From contig CAIKBL010000051.1 in the NCBI GenBank assembly GCA_903825645.1, positions 124,001 through 188,000 on the forward strand: 64,000 nucleotides of DNA. The letters are read 5' to 3'. The stretch comes from an uncultured Pseudomonadota bacterium (GTDB lineage: Bacteria > Pseudomonadota > Gammaproteobacteria > Ga0077536). Below the pieces are notes generated by a model that saw nothing but the letters and a program-made list of their open reading frames with translations, did not search any database and was not told where the DNA came from. The position numbers and the translations under genes are program-made. How positions within the stretch are numbered: the first letter of the stretch is position 1; the number at the start of each line of letters is the position of its first letter. Of this stretch, positions 1 through 64,000 are shown in pieces.

Positions 1-3000
1 CATCTCTCCCGGCGCACTGCTGATCGATGCGCGCGGTTTGGATAGGCTGGGTGCGGCAAGTATTCTCCTCGGTGGCTCACGCGCGAACGAGGGGGGAATC
101 GATAACGTCACCGTCACCGCGCAGCGGGTGGAACTCGACGCGGGGGTTGCCGTGTTCGCCCCGGAGGTGATTCTTGCAGCCACCGACACGGTCCAGATTG
201 ACGCAGGGGCAACCCTCTCGGGGACTGGTGCGGTGTACGGGAATCCACTAGGACTACGGGTGAGTGGGGATGGTGCATTCGTGCGTGTCGCGTCTGCACC
301 CGCCGTTTCGTTCGCGCGTACTCAAGTCGCGGGACTGACCGGCAGCCTCAACATGGCGCCCGGCAGCCTCCTGAGTGCGACCGGTTCGATGTTGCTCGAT
401 TCCACCCTGGATACTCACTTAGATGGAGCGCTTTCAGCGCACGGCGGCGCGGTTGCGCTGAGTGCGTCGCAAATCAGTCTGGGCGCGGTGACGGGAAGTC
501 CCGCCGGCCTTACGCTCAATGACGCCCAACTTACCGCCTTGAACGCGGGATCCCTGAGTCTCACCAGCCGTAGCGCGTTAGATATCTATGGGCCAACTAT
601 CCTGAACCTGCAGTCACTCGCGCTGGATGCCGTCGCGCTGCGGGGCTTCGGCAACCTCGGCGATACGGCACGAATAGATGCGCAAACCTTAACGCTGTCC
701 GACAGCACCTCAGGTAGCGCGCTGCAGGACGGCAGTGGCGCGGGCGCGTTGGCAATCGAAGTTAATCGGCTCAACTTCGGGCGTCAGCTGGTTGCGCTCA
801 GTGGCTTCGCGGAAACGACGCTCACGGTCCATGACGAGATCGTCGGCACCCGCGACACGGGCGGCATGTTGTCCCGGGGGCCACTGAAGGTTTTCGCGCC
901 ACGGATGACGACCACCGATGGCGCGAGCTTCTCGCTGAACAGTGATGCGGCGTTGCAGATTTTCTCTTTGGCACCGAACCCCATCGCGGGCATTACCGCG
1001 TCAGGGCTGGCAGGGAAGATCACGCTGTCCGGCGCGAGCTTGCTGTTTGATAGCACCTTAGAGGTCCCCTCCGGGGAGGTTAGTCTCCGCGCGACCTGTG
1101 GGGGACTCAATGCAGTGGTCTGCGGGACGACGGCCGGCGATTTAGTGTTGGGCAGTCACGCACTGATTAACGTCGGGGGGCAATCAGCACAGTTCTACGA
1201 CACAAGCGCCGCAGCGCCGGGTGGAACGGTCTCATTGGCCGCCGCATCAGGCGATGTGATGATCACCTCGGGTGCCAACCTGAACCTAGCCGCAGCCGCG
1301 CCCGGCGGTTCGGCCGGCTCGCTGACGGTCGCCGCATCGAATGGCCAGTTTCAACTCGCCGGGACGGTCAATGACGGCGCTACCACGGCGTCCAACTCAG
1401 GACGGTTCTCGCTGGATGTGTCTACCCTACCGAATTTTTCAGGGCTCAACGCCGCGCTCAACGCAGCCGGTTTCCTAGCTGAACGAGATTTTCACGTGCG
1501 AGGCGGCAATTTGATCGTTTCAGCAGGAGATGCGGTGAAGGCGACCATCCTGAATCTGACCGCAGACAACGGCGCGATCGGTATTGCAGGAAAGCTGGAC
1601 GCCAGTGGGCAGCAGCAGGGTGGCTCAATTCGATTGAACGCACTGAATACGATCGAAGTCCTTCCGGGGGGCGTGCTCGATGCCTCTGCGCGGGGAACGC
1701 GTGGTACGGGTGGCAACATCAATCTGAGCAGCATCACCGGGGGGATCCTGCTGGATAGCGGATCGGCTACCGATGTCTCCGGGACACTGTCAGGGGGCGT
1801 CATCCATGCTCGCGTCAGCGCGCTCGAGGCGCTCACGCTCACCAACGCCGACCCGACGACCTATCAGGTCGCATTGAACGGAATTGCTGGCGCCAGTAGC
1901 GTAGTTCTCGAGGCCTATCAAACGGCGGCTGATCTGATCTCAGGACTCAACTTTGCTCAGAATTGGATGGCGAATAATGCCAGCAGTGTCGGCGCTGGTT
2001 TGGGCGCAATCGCTACCAATCCTAATTTTTCACTCGTGCCAGGCGTGGAGTTGGATGTGGCGACTTTCACGCTATCGAACACACTCGATCTGTCAACGCA
2101 ACGTTTCGATGGTGCCCCTGGGGTGTTAACTGTTCGAAGCGCTGGCGATCTGACATTCAACGCGAGTTTGACTGACGGGTTTGACTTGTCGAATGGCTCC
2201 GACCTTGCCACTTCGGCCTCGCCCGTGCTCCTCGGCGACCGATCGTGGTCGTACCGCCTCGTCGCCGGGGCAGACCTGAGCAGCGCTAATCTCATGGCCG
2301 TGGACGCGGGCGTGGGCAATTTCACCATCGCCGCCGGGACACCGGGCACCAACACCGCCTATACCGCGACCCGCCCCCAACTGGTAGCGGTGCGAACCGG
2401 CACGGGCAATATCGATATTGCGGCCGGTGGCGATATCGTCCTCAGCAATCTCGCTTCCGTCATCTATACGGCAGGTCGCAATAGCCTGCAGGGGAGGCTC
2501 CTCGGGTATCCGGGGCAGAAGGGCACACTCGGTGGGCGCCCATACCCAATAGACGGTGGGAATATCAGTTTGTTCGCGGCAGGGAACATTGACGGCGTCG
2601 CGCCGGGGGGACCGATCAGCGATTACTCGAATCAACTCGTAAACAACTGGCTATTCCGTCAAGGCTCGCCGAGCGTGTTGACGGGTTGGACGGTCGCGCC
2701 TGAATATTTTGAAGCGGGTGTCGGCGCACTGGCGGGCGGTAATGTCAGCCTCGTCGCCGGACAGGATATCGCCAACATGTCCGCCTCGGTGGCGTCAATC
2801 GGCAGACAGATTGGTGGCCCGGCGATCGCCCAGAATAATGTCCTGGTCACGGGCGGCGGGACGCTCACCGTTGATGCGGGCACGGACATCCTCAGCGGCG
2901 TGTTCTACGTTGGCGCCGGCACCGGCACACTCCGGGCTGGTGGAAATATCGCGAGCGGCCGCCCGTTTTCCGACGCGAACAGCACGCCGCTGGACACGAT

Positions 3001-5002
3001 TTTGGCACTGGGTGATGCCCAGTTTAGTGTTATCGCGCGCGGTCCAGTAAATATAGAAACAGTCATCAATCCGACACTTGTCACGCAGGCGGGCGCGGGT
3101 AACCGACTCCAGAAGCAGCCGACCGTAGGTGCGAGAGGAAATTCTTTTTTCTCCACCTACGGCACGAACAGCGCGGTTAATCTGACCTCACTTACCGGGG
3201 ATGTCACGCTCGACAATAACGGCTCAGATCTCGCCGCGGCCGGCACTTTTAGTCTCTTCTTTAATGCGCAACAAGGCGAGACGGCTGCCTTGAATATCTA
3301 TCCTGCGATCGTCAACACGACCGCGTTTGTGGGCAATATCAACGTCAACGGTGATTTCATCACCTATCCGTCCGCAGCCGGAAATCTCAATTTTCTGGCG
3401 GCGCAGTCTGTGAACCTCAATAACGGGGCACAGGTAACCGTGGCAGACGTCAATCCGGATTCATTGCCCACGGCATCCGATCCGGCATCGTTCATGACCG
3501 TGGTCGCGCAGAATCTGGCCGCCGGTCAGTTGTTCTTCAATGGTCCGCCCGTGCACCAGGATGCAGCGACGGGCAGCGTTGTCGCGCACATCGTCGCCGA
3601 AAACGGGAACGTGACGGGGGGCGTTGGGACGAATAATGTCCTGTCGATTCTTGCACTATCCGTTCCGACGACAATTTATGCGGGGGGAAATGTCGTCGAT
3701 TTAAATGCAGAAATCATGAATGTGCATTCCGCTGATGTAAGCCAGATTGTCGCAAAAGGTAGCGTCCTCTATCCCAACAGCCGAGATAATTTCGGGCGTC
3801 TCATAAATGATTTTTCGGGGATAGATATCCTCGGCCCCGGCCAGTTGACAGTGGCCGCAGGCGGAGATGTGAACCTGGGTACCTCGCGCGGAATCACCTC
3901 GCTAGGCAACGTGTCTGACGCAGCACTTCCCGGAGGCGGTGCTAACGTCACTGTGTTGGCCGGTGTTGATTTCGAGAAACTTAATCTGGGGACTTTTACG
4001 CAAGACTATCTCGAGTCAGGGAGTGGTGCCCAACTGCTTACCCGCTACATGAGTAATCTGCTCGGACTCCCTTCCCTCGGGTCCGGGGAGGCGATTAGCG
4101 CGTTTGCCGGCTTACCCCGCGCAGCGCAAGTGCCGCTTATTGCGGAAACCTTTTTCGGAATCCTCCGCGATACGGGACGAGCTGCCGCCAACGCGGGCGC
4201 TGGGGCGAATTACACCAACGCGTTCACTGCCGCGACGAGCCTTTTTGCCGGCGATAGCAGCACGGGAAATCTCAACCTGTATTTCAGCCGCATCTACACG
4301 CTTTCTGGTGGCGACATTAATCTTTTGGTGCCACGGGGCGGTATCAGTGTTGGATTGGCGACCGCACCCGAGAGTTTTGGCATCACCAAAGATCCTTCCC
4401 AACTCGGCATCGTGGCGCAAAGCACGGGCAGTGTAAGCGCCTATCTCTCTCAAAATTTCGAGGTCAACGAATCCCGGGTCTTCGCGGCGGATGGGGGAAA
4501 CATTTTGGTGTGGTCGTCGAATGGGGACATCGACGCAGGTCGCGGTGCACGCGCTGCCGTGTCGGCGCCGCCGCCGACCATCTCGTTCGACGCCAATGGG
4601 GCGCTGGTGATTTCCTTTCCAGCCGCGCTCACAGGGAGCGGGATTCAGGCTTTGACTACGACCCAGGGTCGTGCATTTGGCGATGTCGATTTGTTCGCCC
4701 CGCGCGGGGTCGTCAATGCCAGTGAGGCCGGGATCCAGAGCGCCGGCAACATCACCATCGCAGCGGTCCAAGTACTCGGCGCCGACAACATCAAGGCGGG
4801 TGGTACGTCGGTGGGGGTTCCCACCGTCGCCGCCGGCGTCTCCGCCAGTCTCGCCGGCGCAGGCTCTTCAGCTAACGCGGCGAGCAAAGGCGCGAGTGAT
4901 TCCGCCGCCAGCGGCGGGCGGAATGCGGACGACGGGAGCCAGTCGCTCGGGGCGCCGAGCCTGAACATGATCAGCGTTGAGATTTTAGGTTTTGGGGGAT
5001 AA
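1..5002 (+). CDS. Filamentous haemagglutinin-like exoprotein (TpsA), 3' part
   Basis: The reading frame is open from the first bases, so the N-terminal secretion domain lies outside the window and only about 1,666 residues are visible. The visible part is a long run of imperfect repeats rich in Gly, Ala, Ser, Thr and Asn with recurring GG-x-V-x-L and AGGD patterns, as expected of a right-handed beta-helix. It is nearly free of cysteine. A Gly/Ala/Ser-rich, low-complexity stretch precedes the final SVEILGFGG, an ending I associate with the filamentous-haemagglutinin (DUF3739) family of surface adhesins. The stop overlaps the start of the next gene, a TpsB transporter, which strongly supports a two-partner-secretion substrate. 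The likely role is a large secreted or surface adhesin; its ligand cannot be read from sequence. Family membership is confident, the exact domain name less so. Confidence 0.88.
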   Translation, partial: ISPGALLIDARGLDRLGAASILLGGSRANEGGIDNVTVTAQRVELDAGVAVFAPEVILAATDTVQIDAGATLSGTGAVYGNPLGLRVSGDGAFVRVASAPAVSFARTQVAGLTGSLNMAPGSLLSATGSMLLDSTLDTHLDGALSAHGGAVALSASQISLGAVTGSPAGLTLNDAQLTALNAGSLSLTSRSALDIYGPTILNLQSLALDAVALRGFGNLGDTARIDAQTLTLSDSTSGSALQDGSGAGALAIEVNRLNFGRQLVALSGFAETTLTVHDEIVGTRDTGGMLSRGPLKVFAPRMTTTDGASFSLNSDAALQIFSLAPNPIAGITASGLAGKITLSGASLLFDSTLEVPSGEVSLRATCGGLNAVVCGTTAGDLVLGSHALINVGGQSAQFYDTSAAAPGGTVSLAAASGDVMITSGANLNLAAAAPGGSAGSLTVAASNGQFQLAGTVNDGATTASNSGRFSLDVSTLPNFSGLNAALNAAGFLAERDFHVRGGNLIVSAGDAVKATILNLTADNGAIGIAGKLDASGQQQGGSIRLNALNTIEVLPGGVLDASARGTRGTGGNINLSSITGGILLDSGSATDVSGTLSGGVIHARVSALEALTLTNADPTTYQVALNGIAGASSVVLEAYQTAADLISGLNFAQNWMANNASSVGAGLGAIATNPNFSLVPGVELDVATFTLSNTLDLSTQRFDGAPGVLTVRSAGDLTFNASLTDGFDLSNGSDLATSASPVLLGDRSWSYRLVAGADLSSANLMAVDAGVGNFTIAAGTPGTNTAYTATRPQLVAVRTGTGNIDIAAGGDIVLSNLASVIYTAGRNSLQGRLLGYPGQKGTLGGRPYPIDGGNISLFAAGNIDGVAPGGPISDYSNQLVNNWLFRQGSPSVLTGWTVAPEYFEAGVGALAGGNVSLVAGQDIANMSASVASIGRQIGGPAIAQNNVLVTGGGTLTVDAGTDILSGVFYVGAGTGTLRAGGNIASGRPFSDANSTPLDTILALGDAQFSVIARGPVNIETVINPTLVTQAGAGNRLQKQPTVGARGNSFFSTYGTNSAVNLTSLTGDVTLDNNGSDLAAAGTFSLFFNAQQGETAALNIYPAIVNTTAFVGNINVNGDFITYPSAAGNLNFLAAQSVNLNNGAQVTVADVNPDSLPTASDPASFMTVVAQNLAAGQLFFNGPPVHQDAATGSVVAHIVAENGNVTGGVGTNNVLSILALSVPTTIYAGGNVVDLNAEIMNVHSADVSQIVAKGSVLYPNSRDNFGRLINDFSGIDILGPGQLTVAAGGDVNLGTSRGITSLGNVSDAALPGGGANVTVLAGVDFEKLNLGTFTQDYLESGSGAQLLTRYMSNLLGLPSLGSGEAISAFAGLPRAAQVPLIAETFFGILRDTGRAAANAGAGANYTNAFTAATSLFAGDSSTGNLNLYFSRIYTLSGGDINLLVPRGGISVGLATAPESFGITKDPSQLGIVAQSTGSVSAYLSQNFEVNESRVFAADGGNILVWSSNGDIDAGRGARAAVSAPPPTISFDANGALVISFPAALTGSGIQALTTTQGRAFGDVDLFAPRGVVNASEAGIQSAGNITIAAVQVLGADNIKAGGTSVGVPTVAAGVSASLAGAGSSANAASKGASDSAASGGRNADDGSQSLGAPSLNMISVEILGFGG

Positions 5003-6644
5003 CACTTTGAGGCAATCGACTTTGTCCCTGTGTGCATTTTATTGTGCGTTGGTGGGACTCTTACTCGGGGTGGAGTACGTCTTCGCCGCGGGCGCTTCAG
5101 CAGCCATGGTTCCACCGAACACGAACATCGCGCAGGAAGCCGAAGCAACGGATGAAATATTCGATATTTGGGAATATCAGGTAGAGGGAAACACCTTGCT
5201 CCCGACGCCCGACATTGAGCGATCGGTCTATGCACATCTGGGTGAGCGGCGAACCATCCGGGACGTCAAGGCGGCACAAGCGGGGCTCGAAGAGTTATAT
5301 CGTGCCCGCGGCTACGGGTCGGTGATCGTCGACATCCCTGAGCAGGATGTGGTGGGAGGCGTTATCAAGCTGAAGGTGACGGAAGCCGCGATTGGTCGTG
5401 TTAGGGTCACCGGTTCGCGTTATTTTAGCCTCGGTCGTATCCTCTCGAAGGTCCCGGCGTTAGGTGTCGGGCAGGTCCCCTCGCTACCGAAGGTGCAAGC
5501 CGAACTGGCTTCCCTCGCGCAGGTATCGAACGATCGGACCGTGACCCCAGTATTGCGTCCAAGCCAGACACCGGGAAAATTGGACGTGGAATTACAGGTC
5601 AAGGATTCGCTGCCGTTCCACGGGAGCGTTGAGCTGAACGATCGGTACAGCGCTGACACCTCGTTACTGCGCCTCAACACGTCGCTTCGGTATGACAATC
5701 TCTGGCAGCGCGAACATAGCATCGGGATTTCTTACCAGACCTCACCGCTGAACCCGAGTGAGGTGGAAGTATTTTCCGGTAATTACCTCTGGCGTTTCGA
5801 AGACTCGAATAAGTTACTTTCAGCCTATATGGTGCAATCAAATTCGGACGTCGCGACGCTGGGCACACTGGGTGTCATCGGCACCGGCACTATCACCGGA
5901 CTGCGGTTCACGGTCCCGCTGCAGGCGTTCGATCGGTTCTATCACAGCCTTACGCTGGGTACCGACTATAAGATGTTCGGTGAAGGCGTTACCCTTCAGG
6001 GTAACGACACGCTGAATACGCCCATCTCGTATCTCCTGTTCAACATAAATTACAACGCTGGCTGGTATGTCGATAACCGCGTCAGCCATGTCGACATCAC
6101 GTATAACTTCGGGCCAGATGGCTTAGGCAATACGGCCAAAGAATTTGAACGGAAGCGTTATCGCGCAATTCCGAATTTTGCCTACTTGCGGGTGAATGTC
6201 GATCATGTTGAGCCACTCTGGGCCGGCAACTCGCTTTTCGGACGGGTGGGGTTCCAAGTGAGCGACTCTCCGCTCATCAGTAATGAAGAATATGCGGCCG
6301 GTGGTGTTGACAGTGTCCGCGGTTATCTTGAATCAGAAAAACAGAGTGACAATGCTTTTTTGGCCGCGTTTGAACTGCGATCGCCAAATCTGGGTCCGCA
6401 GCTCTGGCCGGCGTTTCGCAGTCTCCAATTTTTGACGTTTACCGATGCGGCTGAATTGCAGATAAAGGAGCCACTACCCGGGACTAGGCCTGACGCATTC
6501 CTGTGGAGTACTGGACTGGGTGTCCGCCTGGAATCCACCTATAACGTCAAAGTGATGTTGGCTTGGGCATACGTGTTGAAAAATGGCGATCGTACCCGCG
6601 CTGGCGATCAGGCGCTGCATTTCAGCCTCGGTTACGACTTCTAA
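4992..6644 (+). CDS. TpsB/ShlB-type two-partner secretion transporter
   Basis: Outer-membrane beta-barrel that would export the adjacent TpsA protein. The 550-residue product starts with a hydrophobic signal peptide (about residues 10-34, ending in Ala-rich sequence). A POTRA-like domain follows (about 55-130, containing VEGNTLLP and a YRARGYGS turn), then the ShlB/FhaC barrel. The conserved GGVDSVRGYLESE segment near the C-terminus and the terminal aromatic YDF are typical of this family and of BAM-assembled barrels. The start is a TTG inside the end of the tpsA gene (11-base overlap); another TTG at 5007 would also leave the signal peptide intact, so the exact start is uncertain. The overlap implies translational coupling of the pair. 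Length fits FhaC homologues. Confidence 0.92.
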   Translation: MGDNTLRQSTLSLCAFYCALVGLLLGVEYVFAAGASAAMVPPNTNIAQEAEATDEIFDIWEYQVEGNTLLPTPDIERSVYAHLGERRTIRDVKAAQAGLEELYRARGYGSVIVDIPEQDVVGGVIKLKVTEAAIGRVRVTGSRYFSLGRILSKVPALGVGQVPSLPKVQAELASLAQVSNDRTVTPVLRPSQTPGKLDVELQVKDSLPFHGSVELNDRYSADTSLLRLNTSLRYDNLWQREHSIGISYQTSPLNPSEVEVFSGNYLWRFEDSNKLLSAYMVQSNSDVATLGTLGVIGTGTITGLRFTVPLQAFDRFYHSLTLGTDYKMFGEGVTLQGNDTLNTPISYLLFNINYNAGWYVDNRVSHVDITYNFGPDGLGNTAKEFERKRYRAIPNFAYLRVNVDHVEPLWAGNSLFGRVGFQVSDSPLISNEEYAAGGVDSVRGYLESEKQSDNAFLAAFELRSPNLGPQLWPAFRSLQFLTFTDAAELQIKEPLPGTRPDAFLWSTGLGVRLESTYNVKVMLAWAYVLKNGDRTRAGDQALHFSLGYDF

Positions 6645-7164
6645 CGGTTGCCAGCATGACGCTCCGCAGGCCACGCCAAAATCGCCACACAGTTTTAGAT
6701 TAACGGTTTGCCGCACTTGAGTTTACCTAGGGCCTCAATAAGGTCTTTGGTCGAGACGCGTCATCCCGCCGGGCGGTACGCCTTCCGGGGCGGATTATCG
6801 TCAAACCCCGCCGCGAGACGGTAATTCTCGTCCTCTCGCAAGGGCCGCATCGCACGTACCTTCAGTGTGCCCACTGGACTCGGACGTGACGCCGGAAACG
6901 CCGTGCCCAAGGAACCTGTCTCCGCCTGCCTTCGCGTCTCCGTGCACCCGTCAGGCGGGGACTCGATTCACTGCAGCGCGCCTGCACCGGTTCTCGCTGA
7001 GGTCTCGTCATCGAAAATGTGGTGGAGTTCACAACGTGACCCGTGCACTGCGTGCTAAGTTCTCTGGCGGGTAGGGCTTTCGCCCCGCTTATCCTGTGGA
7101 GCAAGTGTTGGTGAACGGTCGATCGTGCCTCCTGAAGGCTCTGACAACCCGCGAGGCGCTGGCA
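6645..7164. other. Intergenic region without a recognisable gene
   Basis: About 520 bases separate the TpsB stop from the PilZ-like gene. Small open frames exist on both strands near 6862-7104, but none has a good ribosome site or a recognisable product. A GC-rich segment near 7068-7090 can form short hairpins. No clear promoter consensus was seen, although the region must contain the promoter of the next gene. Confidence 0.5.
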
Positions 7165-7503
7165 ATGCCCCTTGAACGTCGCCGCTTTCTAAGAACCACG
7201 CTTTTGAGACCGGTCCCGTGTCACGTGCGGTTCCAGAGTACCCTGCAAGGGAACCCACGGGAATCGTCGGTAGCGGCGCTTGAAGTTTCACGAGGAGGTT
7301 TACGGCTGGCGGTTCCCGGAAAACTGCCGCCGGGCGCTGTGTTTCAGGTGTGGCTGACGCCTCCCGGGCATGCGCGCGACTATCACCTTGCCGGCATCGT
7401 GCGATGGTGTCGGGAACGCCAAGTGAACTCTGAAATTGGGGTGCAGTTAACGCACGCGCCCAAGACCGATTATGACGCTTGGCAGCGTCTCTGCTTCGTT
7501 TGA
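7165..7503 (+). CDS. PilZ-like domain protein
   Basis: A small protein (112 residues from this ATG) with the layout of a PilZ c-di-GMP receptor: an arginine cluster RRRFLR near the N-terminus containing the RxxxR spacing, then a beta-rich region with EVSRGG in the place of the canonical (D/N)xSxxG motif, then IVRWCRERQVNSEIGVQL typical of the end of the fold. The acidic residue of the second motif is Glu rather than Asp/Asn, so ligand binding may be weakened. A GTG at 7096 could start a longer form, but the ATG at 7165 has a GAGG ribosome site 8 bases upstream and begins just before the domain. It stands alone between intergenic regions. If functional, it would couple c-di-GMP to an unknown partner. 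Confidence 0.6.
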   Translation: MPLERRRFLRTTLLRPVPCHVRFQSTLQGNPRESSVAALEVSRGGLRLAVPGKLPPGAVFQVWLTPPGHARDYHLAGIVRWCRERQVNSEIGVQLTHAPKTDYDAWQRLCFV

Positions 7504-7874
7504 TACCGGTGCTGTCAGCGAACCGAGAGGTAGCGTTGGCTCGGGCGATTAACCGCGCAACGTCACTGCAAAGTAAGTCTGATTCACCGAGTGGACACCC
7601 CAGCGGGCGATCTCTAGCGTGCAGGGATCACCTCGACCTTGACGCCGCCGACTTCGAACCAACCACCAATAAAGACCCGATGCCGCTTTGAACGCGCCGT
7701 CGCTTTGAAGCCAACGCGCGAGGCACCAGCCTACAGGACGTGGTTCTGTTCTCCGGGATAAGCCCGCATCGACGACGCTCTGAAAATGAGGAATGGACCC
7801 GCCAAGCGCGCCGACGGCGCGCGCCGCAAACATCTGCCGGACACCGGGGTCCCGAAACCTATACAATTGCCGCC
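7504..7874. other. Intergenic region, possibly with a decayed reading frame
   Basis: This 370-base stretch has short open frames on both strands. On the minus strand two frames between 7549 and 7720 read protein-like for 20-30 codons each, but they are interrupted and I cannot match them to a family. No clear promoter, terminator or RNA gene was recognised. Confidence 0.35.
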
Positions 7875-9059
7875 GTGCGAGCGATTGTTTTATTGCTGAG
7901 TGTTGCGGGATTCGTCGCGGTGGCGGTCATGCGGGTGGTCGATCCCCTGCTGCCCCTGATCGCGACCGAACTCGGGATTTCGCTCGGCCGGGCGGGGCTT
8001 ATCATCACCGCCTATTCCTTACCGTATGGCTTGTGCGTTCTGGGCTACGGACCACTCGGCGATCGCTTCGGAAAGTTGCGAATCATCATTGGTGCCACCG
8101 CGCTGTCTGCGCTCTGTATCTCGATGTGCGGATTTGCCAGCGATCTCCCGAGCCTTATGTTCTGGCGTTTCATGAGCGGTGCCACCTGCTCAGCGACCGT
8201 ACCCCTCTCCCTCGCCTTCATCGCCGATAACTTCCCGCTTCCCGAGCGGCAGAAAGCGCTCGCGCGCTATACAGGTGGGGTCATCCTCGGGCAGATCTGC
8301 GGGGCAGGCTTGGGTGGGGTTTTTGCCGATCTGATCGGGTGGCGCCATATCTTCCATGTCTACGGCTTCCTAACCGCTGGGGCGACGTTCTTGGTCTGGT
8401 GGGGCGCCCGACATCTGACGCTCCCCCCCCCGAAGATCGCAGCGGGTGGAAGTACTTGGCAGCGCTATCGCGCCGTTTTTCGATTAGCCGAAGCCCGTGA
8501 AGTCATGCTCGCGGTCTTTCTCGAGGGCCTACTGCTGTTTGGCAGCTCCGCCTTTATCGGATCTATGCTGCACTACCAATATCATTTGAGTCTCACGTGG
8601 GTCGGGCTGATGTTGATGTTCGTGGGCGGCGGCAGTCTCGTGTACACCGCGCTCGTCGGCTGGCTGATGAAACATCTCGGGCAGCGGGGCATGATCATGC
8701 TCGGCGGTATTTTGATGCTGCTGTGCTACACCACGCTGGCACATTCAAGCGATCGACTTTTCGCTGCGCCGGCACTGCTGCTGTTCGGCCTGTCCATTTA
8801 CCTGATGCACAACAATTTACAGACCCTCGGCACCGAGCTCTCGCCAATGGCACGTGGCACTTCAGTGTCCCTGATGGCCTTCATGCTGTTCTCCGGCCAG
8901 GCGTTGGGTGCGTTCTGTCTAGGGATGGTCATCGATCGGGTGGGGTACCGGGTCAGCTATTCGGTTATCGCCGCTGCACTCTGCGGACTTGCCGGTTGGT
9001 TACAGGGCACGCGGGCAGTGACCCGAGGCTTACATCAGGTCACAGATCTCAGAGCTTGA
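7875..9059 (+). CDS. MFS efflux transporter (DHA1-like)
   Basis: Major facilitator superfamily permease of about 394 residues with roughly 12 hydrophobic segments. The MFS signature between helices 2 and 3 is clear (YGPLGDRFGKLR). The N-terminal helix reads as a drug/arabinose-efflux type MFS with VVDPLLPLIATELG. The open frame extends upstream to 7740, but that extension is Arg-rich and unlike an MFS N-terminus, so the GTG at 7875 is preferred; no strong ribosome site helps decide. Its 3' end overlaps the convergent monooxygenase gene by 11 bases. The substrate cannot be inferred; the adjacent flavin monooxygenase might suggest an aromatic or heterocyclic compound, which is only a guess. Confidence 0.85.
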   Translation: MRAIVLLLSVAGFVAVAVMRVVDPLLPLIATELGISLGRAGLIITAYSLPYGLCVLGYGPLGDRFGKLRIIIGATALSALCISMCGFASDLPSLMFWRFMSGATCSATVPLSLAFIADNFPLPERQKALARYTGGVILGQICGAGLGGVFADLIGWRHIFHVYGFLTAGATFLVWWGARHLTLPPPKIAAGGSTWQRYRAVFRLAEAREVMLAVFLEGLLLFGSSAFIGSMLHYQYHLSLTWVGLMLMFVGGGSLVYTALVGWLMKHLGQRGMIMLGGILMLLCYTTLAHSSDRLFAAPALLLFGLSIYLMHNNLQTLGTELSPMARGTSVSLMAFMLFSGQALGAFCLGMVIDRVGYRVSYSVIAAALCGLAGWLQGTRAVTRGLHQVTDLRA

Positions 9060-10263
9060 GCCACCGCTGAGGGTCAATCGGGGCATTCGCGTTCAGGAAA
9101 ATCTCAGGTCGTTGATGATATTCGGCTTTGGCACGATGTTCAGGGGTGACTGGCGTCGGGCCGATGTAACTGCCGAGATCGCGGCTGAAGGCGAGCGCCG
9201 CCAAACCATAGCGCAGACGGCTTTTTTCCCATTGTGCGAGGGCGGCTCCGGGGTTTTGCGCGGCGAGTGCGATGGCCAGTGAGGTGGCGTCCTCAATCGC
9301 TTTCGAGACGCCTAGGCCGATGTGCGGGCGGGCGGTGATGGCGGCATCCCCAACCAGGCAGACCCGATCGTAAACCAGGTGCTCGCAACCAAGGTCAAAC
9401 ATCCCTTGGATGAACGGCTGGTGGGTCGCGCCCACCACCGTTTGGGGCTGAGGGCCCAGAAACGCGCGTGCTTCTGCTTGCATCGCCGCGACCAGCTCCG
9501 GTCGGATGAGCGAATGAGGGATCCCTTGCTCGTGGTAGAGTCCGGTGGCATCCGTCAGGTGATCTTTCAGCTTCGCTTCATCGGCCGTACGGTACCAACC
9601 CCAGTTGTACAATCGGTGTCCAGGGCGCAAATCATCATTTAGTCCCGCGACAAGATAGCCCAGCCAATGCCCGCCCGTTGCTAAGCACAGGGTCATGCGG
9701 TGCGCCAATTCTCCCAACACGGGTGCGGCAATGAGATTCTCATCAATTAACCCTCGCCACCCGAAATAGCCGCAGTAGTTGATGGCGACTTCCGGCGCCA
9801 CCAAGCGTCGCACGGTCGAGCGGGTACCATCGGCGCCGATGAGCCAATCGGCTGTCGCTTCTTCACCATTTTGAAAGCGCGCCACGATCCGATCGGCATC
9901 CTGCACCAAATCGCACAGCACATAGTTATTGTGGTAGCAATGATCCGGGATCTGCGCGCGCAGAAAGCGATACATGAGTCCCCACGAGGTCATGACTTGG
10001 GGGACATCGACGCGCTCGACTTCGGCCCCGTGAGAGTCGAGCATGAGCCGACCCATCGAGCGAATGCCCATTTCATCCCGAAGATGAACCCCCGCGCCTG
10101 TCAAGGCCTCGTAGAGCCCATCATGGGTCGCGATCCCCGCCCCCCGACTCGCGAGCTCATCGCCCGCACGCTCATAGATGGCGACGTCCACGCCGAGATG
10201 ATGGAGGGCGACGCCAGCACTGATGCCAGCCATTGAGCCGCCGATGATGGCTACTTTGGTCAT
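9049..10263 (-). CDS. FAD-dependent aromatic monooxygenase
   Basis: A 404-residue single-component flavin hydroxylase of the 4-hydroxybenzoate/salicylate hydroxylase superfamily. The N-terminal FAD-binding Rossmann motif is IIGGSMAGISAG, a variant in which the middle glycine region is GSMAG. The DG-type motif is present as LIGADGTRSTVR, and the second FAD motif as VGDAAITARPHIGLG. The stretch YNWGWYR resembles 2,6-dihydroxypyridine 3-hydroxylase and related enzymes, so a hydroxylated N-heterocycle or phenol is a plausible substrate; this is inference. It would use NAD(P)H and O2 in the cytoplasm. It is convergent with the MFS gene and separated by 173 bases from the alcohol dehydrogenase gene upstream. 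Confidence 0.85.
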   Translation of the reverse strand: MTKVAIIGGSMAGISAGVALHHLGVDVAIYERAGDELASRGAGIATHDGLYEALTGAGVHLRDEMGIRSMGRLMLDSHGAEVERVDVPQVMTSWGLMYRFLRAQIPDHCYHNNYVLCDLVQDADRIVARFQNGEEATADWLIGADGTRSTVRRLVAPEVAINYCGYFGWRGLIDENLIAAPVLGELAHRMTLCLATGGHWLGYLVAGLNDDLRPGHRLYNWGWYRTADEAKLKDHLTDATGLYHEQGIPHSLIRPELVAAMQAEARAFLGPQPQTVVGATHQPFIQGMFDLGCEHLVYDRVCLVGDAAITARPHIGLGVSKAIEDATSLAIALAAQNPGAALAQWEKSRLRYGLAALAFSRDLGSYIGPTPVTPEHRAKAEYHQRPEIFLNANAPIDPQRWLKL

Positions 10264-10388
10264 ACCTTGATTCTAAGCAACTCGACGTCCGTGCACTAGG
10301 CTTGAACGTTATTGACCACAGACGGGTAAGTCAAAGGACAAGGCACTTGCCGCGAGATGGGGGCCAACAATCAACACTGGGGGGGGCA

Positions 10389-10418
10389 GCCCGCAAAGCC
10401 GCGCTGGGCATTGCGGGC
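10389..10418 (-). terminator. Hairpin downstream of the alcohol dehydrogenase gene
   Basis: A perfect 8-bp stem, GCCCGCAA (10389-10396) with TTGCGGGC (10411-10418), encloses a 14-base loop just past the stop of the minus-strand dehydrogenase. It lacks a following T tract, so it may be a transcript-stabilising or rho-assisted structure rather than an intrinsic terminator. Confidence 0.4.
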
Positions 10419-10436
10419 CGTGTCTCTTGAAGGCGC

Positions 10437-11519
10437 TTAGTGGACGATAACGCCGCGGGCGTTTTTACCTTGTTCCATATCGGTGAACGCCTGTCCTACC
10501 TCATCAAGCGTGTAGGTCCTGGTGATGAGTCGGTCGATTTCTAGCTTGCCGGCTTTATACAAGCTCAGATAAAGCGGGAAGTCGACGCGGAAATTAGCGC
10601 TGCCATACATGCAACCCTTAATAGTTTTCGCGGTGAAGGGCAGAATGGCCGCGTTCACGGAGAACCGATCATCCATGCGTCCAACGCCGACCAAAACGGC
10701 CATGCCATTTTTGCGGGTCGCCTTGATACATTGTTCGATGACCTTGCTATTCCCGACCACATCGAAGGCGTAATCGACGCCAATGCCATTAGTCAACGCA
10801 TTAACCTGCTTGACCATGTCGACACCGGGGTCAATGACGTGGGTCGCACCGAACTCTTTGGCCATCTGCATCTTTTCAACAGATAGATCACAGGCAATGA
10901 TCTGGGCCGCACCCGCAATCCGAGCACCCTGAATCACATTCAGGCCAACGCCCCCACAGCCGAAAACGGCAACCGTCGTGCCGGGTTGAACGTTTGCGGT
11001 CCGAATGGCTGCGCCCACCCCGGTCGTGACACCACAACCGACTAGGGCTGCGACTTTGAAGTCATAGGATTTATCGATGCTGACCACACAGGCAGCCGGC
11101 ACGACGGCGTATTCGGCCATGATGCCGACAAAAGACATGACGAAAATGGACTGTCCATTTTTAGACACGCGGCTCGTGCCATCAAAAAGATTGCCATCCT
11201 GCTTCGCACCGGAGCAGAGGTAGGGCTCATGGTGGAGACAGTAGAAGCAGTCGCCACAATTCGGAATAAAGGAAATTACGACATGATCGCCCGGTTTGAC
11301 GTTCGTCACCCCTTCACCGACCTGCTCCACGATACCGGCACCCTCATGGCCTAGGACGACGGGGAAAGGGCTCGGAATCGTGCCGTTGATGACCGAAAGA
11401 TCGGAATGGCAAACCCCAGTGGCTTTCATCTTGACCAAGACTTCCCCCATTTTCGGCGGGGCAAGATCGACTTCGGTCACTGAGTATTCGTTCTGCTTCT
11501 GTACGACAACGGCCTTCAT
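10437..11519 (-). CDS. Zinc-dependent alcohol dehydrogenase (MDR, class III-like)
   Basis: A 360-residue medium-chain dehydrogenase. Catalytic zinc ligands are visible as GVCHSD and GHEGAG, and the structural zinc loop as the Cys cluster in [16 protein letters not shown]. The coenzyme motif is [14 protein letters not shown], and the acidic residue in IACDLS points to NAD(H). The product resembles Zn-dependent alcohol/formaldehyde dehydrogenases active on primary or aromatic alcohols. The chosen ATG has a strong AGGAGG site 8 bases upstream; a longer frame to 11579 would add a basic stretch and is unlikely. The gene is transcribed alone or with the monooxygenase gene 173 bases downstream. Substrate is unknown. 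Confidence 0.9.
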
Positions 11520-11725
11520 AGGGCGTCTCCTCCTGCGCTTCGGGTGATTAAGGGGCGGGCTCCCGCGCGGGAGATCCACCGTGGCTGATCGCGCTAGCGT
11601 ATCACGGGTCAGGACGGTTTAGCTCTGCCTCACCACCGGTTGGGCGCAGCAGGAAGCGGCCCCGAGGCAGGGGGGACGTGTGCATCGCCCTCACTGCCAC
11701 CACAGGCTTCCCAAGCCGCACGTGA

Positions 11726-12094
11726 TTACGCTCGTGTATGTCGGGCATCAAAGAAAGCTACCCACTCGGCCCACCGGGCCGCGTCTGAAGGAAACTTAGC
11801 ATGGTCAAACCGGGCAATCAGGAAATCGCCACCCGCATTGCGGTAAACAATCGCCTCCACCAACGTGAGCTGTTCGCGATACGCGGCGCGGTGTGCATCC
11901 GGCACTTGCTTCTCAGGCTCCGTCGACCATAGCCCGGCACTTCGCAACGCAGCCAGTTCAGTGGCGAGATGGAGGCCTGAATCGGCTTCGAGTGGCTCAC
12001 CCAGATAGAGGCTGCCATTGCGTTTGTCCGACGGGTCGAAGGCCAGGACGTGGCGGTCAATGATGGTTTCTTTCGTCAGGGGTCTGGCAGTCAT
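11726..12094 (-). CDS. Hypothetical protein, 122 residues
   Basis: I do not recognise this protein. It begins with ATG at 12094 and reads as a soluble, acidic-to-neutral alpha/beta protein with no signal peptide or membrane segment. Features visible are RHVLAFDPSD near the start and a C-terminal helix rich in Trp and Ala (ARWAEWVAFFDAR). Composition and codon choice resemble neighbouring real genes, and no competing frame on the other strand is better. It lies between the EttA gene and the alcohol dehydrogenase gene, all on the minus strand, but with gaps of over 130 bases on each side. It could be a lineage-specific protein. Confidence 0.55.
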   Translation of the reverse strand: MTARPLTKETIIDRHVLAFDPSDKRNGSLYLGEPLEADSGLHLATELAALRSAGLWSTEPEKQVPDAHRAAYREQLTLVEAIVYRNAGGDFLIARFDHAKFPSDAARWAEWVAFFDARHTRA

Positions 12095-12227
12095 GCGTAG
12101 TAGTTTCCCGGATTGAGTGGAGAAGGGCGTGACGCGTCAGGTCCTGATCGGCGACGGTCAATGGCCGGACCGACGCCCCTCAGGTTGGTGACAAGACGCC
12201 TCATTCGAATGCATCGGTCGGCGTGCA

Positions 12228-13901
12228 TCATGTGCTGAGTGGCTTGTAACGAAGCCGTAACGGCTGATCCGCATCGGTACCGAGACGTCGCTTCCGGTCT
12301 GCTTCGTAGTCTTGGTAGTTGCCCGCAAACCATTCGACATGACTGTCGCCCTCGAAGGCGAGTACGTGGGTGGCGATACGATCCAAAAACCATCGGTCAT
12401 GGGAGATGACTAGGACACAGCCCGGGAAGGTCAGTAGTGCCTCTTCGAGCGCGCGCAGCGTCTCGACATCGAGATCGTTGGTGGGCTCGTCAAGTAGCAA
12501 CACATTGCCTCCGGCACGCAGCAGTTTTGCCAGATGTACGCGATTGCGTTCGCCGCCTGATAACTCGCCGATCCGCTTCTGCTGGTCCGAACCTGAAAAA
12601 TTGAATCGCCCGACATATCCGCGCGACGCTGTCTGGTAATTACCGATTTGAATCATATCGAGACCGTCGGAGATTTCTTCCCATACCGTCTTGTCAGGGT
12701 TGAGTGCGTCCCGCAGCTGATCCACATGAGCAAACTGGACGGTGTCCCCAATGCGCAGTGCACCTTGATCGGGCTGCTCTTGTTTGACCAACATTCTGAA
12801 CAAGGTTGATTTGCCGGCCCCGTTCGCGCCGATGATCCCGACGATTGCACCTGCCGGCACGCTGAAGGACAGATTGTCAATCAGCAAGCGATCGCCATAG
12901 GCCTTGCTGAGTCCCTCCACTTCGATCACCAACTCGCCGAGTCGTGGGCCCGGCGGAATATAGAGCTCGTTGGTTTCGTTTCGCTGCTGGAAGTCTTGTG
13001 AGGCCAACTCCTCAAAACGGGCGAGGCGAGCTTTGCTCTTCGCCTGACGTCCCTTGGGGTTCTGGCGCACCCATTCAAGTTCGGATTCCATGCTCTTGCG
13101 GTGGGCCGACTGCTGTTTCTCCTCCTGCTCGAGCCGTTTCTCTTTTTGCTCCAGCCATGAGGTGTAATTACCTTCCCAAGGGATGCCATGTCCGCGGTCG
13201 AGTTCCAGGATCCAGCCGCACACGTTGTCGAGAAAATAACGGTCATGGGTCACGGCGACCACCGTGCCCGCAAATTTCTCGAGGAACCGCTCCAGCCACG
13301 CCACAGACTCCGCGTCCAGATGGTTGGTCGGCTCGTCGAGCAGCAGCATTTCAGGATTAGACAGGAGCAACCTGCACAACGCGACGCGCCGACGCTCTCC
13401 GCCGGACAATTTGGTGACGTTCATTTCCCACGGTGGCAGTCGCAGGGCGTCGGCCGCGATTTCGAGTTTTCGTTCGAGCTCCCATAACCCGGCGCTATCG
13501 ATCTGATCCTGCAAGGTGGATTGCTCCTCCAGCAGGGCATTCATCGCCTCATCGCTCATCGGCTCGGCAAACAACATGCTGATTTCATTGAAACGATCGA
13601 CCAGCACTTTTTCTGCCGCCACGCCCTCCTCGACGTTGCCACGCACGGTTTTATCGGGATTGAGCTGGGGCTCTTGCGCCAGGTAACCGATCCGCAAGTT
13701 TTTCTGGGGGGTGGCTTCACCCACGATGTCCCGATCGACGCCAGCCATGATGCGCAGCAGGGTGGATTTTCCGGAGCCATTCAGCCCCAAGACCCCGATT
13801 TTGGCGCCAGGGAAAAAGGACAAGGAAATGTCTTTCAGAATTTGACGTTTCGGCGGAACAATTTTTCCGACCCGATGCATGGAAAAAACGTATTGAGCCA
13901 T
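12228..13901 (-). CDS. ettA: Energy-dependent translational throttle protein EttA (ABC-F)
   Basis: ABC-F ATPase that binds the ribosomal E site and gates entry into translation elongation according to ATP/ADP state. The 557-residue product has two ABC domains: Walker [10 protein letters not shown] near residue 40 and GANGAGKST in the second half; signatures LSGGERRR and LSGGERNR; Walker [12 protein letters not shown] and [11 protein letters not shown]. The inter-domain linker rich in Glu/Lys/Gln ([14 protein letters not shown]) and the arm region match the EttA (YjjK) subgroup rather than Uup or YheS. Length equals the family norm. It has no membrane domain, so it is not a transporter. It appears to be a single-gene unit with its own promoter upstream. 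Confidence 0.96.
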
Positions 13902-14240
13902 CAGCGTAGTACTCGATAAAGCATGTGGGAGGCGGCATTATGCTGAATTGCGCTTCACCTACAATGCCTACGCACGTACCCGTCAGGTGCCCCCCGGTGT
14001 CGCTGTCATCCCGCAACCGCCTCCCGGGGGTTACCCGATGGGGTCGGAGATCTCCGAACACCGGGTGGGCGGGCCCCGCTCAGCGGTGCCTAGCCCGTAA
14101 TCGCCCGGCCGCTGGGCGCGCGTTTCCTTTGATTTCGGATCGCCGACGCGTAAGACTAGGCTTTTTAGACGGGTGTGCTGACACGCCTCGAGGGGTCGAG
14201 TGACCTCGGCATAGCCAACTCCTAGGGAAATGAACGGACA
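13902..14240. other. Divergent intergenic region between ettA and the HMG-CoA-synthase-like gene
   Basis: About 340 bases. Apart from the candidate ettA promoter, nothing recognisable was found. A 92-codon plus-strand frame (13925-14203) is Arg/Pro-rich, has no ribosome site and is judged non-coding. Confidence 0.5.
13937..13964 (-). promoter_or_regulatory. Candidate sigma-70 promoter of ettA
   Basis: On the minus strand TTGTAG (13959-13964) is followed after 16 bases by CATAAT (13937-13942), five of six matches to the -10 consensus. It would place the transcript start about 30 bases before the ettA ATG. The -35 match is weak, so this is a candidate only. Confidence 0.35.
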
Positions 14241-15707
14241 ATGAGTTACGGAATACTTTCTTTCGGGGCGTATGTCCCGTCCTTGCGGCTCGCGCGTTCG
14301 GCCATCGCCAATGGGATGGCGTGGGCAGTCCCCTCCCTGAAAGGGCTGGCCAAGGGGGAGCGCGCTGTCGCGAACTGGGATGAAGATAGCGTGACCCTGG
14401 CCGTAGAGGCGTCGCGGGATTGTTTGCGTGGAATCACCGTTGAACCCGCCCAGATCCAACTAGCGTCGACGACCCTCCCGTTTGCGGATCGCAGTAACAG
14501 CGGTATTGTGGCGGACGCGCTCCTGTGCGCGGAATTCACAGGAACCGAAGATCTCGGCGGTAGTCGTCGGGCGGCGACCAGTGCGCTGGTCCGCTTGGGG
14601 CTGTGTCCCGGAGGCCGCGCGACGTTGCTTATCGCGACCGACTGCCGTGACGCCAAGCCGGGTAGCGTGCAGGAAATGAATTACGGACACGGCGCCGCCG
14701 CACTGCTGGTTGGCGAAGGCAAGCCGATTGCGCTCATCCGGGGGGCCGCGTCGTTTCACGATGACTTCGTCGATCAGTACAGAGCAGCCGATACCGACTA
14801 CGACTACACCCTCGAAGAGCGCTGGATTCGGGAAGAGGGATACAACAAGATCGTACCAAAGGCGGTGTCGGCCGCTCTAATGCATGCAGGCTTGTCGATT
14901 GATGAGATTAGTCGGGTTGTTCTCCCGGCCAACGTGGGGATTGGGAAGGGCGTCGCCAAGGTCCTCAACCTCGCGCCGGAGCGCTTGGTCGACCCAATGC
15001 TCGTCAACTGCGGCGACTGTGGGGTTGCACAGCCACTCCTCATCCTAGCGCATGCGCTGGAAAGCGCCGTTCCCGGCGAAAAAATACTCGTGATAGGCTT
15101 TGGCCAAGGCGCAGACGCGGTGGTTCTGGAAGTCACATCCGAAATTGCCGCATTGCAAAATAACCATGGGCCCGGTCACTCATTGGCGCACAAGCGGGTA
15201 ATCGACAACTACCCCATGTTCTTGTCGCTCCGCAATCAGCTCGACGTTGACTTTGGCATGCGAGCGGAGCGCGATAACCGCACCTCTCAACCCGCTTTCT
15301 ATCGACGTCGCAAAGACATCACTGGGATGGTTGGCGCTCGCTGCACCGGCTGCAAGACGTTGCAGTTTCCGCGCTCAAAGGTGTGCGTGAAATGCGGCGA
15401 AATGGATACCCAGATAGACGAAAGCCTGTCGGGCCTTGTCGGGCGCGTCAAATCTTATACGGAGGACTGGCTCGCCTACACGCCACTGCCTCCGTACATT
15501 TACGGTAACGTTGAATTTATTGACGGCGCCAACTGCATGCTGGAATTCACCGACTTCGCGCCCGGACAGGTTCAGGTCGGCAGTACGGTCAAGATGATGT
15601 TCCGTATCAAGGATTTTGACGCGAAACGCCACTTCCGACGTTATTTCTGGAAGCCGGCACCGGTTCAGGCGTCGTCACGTGAAATCGCATCTGCCGCATC
15701 GGCATGA
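14241..15707 (+). CDS. HMG-CoA-synthase-like protein fused to Zn-ribbon/OB-fold (DUF35)
   Basis: A 488-residue thiolase-superfamily protein. Residues 1 to about 345 resemble hydroxymethylglutaryl-CoA synthase (start YGILSFGAYVPSLRL). About 350-475 is a rubredoxin-like Zn ribbon with Cys368, Cys371, Cys382 and Cys385, followed by the OB fold known as DUF35, which in other systems binds acyl-CoA and bridges HMG-CoA synthase to thiolase. Where HMG-CoA synthases have the catalytic NACYGG, this protein reads TEDLGGSRRA (residues 102-111), so the nucleophilic cysteine appears absent. The thiolase gene follows after 19 bases. A role as a partner or scaffold of the thiolase in acyl-CoA condensation or cleavage is inferred; true HMG-CoA synthesis is doubtful. 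Confidence 0.82.
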   Translation: MSYGILSFGAYVPSLRLARSAIANGMAWAVPSLKGLAKGERAVANWDEDSVTLAVEASRDCLRGITVEPAQIQLASTTLPFADRSNSGIVADALLCAEFTGTEDLGGSRRAATSALVRLGLCPGGRATLLIATDCRDAKPGSVQEMNYGHGAAALLVGEGKPIALIRGAASFHDDFVDQYRAADTDYDYTLEERWIREEGYNKIVPKAVSAALMHAGLSIDEISRVVLPANVGIGKGVAKVLNLAPERLVDPMLVNCGDCGVAQPLLILAHALESAVPGEKILVIGFGQGADAVVLEVTSEIAALQNNHGPGHSLAHKRVIDNYPMFLSLRNQLDVDFGMRAERDNRTSQPAFYRRRKDITGMVGARCTGCKTLQFPRSKVCVKCGEMDTQIDESLSGLVGRVKSYTEDWLAYTPLPPYIYGNVEFIDGANCMLEFTDFAPGQVQVGSTVKMMFRIKDFDAKRHFRRYFWKPAPVQASSREIASAASA

Positions 15708-15726
15708 CACCCAGAGGTAGACCAGA

Positions 15727-16929
15727 ATGGCCAGAGGTATCAGGGACAAAGTTGCAATCATCGGCATGGGGTGCAGCAAATTCGGCGAGCGCTGGGACTG
15801 CGGCCCTGAAGAGTTAATTCTGGAGGCATTCAAGGAAGCCTTGGCGGACGCCAACATTTCGCGTGAAGAAATTGAAATGGCTTGGCTCGGCCTTTTCTTC
15901 CAGGAGCAGAGTGCGGGTAAGTCGGCGCTGCCGCTCAGTCTCTCCTTGCGTTTACCCAACATCCCCGTGACCCGGGTAGAGAATATGTGCGCCACGGGCA
16001 CAGAGGCACTGCGAGGCGCGGTCTATGCCGTTGCCGCAGGCGCCTGCGACATTGCGCTCGCGATGGGCGTCGAAAAGTTGAAGGATACGGGCTATGCCGG
16101 CCTGCCCGAGCGGACCAAGGGGACCTTTGACGATCTCTGGTTGCCCAATGCGACCGCACCCGGTGCCTTTGCCCAGCTGGCCAGTGCGTATGCCGCGAAA
16201 CACCGTCTGAACATGCACGATCTGAAACGCGCGATGGCCCACATTTCAGTTAAAAGCCATGCAAATGGCGTCCTGAACCCAAAGGCACATCTGCGCAAAA
16301 TTATCACGGAGGAGGAGGCGCTGAACGCCGGCGTCGTCGCCTATCCACTCGGGTTGATGGACTGTTGCGGCATCAGCGATGGCGCAGCGTGCGCGATCGT
16401 CACGAGCGTGGAGAAAGCCCGGGAAATGGGCTTAAAGGACGTCGTGGTGGTCAAGGCCATGCAGCTAGCGCCGAGCAACGGGTTTGAAATGTCGAACACG
16501 GGCTGGGATGGCAGCTATCTGCACACCACGCGCGTGGCCGCCCAGCGGGCTTACGCCGAGGGTGGCGTAAAAGATCCGCGGCGTGAAATCAATCTCATGG
16601 AAGTCCACGACTGCTTCTCGGTCACCGAGCTTGTGGTCATGGAAGATTTGGGGATTTCGCCCGAAGGCGGTGCCATCAAGGACGTGATGGATGGCGTGTA
16701 TGATCGGGACGGCGCTGTTCCGTGCCAGGTCGACGGGGGACTGAAATGTTTCGGACATCCCATCGGGGCGACCGGCTTACGCATGGCTTATGAAATTTAT
16801 CTGCAACTGCTCGGACGCGCGGGACAGCGGCAGTTGGGTAGTCCGTCCCTTGGTCTCACGCATAACCTGGGCGGACATCCTTTCCGAAACGTCGCGAGCG
16901 TGTCGCTTTTTGGCCTTCACTCGACTTGA
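15727..16929 (+). CDS. Thiolase family protein (SCP2/acetyl-CoA acetyltransferase-like)
   Basis: A 400-residue thiolase. The nucleophilic cysteine is Cys88 in NMCATGTEA, and the active-site histidine is in GHPIGATG. At the C-terminus the classical second catalytic cysteine region is THNLGGHPF, the variant seen in archaeal and SCP2-type thiolases that work with DUF35 proteins. It would cleave or form 3-oxoacyl-CoA in the cytoplasm. The ATG follows an AGAGG site with 9-base spacing. It is directly downstream of the HMG-CoA-synthase/DUF35 fusion and upstream of an acyl-CoA dehydrogenase, so the operon likely encodes a multi-protein CoA-ester pathway. Substrate unknown. Confidence 0.9.
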   Translation: MARGIRDKVAIIGMGCSKFGERWDCGPEELILEAFKEALADANISREEIEMAWLGLFFQEQSAGKSALPLSLSLRLPNIPVTRVENMCATGTEALRGAVYAVAAGACDIALAMGVEKLKDTGYAGLPERTKGTFDDLWLPNATAPGAFAQLASAYAAKHRLNMHDLKRAMAHISVKSHANGVLNPKAHLRKIITEEEALNAGVVAYPLGLMDCCGISDGAACAIVTSVEKAREMGLKDVVVVKAMQLAPSNGFEMSNTGWDGSYLHTTRVAAQRAYAEGGVKDPRREINLMEVHDCFSVTELVVMEDLGISPEGGAIKDVMDGVYDRDGAVPCQVDGGLKCFGHPIGATGLRMAYEIYLQLLGRAGQRQLGSPSLGLTHNLGGHPFRNVASVSLFGLHST

Positions 16930-16961
16930 ATTTGTCCATTGATTGGAGAGACGTAATTTTT

Positions 16962-18107
16962 ATGCAAACGCAAACATCGCCTTGGGCCACGCCCGATCAT
17001 GAACTGTACCGTGACACCGTGCGCCGCTTTCTAGAGGCGGAATTCGTGCCGCACCGCGAAACCTGGATCGAGCAGGGCTATTGTGATCCGACCGCTTGGC
17101 GACGGGCCGGCGAGGTCGGGCTTCTCTGCCCCGACATCCCAACCGAATATGGTGGGGGCGGTTGCGATTTCGGTTTTGACGCCGTGGTCTATGAGGAACT
17201 CATGCGGGCCGGTATCACCAGCTTCGGCAGTGGCATCCAGAGTATCGTGGCTCATTATCTACGCGTGTACGGCACCGAGGAGCAGAAACAGCGTTATCTG
17301 CCCAAGATGGCACGCGGCGAAATCATCACGTCCATTGCTATGACGGAGCCCGGCACGGGATCTGATCTGCAGGCGGTCAAAACCCGCGCGATTCGTGACG
17401 GAGACCACTATGTGCTAAACGGCTCAAAAACCTTCATTACCAACGGCTATAACGCCGACATGATCGTGGTGGTATGCAAAACCGACCCCAAAGAGCGCGC
17501 GAAGGGCATATCGCTGCTGTGCGTCGACACCCACGATCTGGCGGGGTTCCGGCGCGGCAAGCCCTTGAAGAAAATTGGCCAAAAAGGCCAGGACACCTGT
17601 GAGCTCTTTTTTACGGACTGTCACATTCCCGTCGGTAATCTGGTCGGGATGCAGGAAGGGCAGGGTTTCTTCCAGTTGATGAATCAACTCGGGCGCGAAC
17701 GCCTGATCATTGCCATCTCGGCGGTGGCGAGTATGGAAAGCTGTGTGCGGGTGACCACCGATTACGTCAAGCAGCGGGAGGCGTTTGGCAAGAAAATTTT
17801 CGACTTTCAGACCGCGAAGTTCACGTTGGTGGAATGCAAGACGGAAACCCGTCTTGCACGCGTGTTCGTAGATGACTGCATTCGACGTTTAAGCGACGGT
17901 GAGTTGGATGCGGAGTCGGCCTCGATGGCTAAATATTGGTGCACCGAAAAGGCTTTCGAGATTGCCAATCGCTGTCTGCAACTGCACGGCGGATACGGGT
18001 ACATGATGGACTACCCGATTGCTCATTATTTCACCGACGCGCGCGTCGGTATGATTTATGGAGGCAGCAACGAGATCATGAAAGAGCTCATCTCCCGTTC
18101 GCTCTGA
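16962..18107 (+). CDS. Acyl-CoA dehydrogenase
   Basis: FAD-dependent enzyme (381 residues) introducing a 2,3-double bond into an acyl-CoA. Family signatures are visible: MTEPGTGSDL, the ITNGYNADMIVV FAD-binding segment, YVKQREAFGK and LHGGYGYM. The C-terminal motif is YGGSNEIMKELI, as in long-chain and isovaleryl-CoA dehydrogenases, where the catalytic base is not in this loop. Glu259 (in ASMESCV) sits where those enzymes have their catalytic Glu. The ATG at 16962 is preferred over an in-frame upstream start because a GGAGAG site lies upstream and the family N-terminus begins here. It is the third gene of the operon. Electrons would pass to ETF. Confidence 0.92.
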   Translation: MQTQTSPWATPDHELYRDTVRRFLEAEFVPHRETWIEQGYCDPTAWRRAGEVGLLCPDIPTEYGGGGCDFGFDAVVYEELMRAGITSFGSGIQSIVAHYLRVYGTEEQKQRYLPKMARGEIITSIAMTEPGTGSDLQAVKTRAIRDGDHYVLNGSKTFITNGYNADMIVVVCKTDPKERAKGISLLCVDTHDLAGFRRGKPLKKIGQKGQDTCELFFTDCHIPVGNLVGMQEGQGFFQLMNQLGRERLIIAISAVASMESCVRVTTDYVKQREAFGKKIFDFQTAKFTLVECKTETRLARVFVDDCIRRLSDGELDAESASMAKYWCTEKAFEIANRCLQLHGGYGYMMDYPIAHYFTDARVGMIYGGSNEIMKELISRSL

Positions 18108-18119
18108 GACACGACGCGG

Positions 18120-19619
18120 ATGAAAAATGCCAATCTCTACGATCGCTATGCGGCCCATTTCCCGGCGGCGGCGGTTGAGTTTCTGCGCGACGAAGCCGGC
18201 ACCGTGGTGTCGTATGGAGAGCTGGCGCGGCGCTCCGCTCAGATCGCGGGCTATCTGATCGCCTGTGGCGTGAGCGCCGGCGATCGGATCACGGTCCAGG
18301 CCGAGAAATGTCCCACGTTCATCTGGCTCTATCTGGCGTGTTTGCGCGCAGGGCTCGTTTTCCATCCGCTGAATCCTGCCTACACGGAGGCCGAGCTCGA
18401 TTACTTTATCGGCGATGCGGTTCCCTCGATGCTGATCGGCGACGCCGCCGCCGTGGTGACGTTGGGTGTGCTGGCCAGCCGCTATGCAGTGCCGCGAGTA
18501 TTGAGCCTCGCTACGCTGAACGAAGAAAGCGCGCAATATCCTGCAGACTTTGTCTCGCACGACGTCTCACCGGATACCCTGGCCGCACTACTTTACTCTT
18601 CGGGGACGACAGGCAAACCGAAAGGCATCATGCTTTCGCATGGCAACCTAGCCACGAATGCGGCGGCGCTGACACGCGCCTGGGGCTTCACGACAAGCGA
18701 TGTACTCCTTCATATGCTGCCGCTTTTTCACGTGCACGGACTGTTTATCGCCTTGGGTTGCACGCTGATGTCGGGATCCCGACTCTTGTTCTGTGCCCGC
18801 TTCGATGCGGGCTTGGCGGTACGCCGGTTGAGCGAGGCCACGGTCATGATGGGGGTACCGACGTATTACACCCGTCTCCTCGCCCAGCCGACCTTGACGC
18901 CGGAAAGCTGCGACACCATTCGGCTTTTTACCAGCGGCTCTGCGCCGTTACTCAGCGAGACTTGGCTGGCGTTTAAAAACGCGACCGGACACGCGGTGCT
19001 CGAGCGTTACGGTATGACGGAAACCAGCATCATCGCCACGAATCCGCTGGACGGGGTACGTCGGCCGGGGGCCGTTGGCCCTGCGTTGGCAGGGGTCGAA
19101 ATTCGCATTGCCGATGCAACCGATCAATCGCTGGCCGTGGGTAACGTCGGACAGGTACAGGTACGGGGCAAGAGCGTCTTTCAGGGCTACTGGCGAAAAC
19201 CGGATAAGACGCGGGAGGATTTTACCGCGGATGGCTACTTCAGAACGGGCGACGATGGTATGCAAGACGCGGACGGCTATCTCTGGCTCTTAGGGCGCGC
19301 AAAGGATCTGATCATCACCGGCGGCCTGAATGTCTATCCGAGCGAAATCGAGCAGGTGCTCGATGGGCTGCCCATGGTGCAGGAATCTGCCGTCATCGGA
19401 TTACCTCATCCTGATTTTGGCGAGCAGGTGGCCGCGGTGATCGTGCTCAGACCTGAAGCGGATTGGGATGAAGAGGCCGTACGGGCGACCGTTCGACACT
19501 CCCTCGCCGCCTTCAAATGCCCCAAACAATACCGAATCGCGGCTGAACTTCCTCGAAACGCCATGGGGAAAGTTCAGAAAAACCTGCTGCGCGCCGAGGC
19601 CGCTAACGCCCCGGGCTAA
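18120..19619 (+). CDS. Malonyl-CoA synthetase-like acyl-CoA ligase (MatB family)
   Basis: A 499-residue AMP-forming ligase. ATP motif YSSGTTGKPKGIML, YGMTET, the GYLWLLGRAKDLI hinge region and the catalytic-lysine end PRNAMGKVQKNLLR are all present. The N-terminus (NLYDRYAAHFP) and the LACLRAGLVFHPLNPAY segment resemble malonate-CoA ligase MatB more than fatty-acyl ligases, so malonate or a methylmalonate-like dicarboxylate is the likely substrate; this is by family resemblance. It begins 12 bases after the dehydrogenase stop and closes the operon. Its last 17 bases overlap the convergent ceramidase-like gene. Confidence 0.85.
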   Translation: MKNANLYDRYAAHFPAAAVEFLRDEAGTVVSYGELARRSAQIAGYLIACGVSAGDRITVQAEKCPTFIWLYLACLRAGLVFHPLNPAYTEAELDYFIGDAVPSMLIGDAAAVVTLGVLASRYAVPRVLSLATLNEESAQYPADFVSHDVSPDTLAALLYSSGTTGKPKGIMLSHGNLATNAAALTRAWGFTTSDVLLHMLPLFHVHGLFIALGCTLMSGSRLLFCARFDAGLAVRRLSEATVMMGVPTYYTRLLAQPTLTPESCDTIRLFTSGSAPLLSETWLAFKNATGHAVLERYGMTETSIIATNPLDGVRRPGAVGPALAGVEIRIADATDQSLAVGNVGQVQVRGKSVFQGYWRKPDKTREDFTADGYFRTGDDGMQDADGYLWLLGRAKDLIITGGLNVYPSEIEQVLDGLPMVQESAVIGLPHPDFGEQVAAVIVLRPEADWDEEAVRATVRHSLAAFKCPKQYRIAAELPRNAMGKVQKNLLRAEAANAPG

Positions 19620-20241
19620 TCGATTGTTCGCGTTGCCGGATACTCTCCAGGGCCAGAAAAATGACCGCGCCGTTCAGCAGGTGCCAAAGCCAGTGCGTGC
19701 CGTGGGGCAGGGTGCCGCACCATCGCCAATCGAAAATTCTGGCGCACAGCGAGCCACCGAATAACCACGCGGCGGCCCGGAGCAATCGCCTCGTCGCATC
19801 CTCACGCATGATCACCGCCATGGTGACGAGTGCGCCAAGTACCGGCAAGTAGGCGAGCGAACCGTTCAGTAGCGTCCGCGGCGCCCAGAAATCAAGGCTG
19901 ACCATCGCGCCGGCCAAGAGCACGCAGCCCGTTGCGGCCACGACTTGCGGGTACCCGAGTGCGCGGCGCACGGTGAAATAGAGAAACGCCTGAACAAAAC
20001 AAAGGATGGGCACGACATCGGCCAGTTCCGCCCACGGCGCATGCGTGGCGTGCCAGGCCAGACTGCCGAAGCCAATGGCGTGCGCGAGTCCCCACAGCGT
20101 CCACCACTGGACACTGGACGCTCGTCCCTCGAGGCCGCCGCGCAGCCAACTGACGAGCGCGGCGGCGGTGAAGGCGACGTTGCTATAGGCATTCCAAGGT
20201 TCGAGATAACCCTGGGCCACGAGTTGCTCACAATATTGCAT
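19603..20241 (-). CDS. Ceramidase-family membrane protein (CREST superfamily)
   Basis: An integral membrane protein of 212 residues with about six to seven hydrophobic helices. Conserved family elements are an N-terminal CE....EPWNAYSN, GSLAWHATHAPWAELAD with the Ser, His and Asp of the zinc hydrolase site, and HWLWHLLNG near the C-terminus supplying the HxxxH pair. These match alkaline ceramidase and related CREST hydrolases. In bacteria the substrate is usually unknown and may be another amide lipid. Its stop lies inside the end of the ligase gene (tail-to-tail overlap), and its start faces the MaoC gene, with a divergent promoter region of about 125 bases between them. Confidence 0.78.
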   Translation of the reverse strand: MQYCEQLVAQGYLEPWNAYSNVAFTAAALVSWLRGGLEGRASSVQWWTLWGLAHAIGFGSLAWHATHAPWAELADVVPILCFVQAFLYFTVRRALGYPQVVAATGCVLLAGAMVSLDFWAPRTLLNGSLAYLPVLGALVTMAVIMREDATRRLLRAAAWLFGGSLCARIFDWRWCGTLPHGTHWLWHLLNGAVIFLALESIRQREQSISPGR

Positions 20242-20333
20242 GGCGCTGACCGGTTGCGTTGAGAGGATTGCCGGAGGTCATCAAGCGGGCGGTAGATTAT
20301 GCCTGGAGCCGGCGCGAGAATAAGCTTTCTCCG

Positions 20334-20339
20334 TATAAT
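20334..20339 (+). promoter_or_regulatory. Perfect -10 hexamer upstream of the MaoC operon
   Basis: TATAAT lies 29 bases before the MaoC start codon. No good -35 hexamer is found at 16-18 bases upstream, so it may depend on an activator or be weak. It would drive the six-gene CoA-ester/dehalogenase operon. Confidence 0.45.
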
Positions 20340-20367
20340 AGACAGACAACAACGTAAGGGGAGTGTC

Positions 20368-20823
20368 ATGCCAGGGCTGTATTTCGAAGAGTTCAAGGTC
20401 GGTCAAATTTTTAAACATCCGATTCACCGGACAGTCACCGAAATGGATAACGTCCTTTTCTCGGGGCTTACCCATAATCCGGCAAGGCTTCATCTGGATG
20501 AAGAGTATTGCAAGAATCACACGGAGTTCGGGCAACGGATTCTGAACAGTGCCTTTACGCTGGCGCTCATGGTGGGGGTGTCTGTCTATGAAACCACGAT
20601 GGGCACCACGGTGGGTAATCTCGGCTGGGACGAGGTGCGTTTCCCGCGCCCGGTGTTCCATGGCGATACCCTCCATTTCGAAAGCGAAGTGCTCGAGCTA
20701 CGGGCATCCAAGTCGCGTCCCCAAAACGGTATCGTGATTTTTGCGCACCGCGGTTACAACCAACGTGATGAGCTCATCGGCGAGTGCAAGCGCACTGGTT
20801 TGATGTTGAGGAAGCCGGCATGA
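20368..20823 (+). CDS. MaoC-family hydratase
   Basis: A 151-residue hot-dog-fold protein of the MaoC/(R)-specific enoyl-CoA hydratase family. It reads close to mesaconyl-CoA or itaconyl-CoA hydratases: GLYFEEFKVGQIF, RTVTEMDNVLFSGLT, the catalytic-type LHLDEEY, VFHGDTLHFESEV and SKSRPQNGIV. It would add water across a branched C5 enoyl-CoA. The ATG has an AAGGGGAG site just upstream; an earlier in-frame start lacks one. The stop overlaps the next start (ATGA), and that next gene is a CitE-like lyase, the usual partner that cleaves the hydrated product. The pairing supports a mesaconate/citramalate or itaconate-type route. Confidence 0.85.
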   Translation: MPGLYFEEFKVGQIFKHPIHRTVTEMDNVLFSGLTHNPARLHLDEEYCKNHTEFGQRILNSAFTLALMVGVSVYETTMGTTVGNLGWDEVRFPRPVFHGDTLHFESEVLELRASKSRPQNGIVIFAHRGYNQRDELIGECKRTGLMLRKPA

Positions 20824-21704
20824 ATATTCTACGTTCCATGCTTTTTGTCCCAGGTGATAGTGAAAAAAAAATGGCCAAGGCGGCGTCTGTTGGCGCTGAT
20901 GCGCTCATTCTCGATCTCGAGGACTCAGTCGCGGCACAACGGCGCCCGTTGGCACGCGAAATGTCGCTGGCCTATCTCAAAGGCGCCGACCGGAGCAATG
21001 GCGAACTGTGGGTCCGGATGAATCCGCTGGACTCCGCGGACGCCTTGCTCGATCTGGTGGCCGTCGTCGCGGGACGTCCAGATGGTATCGCGCTCCCAAA
21101 GTGCGAGGGACCTCATCATGTGCTGCAGCTCTCGAATTATCTCGAGGTGCTCGAGACCCAGTACGGGATCCCGGTCGGCAGCATCGGCATTACGGCGATT
21201 GCAACCGAGACGGCGGCGGCACCTTTCACTTTGGGACAGTACAAAGGCGCGCCAAGGGTCCGGATACTGACCTGGGGCGCAGAAGATTTAGGTGCGGCTC
21301 TGGGGGCTAGTTCCAACAAGGATGAGCACGGCAACTATACGCCGCCTTATGTCTTGGCACGTTCCCTGTGCTTGTTTGGTGCGTACGCCGCCGGCGTGCA
21401 AGCACTCGATACCGTGCAGCCCGATTTCAGGGCATCAGATAAGTTGCTACGGGAATGTAACGAAGGCCGGCGCGATGGCTTCTTGGGCAAAATTGCCATC
21501 CACCCTGACCAGGTGGCGGTGATCAACGAAGCCTTTACCCCGTCGGCCGCTGAAATCGCGCACGCGCAAGCGGTGATCAATGCGTTTGCGACGAATCCTG
21601 AAGCGGGTACGTTGAGTCTTGAGGGCAAAATGATCGACAAGCCGCATCTCAAACAGGCGGAGCGGGTCATGGCCATTGCAAAGCAGGCCGAGGCCCGCAG
21701 ATGA
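20820..21704 (+). CDS. CitE-like CoA-ester lyase (malyl/citramalyl-CoA type)
   Basis: A 294-residue HpcH/HpaI-family aldolase. Key elements are RSMLFVPGDS, the Mg-binding ILDLEDSVA, RMNPLDS, ALPKCEG, and the acidic TWGAEDLGAALGA; the C-terminal IHPDQVAVIN is typical of CitE and malyl-CoA lyases. It would cleave a 3-hydroxy-dicarboxyl-CoA such as beta-methylmalyl-CoA or citramalyl-CoA into acetyl/propionyl-CoA plus glyoxylate or pyruvate. The ATG at 20820 overlaps the MaoC stop and is preferred to an upstream in-frame start. It is coupled by ATGA to the dehalogenase gene downstream. The exact substrate is unproven. Confidence 0.88.
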   Translation: MNILRSMLFVPGDSEKKMAKAASVGADALILDLEDSVAAQRRPLAREMSLAYLKGADRSNGELWVRMNPLDSADALLDLVAVVAGRPDGIALPKCEGPHHVLQLSNYLEVLETQYGIPVGSIGITAIATETAAAPFTLGQYKGAPRVRILTWGAEDLGAALGASSNKDEHGNYTPPYVLARSLCLFGAYAAGVQALDTVQPDFRASDKLLRECNEGRRDGFLGKIAIHPDQVAVINEAFTPSAAEIAHAQAVINAFATNPEAGTLSLEGKMIDKPHLKQAERVMAIAKQAEARR

Positions 21705-22579
21705 CCGCTTGGGTAGACGAAAAAAAGTTTGTCACTGTGCATGGCAGCCGCATGGCCTATGTGGAGCAGGGACAGGGCACCCCTATCGTTTTTCAGCATG
21801 GGAACCCGACTTCTTCTTATCTCTGGCGCAATATCTTGCCCAGACTTGCCCCGTTCGGACGCTGTATCGCCCTTGATCTGATTGGCATGGGCGATACCGC
21901 CAAATTACCGGGCACAGGACCCGACCGATATACCCTCGAGGTTCAACAGCGCTATTTTGATGGCGCGCTGGAAGCGCTGGGTGTCGAGCGCTCGGTGGTG
22001 TTGGTCCTGCACGACTGGGGCACAGCTCTGGGCTTCGATTGGGCGCGCCGACACGCCACGGCGGTGCGCGGAATCTGCCATATGGAGGGGATCGCCATGC
22101 CGCTAGAATGGTCGGATTGGCCGGAGTCTGCTCGCGGCATTTTTCAGACTTTTCGTTCGCCCGCAGGAGAGGATGTGGTGCTGGATAAAAATGTATTTGT
22201 AGAGCGGGTATTGCCGAAGTCCATTTTGCGGACGTTGAGCGAGGAAGAAATGGAAGCGTATCGCGCTCCTTTTCTGCAGGCCGGAGAAGATCGCCGGCCA
22301 ACGCTCGACTGGCCCAATCAAATCCCTGTAGCGGGCCAGCCGCCCGAGGTCTGCGCGACAGTCGAGGCGTACGGGACGTGGTTGAGTCAAACGGCGGTGC
22401 CGAAGCTTTTCATCAACGCTGAGCCTGGCATGATCATGACCGGCCGACCGCGTGAATATGCACGACGCTGGCCGAATCAACGCGAAGTGACTGTGCGCGG
22501 ACTACACTTCATACAGGAAGATTCTCCCGTGGAAATTACCGCCGCGCTGCGCGACTGGCTGGCGAGTCTGCCGGCGTGA
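21701..22579 (+). CDS. Haloalkane dehalogenase, LinB-like (HLD-II)
   Basis: An alpha/beta hydrolase of 292 residues that by family would hydrolyse carbon-halogen bonds to alcohol plus halide. It reads as a close relative of LinB: FQHGNPTSSYLWRNI, DLIGMGD, LHDWGTALGFDWARRH, MEGIAMPLEW and HFIQEDSP. Catalytic residues of the HLD-II type are in place: nucleophile Asp105, base His269, acid Glu129, and halide ligands Asn35 and Trp106. There is no signal peptide, unlike some periplasmic homologues. The start overlaps the lyase stop (ATGA), so it is co-translated within a CoA-ester operon, which is unusual. Natural substrate unknown; a promiscuous esterase role cannot be excluded but the halide pocket is intact. 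Confidence 0.92.
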   Translation: MTAWVDEKKFVTVHGSRMAYVEQGQGTPIVFQHGNPTSSYLWRNILPRLAPFGRCIALDLIGMGDTAKLPGTGPDRYTLEVQQRYFDGALEALGVERSVVLVLHDWGTALGFDWARRHATAVRGICHMEGIAMPLEWSDWPESARGIFQTFRSPAGEDVVLDKNVFVERVLPKSILRTLSEEEMEAYRAPFLQAGEDRRPTLDWPNQIPVAGQPPEVCATVEAYGTWLSQTAVPKLFINAEPGMIMTGRPREYARRWPNQREVTVRGLHFIQEDSPVEITAALRDWLASLPA

Positions 22580-22614
22580 ACTTTTGCTGTGGTTAGCTTT
22601 AGCAGGTGTTATGC

Positions 22615-23031
22615 ATGAATTTTGAAGACATTATAAAGATCGGGACAACGCATCAGGCGACGCTGGTGGTCACCCATGAGTTAACCGTGCAGGCGCGGGT
22701 GCCAGAGCTTCCCCCCGTCTACTCAACGCCAAACATGATTTTGGCTATGGAAGTGACCTGTACAGACTTGCTGAAACAGTGGTTGCCCGCTGGATGGGTC
22801 TCTGTCGGCACCTTGGTCCACGTCCGACATGTGGCTGCCACGCCGGTCGGTTGTCGTGTGCAGTTGACCGCAACGGTCGCGGAGATCTCGAAGGGCTGTG
22901 TGACTTTCGAGGTCGAAGCCCATGATGGGTTTGATTTGATCGGGAAAGGACAACATGCGCGCGCGCCTATCGAAATGGCGCGTTTCTTGGCTGGACTGGC
23001 TAAAAAGCAAGCCCGCATCGCGGGAACCTGA
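22615..23031 (+). CDS. FlK-like hot-dog thioesterase
   Basis: A 138-residue protein resembling fluoroacetyl-CoA thioesterase FlK. The FlK triad (Thr42, Glu50, His76 in that enzyme, from memory) appears here as Thr38, Glu46 and His72, all shifted by four, in VYSTPNMILAMEVT and VRHVAATPVG. The C-terminal EAHDGFDLIGKGQH segment also matches. It would hydrolyse a small acyl-CoA. The ATG at 22615 has AGCAGG 8 bases upstream. It follows the dehalogenase gene by 35 bases, which makes a haloacyl-CoA or other unwanted CoA ester a tempting substrate, but many FlK-like proteins have no link to fluorine. Family call is good, substrate is inference. Confidence 0.75.
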   Translation: MNFEDIIKIGTTHQATLVVTHELTVQARVPELPPVYSTPNMILAMEVTCTDLLKQWLPAGWVSVGTLVHVRHVAATPVGCRVQLTATVAEISKGCVTFEVEAHDGFDLIGKGQHARAPIEMARFLAGLAKKQARIAGT

Positions 23032-23043
23032 GGCAAGAAAATC

Positions 23044-23862
23044 ATGAGTGTTCACAGCAATAACACCGAAAAAGTGACGACACAGACCTTGAGAAAAATG
23101 AAGACGAACGGCGAAATCATCGCCTCTTTGACCGCTTATGACGCGGCATTCGCGCGTGTTCTCGATCGAGCGGGCTGTGATTTTATTCTCGTCGGCGACT
23201 CGGTCGGGATGGTCGTGCAGGGGCAGTCCACGACAATCCCCGTGACGGTAGACGATATCATCTATCACACCCGCTTGGTGGCACGAGGCGCTACCCGTGC
23301 CCTGATCATGGCGGACATGCCTTTCATGAGTTACCACTCGCCCGCAGATTGCCTGCATAACGCCGCGCGCCTGATGAAAGAAGGCGGCGCCGAGATGGTC
23401 AAACTCGAGTGGGGTGCTTTGCAACTCGACATGGTGGCGCGGCTGACGGAATGCGGGATCCCAGTATGTGCCCATCTCGGACTCACGCCGCAGGCCATCC
23501 ACAAGTTGGGCGCGTACCGGGTGCAGGGGCGGGAGCAGGAGACGGCCGCCAAGATGCTCCACGATGCACGGGCCCTAGAAGCCGCGGGCGCCGACATGCT
23601 GCTGCTCGAGTGCGTGCCCATGGGGTTGGCCGAGCAGATTACGCGCGCAGCCACGGTACCCGTCATAGGTATCGGTGCGGGTCCCGATGTGGATGGCCAA
23701 ATCCTAGTGCTCTATGACATCTTGGATATTGCGCCAGGGAAGCGGACTCGATTTTCGAAGAACTACATGACGGGTGTGGACAGTATCCATGCAGCCATCG
23801 AATCCTATGTCGTGGAAGTCAAGTCCAAGACATTCCCCACCGCTGCTTATGCCTTTCAATGA
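23044..23862 (+). CDS. PanB-like ketopantoate hydroxymethyltransferase
   Basis: A 272-residue TIM-barrel enzyme of the PanB family, which transfers a hydroxymethyl group from methylene-THF to 2-oxoisovalerate in pantothenate synthesis. Conserved parts are SLTAYDAAFARVLD, LVGDSVGMVVQG, MADMPFMSY, HLGLTPQAIHKLGAYRVQGR, LLECVP and VIGIGAGPDVDGQI. The usual VKLEGG metal-site loop reads VKLEWGA, so Gly-Gly is replaced. No panC or panD is adjacent; instead it sits between two thioesterases, and its stop overlaps the TesB start (ATGA). It may be a specialised paralogue acting on another 2-oxoacid. Calling it panB proper would be premature. Confidence 0.8.
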   Translation: MSVHSNNTEKVTTQTLRKMKTNGEIIASLTAYDAAFARVLDRAGCDFILVGDSVGMVVQGQSTTIPVTVDDIIYHTRLVARGATRALIMADMPFMSYHSPADCLHNAARLMKEGGAEMVKLEWGALQLDMVARLTECGIPVCAHLGLTPQAIHKLGAYRVQGREQETAAKMLHDARALEAAGADMLLLECVPMGLAEQITRAATVPVIGIGAGPDVDGQILVLYDILDIAPGKRTRFSKNYMTGVDSIHAAIESYVVEVKSKTFPTAAYAFQ

Positions 23863-24725
23863 ACCCGCGCTTGACGACGCTTATTGCTGGGCTAGCGCTA
23901 GAGAAACTCGAAGAAAACTTATTCCGCGGCGCGATTAGCGACACCATCATCAAGCGTGTCTATGGCGGAAAGGTACTCGGGGAGGCCAGTACGGCGGCGC
24001 AAATGACGGTAGAGGGGGATCGTGCCCTGCACTCGTTGCACGCTTATTTTTTGCGCGAAGCAGATTCGTATGCGCCCGTCATTTACTCGGTAGACCGTAG
24101 TCGCGACGGCAAGAGTTTTTCCGCGCGACGGGTGACCGCCATCCAGCATGGCAAACCGATTTTTACGCTCGAGGCTTCTTTCCATCGAGAAGAGATCGGC
24201 ATCGAATACCAATCACCGATTCCGGCGGTGCCGGCACCGGAAACACTAGAGCCGTTAGTGTGGCACTGGGACCAGTTCGAGACGCTCTCGGCGCGGCAGC
24301 AACGTACTATGAGTATCGTCGCACCCTTTCAAATCCGTGCCATTGACGGTCCGGGCGGTAGCCATGACCACGAGGGACGCCCGGTGCGGCGGGTGTGGAT
24401 CCGGGCCACCGACGTTCTCCCTGATAATCCAGTGTTGCATCGGGCAATGCTGGCCTACCTATCAGACTATGGACTAATCTGGACCTTACTCGCCCATCAT
24501 GGGTTCCAGCTGTCGAATCAACATATTGTCGTCGCGAGCTTGGATCATGCCATGTGGTTTCACCGACCCTTCCGTCTCGATGATTGGTTGCTGTATTACT
24601 GCGAGGGGGTTTCTTCGGCCGGCGCTCGGGGGCTCGCCCGCGGTTCTTTTTATGACCGGGAAGGTAAGTTGGTAGTGTCCGTCGCTCAAGAAGGATTAAT
24701 GCGGGTGATTGACGGCGAGCCCTAA
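23859..24725 (+). CDS. Acyl-CoA thioesterase II (TesB family)
   Basis: A 288-residue double hot-dog thioesterase. The N-terminal half has LEENLFRGAISD and VYGGKVLGEA, the second half HRPFRLDDWLLYYCEG and ARGSFYDREGKLVVSVAQEGLMR, which are the standard TesB signatures with the catalytic Asp/Gln/Thr region. It would hydrolyse acyl-CoA esters in the cytoplasm, releasing CoA. It is the last gene of the CoA-ester operon and overlaps the PanB-like gene by four bases. With the FlK-like protein the operon has two different thioesterases, suggesting release of CoA or clearing of dead-end esters. Confidence 0.9.
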   Translation: MNPRLTTLIAGLALEKLEENLFRGAISDTIIKRVYGGKVLGEASTAAQMTVEGDRALHSLHAYFLREADSYAPVIYSVDRSRDGKSFSARRVTAIQHGKPIFTLEASFHREEIGIEYQSPIPAVPAPETLEPLVWHWDQFETLSARQQRTMSIVAPFQIRAIDGPGGSHDHEGRPVRRVWIRATDVLPDNPVLHRAMLAYLSDYGLIWTLLAHHGFQLSNQHIVVASLDHAMWFHRPFRLDDWLLYYCEGVSSAGARGLARGSFYDREGKLVVSVAQEGLMRVIDGEP

Positions 24726-24780
24726 AGCTTTCGGAAAAGAAGACCGATAACCGGACGTTATTCCCTCGGATTGTGTTGCT

Positions 24781-26592
24781 ATGCAGACGGCTGATCGGCC
24801 GAAATTTAAGCGTTTTGAACTGCTATCCAAGATAGGCGCAGGTCTGCATGGTCGGGTTTTCCTAGCATGGGATCCAAACCTAGAACGGAAGGTAGCACTC
24901 AAGATTCTGACCCGTCAGCGCGATACAGCAGCCACGATGGAGCAGTTTTTCGGGGAAGCGCGCGCGGTTGCGCGCGTGTCCCACCCCAATGTCATCCCGC
25001 TTTTCGAAGCGGGCGCCGAAAAAGGCTTGCCCTATCTAGTCTTCGAATATGTAGAGGGCTCGTCCTTGAAAACCTTTCTAGAAACTACCACTCTAGATAG
25101 GGAAACCGCCTGCACCAAGTTTCACGAAATCTGCGTAGGGGTAGCGGCGGCCCACGCCTTGGGGATCGCTCATCTCGACTTATCCCCGAACAATATTTTG
25201 ATAGATTCGCGCGGAACACCGCGAGTCATGGACTTCGGACTCTCGCGCTTTGTGGCGGCCCATCGGGGGGAGAGTAATAGCGAAGAGGATATGCAGGGGA
25301 CACCCCGGTATATGAGCCCGGAACATTTTATCGGTGCCCCCCTCGATATGCGCACCGACGTGTTCGCGCTAGGCCTGATGTTCTTCGAGTTGTTGGCCGG
25401 ACGTCCCGCTGCGAATGCTGCGCGAATCAAAGAGTTGACGAGCCAGTTGCGTAATCCTCAATTTGACTGGATCGCGCTGCAGAAAAAAGAAGTGCCGACC
25501 GAAATCATCAGCGTCATACGGGATGCGTTGGCCCGCGAACCTATTCGTCGGTTTGCAGATGCCGGCGCAATGGCCACTGCACTGCAAGAAGCGATGGAGT
25601 CGATGAAAGCGCGCGAGAACCGGAACTTGGCGGTTCAGTTCGTTTTACGCCGATTGCAGCGCAGGCCCGAGTTTCCGGCTTTCTCCAATAGCATCGCCGA
25701 AATCAATCGTCTGACTGATGAGGATAGTAGGGCCGGTCTCCAAGATCTGGCCGATGTGGTGATGCGGGATTTCAGTCTCGCTAATCGATTGATGAAAATC
25801 GCTAATTCCGCATTCTTTTCGCCCGACAGCAACCCAGCCGGGACCGTTGCTTCTGCCATCTCTCGGGTGGGCACCAAAACAGTCCGGTTCATCTGCAACG
25901 GACTGATGATGTTTGAACATTTAAAGGGTGATTCGCCCGGTCTTCAGGATGCGCTGGTGGAATCGTTCGTCTCTGGCCTGTTGGGTCGGTTGCTAGCGCA
26001 GCAGTTTTCGCCCGAATTAGCCGAGGAGGCCTTCATCTCCGCCATGTTCAATCGGCTGGGGCGCAATCTCGTGCTGTATTACCTCGCCGACGAATACACC
26101 GAGATTCAACAATGCTTTGCCACAGGGATGTCGATAATAGATGCCGAGCGTGCCATTCTCGCCAGCAGCTGCGCCGAAATTGGTGCCGCCGTCGCGGCGA
26201 GCTGGAAGTTTCCGGTCAGCCTGGTCTCGACGATGAAATCTCTACCCCCGGGGGTATTGCCGACGCCAGCGTTCGCCCTTGAGCGAACGCGCGCCTTGGC
26301 GCATTTTCCAAACGAGCTGTGTGCCTTGGTGAGCGGATCGGAGGCGCTGGACGCGCCCCTCGAAAAACTCGCACGCCTCGGAGAGCGATTTGCGCGAATT
26401 TTTCGCACCAACCCCACCGATCTGGCCGCTACACTTGATGTGGCGCTGCGAAAATTTGTCGATATTGCACCCTCGCTCGGCATAAATCCCAAAACGAGTG
26501 GATTTTGTCAAACAACAGGTGAATTTCTAGAGGTCTTCCGCTTGATGCAATCGATGCCACTCGGCGAGCCCGAGTACCGAGTCGGCGCCTAA
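24781..26592 (+). CDS. Ser/Thr protein kinase fused to HDOD domain
   Basis: A 603-residue cytoplasmic signalling protein. Residues 10-275 are a eukaryotic-type kinase: Gly-rich loop IGAGLHGRVFLAW, ATP-binding Lys41 (VALKIL), catalytic loop HLDLSPNN (131-138) and DFG (151-153), with an APE-like MSPEHF. The catalytic Asp133 is present, but HRD reads HLD and the usual Lys two residues after Asp is Ser135, so activity may be altered. Residues about 285-510 form an HDOD domain (QFVLRRLQRRPEFPAFS, MRDFSLANRLMKIANSAFF), a phosphohydrolase-like fold used in bacterial signalling. No membrane helix is seen. It starts 55 bases after tesB. Targets are unknown. Confidence 0.88.
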   Translation: MQTADRPKFKRFELLSKIGAGLHGRVFLAWDPNLERKVALKILTRQRDTAATMEQFFGEARAVARVSHPNVIPLFEAGAEKGLPYLVFEYVEGSSLKTFLETTTLDRETACTKFHEICVGVAAAHALGIAHLDLSPNNILIDSRGTPRVMDFGLSRFVAAHRGESNSEEDMQGTPRYMSPEHFIGAPLDMRTDVFALGLMFFELLAGRPAANAARIKELTSQLRNPQFDWIALQKKEVPTEIISVIRDALAREPIRRFADAGAMATALQEAMESMKARENRNLAVQFVLRRLQRRPEFPAFSNSIAEINRLTDEDSRAGLQDLADVVMRDFSLANRLMKIANSAFFSPDSNPAGTVASAISRVGTKTVRFICNGLMMFEHLKGDSPGLQDALVESFVSGLLGRLLAQQFSPELAEEAFISAMFNRLGRNLVLYYLADEYTEIQQCFATGMSIIDAERAILASSCAEIGAAVAASWKFPVSLVSTMKSLPPGVLPTPAFALERTRALAHFPNELCALVSGSEALDAPLEKLARLGERFARIFRTNPTDLAATLDVALRKFVDIAPSLGINPKTSGFCQTTGEFLEVFRLMQSMPLGEPEYRVGA

Positions 26593-26654
26593 AGACGATC
26601 GCAAAATCGAAGCGCGGCGACGGCTACGGGCCATCACCGCACCGCGGCCTGAGC

Positions 26655-27182
26655 TTACTTCTTACGCGAAGACGCCTTGACTTTGGTCTCGAGTTTTTTG
26701 GTCTTTACTTTCTTGGGGGTCTCAGACTTAGCAGATTTTCCACCGATCTGACTGGCCCAAAGCGATTGCGCTTCCTCCCAACCGACCACGGACATCGTGC
26801 TTCCATCTGCATTAATGAATTTGAGTGGGCCCAAGAAGGTCATGTAAAACTCGCTGGCCTTTGGAAAATACGTCTTGTCGTGGCGTGCCCCACAGGATTC
26901 GTAACCGTAACCCATCCCGGTGGCCGTGGCTCCGCCTGTTTCGTCACCCCCACGCACTTCCATTTTGCCCTTGGTCAGCAGATATTCACCCGGTCCGACG
27001 TGGACATGGCTGGCAAAAGACGAGCCTTTCGGGCAATCGAAGATCGCGGTCCAGGCACCCACCTCCGGCGAGACATGCAAGAGTTTCCACCGAATGCCGC
27101 CGGCGGAAAGCGCCTCGGGAAAGGGCTTCCACGGCGTGGCGTTGATCTGCACATATTCCTGCGAAATTTGTGGTTTGAGCAT
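26655..27182 (-). CDS. Cupin-domain protein with Lys-rich tail
   Basis: A 175-residue protein. Residues about 15-130 form a single cupin: SHVHVGPGEYLLTKGKMEV carries the His-x-His and Glu metal ligands of cupin motif 1, and a later His (SCGARHDKTYFP) may be the motif 2 ligand. It resembles acetylacetone-cleaving-like and other small dioxygenase or sensor cupins, but the reaction cannot be named. The last 35 residues are a low-complexity, strongly basic Lys/Ser/Thr tail, unusual for an enzyme and suggestive of nucleic-acid or surface contact. The ATG is preceded by a strong AGGAGG site. It is divergent from the LLM oxidoreductase gene. Confidence 0.7.
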   Translation of the reverse strand: MLKPQISQEYVQINATPWKPFPEALSAGGIRWKLLHVSPEVGAWTAIFDCPKGSSFASHVHVGPGEYLLTKGKMEVRGGDETGGATATGMGYGYESCGARHDKTYFPKASEFYMTFLGPLKFINADGSTMSVVGWEEAQSLWASQIGGKSAKSETPKKVKTKKLETKVKASSRKK

Positions 27183-27576
27183 CTATCCTCCTGATTGAAA
27201 GAGACTGCGGACGACTAAATAATGACCCGTTCGCTTACCGCACCCGAGACCGCGTCGGTCAAACCGACCGATCGGTGAGGCACTACTGGCACGTATTCGC
27301 GCCCGCAGGAAACTTATTCTAGACGGTAGCGAAAACGGCGTCTTTTCATAACACAGGGTCACCCGGGACGCAAACACTGCAGCCTCCGTCATGCCCATTG
27401 TCCATGCCCCCGCACGGCGCAATCCGTGCCAATCGGGCCCGCGATACCGATTTAAGTCTTGCCGGACAAAGGGAGATCCTCGCTGACAGCGCCCCAACGC
27501 CTACTGGCATGTCGGCACGGGGAGCGCATAATGCGTGGGCGTTAAGTAACACATCGTGCATGCGGAGGAGTCGATC
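27183..27576. other. Divergent intergenic region between cupin and LLM genes
   Basis: Almost 400 bases between two divergent starts. Near 27262-27276 a small inverted repeat, CGGTCAAACCGACCG, is visible; its outer CGGT...ACCG arms could form an operator half-site pair. No regulator gene is adjacent. No convincing small gene was found. Confidence 0.4.
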
Positions 27577-28605
27577 GTGGCGAAAATTGCGTTTGGGATG
27601 TTTGATTGGATCGATCGAGGTACCGGCTCACTACAAAGTCTTTATGCCGAGCGCCTCGACCTGATCGCTGCGGCTGACAAGGCGGGTTTCTGGGGATACC
27701 ACCTAGCCGAGCACCACGCGACACCGCTGGGCATGGCGCCATCGCCCGCCGTGTTTCTATCCGCGGTCGCCCAGCGGACAACGCGGATTAGACTGGGCCC
27801 AATGGCGTTCTTATTACCTTTGTATGATCCGCTACGACTGATCGAAGAGGTCTGCATGCTGGACCACCTGAGTGGTGGACGTATCGAACTCGGGATCAGT
27901 CGAGGCGTCTCCCCCCACGAGTTGGCCTGTTTCGGCGTCGATGCGGCAGGCACACGCGCCATTTTTGATGAGGCGCTAACCGTCTTCAGAGCCGGCATGA
28001 CCCAACAGGTGCTCTCTCATGAGGGCGAGTTTTTCCAGTATCACGACGTGCCGATGGCGATTCAGTCTCTCCAGAAACCCTATCCGCCCCTGTGGTATCC
28101 AACCCATAACCCGGACAGCGTCGAGTACGCCGCACGACACGGCTATCATTTCGCAAGCCTCGGCCCCATCGGACTGCTTAAAGAATTGACAGCACTCTAC
28201 CGTAAAATCTGGACGGCACATCGTAACGAAGCGGACCGCATCAACGGGCATATCTCCGATCCCAAGCTCGCGGCCATGCGACAGATCTTTATCGCAGATA
28301 CGGACGAGGAAGCGATGCGCGTGGGGCGTGCTGCCTATGACGCGTGGTTCAAATCCATTACCTGGCTCTGGCATCGACGCGGCGATCATGCCGTCGATCA
28401 GTTGTTCGACTGGGATGCTGGACTAGCGGCCGAAACGATTCTCGTGGGTTCGCCTGAAAAAATTCGTGAACAGATCACTCGATTGGTGGCTGAGAGTGGC
28501 ATCAATTATGTAATCAGCGCGTTTGCTTGGGGCTCATTGACGCACGCGCAGAGTCGACGTTCACTCGACCTCTTTACGCGAGAGGTGATGCCTGCTGTAG
28601 TCTGA
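27577..28605 (+). CDS. LLM-class flavin-dependent oxidoreductase
   Basis: A 342-residue TIM-barrel protein of the bacterial luciferase-like family, which use reduced FMN or F420. Typical segments are GYHLAEHHATP near residue 40, RIRLGPMAFLLPLYDPLRLIEEVCMLDHLSGGRIELGISRG split across about 80-115, and the C-terminal VGSPEKIREQI. It would act as a monooxygenase with a separate flavin reductase, or as a flavin-linked dehydrogenase. The GTG at 27577 is chosen because GGAGGAG lies 7 bases upstream; the earlier GTG at 27556 precedes that site. It is convergent with cinA, with 15 bases between stops. Substrate unknown. Confidence 0.88.
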   Translation: MAKIAFGMFDWIDRGTGSLQSLYAERLDLIAAADKAGFWGYHLAEHHATPLGMAPSPAVFLSAVAQRTTRIRLGPMAFLLPLYDPLRLIEEVCMLDHLSGGRIELGISRGVSPHELACFGVDAAGTRAIFDEALTVFRAGMTQQVLSHEGEFFQYHDVPMAIQSLQKPYPPLWYPTHNPDSVEYAARHGYHFASLGPIGLLKELTALYRKIWTAHRNEADRINGHISDPKLAAMRQIFIADTDEEAMRVGRAAYDAWFKSITWLWHRRGDHAVDQLFDWDAGLAAETILVGSPEKIREQITRLVAESGINYVISAFAWGSLTHAQSRRSLDLFTREVMPAVV

Positions 28606-28620
28606 GCGGATCACAAAGGC

Positions 28621-29856
28621 TCAGCCGAGCGCGAGCTGGTGCCGTAAGAGATTCAATCCACTGATCACCGAAAATTCGCGGATGCGTTCCCGATCGCCCG
28701 GCAGTTGGATACGCTCTGCCGTGGCGCCATCGGCGGTCGCGAAACCGATAAACACCGTACCCGGTCGCATCCCTGGAATCCGCGTCGCGCTATCGATGGC
28801 CGTCGTCACGAATCCTACGTCAGCCCCGAGGAGGCGACGGACGGCTTCGGCAATCGCGGCGGTCGTATCCGCGTTAGCGAACGGGGCACGCGGCACGCCC
28901 AGAAGTCGCTCCTGTACAGCGCCATCAGCAATGACGATGCCGCCACGGAAGGTACCACTCGCATGAGGACTCATGCCGAGACGTTGACTGATGAGACCAC
29001 CAGTGGCGGTTTCTGCCACCGCAAGTGTCCTGTTCTGGCGGGCGAGTCCGCTGAGAACCGTTGACTCCATCGTTTGGTCATCCATACCGAAAATGCAGTC
29101 ACCCAGAATTTTCCGTACTTCAGTTTCCTCTCGCGCGATAATCGCATCGACAACTTCGGCACTATCGGCCTTCGCGGTGATTCGGACTTTAATACCTTCG
29201 ATGCCACTGGCTTGAAAGGCTAGCGTGGCGTGCCCGGAGACATCAAGTCTCTCCATGTAATTTGCTAGCATTTCGGCCAGGCCCGATTCCGCGTGCCCCC
29301 AGGTACGCAATACGCGGCTCTTAATGACGGAGGTCACGCCAGAGCGCCGTTGAAGATCTGACAGGATGGTGCCCATCATCATTTCACGCATTTCACTGGG
29401 CACTCCCGGCACGGCGTAGATCACTTTCTCGCCAACAGGACACACCAAACCCGGCGCCGTACCCGGCATCTCCGCGATGGGTGTGGCGCCCTGCGGAACG
29501 TCAGCCTGGCGCAGATTGTTCTCAGGCATGCTGCGGCCACGGCCTTCAAACATCTGGCGGATTTTTGCACCGATGAGATCGTGACGGACGAGTGGCACGC
29601 CCATAACTTCTGCGATGGCCTCGCGGGTGATGTCATCTTGCGTCGGGCCAAGGCCGCCGCAGCAGATGACCGCATCACTTCGCGCGAGCGCGCGATGGAT
29701 GCAGTCAATGATTCGACCCAGATTATCGCCGACCTTAACCTGGTAATACGAATCGATGCCGACAAGCGCAAGCTGCTCGCCGATCCAAGAAGAATTGGTG
29801 TCCGTTATTTGCCCAAGGAGCAGTTCGGTACCGATGGCAACAACTTCGCAGCGCAT
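28621..29856 (-). CDS. cinA: CinA-family protein (MoCF domain plus NMN amidohydrolase-like domain)
   Basis: A 411-residue two-domain protein. The N-terminal molybdopterin-binding-like domain has IGTELLLGQITDTN, CCGGLGPTQDD and VPGVPSEM, as in CinA/COG1058 proteins with ADP-ribose pyrophosphatase activity. The C-terminal domain resembles nicotinamide-nucleotide amidase PncC, with AETATGG where most PncC proteins read AESCTGG, so the likely nucleophilic Ser is replaced by Thr. It would act in pyridine nucleotide recycling. The ATG has AGAGAGG 6 bases upstream. It is transcribed in the same direction as the upstream GST gene, 124 bases away, and looks independent. Confidence 0.92.
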   Translation of the reverse strand: MRCEVVAIGTELLLGQITDTNSSWIGEQLALVGIDSYYQVKVGDNLGRIIDCIHRALARSDAVICCGGLGPTQDDITREAIAEVMGVPLVRHDLIGAKIRQMFEGRGRSMPENNLRQADVPQGATPIAEMPGTAPGLVCPVGEKVIYAVPGVPSEMREMMMGTILSDLQRRSGVTSVIKSRVLRTWGHAESGLAEMLANYMERLDVSGHATLAFQASGIEGIKVRITAKADSAEVVDAIIAREETEVRKILGDCIFGMDDQTMESTVLSGLARQNRTLAVAETATGGLISQRLGMSPHASGTFRGGIVIADGAVQERLLGVPRAPFANADTTAAIAEAVRRLLGADVGFVTTAIDSATRIPGMRPGTVFIGFATADGATAERIQLPGDRERIREFSVISGLNLLRHQLALG

Positions 29857-29980
29857 TTAAACCTCTCTAGTGGATGCATAGCCCCGACAGGGGGATGTCC
29901 ATTTTTATGGGCCCAGCGTCCCCGCACAAGTATGCGGTGGCCAGGTCAGGTAACACAGTATCCATCGCCACCTCAGAACC

Positions 29981-30595
29981 TCACCCCACAGGCGTCGTCG
30001 TGGCGAAAGCGGGGCGCGTTTGTAGTTTATCCCACCAAGCGAACACACGCGGACGTGCAGACCGCATTTCACCTATCGGCATTCGAAACTCCAGCCAACC
30101 GAGGGCGCAGCCGACAGCGATGGTGCCAAGCGTCCGTGACTCGGCAAATTGGCTCACCTCCTGTTCGAGCAAATCCAGTCCCTGACGAATTTTAGTTGCC
30201 TGCCCGGCTTGCCAGGCATCGCTGCGCTGTGTTTCAGGACGCGTAAGCTGCTCGTAGCGAAGCAGAAGGCCTGCTTCGAGGATGCCATCCGCGATGTTTT
30301 CCAACCGCAGCACCTGCCAGCGTGCGTTACCCGTGGACGGCAACAACTGTGGCACGTTGGATTGCAACGCATCCAGATATTCGCAAATAAGGCTTGAGTC
30401 GAACAGCGTCAATCCCTCGTCGGTCACCAGTGTCGGAAGCTTCATCAAGGGGTTATCCCGCGCAAGATCAAGATTTGGCACCAGCGGATTGACGGCGGTC
30501 GGGATCAATCTGAGGCGCGGAAACAGTCCTTTTTCGTGGGCAGTGACCACGACTTTCCGGACATAGGGCGAAGAAGGCGAGTAGTAAAGCTTCAT
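29981..30595 (-). CDS. Glutathione S-transferase family protein
   Basis: A 204-residue soluble GST. The N-terminal thioredoxin-like domain begins KLYYSPSSPYVRKV, with the Ser-rich turn that provides the thiol-activating residue in many bacterial GSTs. Glutathione-binding elements PLMKLPTLV and LFDSSLICEYLD (cis-Pro and the Ser/Glu pair) are present, followed by a helical C-terminal domain. It probably conjugates or reduces electrophiles with glutathione. The ATG has GAGGAACG about 9 bases upstream. The neighbours (cinA downstream, aromatic genes divergent) do not specify the substrate. Confidence 0.9.
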   Translation of the reverse strand: MKLYYSPSSPYVRKVVVTAHEKGLFPRLRLIPTAVNPLVPNLDLARDNPLMKLPTLVTDEGLTLFDSSLICEYLDALQSNVPQLLPSTGNARWQVLRLENIADGILEAGLLLRYEQLTRPETQRSDAWQAGQATKIRQGLDLLEQEVSQFAESRTLGTIAVGCALGWLEFRMPIGEMRSARPRVFAWWDKLQTRPAFATTTPVG

Positions 30596-30975
30596 GGCAC
30601 GTCGTTCCTCAGGCGGCTCGGAGTGGGAAGCCTAACGGAGCACCCGACTTTTCGCGATGGCCTCCGGCGCCGTACCGATCAATGACGCCTGAGGGCCGAC
30701 AAAACCATCATCGGCTAAACGATTCGTGTGCGGGTCCGCTAGCCGCAGGCTCTCGCGCCGCCTGGGGGACGAGATTTCGGCGATCGCGTGGGAGCTTATC
30801 AACCAGGCAACCGCCGAACCGCGTCGCCAATCGCCCCTGACGACCGCAAGGGACGACGATTAGCCAGTAATAGCCAGAATACCGCCTCCGCGTCCGCTCG
30901 AGCAGTCGGCTGGGGCTGCCCTATCGCGCGGGTGCGTGGTAGGGTTCGCGGCAGAACCAATCTGCCCGGAAGGCC
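30596..30975. other. Intergenic region upstream of the pca operon
   Basis: About 380 bases between the divergent GST and pcaH starts. It must hold the promoter of the protocatechuate genes, but no clear consensus or LysR/IclR-type operator was recognised. A short direct repeat TAGCCAG-taa-TAGCCAG occurs near 30860. Small frames on both strands look non-coding. Confidence 0.45.
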
Positions 30976-31680
30976 ATGAACGCACAACGGATCTTTGATC
31001 GAGCCCGCGCCGACACGCAACCACCGCTTTGCTATCCGCCTTATACCTCAACCGCAAAACGGGCACCGCTGGAGCCCTTGATCCCTATCCCACCTACCGC
31101 ACTGGAGCTAGGATCCCCGCTCGTGCCCCTGCACACCTGTCCGGCGCTGTGTGATCTCACGCAGGCGGGGAGGGCACCGCCACTCGGCGAACGCATCATC
31201 GTGAGCGGTCACGTGACGGACGAAGACGGAAAACCGCTCGTCGGCGTACTTATTGAGCTTTGGCAGGCAAATGCCGCGGGGCGTTACAAGCATCTTCACG
31301 ACACGCACGATGCCCCAATCGATCCACACTTTGAAGGCTCAGGAGCGGTGGTGACCGACGCGGACGGCGCATATCGCTTCATCACCATCAAGCCTGGAGC
31401 CTATCCTTGGCGGAATCACCCGAATGCGTGGCGCCCAGCTCACCTACATTTTTCCGTATTCGGTGCGTGTCTTTTGACGCGCTTAGTCACCCAAATGTAC
31501 TTCCCCGGGGATCCCTTACTGGCGCACGATCCGATTTTCATGAGCATCGCGAATCGGGCAGCACGAGAACGTCTGGTAGCACCGCTTGACTGGAGCCTCA
31601 CCGTACCTGAATTTGGACTCGGTTATCGGTTTGATATCGTGTTGGGAGGGCGGTCGGGCACGCCGGGAGAACAGGCATGA
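30976..31680 (+). CDS. pcaH: Protocatechuate 3,4-dioxygenase beta subunit
   Basis: Fe(III)-containing catalytic subunit (234 residues) that with PcaG opens the protocatechuate ring between the two hydroxyls to give 3-carboxy-cis,cis-muconate. The iron ligands are visible: Tyr in AAGRYKH, Tyr in PGAYPWRN, and the two His in RPAHLHFSV. The LIELWQANAAGRY motif is the intradiol dioxygenase signature. N-terminal residues include RAPLEPLIPIP, typical of the beta chain. The stop overlaps the pcaG start (ATGA). First gene of a four-gene aromatic operon. Confidence 0.95.
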   Translation: MNAQRIFDRARADTQPPLCYPPYTSTAKRAPLEPLIPIPPTALELGSPLVPLHTCPALCDLTQAGRAPPLGERIIVSGHVTDEDGKPLVGVLIELWQANAAGRYKHLHDTHDAPIDPHFEGSGAVVTDADGAYRFITIKPGAYPWRNHPNAWRPAHLHFSVFGACLLTRLVTQMYFPGDPLLAHDPIFMSIANRAARERLVAPLDWSLTVPEFGLGYRFDIVLGGRSGTPGEQA

Positions 31681-32195
31681 GAATGCCGGTAACTGCCGCT
31701 CAGACGGTCGGCCCATTCTTTTCAATCGGGCTAAATGGGCGCCTAGCACCACCGCCCAGACCTCCACAGCCGCTAATGACAGGTTGTATTCGAGACGGCG
31801 ATGGCGCACCCGTGCGGGATGCTGTGCTCGAAGTCTGGACACTGGCAAATCCCCACGCGGTGCACTTTCAGCGAACAGCGACAAATGACGGTGGTGTTTT
31901 TGCCTGGGCACTGGGTGAGGACTCCACAGCGCTCCTCGAACTGACCGGCTGCTGGACCGTATTACTGTTCCTGCGCGGTTTACTCCGTCCGTTGCTGACG
32001 CGGGTGTATCTGCCTTCGCACCTGCCGCCGGCACACGATCTGGTCTGGAGCCGTATCCCCTTAGCGCGACGTGCCACGCTCATTGCACAAGAGATCCCGA
32101 GCGCAGTACCTGCCTATCGTTGGGATATTCATCTCCAAAGCACGCTGGACGGTAGCGCGGAAACGGCCTTCTTCGATTGCGCTTCGGCTGAGTAA
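31677..32195 (+). CDS. pcaG: Protocatechuate 3,4-dioxygenase alpha subunit
   Basis: Partner subunit of PcaH (172 residues), sharing the intradiol fold but lacking the iron ligands. The N-terminal AAQTVGPFFSIGL and the VLEVWTLANPHAV segment match PcaG; HLPPAHDLVW and IPSAVPAYRWDIHLQ mark the C-terminal part. It is shorter than most PcaG proteins (about 190-200), with a compact central region. Start overlaps the pcaH stop by four bases, ensuring balanced synthesis. A second in-frame ATG lies two codons later. The next gene starts five bases after its stop. Confidence 0.92.
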   Translation: MRMPVTAAQTVGPFFSIGLNGRLAPPPRPPQPLMTGCIRDGDGAPVRDAVLEVWTLANPHAVHFQRTATNDGGVFAWALGEDSTALLELTGCWTVLLFLRGLLRPLLTRVYLPSHLPPAHDLVWSRIPLARRATLIAQEIPSAVPAYRWDIHLQSTLDGSAETAFFDCASAE

Positions 32196-32200
32196 CCGCG

Positions 32201-33553
32201 GTGGAACTCTACGACAGCTTGTTCTCCACGCCGGCGATGACGGAATGTTTGTCCGCGCGGCGCTTTTTTCATCATCTGCTGGCGTATGAAGCGGCCTGGG
32301 CGGAGGCGACAGCGGCGCACGGGCTTATTCCACAGACGGCGGCGCAGGCGATCGTCCGATCCTGCCAAAAACCTGATTTTGACTGGGAAGCGCTCACCGC
32401 CGGTGCACGGCTGAGTGGCAATCTTGCGCTCCCTTTTGTGCAGGCATTGACGGCAGACGTCGCGGCGAAGACCCCCGCAGCGGCGGCATACGTGCATTGG
32501 GGCGCCACCAGTCAGGATCTGCTCGACACCGCCTTGATGCTGCAGCTGCGGGAGGCCTTGGCACTCATTGATGACGACGCACGGTCGCTCATCGAAGTAC
32601 TCAGGCGCCTGTGCAGGCAATATCGCGACACGCCCATGATAGCGCGCACCCTGCTGCAGCAAGCCCAGCCGACCACGTTTGGGCTGAAGTTGGCGGGCTG
32701 GTTGGTGGCACTTCACGGGGCTCAGGGACACTTGAAGGCACTATCAAAAACGAGCCTCGCCCTGCAGTTCGGCGGCGCCAGTGGGACGCTTTCGGCATTG
32801 GGGAAAGCAGGTTTGGGCGTCAATGAAACTCTGGCGGGTCGGCTCGATCTAACGGTGCCTACACTGCCCTGGCACGCCCACCGTCAGCGCATCGTCCAGA
32901 TAGGGGCAGGACTCGGTCTGCTGATGGGTACGCTCGGTAAGATTGCCTGTGATCTCTCGCTCATGGGACAAACCGAGATCGCCGAAGCGAGTGAGCCTTG
33001 GCAACCGGGACGCGGGGGCTCCTCCGCGATGCCCCACAAGCGTAATCCGGTCGGCTGTGGCACCGTCCTCGCGGCGGCCATGCGCGCGCCAGGCTTGGTC
33101 GGGACGCTCTTTTCGTGTCTTGTGCAGGCGCATGAGAGAGGACTCGGCGGATGGCATGCCGAATGGGAGACGCTTCCTGAGCTGTGCAGACTAAGCGCAG
33201 GCGCGGTGGCGCACCTGCTGGAGATCTGCACAGGTCTCCAAGTGGATACCGCGCGGATGCAGGAAATTCTTGCCCGGGCCGGTGGGCTCGATGCCGCTGC
33301 CGCGCTGGCGACGGCACTTGCCCCCGTCCTAGGCGGCCGTGAAATCGCCCACGAACGGGTAACCGGCTTGTGTGCCAACGCCCGTGCTACGGGCCGAAGT
33401 GTCCGGGACTGTCTCCTGGCGGAGAGTGATCTGCGTCAAATGATCTCCGCGCCTGAACTGGCAAGAATTTTTGATACTTCTCGTGAGCTGGAGATGGCCG
33501 GGGTGCTCATTGATCGCGCACTCAGGGCTACCGACGAGGTTTTGCTGCCGTGA
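32201..33553 (+). CDS. pcaB: 3-Carboxy-cis,cis-muconate cycloisomerase
   Basis: A 450-residue fumarase/aspartase-superfamily enzyme that lactonises 3-carboxymuconate to 4-carboxymuconolactone. It carries the superfamily signature GGSSAMPHKRNPVGC and the VHWGATSQDLLDTA segment that typify PcaB. It starts with GTG five bases after pcaG and its stop overlaps the pobA start (GTGA). The pathway continues with carboxymuconolactone decarboxylase and later enzymes (PcaC, PcaD, PcaIJ, PcaF), none of which is in this window. Confidence 0.93.
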   Translation: MELYDSLFSTPAMTECLSARRFFHHLLAYEAAWAEATAAHGLIPQTAAQAIVRSCQKPDFDWEALTAGARLSGNLALPFVQALTADVAAKTPAAAAYVHWGATSQDLLDTALMLQLREALALIDDDARSLIEVLRRLCRQYRDTPMIARTLLQQAQPTTFGLKLAGWLVALHGAQGHLKALSKTSLALQFGGASGTLSALGKAGLGVNETLAGRLDLTVPTLPWHAHRQRIVQIGAGLGLLMGTLGKIACDLSLMGQTEIAEASEPWQPGRGGSSAMPHKRNPVGCGTVLAAAMRAPGLVGTLFSCLVQAHERGLGGWHAEWETLPELCRLSAGAVAHLLEICTGLQVDTARMQEILARAGGLDAAAALATALAPVLGGREIAHERVTGLCANARATGRSVRDCLLAESDLRQMISAPELARIFDTSRELEMAGVLIDRALRATDEVLLP

Positions 33554-34710
33554 GAACAGAAGTGGCCATCGTAGGAGGAGGACCCGCAGGCCTACTGCTC
33601 GCACACCTGCTCCACCAGGCGGGGGTTGCCACTGTTGTTCTCGAACAGCGTAGCCGCGAAGCGGTAGAGCACACGATCCGCGCAGGGGTGTTGGAACAAG
33701 GCACGGTAGATCTCCTTGGCGCCACCGGACTCGGTGAGCGGCTCTCCCGTGATGGTGTCGTTCATCACGGCATCGAACTGCGATTTGGCGGGCGTGGGCA
33801 CCGGATCCCCTTGAGCGAACTTACCGGCGGTCGCGCTATCACCCTGTATCCGCAGCATGAAGTACTCCGCGATCTTATCAGCGCAAGATTGGTGGCAGGG
33901 GGCCCGCTGCTTTTCGGCGCCCGCGTCACGCACCTGGACAACAGCCCAGGCAGACTACCCCGCTTGCGTTATGAACAGCAGGGGATCGAGACCACGCTTA
34001 ACTGCGATTTTGTGGTGGGCTGTGACGGGTTCCACAGCATTGTACGCAGCGCTATCCCCCAGCGGCGAGAGTTCCAGACCACCTATCCATTTGCCTGGTA
34101 TGGCATCCTGCAGGAAGGTCCCCCGCTCGCGCCGGAGCTCATTTATACCCATCACGCACGCGGCTTTGCCCTGGCGAGTACCCGGACACCAAGCTTGCAG
34201 CGCCTCTATTTGCAATGCCCCCCTGACACCCAGTCTGAAGATTGGTCGGACGCGCACATCAGGCACGAACTTGGGCTGCGACTCGCCACAGCGGATGGTG
34301 CGCCAATCACCTGTTGTGGAAAAATCATCCAGAAAGATGTGGTCGCGATGCGGAGCTTTGTATGCGAGACCATGCGGCATGGACGCCTGCTGCTCGCGGG
34401 GGACGCGGCTCATATCGTCCCACCGACCGGTGCTAAGGGGATGAATCTCGCCCTTAACGATATTCGTTTACTGGCGCCGGCCTTGGTCAGCGCGGTACGT
34501 CATGGGGATGACCAGCTGCTGCAGCAGTACCCAGCAGATTCGCTGGTTCGGATATGGCGCGCGCAACGCTTTTCGGGGTGGATGACCCGTCTGCTCCATC
34601 AGATGGAGGATGCCGATCCCTACCAGCAGCGCCTTCAACAAACTGAGCTTGAACGCCTCGTCAGCAGCCGAGCGGCCGCGTTGGCGCTGGCTGAGGAATA
34701 TGTCGGTTAA
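33550..34710 (+). CDS. pobA: 4-Hydroxybenzoate 3-monooxygenase
   Basis: FAD- and NADPH-dependent hydroxylase (386 residues) making protocatechuate from 4-hydroxybenzoate. It has the FAD motif VAIVGGGPAGLLLAHLL, the family stretch EHTIRAGVLEQGTVDLL, the internal VVGCDGFHS (DG motif) and LLAGDAAHIVPPTGAKGMNLALND (GD motif, shown here in part). Length matches the 390-residue norm. It starts at a GTG overlapping the pcaB stop. Being last in a pca operon lets one promoter drive the two-step conversion of 4-hydroxybenzoate to ring cleavage products. Confidence 0.95.
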   Translation: MRTEVAIVGGGPAGLLLAHLLHQAGVATVVLEQRSREAVEHTIRAGVLEQGTVDLLGATGLGERLSRDGVVHHGIELRFGGRGHRIPLSELTGGRAITLYPQHEVLRDLISARLVAGGPLLFGARVTHLDNSPGRLPRLRYEQQGIETTLNCDFVVGCDGFHSIVRSAIPQRREFQTTYPFAWYGILQEGPPLAPELIYTHHARGFALASTRTPSLQRLYLQCPPDTQSEDWSDAHIRHELGLRLATADGAPITCCGKIIQKDVVAMRSFVCETMRHGRLLLAGDAAHIVPPTGAKGMNLALNDIRLLAPALVSAVRHGDDQLLQQYPADSLVRIWRAQRFSGWMTRLLHQMEDADPYQQRLQQTELERLVSSRAAALALAEEYVG

Positions 34711-34726
34711 GCAGACGATGCCGAAT

Positions 34727-34759
34727 TTTGCGCAAATCGTCTTTCTTGTTGCGAACAAG
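34727..34759. promoter_or_regulatory. Two palindromes upstream of the TetR gene, candidate operators
   Basis: TTTGCGCAAA (34727-34736) is a perfect 10-base palindrome, and CTTGTT-GCG-AACAAG (34745-34759) is a perfect inverted repeat with a 3-base centre. Both lie within 60 bases of the TetR-family start codon, the position of autoregulatory TetR operators. A GGAAG ribosome site follows. Binding is inferred from position and symmetry only. Confidence 0.5.
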
Positions 34760-34783
34760 TAAATACTCGGAAGATAATAGGGG

Positions 34784-35455
34784 ATGGACATCTTTGCTCG
34801 CCCTATCGCTATTCGCCGTACCCAAGCGGAGCGCTCCGCATTGTCCGATGTGCGGATGGTGGATGCCGCGATTGGTCTGATGGCGAGTCGTGGTATTAGC
34901 GGGATGACGCTCAAAGAAGTGGGCGAACTCGCGGGTTATAGCCGGGCCATGGCCGGTTGGCGCTTTGGCACGAAGGCGAATCTCTGTGCCTTCATAATCA
35001 GGACCGTAGGAGACGAATGGCTACGCGCACTCAATGAGGCGGTCCGCAACAAGCACGGATTAGCGGCGATTCATGCGGCGACAGACGCGCATTCGCGATT
35101 CGTGCACGATGGCGCGGAACGCATCCGCGTGTTCTACATGTTGTGGTTTCACTCCACGGGCCCAGATCCCGAACTCAAACAAGTCATTGTCAAAGTCCAC
35201 GAGCGACGCCAGCGGGATGTCGAAGCATGGATTGAACAGGGGATTTCAGCGGGCGCTGTGCGTGAAGATGCTGAGGTGAAAACCGTGGCGGCGCAGTTTT
35301 GCGCAACGATCATCGGGATAGTCTATCAATGGCTCGTCGAGCCGACCGCCCAGCACCAAATCCACGATTTACATCAAGGTCTCAAACAGCAGATGTCGCG
35401 GGCACTCGCCCGCGACATAACGGACGCCAAGCGTCCGCAACAGGAGCAGGAATAA
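34784..35455 (+). CDS. TetR-family transcriptional regulator
   Basis: A 223-residue repressor-type protein. The N-terminal helix-turn-helix is visible at about 25-70 ([38 protein letters not shown]), where the recognition helix is unusual in reading [12 protein letters not shown]. The rest is an all-helical ligand-binding domain. The gene precedes the isobutyryl-CoA mutase gene and its stop TAA shares its last base with that ATG, so both are co-transcribed. Two palindromes lie upstream. An acyl-CoA or the mutase substrate is a reasonable ligand guess, but unproven. Confidence 0.85.
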
Positions 35456-38400
35456 TGAGCATTCGCGCAGAAGACATTCATTCGTCGGTGGAATCCGCCT
35501 CGACGACGCCTCCCTTACGTTTTGTCACGGCCGCTTCGCTCTTCGACGGGCACGACGCGGCGATTAACGTTATGCGACGGCTGATCCAGGGCGCGGGCGC
35601 GGAGGTGATTCACTTGGGACACAACCGGAGTGTGTCTGATGTGGTCCGGGCAGCCATTCAAGAGGATGCCGACGCCATTGCCATCAGCTCTTACCAGGGC
35701 GGGCACAACGAGTATTTCAAGTACATGGTGGATATGTTACGGGAAGCCGGCGCAGGTCATGTGCGGGTTTTCGGGGGCGGCGGTGGCACCATCACACCGG
35801 AAGAAATTGCCGATCTCCAAGCTTATGGGGTCGAACGTATCTATCACCCCAACGACGGGATGACCATGGGCCTGCAGGGCATGATCGATGATCTCGTCGG
35901 GCGTGCACTCACGGCACGTAAGCACTCAACCCTACCGGTCAAAATAGACCGCTACGATTTTCTGTCGGTTGCGCAGACCTTATCCGCCCTTGAAGATAAT
36001 GCCCTGCCGGAAGCGACGCTCGAAAAGCTTCGGCGGGAATGGCGTATGGCCGGTGCCAAGGTGCCGGTGATCGGCATCACGGGGACGGGCGGGGCGGGTA
36101 AAAGCTCGGTGACGGATGAAATCCTGTCCCGTTTCATGCAGTACTTCCCGGAGATGCGCATCGCCGTACTCGCGGTCGATCCGACCCGTCGCCGAACGGG
36201 AGGCGCGCTGCTCGGCGATCGGATCCGGATGAATAGCCTGCGCCACGAACGGATTTTCATGCGTTCCATGGCCACGCGGCGACAGCACCTGTCCACCAGT
36301 GCCATGCTCGGTGACGCTGTCGCGTTTCTCAAGTCGCTGCAATTTGATTTGGTGATGGTGGAGACAGCCGGCATCGGACAAAGCGACTCCGAAATAGTCG
36401 ACCTCGTGGATTTGCCGGTGTATGTCATGACGAGCGAATACGGTGCGGCCAGCCAGCTCGAAAAAATTGACATGCTCGATTTTGCCGCGGTCATCGTCCT
36501 CAACAAATTCGACAAACGCGGCGCGGAAGATGCCTTGCGCGATGTCCGTAAGCAATGGCGCCGAAACCATCAGGCCTTCACCGCAAAAGATGAAGAAGTG
36601 CCTGTTTTCCCTACAATCGCTAGTCAATTCAACGATCCCGGTCTGACCTGGATGTTCGTTAACCTGTGTCAAGAACTGGTAGCCAAATTAGGACTCGACA
36701 CTACCCAGTGGGTCCCCACGCTGGATGTCGCGCTCAAAGAGCCTCGCGCGACCGTGCTCATTCCGGGCCAAAAAAACCGTTATCTCGCCGAAATTGCGGA
36801 GCAGGGGCGGGCAATTAACGCTGGCATTGAAGGGGCTGCGGCCGAAGCCAATCTGGCCCAGCATTGTTACGAGGCACTCCGCGCTCTCGGCGATGCGTCC
36901 CTACCGACCGCGGGCGAGCCGTATACGGAAATCCGACTTGACGAGGGCAATGCGACGCTAGGCGCTTTGCGCCGCCGCTATAACCAGGCGCTGACAGAGT
37001 TGGGGGGAGACGGCCTGGACGTTCTGCGCCACTGGTCGGCGCGGATCACGAGTATCACGCAGGAAAAATATACTTATCAGGTCCGAGACAAAATAGTCGA
37101 GGGCGATAATTATCGAGAGACCCTCAGTCACCAAAAAGTGCCGAAGATTGCGCCACCCAAGTTTGATGGTTGGGGTGATCGCGTGCGCTTCGGGATGAAA
37201 GAAAATCTGCCGGGTAGTTATCCCTATACTGCCGGCGTCTACCCCTATCGTCGGGCGGGTGAAGATCCGACCCGGATGTTTGCGGGAGAGGGCACGCCGG
37301 AGCGGACCAATCGTCGTTTTCACTACGTGTCGGCCGGACAACCAGCACATCGGTTATCAACTGCATTCGACTCGGTGACGCTCTATGGAGAAGATCCACA
37401 CGAGCGACCAGATATCTATGGCAAAGTCGGTAATTCCGGCGTTTCGATTGCGACGGTCGATGATGCGAAGCGGCTCTACTCAGGATTCGATTTGTGTGCG
37501 CCGACCACTTCCGTATCGATGACGATCAACGGACCGGCACCTATCGTGCTGGGTTTTTTCATGAACGCCGCCATTGATCAGCAGGTAGAAAAGCATTTGC
37601 GGGCTACTGGACAGTGGGAAGCGGCGCAGCCCCGGATAGCCGCCTTGTTCAAAGATCGGCCACGGCCGCAGTATCGAGACGAGATCCCCGAAGGGAATAC
37701 CGGGTTAGGTATTGGGCTACTCGGCGTTTCTGGTGAGCAGGTAGTCGATGCCGAGACCTACGCGCGAATCAAGGCACACACCTTGGCGAATGTACGGGGC
37801 ACAGTCCAAGCCGATATTCTGAAGGAAGATCAGGCACAGAATACCTGCATTTTCTCCACTGAATTCGCACTCAAGATGATGGGAGACGTACAGGCCTATT
37901 TTGTCGATCACAACGTACGGAATTTCTACAGCATTTCGATCAGCGGCTATCACATTGCCGAGGCGGGTGCGAATCCGATTTCTCAGCTTGCCTTTACTTT
38001 ATCCAACGGCTTCACCATCGTGGAGTACTATTTGGCCAGAGGCATGAAAATAGATGACTTTGCGCCGAATCTGTCGTTCTTTTTCAGCAACGGGATGGAT
38101 CCCGAGTACTCGGTGATTGGCCGTGTCGCGCGCCGTATCTGGGCACGCGCCATGCGAGACCGTTATGGGGCGAGCTCACGCAGCCAAATGATGAAATACC
38201 ACATCCAGACATCAGGTCGCAGCCTGCACGCGCAAGAGATCAGTTTCAATGATATTCGCACTACGCTCCAGGCGTTGTATGCGTTGTTTGATAACTGCAA
38301 CAGTCTGCACACGAATGCCTATGACGAGGCTATCACCACGCCGACCGAAGAATCGGTGCGGCGCGCAGTCGCCATCCAGCTGATTATTAACCGCGAACTG

Positions 38401-38898
38401 GGCCTTAATTTCTGTGAAAACCCCTGGCAGGGCTCGTTCATCATCAATGAGATGACCGATTTGGTAGAAGAAGCGGTCTATCAGGAGTTTGAAAGAATTT
38501 CAGAGCGTGGTGGCGTGCTGGGCGCGATGGATACCATGTATCAGCGCGGCAAAATCCAGGACGAGAGCCTCTACTATGAGAGTCTCAAACACGATGGTCG
38601 TCTCCCGCTGATCGGGGTGAATACTTACCTGCCCAAGAAAGGGCATGAAGATCAGGTCACGACGATTGAGTTGATGCGCTCGACGGAAGCGGAGAAGCAG
38701 GAACAAATTACGGCCGTGCATGCGTTTCAGGCACAGCACGCGGCTGCACGTCCCGCACAACTTTTACATCTGCAGGAAGTAGCGCGCCGCCGCGGTAATG
38801 TGTTCGAGGCGCTGATGGATGCGGTGAAGGTCGCGTCGCTCGGACAAATATCCGGAGCACTCTATGACGTCGGGGGCGAGTATCGACGCAATATGTAA
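35455..38898 (+). CDS. icmF: Fused isobutyryl-CoA mutase
   Basis: A 1,147-residue adenosylcobalamin enzyme that interconverts isobutyryl-CoA and n-butyryl-CoA, with its own G-protein chaperone in the middle. Domains: B12-binding at about 20-150 with DGHDAA (His33 as the axial cobalt ligand); a MeaB-like GTPase with P-loop GTGGAGKS at 210-217; mutase at about 590-1100 with [13 protein letters not shown]. The two residues that separate isobutyryl-CoA from methylmalonyl-CoA mutases fit the former: Phe609 in MFAGEG (Tyr in methylmalonyl-CoA mutase) and Gln795 in AQNTCIF (Arg in methylmalonyl-CoA mutase). An upstream in-frame start at 35299 lies inside the TetR gene and is rejected. Role: branched-chain or butyrate carbon flow. 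Confidence 0.93.
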
Positions 38899-38928
38899 CA
38901 AATCGAGAAAGAGAGACCCGATACGCTC

Positions 38929-39732
38929 ATGCAAAAAGCCTTCGCCGATGCGGCTGGAGTCATTCATCCACCGGCGATGATTGCGCCTCGGATCGTTTGC
39001 CTCGTCCCCAGTATCACGGAGCTATTGTGTGATCTCGGACTGTCGCCGGCGCTGGTTGGGCGGACCGGTTTCTGCATACATCCCAAAGAAGTGCTCCGCA
39101 AGGTCCCCAAAGTAGGGGGTACGAAGGATGTCGATTTGGACAAGGTGCGTGCACTCGCGCCGTCGCATGTCATCGTTAATGTCGATGAAAATCGGCAGGA
39201 AACCGCGATTGCGCTGGCTGAATTCGTACCCCACGTGGTGGTGACCCATCCGCTGTCGCCAACGGATAATCTGGACCTGTTCCGGCTGATAGGTCACCTC
39301 TTTGGCGTCGCGGCGGAGGCAGAGCGTCTGTGCGCCGAATTGGAATCGGTACTGGAAGTGCCCAAAGACGCTCTGCCGCACCGTCGAGTGCTTTATTTGA
39401 TTTGGAAGGATCCCTGGATGACGGTCAGTCGCGACACTTACATTTCGCGCATGCTGGCGCACGTAAATTGGTGGACAGAGCCGGTCGAGGCTGCGCTACG
39501 TTATCCTCAGGTCGAGTTGCCGAGAATAGCGCAAGGGATCGACGAGATACTCCTCAGTAGTGAGCCTTATCCTTTCCAGGCACGACACGTGGCCGATATT
39601 CAGGCGCTTTGCGGCACCGACCGCGTGCGCCTGATCGATGGTGAGATGGTCTCTTGGTACGGATCGCGCGCGATTCAGGGACTCCGCTATCTAGACGCTT
39701 TTAGGCAGGATGCGGAAGAAACACGGACATGA
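38929..39732 (+). CDS. BtuF/TroA-like helical-backbone binding protein without signal peptide
   Basis: A 267-residue protein of the periplasmic metal/cobalamin-binding superfamily (PF01497-like). Typical segments are IVCLVPSITELLCDLGL, LVGRTGFCIHP, KVGGTKDVDLDKVRALAPSHVIVN and VSWYGSRAIQGL. Homologues deliver B12 or iron chelates to ABC transporters, yet here the N-terminus (MQKAFADAAGVIHPP) has no recognisable signal sequence and no BtuC/BtuD genes are adjacent. It lies 30 bases after icmF, so a cytoplasmic role near the B12 mutase is possible. The stop overlaps the DUF1289 start (ATGA). Confidence 0.8.
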   Translation: MQKAFADAAGVIHPPAMIAPRIVCLVPSITELLCDLGLSPALVGRTGFCIHPKEVLRKVPKVGGTKDVDLDKVRALAPSHVIVNVDENRQETAIALAEFVPHVVVTHPLSPTDNLDLFRLIGHLFGVAAEAERLCAELESVLEVPKDALPHRRVLYLIWKDPWMTVSRDTYISRMLAHVNWWTEPVEAALRYPQVELPRIAQGIDEILLSSEPYPFQARHVADIQALCGTDRVRLIDGEMVSWYGSRAIQGLRYLDAFRQDAEETRT

Positions 39733-39926
39733 ATGTCGATGGGCCGGTGAAATCTCCGTGTGTAGCGGTTTGCCAGATTAATCGTGCCACGGGTATCTGT
39801 ACGGGTTGCAGACGGACGTTGTCGGAGATCGCGAACTGGCTACAGCTTTCAGACGATGAGCGTCGTGTCATTATGGACGACTTACCCAACCGAAAATCCG
39901 CCGGTCATGAAAACCGGCATCCCTAG
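39729..39926 (+). CDS. DUF1289 small protein
   Basis: A 65-residue protein with four cysteines in the family pattern: SPCVAVCQIN, then GICTGCRRT, followed by LSEIANWLQLSDDERRVIMDDLP. DUF1289 proteins are common small Cys-rich proteins in Pseudomonadota, probably binding a metal; their function is not known. Its start overlaps the BtuF-like stop, so it belongs to the icmF operon. Confidence 0.88.
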   Translation: MNVDGPVKSPCVAVCQINRATGICTGCRRTLSEIANWLQLSDDERRVIMDDLPNRKSAGHENRHP

Positions 39927-39957
39927 CCGCGATAGACCCTAACCAACGAGAGAATGT

Positions 39958-40749
39958 ATGAATCTGCAAGATCTGACTTTTGCGGTCGCAAACAACGTCG
40001 CGACCATTACCCTGAACCGGCCCGATGAGGCCAATGCTCTCAGTCTGCGCATGGCGCAGGATCTCCATGAGGTCGCAACGCATTGCGATTCAAACCCTGC
40101 CATCCGAGCGGTGATCCTCACCGCCACGGGCAAAATGTTCTGTGCAGGTGGTGACGTTCTCAGCTTCGCGCGAGCCGGGGACGGCGTCAATGAACTCATG
40201 CGCAGCATGACCACTTATTTGCACGCCGCGATCGCGCGATTCCAACGGATGAATCCGCCTCTCATCATCGCCGTGAATGGGACTGCCGCAGGGGCAGGGC
40301 TGTCGATCATGTTGACGGGAGACATCGTACTCGCCGCGAGCTCTGCCAAATTCACCATGGCTTACACCGGCATTGGGGTCTCGCCTGATGGCAGCAGTAG
40401 TTTTTTCCTCCCTCGTCTGGTCGGGACCTTGAAGGCAAAGGAGATGATGCTGCTCAATCCCCGTTATGACGCAGCCCAGGCACTTGCACTCGGGTTAGTC
40501 ACCGAGGTCGTTGCCGATGATCAGCTGATGACAAGAGCGCAGGCCATGGCCGCTCAGCTTGCGGTTGGCCCCACCATGGCCTACGGCGAAGTGAAGCGAC
40601 TGCTGACCGACAGCTTCAATTCATCGCTGGAAACTCAGATGGAATACGAGACCCGCGCGATTGCCGGGCTTACGCGGTACACCCGTGACGCGCGCGAAGG
40701 CATCGCGGCGTTTAGTCAAAAACGCAAACCTGAATTTCACGGGAGTTAA
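39958..40749 (+). CDS. Enoyl-CoA hydratase/isomerase family protein
   Basis: A 263-residue crotonase-fold protein. The oxyanion-hole segment is MFCAGGDVLSF and the second is NGTAAGAGLSIMLTGD. At the two catalytic positions of classical hydratases (Glu144 and Glu164 in rat mitochondrial enzyme) the sequence reads ...GTAAGAGLS... and ...YTGIGVSPDGSSSFFLP, where the second Glu is replaced by Asp in SPDGS, as in PaaG-like isomerases. It may be an isomerase or hydratase of a branched or aromatic-derived acyl-CoA. It starts 31 bases after the DUF1289 stop and three bases before the MDR reductase, so all probably belong to the icmF operon. Confidence 0.88.
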   Translation: MNLQDLTFAVANNVATITLNRPDEANALSLRMAQDLHEVATHCDSNPAIRAVILTATGKMFCAGGDVLSFARAGDGVNELMRSMTTYLHAAIARFQRMNPPLIIAVNGTAAGAGLSIMLTGDIVLAASSAKFTMAYTGIGVSPDGSSSFFLPRLVGTLKAKEMMLLNPRYDAAQALALGLVTEVVADDQLMTRAQAMAAQLAVGPTMAYGEVKRLLTDSFNSSLETQMEYETRAIAGLTRYTRDAREGIAAFSQKRKPEFHGS

Positions 40750-40752
40750 GTC

Positions 40753-41763
40753 ATGCGCGCCGTTGTACTTCACGAAATTGGCAAACCAGAAAATGTCCGT
40801 ATAGAAGAGGTTCCTACCCCTAACCCAGCCGCGGGTGAGGTGAGGGTCTGTCTAGAAGCTTCTGCTTTGAACCGACGAGATGTCTGGATTACGGTCGGGG
40901 CATATCCGCGCATCAAGCTCCCCTCCATCAGTGGCTCTGACGGCGCGGGTCTCATAGACGCCGTCGGTGAAGGTGTGGATCCCGCCCTTATCGGTCGAGA
41001 AGTGGTGATCTACCCCGCCCGTGATTGGGGTGACGATCCCCGTTGTGGTGGGCCCAATTTCCGGGTGCTTGGTATGCCGGACCAAGGAACTTTCGCAGAA
41101 TTCATCTGCGCTCCGTTTACCAATGTAGTGGCAAAGCCCGCGCATTTGTCCTGGGTACAGGCCGCAGCCTTCCCCCTTGCGGGACTTACCGCGTGGCGCG
41201 CACTGGTAACCCACGGGGAAGTTCAGCGCGGTCAAAAAGTGTTGGTTACCGGTATAGGGGGCGGGGCCGCTGGATTTGCGTTGTTGTGGGCGCGTTTCCA
41301 TGGAGCGGACGTTTACGTGACCAGTGGTAGTGAAGAGAAACTTACCGCTGCACGCGCTCTGGGTGCTAAAGGCGGCGTGAACTATCACACGCCTGGCTGG
41401 GACAAAATACTTCGCGAGATGTCGGGGGGGATTGATATTGTCATCGACAGCGCGGGGGGGAGTGTCGTTAATCAGGCTTTAAATACACTCAATAATGGCG
41501 GGCGTTTCATCTTCTTCGGCGCCACTCTGGGTAATCCTCAGGACGGACTGGAGATGGCAAAATTGTTCTTCCGCCAGGTGCGCGTCCAAGGCACAACGAT
41601 GGGTCGACCGGAGGAATTTGCGGCGATGGTGGAGTTCATCAATCGACATCGGATTGAACCAGTAATCGATCAGACCTTCAAATTAGAGGCAGCCGCCGCA
41701 GCCTACCAACGGATGTTCGCCTCAGAGCAGATGGGTAAACTAGTCCTGCTAAACCGGGTATAG
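40753..41763 (+). CDS. Zinc-less MDR oxidoreductase (quinone reductase-like)
   Basis: A 336-residue medium-chain dehydrogenase/reductase. The N-terminal GroES-like domain has ASALNRRDVWI where zinc enzymes carry the Cys ligand, and GSDGAGLIDAVGEG instead of GHE, so catalytic zinc is lacking. The coenzyme-binding motif is VTGIGGGAAGFAL. It resembles NADPH-dependent quinone or enoyl reductases such as YogA-type proteins. It begins three bases after the enoyl-CoA hydratase stop, so a role in reducing an enoyl-CoA or aldehyde of the same pathway is likely but unproven. Confidence 0.87.
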   Translation: MRAVVLHEIGKPENVRIEEVPTPNPAAGEVRVCLEASALNRRDVWITVGAYPRIKLPSISGSDGAGLIDAVGEGVDPALIGREVVIYPARDWGDDPRCGGPNFRVLGMPDQGTFAEFICAPFTNVVAKPAHLSWVQAAAFPLAGLTAWRALVTHGEVQRGQKVLVTGIGGGAAGFALLWARFHGADVYVTSGSEEKLTAARALGAKGGVNYHTPGWDKILREMSGGIDIVIDSAGGSVVNQALNTLNNGGRFIFFGATLGNPQDGLEMAKLFFRQVRVQGTTMGRPEEFAAMVEFINRHRIEPVIDQTFKLEAAAAAYQRMFASEQMGKLVLLNRV

Positions 41764-42067
41764 CTCCGCATGTGGAGTGCTGGCGCCGAAGGGAAAGAAG
41801 CGGTTGGTTAGCCAACGGCTTCCGGATCTTCGCCCTTCTTTGGATCCCCGGTCGACGTCATTTTTTAGCCGGCACAGTAAATCCGCGCAAGCACATCGTT
41901 GAATTCCATCCCGGACACTGACCGGGATGGAATACCGAAGAATATTTTGTTTTACCTTGAAATAATGCGGGCGCGACACCTCTCGCGCCCGCGAATCGCG
42001 CCGCCATGACGCAGATCGATCACGGGCTTTCAGGTGATCGGCCAGTCGGCAGCGTAGCCTGCTAGGC
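41764..42067. other. Convergent intergenic region with terminator hairpin
   Basis: About 300 bases between the ends of the MDR and RND genes. Apart from the strong hairpin at 41903-41933, nothing else was recognised. Confidence 0.5.
41903..41933. terminator. Strong hairpin, probable bidirectional terminator
   Basis: A perfect 12-bp stem, ATTCCATCCCGG (41903-41914) with CCGGGATGGAAT (41922-41933), has a 7-base loop. It lies between convergent genes, and a T-rich stretch (ATTTTGTTTTA) follows about 9 bases later on the plus strand. The T-run distance makes it a good but not classical terminator. Confidence 0.65.
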
Positions 42068-44821
42068 TCAAGGCTTTTGTGAAACCTGTCTCAGTCGCTC
42101 ATGCGACTCCTGCAAACGCGCGCCCAATACCGCACTGATATTCCTAAAGATCGACCGCTCAATGCTCGGGTATAAGCGTAGTCCTTTTTGGGTCTTGGCG
42201 GCCTCTAACCGGACTGCAGTGACAGCCGTCTTCGCCACGATCGTCGCTGTGCGGGGCGCGCCTTGCACACTGAAACCAACTTCACCAAAAAGCTCGCCCG
42301 CATGACCTTCCGCGATGACCATATCGGCGTCACCCTGCCGAATACTGACAGAGACGTCTCCTTTGACAATAACGTACATGCCGGCTGAGGACTCGCCCTC
42401 AGTAATCATGACCTGCCCAGGCGTGAAGGAGGTGACCTCCGACAACAAGATCAACTTCTTGACCTGATAGCTGCTCATATTGACAAACAGTGGGCAGGTT
42501 TTTAGCACGTTGGCATCAATCTCCAGCGCAAGAATATCCCAGACCGTCGCCAGACGAACGTGTTTCAACAGGATAGGCATCAGCAGCAGATCACAAATCG
42601 CCGCATAAATCATGGTGCCCGCGGCCAACAAGCCGAACTCGGCGATGATCTTGAATTGAGATAACCCGAAGACCGCAAAGCCCAGCGCAAGCGCGACCGC
42701 GGTAGTCAAAATAGGTATCGATTCTCCCCGGATGGTCGCGCGAACTGCGGCCCGCTCATCAACGCGCGTCCGGCTCTCCTTGCCGAAGCGAGTAAGAAGA
42801 TGAATCGTGTCATCCACTGCGAGACCGATGGCGATCGCGGCGACCATCGCGGTGCCGGGATTGAGTGGGACCCCCAACGCACCCATGACGCCGAAATTGA
42901 GGAGAATCGGAATGACTGTCGGGACGAGCGCGACAACACCGGCGAGCCAGGAGGTATAGAGAATGCTGAAAAGCAGAAATATCACGCCCAGAATCATCTC
43001 AAGCGACTGGATCTCATTACTAATCAACGATTCGGCGGCGCGATTAATCATCAGATTTTTACCGGCAAAAGCGAACGTTGCCCGATGTCCCACTACCGCC
43101 GGCATTTCCGTCTCAAGTTTGTCGATAGCCTCATTCAATCTGCTTGAATCGGTGACGTTATGTCGAACTGATATCTGTGCGTCCGAAAAATCTTCCGTGA
43201 CCATGGCTTGCAGCTCACTGCGCGGCATCGTCGAGAGATAAAGGTCGTAGTCTGCCTGGGTTTGAGGGATCTTGAAGAACGCTTTATCACCCTTATGCAT
43301 TTCTTGATGCATCAAGGACATCAAGTCCGCCAGAGACAACGTCTTGTCATACAGCTTCTGACTGTCTAGAAGACGCTGCGCATCCGCAATCACCGCAAGT
43401 CCTTCCACCGTCTTGAACCAATGGGGCTCCTTAGCATGCAAAGTCAAACTGAAACTCTGCAGCCCCGCCAAATCATTGTGCACTTTCTGCGCATCGACAA
43501 CGAAAGAATGGTTCGAACTAAAATATCCCATGGGGTCGTTATTTCCCTTCAGATCCTTGATCTGAAGGCCAATACCTGCGACCACCAACACGATGACGGT
43601 TAGGACCAGTACCGGACGACGCTCCGTCAATTTTTCGACCGTCCTCACCACGACACCGATCAACCCATCGGGCATTCCCTCTTCCTGACTCTTTAGCGGA
43701 TTTTTCTTCGGTCCGAAGACACGGAGCATCATAGGCATCGCAAAAACAGTGACAAAAAAATTGGCTAACATCGCCACCGATGCCGCGATAGAAAATTCCC
43801 GAATCAACGGAATATCCGTCGGAATATTGGAAGCGAAACCGAGAATATTAGTGCCCGAGGTAATCAGGATGGGGACACCCGCATGGTGCGCCATATAGGC
43901 GACCGCACGATCTTTATAGTTAGGTACGCCTGTCTCTAGGCCTTCCAGATAAGTGGACGTCATGTGCACGTCCTCGACCGATCCCACCACAATAATCAAG
44001 GCCGGCAGGATGGCTGTCAGTAATGTAATCGGGATCCCCACCGCCGCCATAAAACCAAAGGTCCACAGAACGGTCAACGCTGCTGTGATGAGCGGAATGG
44101 GCGTGATGCCTGGCGAGCGCAGCAGGACGGTGACCGTCAGTAGCAGTACGAGTACTGATAGTGGCACCATTTTGGTCATGTCGGTTTTCAAGCCACCATC
44201 TATCTCGAAATTCAGACGTGGCCAACCGAGCTGAAATACAACGTCAAATTTTTCGCGCAGTGGCGCGATTTTTTCTTCAATGACGTGATAGACCTTTAGT
44301 TCACCATCAGGATCGTCCGCCTTGACGCTATAGCCGATCGTCAAGGCCGTCGCTAACCCGTCAGTCGACAGGTAGTTTCCGCGAATCAATGGGCTGTATT
44401 TTGCATCATCCCGGATGGTCGCGATCCCTTCCGGCGTGGTGGGGACGATATCGACGAGCGGTCCTGCATCGACGTAATTGCCCTTGTCGCGGATATTTGT
44501 CGCCGACAATACGCTTTTGGCCGAAATAATTCCCGGGGTATCCAGTAGAGCGTTGGTCGTGTCCTGGATCGCTTTTAGATTCCCAGTCGTCCATAAATTT
44601 TTTGCGCGAAGATAGACGAACACGGATTGTTCTGTGCCGAAATTTTTCTCCATTTGACGAATTGCCGGCCTACCCGGATCGTCAGCGCCGACTAGACGTT
44701 CGTCACTCCGATCAATGCTCAAGTGAGGTAGCTGAAAAGCGGCTAGCGCACTGACGATAAGGAGCAGCGCCAGCATGCCAAATCTTCCGGCGCGCCCGAC
44801 AGTAAAAATTTTCTCCATCAT
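42068..44821 (-). CDS. RND/MMPL-family exporter with C-terminal cyclic-nucleotide-binding domain
   Basis: A 917-residue inner-membrane protein. Two RND blocks, each a leading helix, a periplasmic loop and a sterol-sensing-domain-like group of five helices, run to about residue 770; the first helix is at about 15-35. TAAVALALGFAVFGLSQF and AIGLAVDDTIHLLTRF are typical of hydrophobe/MMPL exporters. The last 130 residues form a cNMP-binding domain with phosphate-cassette motif GELFGEVGFSVQGAPRTAT, including the conserved Glu and Arg. Such a fusion suggests export regulated by cAMP or cGMP. The ATG at 44821 has AAGG 9 bases upstream; a GTG at 44830 abuts that site. Cargo may be lipid or hopanoid-like, by family only. 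Confidence 0.88.
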   Translation of the reverse strand: MMEKIFTVGRAGRFGMLALLLIVSALAAFQLPHLSIDRSDERLVGADDPGRPAIRQMEKNFGTEQSVFVYLRAKNLWTTGNLKAIQDTTNALLDTPGIISAKSVLSATNIRDKGNYVDAGPLVDIVPTTPEGIATIRDDAKYSPLIRGNYLSTDGLATALTIGYSVKADDPDGELKVYHVIEEKIAPLREKFDVVFQLGWPRLNFEIDGGLKTDMTKMVPLSVLVLLLTVTVLLRSPGITPIPLITAALTVLWTFGFMAAVGIPITLLTAILPALIIVVGSVEDVHMTSTYLEGLETGVPNYKDRAVAYMAHHAGVPILITSGTNILGFASNIPTDIPLIREFSIAASVAMLANFFVTVFAMPMMLRVFGPKKNPLKSQEEGMPDGLIGVVVRTVEKLTERRPVLVLTVIVLVVAGIGLQIKDLKGNNDPMGYFSSNHSFVVDAQKVHNDLAGLQSFSLTLHAKEPHWFKTVEGLAVIADAQRLLDSQKLYDKTLSLADLMSLMHQEMHKGDKAFFKIPQTQADYDLYLSTMPRSELQAMVTEDFSDAQISVRHNVTDSSRLNEAIDKLETEMPAVVGHRATFAFAGKNLMINRAAESLISNEIQSLEMILGVIFLLFSILYTSWLAGVVALVPTVIPILLNFGVMGALGVPLNPGTAMVAAIAIGLAVDDTIHLLTRFGKESRTRVDERAAVRATIRGESIPILTTAVALALGFAVFGLSQFKIIAEFGLLAAGTMIYAAICDLLLMPILLKHVRLATVWDILALEIDANVLKTCPLFVNMSSYQVKKLILLSEVTSFTPGQVMITEGESSAGMYVIVKGDVSVSIRQGDADMVIAEGHAGELFGEVGFSVQGAPRTATIVAKTAVTAVRLEAAKTQKGLRLYPSIERSIFRNISAVLGARLQESHERLRQVSQKP

Positions 44822-44960
44822 GTGCCGCACCCTTACTTATTTTTCCAGTGAGAATCAAGCGCTGCTTTCGGGTAATTAGCTACCTAAAGATCTTCATTAC
44901 TTAAGTAGCGCCGTCCCAACTAAATTCAGTGAATCAAACCGCCGACTTCCGTTTCCCTAA

Positions 44961-45539
44961 TCAAGGCCTAGCCAAGGAGGTTTTGGTTGAAGGCTTTACG
45001 CCGACACTCATATCTGCCGCGACTGACATCTTGACGATGCGATCCGGTTTTGCCGGAGGCTCGCCTGGTTCTATTTTGTCGACGAATTCCATGCCTTCGA
45101 CGACCTGCCCGAAAACCGTATATTGCCCGGTCAGAAAGCTGCAACCATCATCCGTAAAGCAAATAAAAAATTGCGAATTGGCGCTATCCGGACTACTGGT
45201 TCGCGCAGCCCCCAACGTGCCCCGTTTATAAGGATAGTTGGTGAACTCGGCCTTCAGGTCTGGCTTGTCACTCCCACCGGTTCCCGTCCCGGTCGGATCT
45301 CCGGTCTGTGCCATGAAACCCGGGATGACGCGATGAAAAAGAATGCCGTCGTAGAAATGCTTGCGGACGAGCTCCTTTATACGGGCGACATGACCGGGGG
45401 CTCGTGCAGGAAGAAGTTCAATGTTCACCCGTCCGCCATTCGACAATTCCATGACCAGGGTATCTTCAGGGGAAGCTGCATAGGCAAGCGCGGACGTCGC
45501 TAACAAACCCGTCGCTAAAATCTTAAGGCCTTTTGACAT
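44961..45539 (-). CDS. Periplasmic peptidyl-prolyl cis-trans isomerase (cyclophilin)
   Basis: A 192-residue cyclophilin. A signal peptide occupies about residues 1-23 (GLKILATGLLATSALAYA then Ala), so it acts in the periplasm on outer-membrane or secreted proteins. The core has FHRVIPGFMAQTGDPTGTGTGG, shown in part as FHRVIPGFMAQ, with the catalytic Arg and Phe, and NSQFFICF. The inserted DDGCSFLTGQYTVFG matches bacterial PpiA-like proteins. The ATG at 45539 gives a proper signal peptide; an upstream in-frame start would add ten non-signal residues. It is 139 bases upstream of the RND gene, transcribed in the same direction. Confidence 0.92.
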   Translation of the reverse strand: MSKGLKILATGLLATSALAYAASPEDTLVMELSNGGRVNIELLPARAPGHVARIKELVRKHFYDGILFHRVIPGFMAQTGDPTGTGTGGSDKPDLKAEFTNYPYKRGTLGAARTSSPDSANSQFFICFTDDGCSFLTGQYTVFGQVVEGMEFVDKIEPGEPPAKPDRIVKMSVAADMSVGVKPSTKTSLARP

Positions 45540-46121
45540 GGGGATATTTCCATAGGGGTGAATAAACAAGAGCGGTCAACGCGCAGGACTTTCTGCGGCT
45601 TGATTGCGTATTCTACAAGTCATCACAGGGGCTAGCTAGCCAGGCTTTTTGGGGGGTGGAAAATTCGTTAAAAGAGGCGCGTGTGTGCTCCGAAGATCTC
45701 GGCGCCGCGATGAAATAATGGGCAGTTCTGACCTTTCCTCCTAGCTAATTGCAAGGGGACGTCTTCCATGGCGAGCGGGGAGGTTGGCCCCGATCGTCCA
45801 AGAGGCTCGGCTGAGCCGGTTTGTCTCGGTGCGGAAACGTCACCGCGCTGCACCCCAACGTGTCTTGGGAGCCGCAAACTCAGCGTCCGGTGGGCCTAGC
45901 CAGAGGTAAGTTTTGCGCGCCGCTTGTCAACGGGTGCATAAGCGTGGTGAGACGCCGTATTCGAGATCGCCGACGCCAAACAGGCGCGGGTAAGCGAAAG
46001 TCAATCGACAAGCATCTGTCTGATCGCCCACAGTTCCGCCGGATGGACCCAGATTGGCGTTGCGTGGGATAACCGGCGTAACATCAGCTCTGCTCCATAG
46101 AAACTGAGAAAAGAGCGCGCC
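45540..46121. other. Intergenic region between cyclophilin and FAH genes
   Basis: About 580 bases between divergent starts. A perfect 12-base palindrome GGCTAGCTAGCC lies at 45630-45641, followed by a short T run. Open frames at 45668-45877 (minus) and 45821-46072 (plus) overlap each other and have atypical, Arg-rich products with no family resemblance. No RNA gene was recognised. Confidence 0.45.
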
Positions 46122-47006
46122 ATGCGATTGGTTGTTTTCAAAGAATCAGACGAGAAGGCCCGGATTGGCGAACTGGCGAGCGATGGGAACACTGTTTTTC
46201 CGCTGGATATTCATGGCGAGATCGAGTCCGAGGGAATTTTGGTAGCGCTCGATGAGGCCGGCGCTGAAAGAAGGCTCGTGCGGACGACCGAGGAGACCAG
46301 CCTAGATCAAGTGACGTTGCTCGCGCCGATTCCAAGGCCGCGGCGCAATATATTCTGTGTCGGGAAAAACTATCACGCGCACGTAAAGGAAATGGCCCGC
46401 AGCGGGTATGACACCAGTGTTACCGCAGAAGCACCTCCGGAGTGCCCGATTATTTTTTCAAAACTGCCAGAGTCCGTTATCGGCTCAGGGCAGCCCATCG
46501 TCCAAGACGCGTCAGTGTCAGTGGAAACGGACTACGAAGCGGAGCTTGCCATCATCATCGGCCGCGGTGGCTGCAATATTGCTAAAGCGCATGCGCTGGA
46601 ACATATCTGGGGCTATACGGCTATCAATGACGTGACCGCTCGTGACGTCCAAAAAAGACACAAACAATGGTTGCTCGGCAAGTCTCTGGACACGTTTTGT
46701 CCAATGGGTCCGTATTTCGTGACCAGCGATTCTCTTGATATCACCGACGCCCGCATCAGTTGCTGGGTTAACGGAGAGCTCAGGCAGCGTGCAAGCACGG
46801 CGCAGATGATTTTTGATGTCGCCACGCTAATCGCGACCATTTCGAATGGCATCACCCTGCTGCCAGGTGACATTATCGCGACGGGCACGCCCTCAGGCGT
46901 AGGCGCTGGGTTTCATCCACCCCGCTGGCTCGTGCCGGGAGATACGGTCAAGATTGAGATCTCCGGCATCGGTATTCTCGAGAATACCGTGAGCGCACGT
47001 AGCTGA
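46122..47006 (+). CDS. Fumarylacetoacetate hydrolase family protein
   Basis: A 294-residue protein of the FAH family, which hydrolyses, decarboxylates or hydrates oxo-acids such as fumarylpyruvate and 2-oxo-hept-3-ene-dioate. Metal-site motifs are present: FCVGKNYHAHVKEM, the acidic VETDYEAELAIIIG and IIATGTPSGVGAGF. WGYTAINDVTARDVQ and QWLLGKSLDTFCPMGP are highly typical of the single-domain catabolic subgroup. An aromatic degradation step downstream of ring cleavage is the most likely role. It has no obvious operon partner; the nitroreductase gene follows after 142 bases. Confidence 0.9.
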   Translation: MRLVVFKESDEKARIGELASDGNTVFPLDIHGEIESEGILVALDEAGAERRLVRTTEETSLDQVTLLAPIPRPRRNIFCVGKNYHAHVKEMARSGYDTSVTAEAPPECPIIFSKLPESVIGSGQPIVQDASVSVETDYEAELAIIIGRGGCNIAKAHALEHIWGYTAINDVTARDVQKRHKQWLLGKSLDTFCPMGPYFVTSDSLDITDARISCWVNGELRQRASTAQMIFDVATLIATISNGITLLPGDIIATGTPSGVGAGFHPPRWLVPGDTVKIEISGIGILENTVSARS

Positions 47007-47148
47007 AATTCACCTGGGCTCCACATCGGCATAACAGAAAACATTCAATATTCTTCGCGCAGTAGCGTCGACGACGCTCAACTGCGCTCGACGAGGTATT
47101 GGGGTTGAAGCACAATGTCGCCTGTTCCCTTTTGGTTCGGAGTAGAAG

Positions 47149-47808
47149 ATGAAGCTCTCGGAGATCATGCGTACCAATGGCTCCTGCAGGAATTACAAGC
47201 CAGATCCCGTATCCGACGCGGTACTGGCCCGGGTGCTTGACGCGGCGCGCTGGGGACCGACGGGCGGTAACCGGCAACCGGTGAGCTTTGTGGTAGTCAG
47301 GAATAAGGCGGTAAAGGAAGCGCTGCGGGATCTCTATCTGCCTATCTGGGGACCTTATTATGCGGCCGCGAAGGAGGGCACTTTACGCATCGGCGCCAAA
47401 TCGTCGCTTCTCGATAATGCGGATCTCTTCGCGAGGAACATGGCCGATATTCCGGTCCTGCTGGTGGTCTGCGCGCGCCTCGCGGATGTTCACCCGACAG
47501 ACAACCGATTGGGTCGGCTCAGCATCGTCGGAGGGGCTTCCGTTTATCCCGCCGTGCAGAACGTTCTGCTCGCCGCACGGGAAGAAGGCCTAGGAACTGC
47601 TTTGACCACGTTGTTGTGTGAACAGGAACCACAAGTGAAGCAACTGCTCGGTATTCCGGAAGAGGTGTCGACAGCGGCGATGGTGACTATCGGTTGGCCG
47701 ACCAAAGCTTTCCCAAAAAAATTGACCCGTCGCCCGCTGTCTGAAATGGCTTTTTCAGAGCGCTATGGTGCAATGCTTCCGGGGGCAGATGATATTAATG
47801 TCGGATAA
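47149..47808 (+). CDS. Nitroreductase family flavoprotein
   Basis: A 219-residue FMN-dependent protein. The family features are RNYKPDPVSDAVLARVLDAARW at the start, GPTGGNRQPVSFVVV with the phosphate-binding Asn/Arg, and AAREEGLGTALTT followed by GIPEEVSTAAMVTIGWP. It uses NAD(P)H to reduce nitroaromatics, quinones or enones; members also act in dehalogenation and flavin cleavage, so the function is open. A run of GGAGTAG lies about 5-12 bases before the ATG. It is the last intact gene before a region of decayed sequence. Confidence 0.9.
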   Translation: MKLSEIMRTNGSCRNYKPDPVSDAVLARVLDAARWGPTGGNRQPVSFVVVRNKAVKEALRDLYLPIWGPYYAAAKEGTLRIGAKSSLLDNADLFARNMADIPVLLVVCARLADVHPTDNRLGRLSIVGGASVYPAVQNVLLAAREEGLGTALTTLLCEQEPQVKQLLGIPEEVSTAAMVTIGWPTKAFPKKLTRRPLSEMAFSERYGAMLPGADDINVG

Positions 47809-48327
47809 GCAACCTGCCTTAAAGACACATTAACGGCGAGCCATGTCCTCCGAACGCGGAGATCACGAGTTCGCAGCCGATCAGGTGCGCCATTTCTCGC
47901 AAATGGAATTGGCGTCTTAGCCAGAAGAGGTTTTCGTGAGGAAAGCCAAGAATCGTGCTTGGCACACCCCGATCTGGTGAGCGTGCCAAATTGTGACGAT
48001 TCGCGACGAAGGCGACAGAACAAGCGGCCAAGCGCGTGGCCCTTGGTATTTTTGGTCAGTTCGTGGCATCTCGTCGCTACGAGAGACACCTATCGCGTGC
48101 AAGCAGGGCATGTCATCGACGGCTTGCTGCCAACGGCAGGGACGCTTTCCATGGCGTAGCAGCAAGAGCTGAATTTATACGGGTATTCGACAGAACCAGC
48201 CGCCTGATGTCCGGACCCGTGTTGGCGGTCCGCCCTGAAACGAGCAAGCGGCTGGCGCTGACGACACCCTGGTTTCCCAAATAAAATTGGCCATGTCTTC
48301 GTGGCGATTTGACTATGTTGGGTTGAG

Positions 48328-48417
48328 TATCGGATAAGTGCCAGCCCATTTACCAAGGGTTCAAGCAGAGGACATAATGCCACTCCAGCTTCTGTAAGCC
48401 GATATGCGTCATTACGA
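48328..48417 (-). pseudogene. HxlR-like regulator fragment
   Basis: On the minus strand about 30 codons read RNDAYRLTEAGVALCPLL and continue through EPLVNGLALIRY. The pattern Y-x-L-T-x-x-G-x-x-L-x-P-L resembles the C-terminal part of the HxlR winged-helix domain. There is no start codon or recognition helix in frame, so it is a remnant at best. It lies beside the resolvase remnant. Confidence 0.35.
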
Positions 48418-48441
48418 AACGCAGCCTAACGAGGCGTGCGC

Positions 48442-48729
48442 ATGGCGTTGGAGAAAGAAGGGTTGACGGGCGAGAACTCGCCGATAACCAATCGGATGCT
48501 GTCGGTTATGGGTGCCTTTGCCGAGTTCGAGCGCACCCGTGGTCCATGAACATCCGCCAAGGGGCATTGCGCTGTCCAATCTGCGCAGCGCGCCTACCGG
48601 GGACCAAATCCCTGAGCAGCGACCAAATTTATAACTTGAAACGATGCGCCGTGCCTAGCGGTCAAAAACATGGCCATGTCATCGTTAATGGCGTCTAGCT
48701 GAGTGTTTGTTATCAGCTACTGCCAAGAC
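48442..48729 (+). pseudogene. Decayed serine resolvase/invertase (Tn3-family-like)
   Basis: Three frames together give the C-terminal half of a serine recombinase. From 48442 one frame reads EKEGLTGENSPITNRML then SVMGAFAEFER, the classical resolvase stretch. After a shift, VHEHPPRGIALSNLRSA matches the EREGIAL region. After another shift, AYRGTKSLSSDQIYNLKR matches the start of the DNA-binding tail, and SGQK plus CYQLL fit the helix-turn-helix end. The N-terminal catalytic Ser domain is missing. At least two frameshifts and internal stops show that it is dead. Source was probably a Tn3-type transposon or an invertase. Confidence 0.75.
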
Positions 48730-48986
48730 GAGAAATGGTGCATCCAGCATTCTGCAACGTGCTTCTCCATTCCATTAGGAATAAGTGCTTGATTCCAAAG
48801 CGCTCTAACAAATGCTTGTCATGCATCTTCGGACTCCCAAACTGAAATCATTGCATATCTGTGGGGGATGCCTGACACGCGTGTACTTTACCACCGGCGG
48901 CACTCATTGGCCCCGAAAAACGTGGGTACCCTGCGCGCGGGACTTCGCCGCTTAAATCAACGCGCTTGTTAACCGTTAGCCTCCGC

Positions 48987-49394
48987 TTAGGGACGTCCAG
49001 ACTCTTCGCCTGGGAACTGAGGATAATCGTCGTTAATTTCATCCCACGGCGCACGCCCCACGGTGTGGATATGCGCTTTTATTTTCAGTGGCGGCGGCAC
49101 GTCCAAGCTGCCTGCGCGCAGTCTAATAGCCGGTTTGCCATCAAGACGACTATAAATAGGTGAGCCGCACTCTCGACAAAAATAACGTGCCTTGGGTGGA
49201 GAGGCGCGATAAGCCTGCAGGTACGCGGCGCCTTGCGTCAGTTCGAAATCTCCCGCGGGAATAGGGATGCTGGCGACATAGGCCGATCCTTGTGCCTTCT
49301 GGCATTGACGACAGTGGCATAGAAACACCTCCGTCGGCGCATGCGTCAGTGAATAACGAATCTTGCCGCACAAACATCCACCGGTTATTTCCAT
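48987..49394 (-). CDS. GFA-family (glutathione-dependent formaldehyde-activating-like) protein
   Basis: A 135-residue zinc protein of the GFA/CENP-V family. The first Cys cluster is GGCLCGKIRY, followed by CHCRQCQKAQGSAY, and the third is FCRECGSPIY, together binding zinc. The family name comes from one characterised enzyme; most members, including this one, have no known substrate. The ATG at 49394 starts right at the family N-terminus (MEITGGCLCG); an earlier in-frame start would lie inside the methyltransferase gene. It follows the methyltransferase stop by seven bases, forming a two-gene unit. Confidence 0.88.
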   Translation of the reverse strand: MEITGGCLCGKIRYSLTHAPTEVFLCHCRQCQKAQGSAYVASIPIPAGDFELTQGAAYLQAYRASPPKARYFCRECGSPIYSRLDGKPAIRLRAGSLDVPPPLKIKAHIHTVGRAPWDEINDDYPQFPGEESGRP

Positions 49395-49401
49395 CGCCGG
49401 A

Positions 49402-50151
49402 TCAGACCTTGCGTGCCTGAAAACGCAGACGCACATAATCGAGTTCCCATCGTCCGTCCGCCTGCTGGGCTTGTCCACGGATCCGCGTTCGCACGGCGTC
49501 GACGAGTTCAGCTTGTGCTGCGGGGGCCACTGCCGAGAGGAAGGGTTGGGTCATCAACGTTAGCCATTCACGCACATCGCCAGGCAGTGCCGTCGGGCGG
49601 GCGAACAAATCAATGGAATCGACGATAAACCCGGCAGATTCGAGAAGCCGGGTATACTCCGTCACGGTAGGAAAAAACCACGGATTATACTGCCGGACAT
49701 CGAGAGCTCGTGCTGCCAGTTCGCCGCCATAAGCCGCAACCACACTGGCTACATTTCCTGCACCGCCCATCTCCCCGACGAAGCGACCACCTATTTTAAG
49801 CGCACGCCGCACGCCCGCCAAAACCGCCGCGGGCTCGAGCATCCAGTGCAGAGCCGCGTTACTGAATACAGCATCAAACTCCTCGGTGAAGGGGAGGGCG
49901 TGTGCGTCCATCACCTCGGCTTTTAGGCCTCGCGCACGCGCCGCCGCAATCTGTTCTGGACTGCTATCGACGCCTAGCACCTCGGTGCCCGCGGCGCGCA
50001 GTTGCGCAGTCAGCGTACCGTCACCACAACCGAGATCCAGAATATGTTCGCCCGCTCGTGGCGCTAGTAATTCGAGCACCGGCACCCCAAGCGCGGGTAC
50101 GAATGCGGCGTCGCGGAGATAGACCGTGGGGTCCCAGTGTTGTTCGCTCAT
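49402..50151 (-). CDS. SAM-dependent methyltransferase (trans-aconitate methyltransferase-like)
   Basis: A 249-residue class I methyltransferase. SAM-binding motif I is ILDLGCGDGTLTAQL, motif II GVDSSPEQIAAARA, then VMDAHALPF and DAVFSNAALHWM. The last two are typical of trans-aconitate 2-methyltransferase and BioC-like proteins, and it would methylate a small carboxylic acid. The ATG at 50151 (MSEQHWDPTVYL) fits the family start. It is divergent from the AcuI-like gene, with 64 bases between start codons, so the promoters face each other closely. Confidence 0.88.
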   Translation of the reverse strand: MSEQHWDPTVYLRDAAFVPALGVPVLELLAPRAGEHILDLGCGDGTLTAQLRAAGTEVLGVDSSPEQIAAARARGLKAEVMDAHALPFTEEFDAVFSNAALHWMLEPAAVLAGVRRALKIGGRFVGEMGGAGNVASVVAAYGGELAARALDVRQYNPWFFPTVTEYTRLLESAGFIVDSIDLFARPTALPGDVREWLTLMTQPFLSAVAPAAQAELVDAVRTRIRGQAQQADGRWELDYVRLRFQARKV

Positions 50152-50215
50152 GTGTTGATTATAAGCCATCCCGTACAATAGCGGCTCATCCACCCCCTAT
50201 TTTGAGGAGAAGCGC

Positions 50216-51208
50216 ATGAGTGACACCATCCGGGCGATCGTGGCGGAAGAGCATGACGGCAAAATCCAGGGTCGACTGAAAACCCTGAGAGTCGCTGAGT
50301 TAGGGAGCCGCGGGGTATTGATTGATGTGGCATATTCGACCGTCAACTACAAGGATGGTCTGGCGGTTACTGGAAAGGGGCGCATCTGCCGGCAGACGCC
50401 ACTCGTGTGCGGCATCGATCTCGCCGGCACGGTACGCGAATCCGATCATTCACAGTGGCAAATCGGCGATCGGGTCTTGGTCAATGGTTACGGGCTTTCG
50501 GAAGATCAACCAGGCGGGTACGCGCAGCAACAGCGGGTCAATGGCGATTTCCTCGTACGTGTCCCGGAGACATTGAGTCTGTTCGACGCCATGGCGATTG
50601 GAACAGCAGGCTACACAGCGATGCTCAGCGTCAACGCGCTCCTCGACCACGACATTAAACCTGGACAAGGCCCGATTGTAGTTTCCGGCGCCGCGGGTGG
50701 CGTGGGCTCTGTCGCTATCATGTTGTTGAGTAAACTCGGTTATCAGGTTGCGGCGGTAACAGGGCGTGCAGAGTTGGGGGATTACCTCAGGAGTATCGGA
50801 GCATCGGAGATCATTGCGCGGGCTGATTTGGCGCGGGATGCCAAGCCGCTGGAAAAGGAGCGGTGGGCTGCTGGTATTGATAGCGTAGGTTCCACGACGC
50901 TTGCGACCATCCTCGCACAAACGAAGCCAGAAGGACTTGTCGCGGCCTGCGGGTTGGCGGGCGGGATTAATTTACCGACGACGGTGATGCCGTTCATTTT
51001 GCGTGGCGTGACCTTGCGCGGCATTGACTCGGTCCAATGTGCGATGGCGCGACGGTTGCGCGCGTGGGCGGATCTCGGACGTTTACTGGATACCGCGCGT
51101 CTTTCTCAAATCACGGTGACGGAGCCGTTGGATCGAGTGCCTGTGCTCGCCGAAGAGATTCTGATGGGCAAGATAAGAGGGCGAGTGGTGATCGACGTTA
51201 ACAAATAA
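50216..51208 (+). CDS. Acryloyl-CoA reductase-like MDR protein (AcuI/YhdH family)
   Basis: A 330-residue NADPH-dependent medium-chain reductase. YSTVNYKDGLAVTGKG, CGIDLAGTV and NGYGLSEDQPGGYAQ are hallmarks of AcuI/YhdH, which reduce acryloyl-CoA to propionyl-CoA and so detoxify it. The coenzyme motif is VSGAAGGVGSVAIMLL. GAGGAGA lies about 7 bases before the ATG. It fits the window's theme of acyl-CoA handling, as acryloyl-CoA forms during metabolism of 3-hydroxypropionate or sulfur compounds. It is monocistronic, ended by a hairpin and convergent with hugZ. Confidence 0.9.
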   Translation: MSDTIRAIVAEEHDGKIQGRLKTLRVAELGSRGVLIDVAYSTVNYKDGLAVTGKGRICRQTPLVCGIDLAGTVRESDHSQWQIGDRVLVNGYGLSEDQPGGYAQQQRVNGDFLVRVPETLSLFDAMAIGTAGYTAMLSVNALLDHDIKPGQGPIVVSGAAGGVGSVAIMLLSKLGYQVAAVTGRAELGDYLRSIGASEIIARADLARDAKPLEKERWAAGIDSVGSTTLATILAQTKPEGLVAACGLAGGINLPTTVMPFILRGVTLRGIDSVQCAMARRLRAWADLGRLLDTARLSQITVTEPLDRVPVLAEEILMGKIRGRVVIDVNK

Positions 51209-51214
51209 TACGGA

Positions 51215-51241
51215 GAAGGCGCAGATCCTTTGAGCGCCTTC
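51215..51241. terminator. Hairpin between convergent genes
   Basis: GAAGGCGC (51215-51222) pairs perfectly with GCGCCTTC (51234-51241) around an 11-base loop, seven bases after the AcuI-like stop and before the end of hugZ. No T tract follows, so it is a candidate terminator only. Confidence 0.45.
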
Positions 51242-51277
51242 GAGCTTGATGGACTCGCCCAGCCGCCTAGACGAGTC

Positions 51278-51991
51278 CTACGCGCGGGCCAACGCCACGA
51301 GGGCCTTGCGGACCTCCAACACGTTGTTGACCGGACTCTGAAAAGGGATCCGTATGACCTGTTGTCCGACCACCAGGTGGAAGCCGTCGCGATCACAGCC
51401 TGCGAAACTGGGGGACGGCACGGCGCCCGTTACCGCGAGGTGGGGTACACAATATCGACGCATGGCGTCGATATGATCGGCGTTCATGTGCTCGGCCATA
51501 CCGGTTTCTTCTTCGGCCGTAAACGGGTTCCCAGTAAGTACGTCACTCGGTTCAAACCAGTGAATCGCGCCAAAGCCGCCGATAAAACGCAAACGCCGTG
51601 GGTGTAGTCGCCAAAACTGGAAACCATGCGTGCGATCATAGTCGCGCGAGTCGGGAAAGTAGCGGTAGTAACGTTCGGAGGTGTCAGTATCGGTGGTATC
51701 CACCAGCATCGCATCAGCCAGAAGCGTCAGTCGACCGTTTGCCTGCAGATCGTGAGACGTGCGGTCAAACAGAATAAGAGAGACCTTGGGGTCCGCTTTC
51801 ACATTCTTGGTGTGCTGCGCGATGTCTGCAATCAGGATGATCGGATTACCGGCTCGGTCGAGGCAAAATGGTACGACGGATCCGAACGGATATCCGGCGA
51901 CACTGACCGACAGCGTAGACAGAACACCGTCATAACATTTGAGTAACAGTGCGCGGGCTTCTGCGGCGGGGGGAAGAGACGTATCGTTCAT
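51278..51991 (-). CDS. HugZ-like haem-utilisation/PNPOx-fold protein
   Basis: A 237-residue protein with an N-terminal split-barrel flavin/haem-binding domain (ALLLKCYDGVLSTLSV, YPFGSVVPFCLD, ADIAQHTKNVKADPKVSLILFD) and a C-terminal DUF2470 domain (EHMNADHIDAMRRYC). This arrangement is that of HugZ haem oxygenases and related pyridoxamine-phosphate-oxidase-like proteins. Whether this one degrades haem is not visible. It overlaps the MccA stop by four bases, so it is co-expressed with the leucine-catabolic carboxylase, an association with no obvious biochemical reason. Confidence 0.85.
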   Translation of the reverse strand: MNDTSLPPAAEARALLLKCYDGVLSTLSVSVAGYPFGSVVPFCLDRAGNPIILIADIAQHTKNVKADPKVSLILFDRTSHDLQANGRLTLLADAMLVDTTDTDTSERYYRYFPDSRDYDRTHGFQFWRLHPRRLRFIGGFGAIHWFEPSDVLTGNPFTAEEETGMAEHMNADHIDAMRRYCVPHLAVTGAVPSPSFAGCDRDGFHLVVGQQVIRIPFQSPVNNVLEVRKALVALARA

Positions 51992-54018
51992 GAGGCGGAG
52001 TCCGCGTCGAGGGCAGGTGCCGAGGGCTCCAGCTTAATGAGTTCAACCCCTTCAGCCAGCACTTGTTCTCCCACAGCAAATCGAATTTCGGTGACGATGC
52101 CATCGAAAGGCGCGCTTATCGTGTGCTCAATTTTCATGGCTTCGAGGACGAGCAGAGGCTTGCCTCGGGTGACCTGTTCGCCCACCTTGACCATCACGGC
52201 GGTCACCGCGCCGGGCATCGGCGCTACCATTTTGCCGGCGACTTCCTCGGCAACTTCCCCACTTTGAAGGAGGTCAACCGGCTCAAGACGATAGTGATCT
52301 CCTGCGTAGAACACATGGATTTCTCTCGGAGTCGAGATGACAGCGCCCTGGATTGTCCGCATCGGAAGCGTAAGACGCACCACCTGCCCCGCGACCTCAC
52401 ATGCCTCGATGGATTCGGTATGGCTCCCTGACGTATAGCGCCAGGAGGCTCGATCCTGAGTGAGAAACACGACGATGTGCACGTCGCCCGTGCCGTAATG
52501 AAATTCGAACCGGGGTGGCGTGTTCAGCCGAAACCCTGTCAAACCTGCCCAGGGTGACGCAGGCTCTGCGGTGCGCGCGGCCTCAGTTTTAGCCTGAGCC
52601 GCGAGACCGACGACTGTTCGCATAGCTGCCAACATGAGCACCACGTCCGGTGCAGGCGCCGGTTCGGGTAACAAGTCTCCCCGTACATCCTCAACAAAAT
52701 GGGTATTGAATCCACCCGTCTGATACGCCGGATGGGCCACTATTTTTTGCAGATAAGCGATATTTCCGGTCACACCGACAATCTCGGTCTCGGCTAGGGC
52801 ACGCGTCATTTGCTGCAACGCTTCGACTCGAGTTGGACCCGCCGTAATGATTTTAGCGATCATGGCATCATAGAACGGGGTGACCGAATCCTGACTACCG
52901 ACCCCAGTGTCGACCCTGACATGTGGACTTGGGACGGGAAGTCTCAAGTGTTGGAGCAGCCCGGTCGAAGGTTTGAAATCCTGACTGGGATCTTCCGCGT
53001 AGACGCGGACCTCAATCGCATGGCCACGGCATTCGATGGCGTCCTGGCCCAGCGGCAGCAGCTCACCAGCACCAACCCGCAGCTGCCATTCGACGAGGTC
53101 TAGCCCCGTGACGCTTTCAGTCACTGGATGTTCGACCTGCAGGCGCGTATTCATCTCGATGAAGAACACCTCACCCGCCTGGTCGATAATGAACTCGACC
53201 GTACCCGCGCCGATGTAGTTCACTGCACGGCCAGCCTCTAGTGCTGCGGTAAACAGATGTTTGCGCTGGATGTCACTGAGGAGCACGGCAGGTGCTTCTT
53301 CGATGACCTTTTGATGGCGCCGCTGCAAGGAGCAATCACGCTCGAACAAATGCACAAGATTGCCGTGGCTATCCCCAAAAATCTGAACTTCAATATGTCG
53401 CGGGTTCTCGACGTAGCGCTCCAGTAGCACCGCCGGATCGCCGAAAGCAGACTGTGCCTCCCGCTGGGCAGACGCCAAGGCAGATCCGAACTCCGCGAAA
53501 TCGCGCACAATCCGCATCCCGCGACCGCCACCACCGGCCGACGCCTTGATTATCAGGGGCAGCCCGACGTTTCGAGCCGCTTGGGTGAGTTGCTCCTCGG
53601 ATTGATCCGCGCCGTAATACCCCGGGACTAACGGAACGGCATAGCGTTCCATCAGAATCTTCGCTTCTCGTTTAGATCCCATTACCCGGATCGCATTGAC
53701 ATCCGGGCCGATGAAAACAATGCCGGCGTCGGCGCAGGCCTGCGCGAAGTCAGCGTTTTCAGACAGAAAACCGTAGCCCGGGTGAATGGCCTGCGCCCCC
53801 GTGCTGAGTGCCGCGGCAATAATGTGCGCCGAGTTCAGATAACTTTGATTCGAAGGCGAGGGACCAATCCAGACGGCCTCATCGGCTTGCCGCGTATGGA
53901 GCGCGCCCGCATCGGCGCTGGAATACACCGCCACCGTCCTCACCCCCAGGCGCCGGGCAGTGTGGATAATGCGACAGGCGATTTCGCCGCGATTGGCTAT
54001 CAATATTTTTTCAAACAT
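51988..54018 (-). CDS. mccA: 3-Methylcrotonyl-CoA carboxylase alpha (biotin) subunit
   Basis: A 676-residue biotin carboxylase/biotin carrier protein. The N-terminal half has ILIANRGEIACRIIHTARRLG, HPGYGFLSENADFA, the ATP-grasp loop KASAGGGGRGM and FIEMNTRLQVEHPVTE (the last two partly quoted). The biotinylated Lys629 is in the C-terminal VLEAMKIEH. Paired with MccB it would carboxylate 3-methylcrotonyl-CoA to 3-methylglutaconyl-CoA in leucine breakdown. Related propionyl- or geranyl-CoA carboxylases share this layout, but the beta subunit and regulator favour leucine. It starts 12 bases after the mccB stop and overlaps hugZ. Confidence 0.93.
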   Translation of the reverse strand: MFEKILIANRGEIACRIIHTARRLGVRTVAVYSSADAGALHTRQADEAVWIGPSPSNQSYLNSAHIIAAALSTGAQAIHPGYGFLSENADFAQACADAGIVFIGPDVNAIRVMGSKREAKILMERYAVPLVPGYYGADQSEEQLTQAARNVGLPLIIKASAGGGGRGMRIVRDFAEFGSALASAQREAQSAFGDPAVLLERYVENPRHIEVQIFGDSHGNLVHLFERDCSLQRRHQKVIEEAPAVLLSDIQRKHLFTAALEAGRAVNYIGAGTVEFIIDQAGEVFFIEMNTRLQVEHPVTESVTGLDLVEWQLRVGAGELLPLGQDAIECRGHAIEVRVYAEDPSQDFKPSTGLLQHLRLPVPSPHVRVDTGVGSQDSVTPFYDAMIAKIITAGPTRVEALQQMTRALAETEIVGVTGNIAYLQKIVAHPAYQTGGFNTHFVEDVRGDLLPEPAPAPDVVLMLAAMRTVVGLAAQAKTEAARTAEPASPWAGLTGFRLNTPPRFEFHYGTGDVHIVVFLTQDRASWRYTSGSHTESIEACEVAGQVVRLTLPMRTIQGAVISTPREIHVFYAGDHYRLEPVDLLQSGEVAEEVAGKMVAPMPGAVTAVMVKVGEQVTRGKPLLVLEAMKIEHTISAPFDGIVTEIRFAVGEQVLAEGVELIKLEPSAPALDADSAS

Positions 54019-54030
54019 CTTCGTGATCCA

Positions 54031-55638
54031 TTACATCCGGAAAACGCCAAAAGGCGTACGTTCGATGGGCGCGTTGAGCGCGGCGGAGATCCCCAAACCC
54101 AACACCTTACGGGTATCTGCAGGGTCAATGATCCCATCATCCCATAGACGGGCCGTCGCATAGTATGGGTGTCCTTGTGCCTCGTATTGCGCCCGGATGG
54201 GCGCCTTGAAGAGTTCTTCGTCGTCGACTGTCCACGCCTTGCCCTGTGCGTCCATATTGTCACGCCGCACCTGCGCGAGGACGGCTGCCGCTTGCTCCCC
54301 GCCCATCACCGAGATCCGCGCATTGGGCCATGTCCAGAGAAACCGCGGGCTATAGGCTCGACCGCACATCCCGTAATTTCCGGCCCCGAAACTCCCCCCG
54401 ATAATCACCGTCAATTTGGGCACCTTGGCGCAGGCCACCGCGGTGACGAGTTTCGCACCGTCTTTTGCGATGCCACCTGCCTCATATTTTGATCCCACCA
54501 TGAAACCGGTGATGTTCTGGAGAAAAATGAGGGGAATGCCGCGCTGGCAACACAGCTCTATAAAATGCGCGCCCTTTAGGGCGGACTCGGAGAACAATAT
54601 CCCGTTGTTAGCGATAATGCCTACGGGGTAGCCATATAAGTGGGCAAATCCGGTAATCAGACTGGTGCCGTAGAGCGCTTTGAATTCATCGAAGCGGCTA
54701 CCGTCAACGATGCGGGCAATCACCTCGCGGACGTCATAGGGTTTCCGCAGATCGGTAGGGACCAGCCCGTAGAGCTCCTCGGCCGCATAAAGCGGCTCCT
54801 CGGAGGGCCTCATCTCAACGCCGAGGTTTTTGTGATGATTGAGATTCGCCACCATCCGTCGTGCAATTTCCAACGCGTGGGCGTCGTTGCGCGCATAGTG
54901 ATCCGTGACGCCTGAACGCCGCGAATGCACATCGGCGCCGCCCAAGTCCTCCGCACTCACCACCTCACCCGTCGCGGCTTTGACCAGTGGCGGGCCGCCG
55001 AGAAAGATAGTGCCCTGATTCCGTACGATGACCGATTCATCCGACATCGCCGGCACATAGGCGCCGCCCGCGGTACACGAACCCATAACGACAGCCAATT
55101 GCGGGATCCCCATAGCTGACATCGTTGCCTGATTGTAGAAAATGCGACCGAAATGTTCTCGATCGGGAAAGACTTCGTCTTGTTTGGGCAGGAAGGCGCC
55201 TCCGGAATCGACCAGATAAATGCAGGGGAGGCGGTTTTCTCGTCCAATTTCTTGCGCACGAAGATGTTTCTTTACGGTCTCAGGATAGTAGGTTCCGCCC
55301 TTGACGGTCGCGTCATTCGCGACGATGACGCATTCCACGCCATTGACGCGTCCAATCCCGGTAACCATCCCCGCGCAGGGCACCTCATTGCCGTACATTC
55401 CGTACGCGGCGAGTTGTGAGAATTCAAGAAACGGACTGCCCGGATCAATCAGGGCGTCAATGCGGACTCTTGGCAGGAGTTTACCTCGGCCCAGATGTTT
55501 GGCCCGCGCTTGTTCGCCCCCGCCCGCGCCGGATTCGACCACTTTGTTTTTGAGATCGTCGACAATGGTCAGCATTGCCGCGTGGTTTTGCTGATAAACG
55601 GAGGCGCGAGTATCCACGGTTGAGTGAAATTGGTTCAT
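54031..55638 (-). CDS. mccB: 3-Methylcrotonyl-CoA carboxylase beta (carboxyltransferase) subunit
   Basis: A 535-residue crotonase-superfamily carboxyltransferase. Segments diagnostic of the methylcrotonyl type include [56 protein letters not shown] and [20 protein letters not shown] (each quoted in part of the full motif). It transfers the carboxyl group from biotin on MccA to 3-methylcrotonyl-CoA. First gene of mccB-mccA-hugZ. Its promoter overlaps a palindrome that resembles a MerR-type operator. Isovaleryl-CoA dehydrogenase and methylglutaconyl-CoA hydratase genes, often linked, are not adjacent here. Confidence 0.95.
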
Positions 55639-55648
55639 ATCTTAATAG

Positions 55649-55658
55649 TTAACGTTAA
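55649..55658. promoter_or_regulatory. Palindrome TTAACGTTAA near the mccB start
   Basis: A perfect 10-base palindrome 10 bases upstream of the mccB ATG. Its TTAACGTTAA core resembles the half-sites of the boxes at 55692 and 56137, so it may be a further MerR-regulator site in the leader. Confidence 0.4.
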
Positions 55659-55679
55659 ATGCTGAATGAGGGTAGACGT

Positions 55680-55707
55680 CTTATCTCAAAATTGACGTTT
55701 ACGTCAA
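55680..55707 (-). promoter_or_regulatory. mccB promoter with MerR-type operator
   Basis: On the minus strand TTGACG (-35, 55702-55707) is followed after 16 bases by GATAAG (-10, 55680-55685). The -35 and spacer hold the near-perfect palindrome TTGACGT-TT-ACGTCAA (plus strand 55692-55707), overlapping the 3' end of the merR gene. Position and symmetry fit a MerR-family operator controlling the leucine operon. Confidence 0.6.
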
Positions 55708-56123
55708 ATGAGTTCGAGCGGAATTTGGTTTACGCGAGGATTCTGCCGTTTGCCGAGTGTGGCAAGCGCTCGCTCTTCTATGATATCCATAGCATTAAGT
55801 GTTTCTCTTATATCATTGAATTTATTTATTAAATCTTTTCTTTTTTCATGTAGCTTGCGAAGTACCGAATAGAGTTGGCGAGGATCTTCAGGTTGAGCTG
55901 GATCATATAACTCTATGATTTCTTTAATTTCTTCAAGTGAAAATCCCAATCGTTTAGCGCGCAAGGCGAGTTCTAATCTAACCTTATCTTTTTCTGAATA
56001 AACGCGGATAACTCCTTGTCTTTTCGGACTTAAAAGCCCTTTACTCTCATAAAACCGCAAAGTCCGCGGGGTGATCGTGAAAGTCTCAGCAAGGTCCGAA
56101 ATTGAATAGCTGGCCAAAGTCAT
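55704..56123 (-). CDS. MerR-family regulator (LiuR-like)
   Basis: A 139-residue regulator. The N-terminal winged helix is clear (YSISDLAETFTITPRTLRFY, then ESKGLLSPKR), followed by LRAKRLGFSLEEIKEII and a coiled-coil dimerisation helix (LRKLHEKRKDLINKFNDI). It lacks the Cys ligands of metal-sensing MerR proteins, so a CoA ester or other small molecule is the expected effector. Its place just upstream of mccB and the boxes on both sides suggest the LiuR-type control of leucine catabolism known in other proteobacteria. The gene is markedly AT-rich compared with its neighbours, hinting at transfer or relaxed codon choice. Confidence 0.88.
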   Translation of the reverse strand: MTLASYSISDLAETFTITPRTLRFYESKGLLSPKRQGVIRVYSEKDKVRLELALRAKRLGFSLEEIKEIIELYDPAQPEDPRQLYSVLRKLHEKRKDLINKFNDIRETLNAMDIIEERALATLGKRQNPRVNQIPLELI

Positions 56124-56136
56124 CCGATATATTTAA

Positions 56137-56180
56137 TTGACGTTAAGGTTAACTCTAGTTTTTCATTGGTTGACGTTCAA
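56137..56180. promoter_or_regulatory. Two MerR-box-like sites upstream of the merR gene
   Basis: TTGACGTTAAGGTTAA (56137-56152) and TTGACGTTCAA (56170-56180) share the TTGACGTT element of the mccB operator. They lie 14-57 bases upstream of the regulator start, where autoregulation would act, and also upstream of the divergent hydratase/dehydrogenase gene. Confidence 0.5.
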
Positions 56181-56322
56181 GTTGTTTCTATTTGACTCAT
56201 AATGCCGCATTGCGCTCATGCCGATGCGCTGGCTCAGGGGGCGCACCTCGTACTTTGGCAAGGCAGAAACCATGGTTTACCTCGGTTGCGGAAAAGCGCG
56301 CGGGGTGCAGCCGGTGCGAGGC

Positions 56323-56331
56323 TGCTATAAT
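56323..56331 (+). promoter_or_regulatory. Extended -10 promoter TGCTATAAT
   Basis: A perfect TATAAT preceded by TG and one base forms an extended -10 element, 89 bases before the start of the FadJ-like gene. The -35 region is weak, as allowed for extended -10 promoters. The leader is about 80 bases. Confidence 0.6.
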
Positions 56332-56420
56332 CGCCCGTCACGATATATTCGCGGGTGGCGTGCCCTGCACCCGTTTCTGTTCCATTGCCATAATGGCCCA
56401 AGTACGAAGGAACCCGACCT

Positions 56421-58520
56421 ATGCCAGAGGTAGTCAGCTACGCCCTTGAGGGCGACATTGCTGTTATTACAGTCGCAAATCCCCCCGTAAATGCGTTATC
56501 GCTGCCGGTTCGCCAGGGGCTCGCCAAGTGTTTCGAGCGTTTTGCCGCCGATGCCGGTGCCAAAGCTGCGGTCCTCATCTGTGATGGACGGACGTTTATC
56601 GCCGGCGCGGACATTACGGAGTTCGACAAACCAATTGAGCAGCCCTGGCTGCCGGTCGTCGTGCATCAAATCGAAGATTGCGCTAAGCCTGTGGTGGCGG
56701 CGATTCACGGGACGGCCTTAGGGGGCGGACTTGAAACCGCGATGGCTTGTCACTATCGCGTAGCGATAGCCAGCGCCCAACTCGGTCTGCCAGAAGTGAC
56801 GCTTGGCTTGCTCCCGGGTGCGACCGGCACGCAGCGGTTGCCCCGCCTCGCGGGTGTTCAGGCCGCGTTGGATGCCATGATCAGCGGCAAACCGATGACG
56901 GCAAAAGGCGCGCAAGAGAAGGGCGTCGTCGATGCTGTTGTCGAGGGTGATTTGAAAACCGGCGCAATCGCATTTGCACATGACTTGCTGAAAGCAGGCA
57001 AAGGCCCGCGGAAAGTGCGCGACATCCAGATCGATGCCAGCACGCTACCGACCAACTTCTTCGCGGATTACCGCAAAGCGATCGCCCGTGATACCCGCGG
57101 CTTTTTCGCGCCAGGACAGATAATCAGTTGCGTGGAGGCGGCAGTCTCTCTCCCGTACTTCGACGCGGTCGCCCGCGAAAATGAATTATTCATGCAGTGC
57201 ATGACCTCTTCGCAATCGAGCGCGCAGCGCCATATGTTTTTTGCTGAGCGCGAAGTCGCAAAAATTCCGGATGTTCCTAAAGACACTCCAATGCGCGAAG
57301 TCCGTCAGGTCGCCGTGATCGGTGGCGGCACGATGGGCGGCGGAATCGCCATGAACTTCGCAAACGTCGGGATCCCGGTCCTGCTGAAGGAAATCAATCA
57401 GGAAGCACTGGATCGTGGCATGGCGATCATTCGCGGTAATTACGAAGGACCTGTCAAAAAAGGGCGCATGAGCCAGACCCAAATGGATCAATGCATCGCC
57501 TTGATCACGCCGACCTTGGATTATCAGGCAATCGCGAATGCCGATCTGGTCATTGAAGCCGTTTTCGAGACGATGGCCGTCAAGAAAGAAGTTTTCGAGA
57601 ATTTGGATGCGGTGTGCAAGCCCGGCGCAATTTTGGCGAGCAACACATCCAGCCTCAATGTCGATGAAATAGCCGCGTTCACAAAAAGACCTCAGGATGT
57701 GATCGGGCTACATTTCTTCGCGCCAGCTAATGTCATGACCTTACTAGAGATCGTCCGCGGCGAGAAAACGTCGAAGGACGTGATCGCAACCTGCATGGCG
57801 CTGGCGAAGACTATCCGAAAGATCGGCGTGCTGGTGAAGGTGTGCTTCGGCTTTGTCGGTAACCGAATGTATTTCCCCTACGTGCGCGAAGCACAACGCA
57901 TGGTTCTTGAGGGTGTTCCGCCTGAACGTATCGATCGCGTAGCGTATGACTGGGGAATGGCGATGGGGCCCCATGGCGTATCTGACTTGTCGGGGCTTGA
58001 TGTGTTCGACAAACTGAACAAGGAATGGAAGGAAAAGCCCGACGATCCGGCGTACTGTCGTTTGATTACAGTACTGGTGGCCAAGGGTCGTCTCGGACAG
58101 AAGTCCGGTGCAGGGATCTATAAATATGAGGGACGTACGCCGGTATCCGATCCGGAGGTCTTGGCAATTGCTAAGGCAGAGGCCGCGGCACTCAATATCC
58201 CTCAGCTTGAGATCTCCGATGAAGAAATCATTGAGCGCTTGTTCTATTCGATGATTAATGAGGGCGCGCTGATACTGGATGAAGGGATTGCCATGCGCTC
58301 AGGCGATATCGATGTCGTCTACTGCTGTGGGTATGGCATGCCGCGGCATCGTGGCGGCCCGATGCAATATGCTGATGAGGTCGGCCTCGACAAGGTCTAT
58401 GCCGCCATGCAGAAATATCGCGGGCGTTATGGAGATCTGTACTGGACGTCTGCGCCCTTGATTGAGCGTCTTGCAAAATCGGGGCAAACATTTGCCCAGT
58501 GGAGTGCAAGCCGAGGCTGA
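56421..58520 (+). CDS. Bifunctional enoyl-CoA hydratase/3-hydroxyacyl-CoA dehydrogenase
   Basis: A 699-residue FadJ/peroxisomal-MFE1-like protein performing two steps of beta-oxidation. The N-terminal crotonase domain (1 to about 190) has [10 protein letters not shown] and [18 protein letters not shown], with Glu in [15 protein letters not shown] as catalytic base. The NAD domain starts at about 296 with [18 protein letters not shown] and continues through [17 protein letters not shown] and [15 protein letters not shown] to the dehydrogenase C-domains ([27 protein letters not shown]). AAGGA precedes the ATG. It is transcribed from an extended -10 promoter and ended by a strong hairpin. MerR boxes upstream may place it in the leucine/fatty-acid regulon. 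Confidence 0.95.
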
Positions 58521-58531
58521 TAGTGGGATTC

Positions 58532-58568
58532 TTCAGGCAGGTCGGGAGCGCATTCCGACCTGCCTGAA
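58532..58568. terminator. Bidirectional terminator hairpin
   Basis: A perfect 14-bp stem, TTCAGGCAGGTCGG (58532-58545) with CCGACCTGCCTGAA (58555-58568), has a 9-base loop and is followed by ATTTTG on the plus strand. It lies between the ends of two convergent genes, 12 bases from each stop. Confidence 0.85.
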
Positions 58569-58579
58569 ATTTTGTCCGA

Positions 58580-60274
58580 TTAGGCGGTTTGTGGGATCTC
58601 CAGCGCCAGCATTTCAATCATCGCCTCGCGCATCACGAATTTTTGAATTTTTCCAGTCACCGTCATCGGGAATTCCGCGACAAAATGAACATAGTGAGGG
58701 ACTTTGTAATGGGCGATTTGTCCTCGGCAAAATTCCTGAATTTCCTGCTCCGAGGAGGCCAGCCCGTCTCGTAATTTGACCCACACCGCGACTTGCTCAC
58801 CGAAGCGAACGTCCGGCACACCAAATGCCGCGACATCGTTGATCTTCGGATGTCGAAATAAAAATTCCTCTATTTCCCGCGGATAGACGTTCTCACCTCC
58901 CCGGATGATCATATCCTTGACCCGCCCAACAATATTGCAATAGCCGTCCTCATCGATGACGGCTAGATCGCCGGTATGCATCCATCCGGCAACATCAATG
59001 GCCTCCCTTGTTCTCGCCTCATCGCCCCAATAGCCGCGCATGACGCTATATCCCCGGGTGCATAGTTCGCCCGGCGTTCCGCGCACCACTACTTGTCCCT
59101 CGATGTCGATAATCTTGACTTCTACATGAGGATGCACCCTGCCGATGGTCGAGACCCTGCGCTCCAGCGGATCGTCAGGGTTGCTCTGGAAGCTGACGGG
59201 GCTAGTTTCAGTCATACCGTAGGCGATAGTGACTTCGCTCATGTGCATCTCGCTAAACACCCGTTTCATGATTTCGACGGGGCACGGTGCACCGGCCATA
59301 ATGCCAGTGCGCAGATTGCTCAGGTCGTGCTGAAAAAAATCCGGATGATCAAGCTCCGCGATAAACATCGTCGGCACGCCGTGGAGCGCAGAGCAGCGCT
59401 CGTGCGCCACAGCCCTCAGCACCATCTCAGGATCGAAAGCATCGCTGGGGAATACCATTGTCGCGCCGTGGGTGACACACGTCAGCACGCCCATCACCAT
59501 GCCGAAACAGTGATAAAGCGGAACGGGAATGCACAGGCGATCTTGCGCAGTAAATCGCATCGATTGCCCGACAAAATAGCCGTTATTCAAGAGATTAAAA
59601 TGCGAAAGCGTTGCCCCTTTCGGCATCCCGGTGGTGCCACTGGTAAACTGAATATTGACGGGATCGTCGGGTTGCAGCGAGGACTCGATTGCTGCGAGGG
59701 CTAGACGACATTCGGGCGTCGCGAGCTTAGGAATGTCGTCAAATCGAAACGTCCCAGGGTGGAGATCCGCGTCAATAACGATGAGGGTGGTTAGGTGCGG
59801 CAAGCGAGTCGCCCGTAACGCACCCGGCCTCGCTGTGGCGAGTTCTGGCGCCAAATCGACCAGCATCTTCAGGTAATCACTACTTTTGAACGAGCGCGCC
59901 GTGATCAGCGCCGCACACTCCACTTTGTTGAGGGCATATTCCAATTCGAAAAGGCGATAAGCCGGATTCACATTAACAAGAATGAGCCCGGCTTTCGCCG
60001 CTGCAAACAGCGTGATAACCCACTCGACGTTGTTGGGAGACCAAATCCCCACGCGGGCGCCTCTGGGTAACCCAAGTGCAATCAAACCCGCCGCAAAGTC
60101 ATCTGCGCGGGCGGCAAGTGCGGCGTAGGTAAGCCGGACATTCTGGTGACAAGAAACCAACGCTTCGTGGTCTGGCCATGTCTCGCACGTTTTCTTTAGC
60201 GCGCTGCCGAGGGTACTGAAAGTCAGCGCCTCATCACTGGTGCCGCAGACGTAACTCAACACGTTTTCAGCCAT
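58580..60274 (-). CDS. Medium-chain/fatty acyl-CoA ligase (AMP-binding)
   Basis: A 564-residue AMP-forming ligase. Motifs: [41 protein letters not shown] with the hinge [16 protein letters not shown], and the C-terminal catalytic Lys in [13 protein letters not shown]. The body resembles ACSF2-type medium-chain and branched-chain acyl-CoA synthetases commonly found beside leucine-degradation genes. A strong GGAGGAG site precedes the ATG. It is 39 bases downstream of the thiamine-binding-like gene, so it may be transcribed with metH-asnS or alone. Confidence 0.92.
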
Positions 60275-60313
60275 TTATCTCCTCCGGGCACGTTGTTTTA
60301 ACGTTGACTAGCC

Positions 60314-60622
60314 TCAATTCCCACGTCCGAGTTTTTCTTCTATGCTCGTTATTTTGTCTTCCATGTGTTGGATTTTATCCGTCCGCGTGCCTAATTTTAA
60401 ATTGGTGAACACACGTGGGACGCCCAGATCATGTAGTCGCGAATGGCAGGCTTTAACACAGGCCATCACGGCATCCCACTCACCCTCTATGACGGTCCCA
60501 TACGGGTGCATTTGCGATTTAAGACCAGCCGCCTTAATGATGCGCTGACATTCCGCGATTTCGTTGGAAACCGACACGCCAACCCCTATAGGCACTACAC
60601 ACAAGTCGATCATGACGTGCAT
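60314..60622 (-). CDS. MTH1187-family thiamine-binding-like protein
   Basis: A 102-residue ferredoxin-fold protein of the MTH1187/YkoF-like family, whose members bind thiamine-type ligands in multimers. Diagnostic pieces are MIDLCVVPIGVGVSVS, AGLKSQMHPYGTVIEGEWD and RVFTNLKLGTRTDK. The ATG at 60622 has GGAG seven bases upstream; an in-frame start inside asnS is less likely. It starts one base after the asnS stop, so the two are coupled. Function in the cell is not established. Confidence 0.85.
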   Translation of the reverse strand: MHVMIDLCVVPIGVGVSVSNEIAECQRIIKAAGLKSQMHPYGTVIEGEWDAVMACVKACHSRLHDLGVPRVFTNLKLGTRTDKIQHMEDKITSIEEKLGRGN

Positions 60623-60623
60623 T

Positions 60624-62015
60624 TCAGAACTCCAGGTTACGAGGGGATCTCGGGAATGGTATGACATCTCGAATATTGCTTATGCCTGTCGCAAACATCA
60701 GCAGTCGCTCAAAACCAAGGCCAAATCCAGCGTGAGGGGCACTTCCAAAACGGCGCGTATCGAGATACCACCAATAATCCGCTGCCTTGAATCCCAGGGC
60801 GTTGATACGCTCAAGAAGATAGTCATGACGCTCTTCACGCTGGCTTCCTCCAATAAGCTCCCCTATTTTCGGGACCAGCAGATCCATCGCGGCGACGGTT
60901 TTTCCATCGGCATTCTGGCGCATGTAAAACGCCTTGATTTCTTTTGGCCAGTCGTACACAAAAACAGGACCTTTGAAATGTTGCTCTGTCAGGTAACGTT
61001 CGTGCTCCGATTGGAGATCGCGGCCCCAAATAGGCTCAAATTCGAAGGTGTGGCGAGATGAGGCCAGAATTTCGATGGCTTCCGTATAGGAGACACGGGC
61101 GAACTCGGCCTCGAGAACATTGCGCAAGCGATCCGCGAGTTCCGGATCGACGAATTGCGTAAAAAGCGCCAGATCTTCACGACAGTCTGTCTGCAGAAAT
61201 TCCAATAAGTGGCGGACAAAGCTCTCCGCCAGCAGCATGTCGTCTTCCAAATCGGCGAACGCAATTTCCGGCTCGATCATCCAGAATTCTGACGCATGAC
61301 GACTAGTATTTGAATTCTCCGACCGGAACGTCGGACCAAAGGTGTAAACCTTGCTCAACGCCAGACAGAAGGTCTCGACGGCCAATTGACCCGACACGGT
61401 TAGATGGGCCGGTTTGCCGAAAAAATCGCCCGAAAAATCGTCCGCGCCGAATTGTCGACCGCCTTCAGTCCCACTCAACGTGGTGACTCGAAACATTTCC
61501 CCAGCCCCCTCGCAGTCCGCGCCGGTAATTATCGGGGTGTGAATATAATGGAAACCGCGACGCTGAAAAAATTCGTGGACCGCGAAGGACAAACGTGAAC
61601 GAATGCGAAATAGTGCTCCATACTTATTCGTGCGACTTCTCAAGTGTCCAATTTCACGCAGGAACTCATCGGAATGCCGTTTTTTTTGTAGCGGATAATC
61701 TTCAGGGCACCCACCCACGATGCGCAATGCGCTGGCCTGAAGCTCTACCCGCTGTCCCTTGCCTGGCGATTCGATCAATACGCCGACGATTTCGACGGCA
61801 CTGCCCGTGCTAGCTTCGCGGATATGTTCGTACCCCGCGCAGTGCTCTGCCACGACGACTTGAAGATTCGCCAGGCACGATCCGTCATTGATCTCAAGGA
61901 AAGAGAATTCGCGTGCATCACGCCGGGTCCGGACCCACCCGGCGACATTCACACTACTCCCGGCCAAAGCTGATCGGAGCAGATCAACGATAGGAGTACG
62001 ACCTAGCTTGTTCAT
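60624..62015 (-). CDS. asnS: Asparaginyl-tRNA synthetase
   Basis: A class II aminoacyl-tRNA synthetase (463 residues) that charges tRNA-Asn. The N-terminal OB fold has VAGWVRTRRDAREFSFLEINDGS (part) and the class II motifs follow: motif 2 FRSENSNTSRHASEFWM and motif 3 GFGLGFERLLMFATG. AEVFR-type binding of aspartate is excluded by the typical AsnS order. The ATG at 62015 has GGAG eight bases upstream; a GTG at 62024 overlaps the metH stop (GTGA) and is the alternative. It follows metH and precedes the thiamine-binding-like gene, all tightly packed. Confidence 0.95.
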   Translation of the reverse strand: MNKLGRTPIVDLLRSALAGSSVNVAGWVRTRRDAREFSFLEINDGSCLANLQVVVAEHCAGYEHIREASTGSAVEIVGVLIESPGKGQRVELQASALRIVGGCPEDYPLQKKRHSDEFLREIGHLRSRTNKYGALFRIRSRLSFAVHEFFQRRGFHYIHTPIITGADCEGAGEMFRVTTLSGTEGGRQFGADDFSGDFFGKPAHLTVSGQLAVETFCLALSKVYTFGPTFRSENSNTSRHASEFWMIEPEIAFADLEDDMLLAESFVRHLLEFLQTDCREDLALFTQFVDPELADRLRNVLEAEFARVSYTEAIEILASSRHTFEFEPIWGRDLQSEHERYLTEQHFKGPVFVYDWPKEIKAFYMRQNADGKTVAAMDLLVPKIGELIGGSQREERHDYLLERINALGFKAADYWWYLDTRRFGSAPHAGFGLGFERLLMFATGISNIRDVIPFPRSPRNLEF

Positions 62016-62020
62016 TCGTG

Positions 62021-64000
62021 TCACTCCGGCTCATACCCCAGATTCGGGGCTAGCCAACGTTCCGCTTCGCGTAAGTCCATCCCCTTGCGCTTGGCATAGT
62101 CATGAACTTGGTCACGGTTGATTTTCCCAACACCGAAATAACGAGACTTCGGATGAGAAAAGTACCAGCCGCAAACGGCGGCCCCGGGATACATCGCGTA
62201 GTTTTCCGTCAGTTCGATGCCGACCGCTTTTTCAACGTCTAATAATCGCCAGATGAGCGGCTTTTCTGTGTGATCCGGGCAGGCGGGGTAGCCGGGGGCA
62301 GGGCGGATACCTCGGTAGTGCTCTTCGATCAAAGATTGGCTGTCCAGTTGCTCGTTTTCCGCATAACCCCAGAATTCGCGGCGGACGTAGGCGTGCAGTC
62401 GCTCCGCAAACGCTTCGGCGAGTCGATCGGCGAGCGCTTTTGCGATGATCGCCTGATAGTCGTCATGATCGCGTTCGTATCTCTCTACGATTTTTTCAAG
62501 GCCAAACCCCGTCGAGACCGCAAATGCTCCAATGTAATCCGCTATTCCGCTCTCTTTTGGTGCTAGAAAATCAGCTAATGCCAAATTAGCTTGACCACCG
62601 GCCTTGCGTTGTTGCTGCCTCAGGCTGTGCATTACTGTGAGCTCGCCTTTGCGACGGTCGTCTGCGTAGATTTCGATATCATCAGCACCGACTTCGTTCG
62701 CCGCAAATAGGCCCACGATTCCACGTGCCTGTAGTGAGCGGTCGGCGACAATTTCCGCGAGCATCTGCTGACCATCTGAGAAGACGCGACGCGCTTCGGT
62801 TCCCACAATCTCGTCGTCAAGGATTCTGGGGTAACGCCCGGCGAGTTCCCATGCCGAGAAGAAGGGCGTCCAATCGATGTAGTCCACGAGATCCGCGAGC
62901 GGCCAATCCATAAAAGTTTGGACTCCGAGCTGCCGAGGCACTGGCGGGTGATACGCGTTCCAATCGGCGTCAAACCGATTTTTTCTGGCTTCTTCTAACG
63001 ACAACCACTCGATGCCTGATTGGCGGAGCTTATGTCGCTCTCTTATCGTCGCGTATTCGTCCCTTATCTGCGAGACGAATCCGCGCTTCAAATCTCGACT
63101 CTCGAGACTAGTGGCGACTCCGACCGCACGCGAGGCATCTTTGACATGAATAACTGGCCCCGAATAGACGGGGGCTATTTTGACGGCGGTATGTGTTCTC
63201 GAGGTTGTCGCGCCCCCAATCAGTAGCGGCAAGTCGAGCTTTCGACGTTCCATTTCGGCGGCGACGTAGACCATTTCATCCAATGAGGGCGTAATAAGGC
63301 CAGAAAGCCCGACCAACGTCGCATTTTCACGAACTGCAGCATCGAGAATGTCGTTACAAGCGACCATCACACCGAGATCGATAACTTCGAAATTATTACA
63401 TTGGAGTACCACCCCAACGATATTTTTCCCGATATCGTGAACGTCACCCTTGACCGTGGCAATGACCATTTTGCCGGCGGTCCGGGCACTACCGGTCGCC
63501 TTTGCCGCCTCGATGTGGGGCAGCAGATGTGCGACCGCTTTTTTCATCACTCGGGCACTTTTGACCACCTGAGGCAAAAACATTTTCCCAGCGCCGAAGA
63601 GATCGCCGACCACGTTCATGCCCGCCATGAGCGGTCCTTCGATGACGTCCAACGGGTGATTTGAGGCGAGCCTTGCTTCCTCGGTGTCCTCGACTACAAA
63701 GTCGGCGACGCCCTTTACCAACGCATAGCTCAACCGCTCCCCCACCGAAGTCAGCCGCCAGGGCTCTATCTCGTTTTTTTCGCGGACTTCTTCCTTAACG
63801 CCACTGGAGAGGGTGACGAGATTGTCGGTCGCCTCCGGTGTTCGATTAAACAGGACATCTTCGACCTTTTGACGCAGATCCGTTGGGATATCGTCATAAA
63901 TACCCAACTGTCCCGCATTGACGATTGCCATATCCAATCCAGCCCTGATGGCATGGTAGAGAAAAGCCGAATGCATGGCCTCTCTGACGGGATTATTCCC
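62021..64000 (-). CDS. metH: Cobalamin-dependent methionine synthase, 3' part
   Basis: The visible 659 codons are the C-terminal half of MetH; the frame is open to the window edge, beginning [20 protein letters not shown] at the end of the folate domain. The B12 domain has [13 protein letters not shown] with the cobalt-ligand His, and [12 protein letters not shown]. The SAM-activation domain follows with [15 protein letters not shown] and [17 protein letters not shown]. It methylates homocysteine from methyl-THF. The N-terminal homocysteine domain lies outside. Together with IcmF it shows this organism uses or makes cobalamin. Confidence 0.96.

Follow-up and report, generated by a model that had tools for sequence, protein, structure and literature searches.

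The catalytic triad of HMG-CoA synthase (HMGCS) consists of Glu, Cys and His. An inactive HMGCS-like partner is already known from the PhlACB complex, where PhlA lacks the Cys and only PhlC is catalytic; the substrate is contacted by residues of PhlC only, yet the activity requires all three subunits, and A, B and C all contribute to the walls of a single cavity (PMC6392133). In the archaeal thiolase/HMGCS complex, as summarised in PMC12329534, a CoA site at the interface is common to both enzymes. Fusions of DUF35 with thiolase-superfamily, SDR, SCP2 and hot-dog domains have been known since 2010 (PMC2954200), and the motifs of the partners are also known, HDCF being that of SCP2 thiolases while the DUF35-bound aldolases carry YDCY (Sal) or YDHF (Ltp2) (PMC12329534).

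The window, that is the whole stretch of 64,000 nucleotides analysed here, comes from an uncultured gammaproteobacterium and contains a single ORF of 488 amino acids at 14241-15707, in which a HMGCS-like domain is joined to a DUF35 zinc ribbon and OB fold. It lies on the plus strand, as do all the operon genes described below, and the initial annotation had placed it and the three ORFs after it correctly. Residues 1-336 (14241..15248) form the HMGCS-like domain, as seen from the alignment, an AF2 model and the fold match, and the DUF35 part begins at about residue 360 (15318..15707). Pfam finds ACP_syn_III_C (213-292) and, over its cut-off, zf-ChsH2 (364-386), while OB_ChsH2_C (396-455) falls slightly below, 21.3 as compared to 27.1. 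The claim that the ribbon Cys368/371/382/385 and the OB fold are kept holds, all four Cys are present and are followed by the OB fold, and 57 of the 66 aligned fusions share the four-Cys pattern. It is absent from the other nine (L019-L025, L028, L046), eight of them sphingomonad, which retain the rest of the domain.

The best solved sequence relatives of the fusion are PhlA (9SKH, 2.8e-25; 5M3K, 6e-24), archaeal HMGCS (6ESQ, 2.9e-20) and MucA (9VBO), and its DUF35 part matches the ChsH2 (6OK1_B) and archaeal DUF35 (6ESQ_E) chains. The AF2 model, a single chain computed from 66 sequences, has high confidence (pLDDT 90.6, pTM 0.92) everywhere but in the final 12 residues, and the modelled residues 1-336 superpose on 6ESQ_J with a Z of 43.4 at 2.1 Å and on PhlA with a Z of about 42. 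The fusion stays under both curated cut-offs for archaeal HMGCS in NCBIfam (PRK04262, 174.5 as compared to 244; TIGR00748, 112.4 as compared to 353.35). Fusions that score on these models below cut-off are easily misannotated as HMG-CoA synthase, which would give wrong calls of the mevalonate pathway. For the window fusion a mevalonate role was rejected, the triad is lost and none is needed since dxr is present in the genome.

To read off the catalytic columns, the window fusion was aligned with 82 related sequences and four references. By this alignment the triad of the 6ESQ HMGCS from M. thermolithotrophicus is Glu82, Cys114 and His238, and the corresponding residues of the window fusion are Thr77, Arg109 and Pro229. 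Residues 102-111 do read TEDLGGSRRA, and the initial annotation was right that the nucleophile seems lost; the loss of Glu and His goes beyond what it had noticed. None of the 82 aligned bacterial fusions has a Cys at the canonical column, where L, T, Q, R, M or V is found instead. The Glu column is Thr in every fusion having a letter there, and the His column is mainly Pro, with His in six. The loss is therefore, as judged from the alignment, complete and family-wide and no local mutation, and a non-catalytic HMGCS-like domain is supported by sequence. In a maximum-likelihood tree a well-supported branch (100/99) parts all fusions from the four references, and the operon-bearing clade of the window forms one group; the root was placed at the midpoint and several branches are long.

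Four residues of the HMGCS-like pocket, T77, D104, E192 and R194, are invariant in the fusions, which is consistent with a retained binding role but could alternatively signal another activity. The domain could for instance still be catalytic, its nucleophile having moved to Ser108 or, in some relatives, to a Cys at that place, and condense acyl groups delivered by the thiolase. Besides the invariant pocket, this would account for the column preceding the canonical Cys, which in nearly all fusions holds Ser (50 of 66; Ser108 in the window) or Cys (13 of 66). The residue at that column also varies to T and A, however, and neither the Glu nor the His of the triad remains, so we consider such an activity unlikely. 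A displaced catalytic Cys as such was rejected, the canonical column being free of Cys in the 82 fusions and the Cys at the preceding column confined to some lineages.

The next gene (15727..16929) encodes a thiolase of the SCP2 or archaeal type, passing the NCBIfam model PRK06157 with 653 as compared to 403. Cys88, reported as intact by the initial annotation, is indeed present, and together with HDCF (294-297) and GHP (343-345) it is invariant in 30 of 30 aligned sequences. The best match is 6ESQ_A, the archaeal acetoacetyl-CoA thiolase (5e-54). The score on the BbsB model is 140, as compared to a cut-off of 750. Another explanation would be that the proteins form a PhlACB-like C-acyltransferase, which moves an acyl group to an acceptor other than CoA, and it is true that PhlA and MucA, both Cys-less, are closest to the A part by fold and sequence. 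The thiolase, on the other hand, is far nearer to the 6ESQ thiolase, SCP2 thiolase and BbsB than to PhlC (1.5e-13), and it is placed among acyl-CoA genes, which makes this function improbable too. That the partner would be a retro-aldolase like Ltp2 or Sal, held by DUF35, is very improbable, for although those systems also pair a DUF35 fusion protein with a partner of thiolase fold, and there are MaoC hydratases nearby here, the nucleophilic Cys and HDCF are invariant and the YDHF or YDCY of the aldolases is not found in any of the 30 sequences.

Among the loci that extend far enough, nearly all have the fusion and the thiolase side by side. As a search starting from the fusion could be biased, 185 genomes of the class were searched with the thiolase only; this gave six places, down to 47% identity, each with the fusion immediately upstream.

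Taken together, the fusion is probably the non-catalytic partner of the adjacent thiolase in a predicted complex of the PhlACB/6ESQ type, with A and B fused and the thiolase doing the chemistry. This is proposed because the nearest solved relatives, PhlA, MucA and the 6ESQ HMGCS, all come from multi-subunit complexes with a thiolase, the pair is adjacent, the thiolase motifs are invariant and the synthase triad is lost family-wide. We infer the physical association from homology and gene pairing, and to that extent the idea in the initial annotation that DUF35 and thiolase imply one complex, as in archaea, stands as a suggestion. In such a complex, the fused protein would replace the separate A and B of PhlACB, or the HMGCS and DUF35 of the archaeal complex. 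The dead synthase domain keeps its predicted fold without the catalytic residues, and the fusion would hold the thiolase dimer and complete a shared cavity for CoA and the acyl group. All covalent chemistry would then take place on the thiolase, with Cys88 as the nucleophile and Cys296 and His294 of HDCF together with His344 of GHP as presumed acid/base residues, and a 3-oxoacyl-CoA would be made or cleaved. A covalent fusion of A and B is without a solved precedent, and the geometry may therefore differ. Speaking against the thiolase scaffold is that the gammaproteobacterial operon has no 3-hydroxyacyl-CoA dehydrogenase for the classic thiolase step of beta-oxidation.

The pair is followed by an acyl-CoA dehydrogenase (16962..18107) that is LCAD-like, as had been proposed, with 2PG0 and mitochondrial LCAD as nearest relatives, and by the ligase taken for malonyl-CoA-synthetase-like (18120..19619), which passes the malonyl-CoA synthase model (665 as compared to 558) and is nearest to MatB 4FUQ. 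The interval 14241-19619 is too short as the full unit, since the conserved gene set reaches about 24725. A divergent ORF (19603-20241) sits between these four genes and the remainder, which begins with a MaoC hydratase resembling mesaconyl/itaconyl-CoA hydratases (20368..20823; the start is set from conservation, the longest ORF beginning at 20299), the nearest solved protein being beta-methylmalyl-CoA dehydratase 8HGN. It is followed by a C-C lyase of the CitE/CLYBL/RipC kind, similar to citramalyl-CoA lyase and matching 5VXC (20820..21704; start likewise putative, longest ORF from 20784), a LinB-like hydrolase of the haloalkane dehalogenase family (21701..22579; NCBIfam PRK03592, 404.5 as compared to 241), a FlK-family thioesterase found with Pfam (22606..23031), and, both by profile matches, PanB (23044..23862) and a TesB-like acyl-CoA thioesterase (23859..24725). 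The LinB-like protein gives 415 bits to 7PW1, and the HLD motifs QHGNPTSSYLW and HDWG are kept in 13 aligned family members. The natural role of LinB-like haloalkane dehalogenases is poorly known, and the conserved operon offers a testable natural setting for one, as well as an unusual home for panB. PanB was considered as a pathway-specific paralogue, but no other panB was found in the genome and panC is on another contig, which makes a housekeeping role the simpler assumption. The operon is followed, at 24781-26592, by a protein kinase-like ORF that also contains what by eye looks like an HDOD domain, and several relatives have a homologue in the same place.

The fusion is found in 22 of the 25 genomes of the window's family (f1), and the three without it are 62-72% complete. 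In most of these genomes the order fusion, thiolase, ACAD, ligase, MaoC, lyase, dehalogenase, (FlK), PanB, (TesB) is kept, and it persists in relatives with only about 45-55% protein identity and in genomes of 2 Mb; exceptions are G009, without the ACAD, and G013, with an insertion. G004b, G011, G014 and G020, with more distant fusions, have the fusion-thiolase pair only. Outside f1 few genomes of the phylum carry the fusion; of 299 sampled it was present in 7, including the window's own. Its loci come from Pseudomonadota, Myxococcota/Thermodesulfobacteriota, Chloroflexota, Spirochaetota and Actinomycetota. Elsewhere the pair is accompanied by LCAD-like dehydrogenases (43-51% identical to the one in the window), SDRs, MFE-2-type hydratases, ligases and CoA-transferases, one of which gives 567 bits on the mesaconyl-CoA isomerase model, under the cut-off of 725. 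In G227, outside the class, fusion and thiolase adjoin homologues of the MaoC hydratase (61-63%) and the lyase (50%), which are found side by side in other genomes too. Two MAG contigs with these genes, L002 and L073, bear the title Klebsiella pneumoniae, which seems to be mistaken; L002 shares 81% identity with the window and falls among uncultured Gammaproteobacteria in the tree.

The locus contexts suggest a metabolism of branched or dicarboxylic acyl-CoAs. The pathway proposed earlier from the neighbouring genes keeps its standing as a suggestion, while the loss of the nucleophile in such a complex is not new, being known from PhlA (PMC6392133). The operon might handle these acyl-CoAs with its ligase, dehydrogenase, hydratase and C-C lyase. 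A more far-reaching and rather doubtful possibility is that the unit of 8-10 genes is an undescribed core pathway of this uncultured gammaproteobacterial family for C-C cleavage, or building, of branched or dicarboxylic acyl-CoAs, where the ligase, dehydrogenase, mesaconyl/itaconyl-type hydratase and citramalyl-CoA-type lyase would work with the thiolase and its CoA-tethering dead-synthase partner, and the LinB-like hydrolase and PanB would act on intermediates. Elsewhere in the window, ORFs at 31677-34710 resemble, by eye, a protocatechuate/4-hydroxybenzoate catabolic cluster, and those at 51988-60274 a biotin-dependent acyl-CoA carboxylase pair, a MerR regulator, a FadB-like protein and an acyl-CoA ligase.

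In the open-access literature we found no description of the fusion/thiolase pair or of the operon. The locus shares with PhlACB (5M3K, 5MG5, 9SKH) a nucleophile-less HMGCS-like A, a DUF35 B and a thiolase-superfamily C with Cys88, encoded together. PhlA has C83, G115 and Q242 at the triad columns, so that the nucleophile is absent as in the window fusion, and by sequence alignment it is absent from MucA (9VBO) too. In PhlACB, however, A and B are separate chains and not one ORF, a CoA donor is not required, and the window thiolase is closer to true thiolases. The archaeal complex (6ESQ) has the same three parts, the closest thiolase and the best fold match for the HMGCS-like part, but its HMGCS keeps the triad and its DUF35 is a separate chain. 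The benzoylsuccinyl-CoA thiolase BbsAB (7PXP) is also a thiolase with a DUF35 partner and a CoA thioester substrate; it has no HMGCS-like part, and the window thiolase matches it less well than 6ESQ_A. In Shy-Sal (9MYR) and ChsH2-Ltp2 (6OK1) a DUF35 fused to another domain likewise recruits a thiolase-fold partner, but the fused domain is a MaoC hydratase and the partner an aldolase with YDCY or YDHF. The type of complex is known, whereas the joining of A and B in one chain and the operon of 10 conserved genes around it appear to be undescribed. In the form of one fused protein that has a conserved thiolase partner, the inactive-synthase design of PhlA is widespread.

Follow-up and report, generated by a model that had tools for sequence, protein, structure and literature searches.

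Reading of the open reading frames and family profiles across the window, a 64-kb stretch of DNA, places six plus-strand genes at the positions given in an initial annotation. A single-domain MaoC-type hydratase (20368..20823; PF01575, 71.9 bits against a cut-off of 27) is followed by a CitE-like acyl-CoA lyase (20820..21704; PF03328, 103.6 bits, cut-off 25), whose nearest solved relative is mitochondrial CLYBL, and by an HLD-II (LinB-type) haloalkane dehalogenase (HLD; 21701..22579; NF002938, 404.5 bits, cut-off 241). Downstream of these lie an FlK-family hot-dog thioesterase (22615..23031; PF22636, 103.4 bits, cut-off 27), the ketopantoate hydroxymethyltransferase PanB (23044..23862; NF001452, 361.7 bits, cut-off 272) and a TesB-type double hot-dog acyl-CoA thioesterase (23859..24725; PF02551, 134.1 bits, cut-off 21), the last of which falls below the cut-offs of both NCBIfam TesB models. 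Gene starts were fixed from homologue starts and lengths together with the bases at the junctions. The close packing noted in the initial annotation is borne out, as all six genes run in one direction and four of the five junctions are either ATGA overlaps (at 20820, 21701 and 23859, for MaoC/CitE, CitE/HLD and PanB/TesB) or a 12-base gap (FlK-PanB), the fifth being a gap of 35 bases between HLD and FlK. The catalytic residues it had named are also all present in the window copies, namely Asn35, Asp105, Trp106, Glu129 and His269 in the HLD and Thr38, Glu46 and His72 in FlK.

The unit extends beyond these six genes. Four genes that lie upstream in the same orientation (14241-19619) accompany them, less tightly, across 26 loci: an HMG-CoA-synthase-like protein of KAS III fold with a fused zinc-ribbon/OB (ChsH2-type) domain (14241..15707; 16 loci), an SCP2-type thiolase of the NF004810 family (15727..16929; 653.1 bits, cut-off 403; 16 loci), an acyl-CoA dehydrogenase recognised by family scans and starting at the ATG of MQTQTSPW (16962..18107; 21 loci), and an AMP-forming CoA ligase of the malonyl-CoA synthase (MatB) subfamily (18120..19619; NF005702, 664.7 bits against a cut-off of 558; solved match 4fuq, E 1.7e-142; 24 loci). 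The two halves of the cluster are split in the window by a minus-strand ceramidase-like gene, which is found in 5 of the 26 loci, and in some loci (L048 and L061) the upstream half lies kilobases away. Moreover, a CaiB/racemase-type gene, examined by family scan in one case, sits between CitE and the HLD in seven of 28 loci. As for LinB-clade HLDs in general, a CaiB/racemase neighbour was noted at locus L099 and, weakly, at L136.

Conservation of the gene order in relatives, which the initial annotation had set as a check on its reading, was found within the family. In all 28 same-family loci, spanning nine genera, a CitE or CaiB-type gene ends no more than 275 bases from the HLD; MaoC and CitE are likewise present at all 28 of these HLD-bearing loci, PanB lies downstream in 27, the 28th contig stopping before that point, and TesB is present at 16. 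Most of the surrounding genes turn over while the order of the cluster stays, and synteny of the whole region is therefore not favoured as its cause: seven of ten flanking genes are common to only 0 or 1 of 25 loci, and those recurring more often are a kinase (10 loci), a cupin (8) and a luciferase-like gene (4, two of them weak), all of these counts being lower bounds since the loci are short. No CitE neighbour of an HLD was found in 17 loci outside the family. The initial annotation had remarked that HLDs usually stand alone or in xenobiotic clusters; the gene stands here among acyl-CoA enzymes and not in a xenobiotic cluster. Among the papers listed in literature searches, no title or abstract opening described the arrangement. 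Dehalogenase genes are reported to be abundant in the microbiomes of seaweeds (PMC10919026), where no gene context was seen.

In an alignment of the 28 cluster copies of the HLD the pentad of Asn35, Asp105, Trp106, Glu129 and His269 is invariant, so that the Asp nucleophile, His base, Glu acid and Asn and Trp halide holders of HLD-II are present in every copy. In a midpoint-rooted tree of 46 rows the cluster HLDs form one clade (support 100/99) with LinB outside; they group with LinB, the sole named reference row, and not with the distant HLD rows. They have diverged to about 51% identity, and their identity tracks that of eight neighbour genes with r of 0.73-0.91, the pairs not being independent. 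In addition, omega ranges from 0.035 to 0.23 in eight pairs (dS exceeds 2 in two of these), which points to purifying selection. That the HLD was acquired recently, as a xenobiotic gene, is rejected because the copies form a single clade whose divergence matches that of the neighbours. One family appears to have kept a LinB-type HLD in an acyl-CoA cluster since its common ancestor. As to activity, Renilla luciferase, an HLD-II relative, retains the pentad residues, and the pentad alone is therefore not proof of dehalogenation. From the conserved pentad, together with what is established for studied HLD-II enzymes, we predict that the gene product works as a dehalogenase of the HLD-II type. A precedent at similar distance is DadB of Alcanivorax, 62% identical to LinB and a functional dehalogenase (PMC3938430).

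The reading that we prefer, and to which we give about an even chance, is that the HLD belongs to HLD-II, dehalogenates a naturally occurring compound and plays an accessory part in the metabolism of a short branched or dicarboxylic acyl-CoA, the link to a substrate being inferred. The six genes would then form the downstream part of an acyl-CoA cluster passed on vertically within one family of Gammaproteobacteria, in which the HLD probably took its place before the family diverged. From gene families and their order, the MatB-like ligase would activate, and the acyl-CoA dehydrogenase oxidise, a short branched or dicarboxylic acyl-CoA, which in some relatives might be re-faced by the CaiB/racemase-type enzyme; MaoC would hydrate the product and CitE cleave it to acetyl-CoA and a 2-oxo acid, while FlK and TesB may release CoA from stalled thioesters. 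In the HLD, Asp105 would displace a halide held by Asn35 and Trp106, and His269 with Glu129 would activate water to free the alcohol, the substrate being presumably a natural haloalkane or haloalkyl acid and the enzyme a dispensable accessory of the cluster. The pathway can do without the HLD, for the cluster occurs without it in two genomes of the same genus that are 97 and 90% complete. Dehalogenation would yield an alcohol, yet no dehydrogenase for alcohols or aldehydes was recognised among the cluster genes. An upstream alcohol dehydrogenase gene (10437-11579) is rejected as the partner of the HLD, being found at 0 of 25 relative loci, only eight of which extend at least 3 kb past the first cluster gene.

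Alternatively, the HLD may have a fixed role in acyl-CoA metabolism, with a natural metabolite that the cluster makes or uses as its substrate. This might be halogenated, as a branched C4-C6 acid or an alkyl compound, or it might be a lactone or ester free of halogen, and FlK, TesB and PanB would prevent the trapping of CoA. We regard this as possible but doubtful; if true, it would give the HLD-II subfamily a native, non-xenobiotic pathway.

It is rather unlikely that the HLD is instead a passenger, that is, a broad detoxifier under a reliable promoter among co-regulated CoA and housekeeping genes that share no one pathway. PanB lends this idea some weight. A genome search matched PanB once and PanC once in the window's genome, and PanB passes the cut-offs of both NF001452 and TIGR00222; as the only PanB found it is most simply the true pantothenate enzyme, so that of the label "PanB-like" the family stands, and a paralogue with a new function is not favoured. 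PanB would thus be a housekeeping enzyme that stands in the group all the same, probably on a shared transcript, to judge by the spacing. The independent gain and loss of HLD, FlK, TesB and the CaiB-type gene across loci also agrees with a passenger. When the neighbours of 11 other HLD loci were read by eye, most looked unrelated to CoA metabolism, an observation that would suit a gene without fixed company. Against it stand the constant position of the HLD beside a CitE or CaiB-type gene amid flanking genes that mostly turn over, and its retention where the genome measures about 2 Mb and the locus has neither FlK nor TesB (for TesB, absence refers to the locus only).

We also think it unlikely that the fold has been repurposed to hydrolyse a non-halogenated activated ester, lactone or epoxide from the CoA pathway by the same Asp-ester mechanism. 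The old and close linkage of the HLD to acyl-CoA enzymes would fit such a change, as would the OleB precedent taken up below and a signature in the pocket, where Met244 (Ala247 in LinB) occurs in 27 of the 28 cluster HLDs, whereas the position is Ala in eight of the nine other HLDs chosen as nearest, LinB included. This position lines the pocket and tunnel of LinB (PMC4230811). However, both halide-holding residues are invariant, the protein fits the HLD-II model, its catalytic Glu is that of HLD-II, and no compared pocket position other than 247 sets the cluster HLDs apart.

Least probable, and to our minds very improbable, is the route proposed in the initial annotation, in which the operon serves to produce or remove a halogenated C2-C5 acid via CoA esters and FlK hydrolyses the halo-acyl-CoA. 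The window FlK does retain its Thr/Glu/His set, the catalytic Thr being conserved in 18 of 21 aligned copies (Ser in three) and Glu and His in all 21, and FlK directly follows the HLD in 19 of the 27 loci with a readable downstream side, a fragment in one case. However, the gate Phe, F36 in Streptomyces cattleya FlK, where it serves fluorine discrimination, is replaced by Leu in all 21 copies (Leu32 in the window). Moreover, FlK is absent or broken in six of 19 family genomes with the HLD, including a same-genus genome in which FlK has an internal deletion and the HLD is intact, and it is present in three of four without the HLD (one of the three 62% complete), so that the two are independent across the 23 genomes (Fisher p = 1.0). 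The replaced gate residue and this independent loss leave the link to fluoroacetyl-CoA, and with it a fluoroacetate reading of the cluster, unsupported; they also caution that an FlK-family gene is not always a sign of organofluorine.

To our knowledge, little has been established about what LinB-type dehalogenases do in nature. Returning to the preferred reading of a natural substrate and an accessory role, the fixed acyl-CoA setting offers a native genetic context for such an enzyme, testable by assay and deletion, and its apparently ancient place in the cluster is a hint that an enzyme class known best from pollutant breakdown may have a function in nature.

Among known systems, a studied precedent for the pathway is the itaconate/methylsuccinate cluster (ich-mcd-ccl, ripABC), which also brings together an acyl-CoA dehydrogenase, a MaoC hydratase and a CitE lyase (PMC12290011). 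In contrast to that cluster, MaoC and CitE here fall under the curated NCBIfam cut-offs of the RipB/Ich and RipC/Ccl models (133.5 vs 340 and 148.8 vs 375 bits), the ligase is MatB-like with no dedicated itaconate CoA transferase recognised, and an HMGCS-like/thiolase unit, an HLD and PanB are added. OleC of the OleABCD system is an AMP-ligase-fold enzyme, whereas the window ligase matches MatB. As in OleABCD, an HLD-related enzyme is encoded with thiolase-fold and AMP-ligase-fold enzymes. OleB decarboxylates beta-lactones, its gene stands together with those of the OleA thiolase and OleC, and a reference title ties it to class III HLDs (PMC7064751). For the window HLD, the match to the HLD-II model and the Glu acid speak against class III membership, OleB being compared here by description, and an OleB-type function is retained as a precedent only. 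The window FlK resembles that of Streptomyces cattleya in its PF22636 domain and catalytic triad and differs at the gate. Finally, the window HLD shares 62.5-63.2% identity over 277 residues with plasmid genes annotated as linB, and 7pw1 and LinB are among its best matches of known structure. It has the full pentad, like LinB, DmbA and AncLinB-DmbA, and a Trp at LinB position 143, as reported for DmbA; the tunnel-narrowing Asp147 and Leu177 of LinB are replaced by Ala/Ser and Ser, residues that are also small in other HLDs. Unlike LinB, the cluster HLDs are a separate clade fixed inside an acyl-CoA cluster.

The six genes MaoC (20368-20823), CitE (20820-21704), HLD, a LinB-type haloalkane dehalogenase (21701-22579), FlK (22615-23031), PanB (23044-23862) and TesB (23859-24725) all lie on the + strand as open frames, with starts set by homologue starts and the bases read, and are joined by three ATGA overlaps and two gaps of 35 and 12 bases. 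Their gene families agree with Pfam and NCBIfam scans, and every residue listed in the initial annotation was found in the window copies, so the unit stands as first described. The arrangement is real and old, and as far as searched it is restricted to the bacterial family of the window. The enzymes themselves are of known kinds.

With a cut-off of E <= 1e-60, HLD matches occur in 34 of 144 genomes, among them the one the window comes from, and 29 of the 36 genomes assigned to the family carry HLD. The loci read in these family genomes were the window, 25 larger stretches, the short loci L013 and L022, and a contig end (L141, genome G025) where PanB adjoins HLD and the contig ends inside HLD. 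MaoC and CitE lie upstream of HLD in 28/28 loci, the nearest upstream cluster gene being at most 275 bases away; this gene is CitE or, in seven loci, a CaiB/racemase-type gene. PanB is found downstream in 27/28 (the remaining locus, L013, stops at a contig edge), FlK in 19/27 (counting the fragment at L041) and TesB in 16/28. Thus, the gene order that the initial annotation proposed to seek in relatives is conserved, across nine genera (g1, g3 to g10) and assemblies that range in size from 1.4 Mb, at 71% completeness, up to 6.1 Mb. Seven family genomes have no HLD match: G001 and G003 (97 and 90% complete) keep the cluster, with CitE followed directly by FlK, and completeness in the remaining five is 57 to 87%; one of these, G006, examined at its PanB locus, has no further cluster gene there. 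A scan of one copy of the CaiB-type gene (L045) places it in PF02515, and all seven copies carry GHDINY and GDFGGG, motifs of alpha-methylacyl-CoA racemase. One contig bearing the family's cluster (L096) has a record title, Klebsiella pneumoniae, that looks wrong.

Outside the cluster, no CitE match was found by tblastn in 17 HLD loci from outside the family (L098-L105, L119-L122 and L127-L131, five being contigs of 3 to 6 kb) or in four in-family paralogue loci (L134-L137). A CaiB/BaiF-family gene lies directly downstream of HLD at L099 (4518-7878), and at L136 (6338-10509) HLD lies near CaiB-type, MaoC and dehydrogenase genes, all three weak matches; these neighbours recall the CaiB-type gene preceding HLD in seven cluster loci. 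Across the phylum, HLD was matched at E <= 1e-70 in 5 of 398 genomes, including the window's own. The MaoC-CitE pair exists independently, because three of the four further class members that were examined have it without HLD.

In a tree of 46 HLD rows, the 28 cluster copies form one clade (100/99), with LinB and 17 other rows outside. Pairwise HLD identity within the cluster set falls to 51% and correlates with identity at eight neighbouring genes, r ranging from 0.73 for MaoC up to 0.91 (the pairs are not independent), and omega is 0.035 to 0.227 in eight HLD pairs, with dS saturated in two. The tree, identity correlation and omega are consistent with vertical inheritance under constraint. 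Recruitment of HLD for industrial pollutants is at odds with the single clade, the neighbour-matched divergence and the low omega.

The initial annotation pointed to the protection that FlK gives against fluoroacetyl-CoA. The window FlK retains Thr38/Glu46/His72. Its Leu32 aligns with F36 in the lid of the S. cattleya enzyme, and Leu occupies this position in 21/21 aligned copies. Among 23 family genomes, 13 have both HLD and FlK, six HLD only, three FlK only (including G006, 62% complete) and one neither (G017, 72% complete), giving Fisher p = 1.0. In G004 (L041, about 10265-10460), an internal deletion has removed the Glu and His region of FlK, and HLD and PanB are intact beside it. A fluorine role of the cluster is therefore unsupported.

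The pentad Asn35/Asp105/Trp106/Glu129/His269 is invariant in 28/28 cluster HLDs; Renilla luciferase also retains it, so the pentad is not decisive for dehalogenation. The window HLD passes the HLD-II model and is 62.5-63.2% identical to plasmid linB genes, and DadB, which shares 62% identity with LinB, has been reported as a functional dehalogenase (PMC3938430). Taken together, the pentad, the model, the linB identity and DadB make dehalogenase activity likely. Like DmbA, all 28 cluster copies have Trp at LinB position 143, and they differ from LinB at 147 (Asp in LinB; Ala in 27 and Ser in one) and 177 (Leu in LinB; Ser in 28), two LinB residues that narrow the main tunnel (PMC8584953). Other HLDs, too, often have small residues at 147 and 177. 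Position 247, which contributes to the pocket and tunnel of LinB (PMC4230811), is Met in 27/28 cluster HLDs, whereas Ala stands there in 8 of the 9 further HLDs selected as nearest. A native role of this HLD-II enzyme in acyl-CoA metabolism is the most interesting remaining reading, and we advance it only tentatively.

Upstream of the six-gene unit, an HMG-CoA-synthase-like/OB-fold fusion, an SCP2-type thiolase, an acyl-CoA dehydrogenase and a MatB-like ligase occupy 14241-19619 (+). Between the two halves, a ceramidase-like membrane protein gene (19603-20241, -; below the Pfam cut-off) occurs in 5/26 loci and is missing from the same-genus locus L132. In many other loci, no more than about 200 bases separate the end of the ligase from MaoC, and the spacing in some is 0.9 to 7 kb. 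In the window and L040-L064, the ligase was found in 24/26 loci, the dehydrogenase in 21, the thiolase in 16 and the HMGCS-like gene in 16, part of the shortfall being contig ends. The linkage of the upstream half is looser than that of the MaoC-CitE-HLD-PanB core, given these lower counts and loci such as L042 and L060, with 4 to 5 kb 5' of the dehydrogenase and no thiolase or HMGCS-like gene there. As a synteny control, ten window genes flanking the cluster were sought in 25 relative loci: MFS, FAD monooxygenase, alcohol dehydrogenase, CinA and GST were found in none, ABC-F and protocatechuate dioxygenase in one each, a cupin in eight, a kinase in ten and a luciferase-like gene in four (two weak), all lower bounds because many loci are short upstream (8/25 reach at least 3 kb past the first cluster gene). 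The kinase gene, next after TesB (24781-26592), encodes a fusion of a Ser/Thr kinase with an HDOD domain. About 11 kb downstream of the cluster, a B12-dependent acyl-CoA mutase is fused with a MeaB-type GTPase domain (35407-38898; start uncertain).

PanB scores above PanB cut-offs and is the only one found in its genome, where one PanC lies on a different contig. It is thus most simply read as a pantothenate enzyme, which weakens the case for all genes here acting in one catabolic route. In the HMG-CoA-synthase-like domain (14241-15707), GGSRRAAT, present in 12/14 copies, places Ser at the catalytic Cys site of HMG-CoA synthases; the protein may therefore accompany the thiolase as a partner without catalysis of its own, as happens in the archaeal HMGCS or PhlA-type assemblies that are its closest solved relatives. 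The solved protein closest to CitE is CLYBL, a citramalyl-CoA lyase, and MaoC is closest to beta-methylmalyl-CoA dehydratase; both MaoC and CitE miss the itaconate model cut-offs, and the ligase passes a malonyl-CoA synthase subfamily model. The substrate would be a short branched or dicarboxylic acyl-CoA, and 2-methyl-branched acids would also fit the racemase-type gene and the SCP2-type thiolase. As a set, MaoC, CitE, the ligase and the acyl-CoA dehydrogenase resemble the itaconate/methylsuccinate cluster (PMC12290011).
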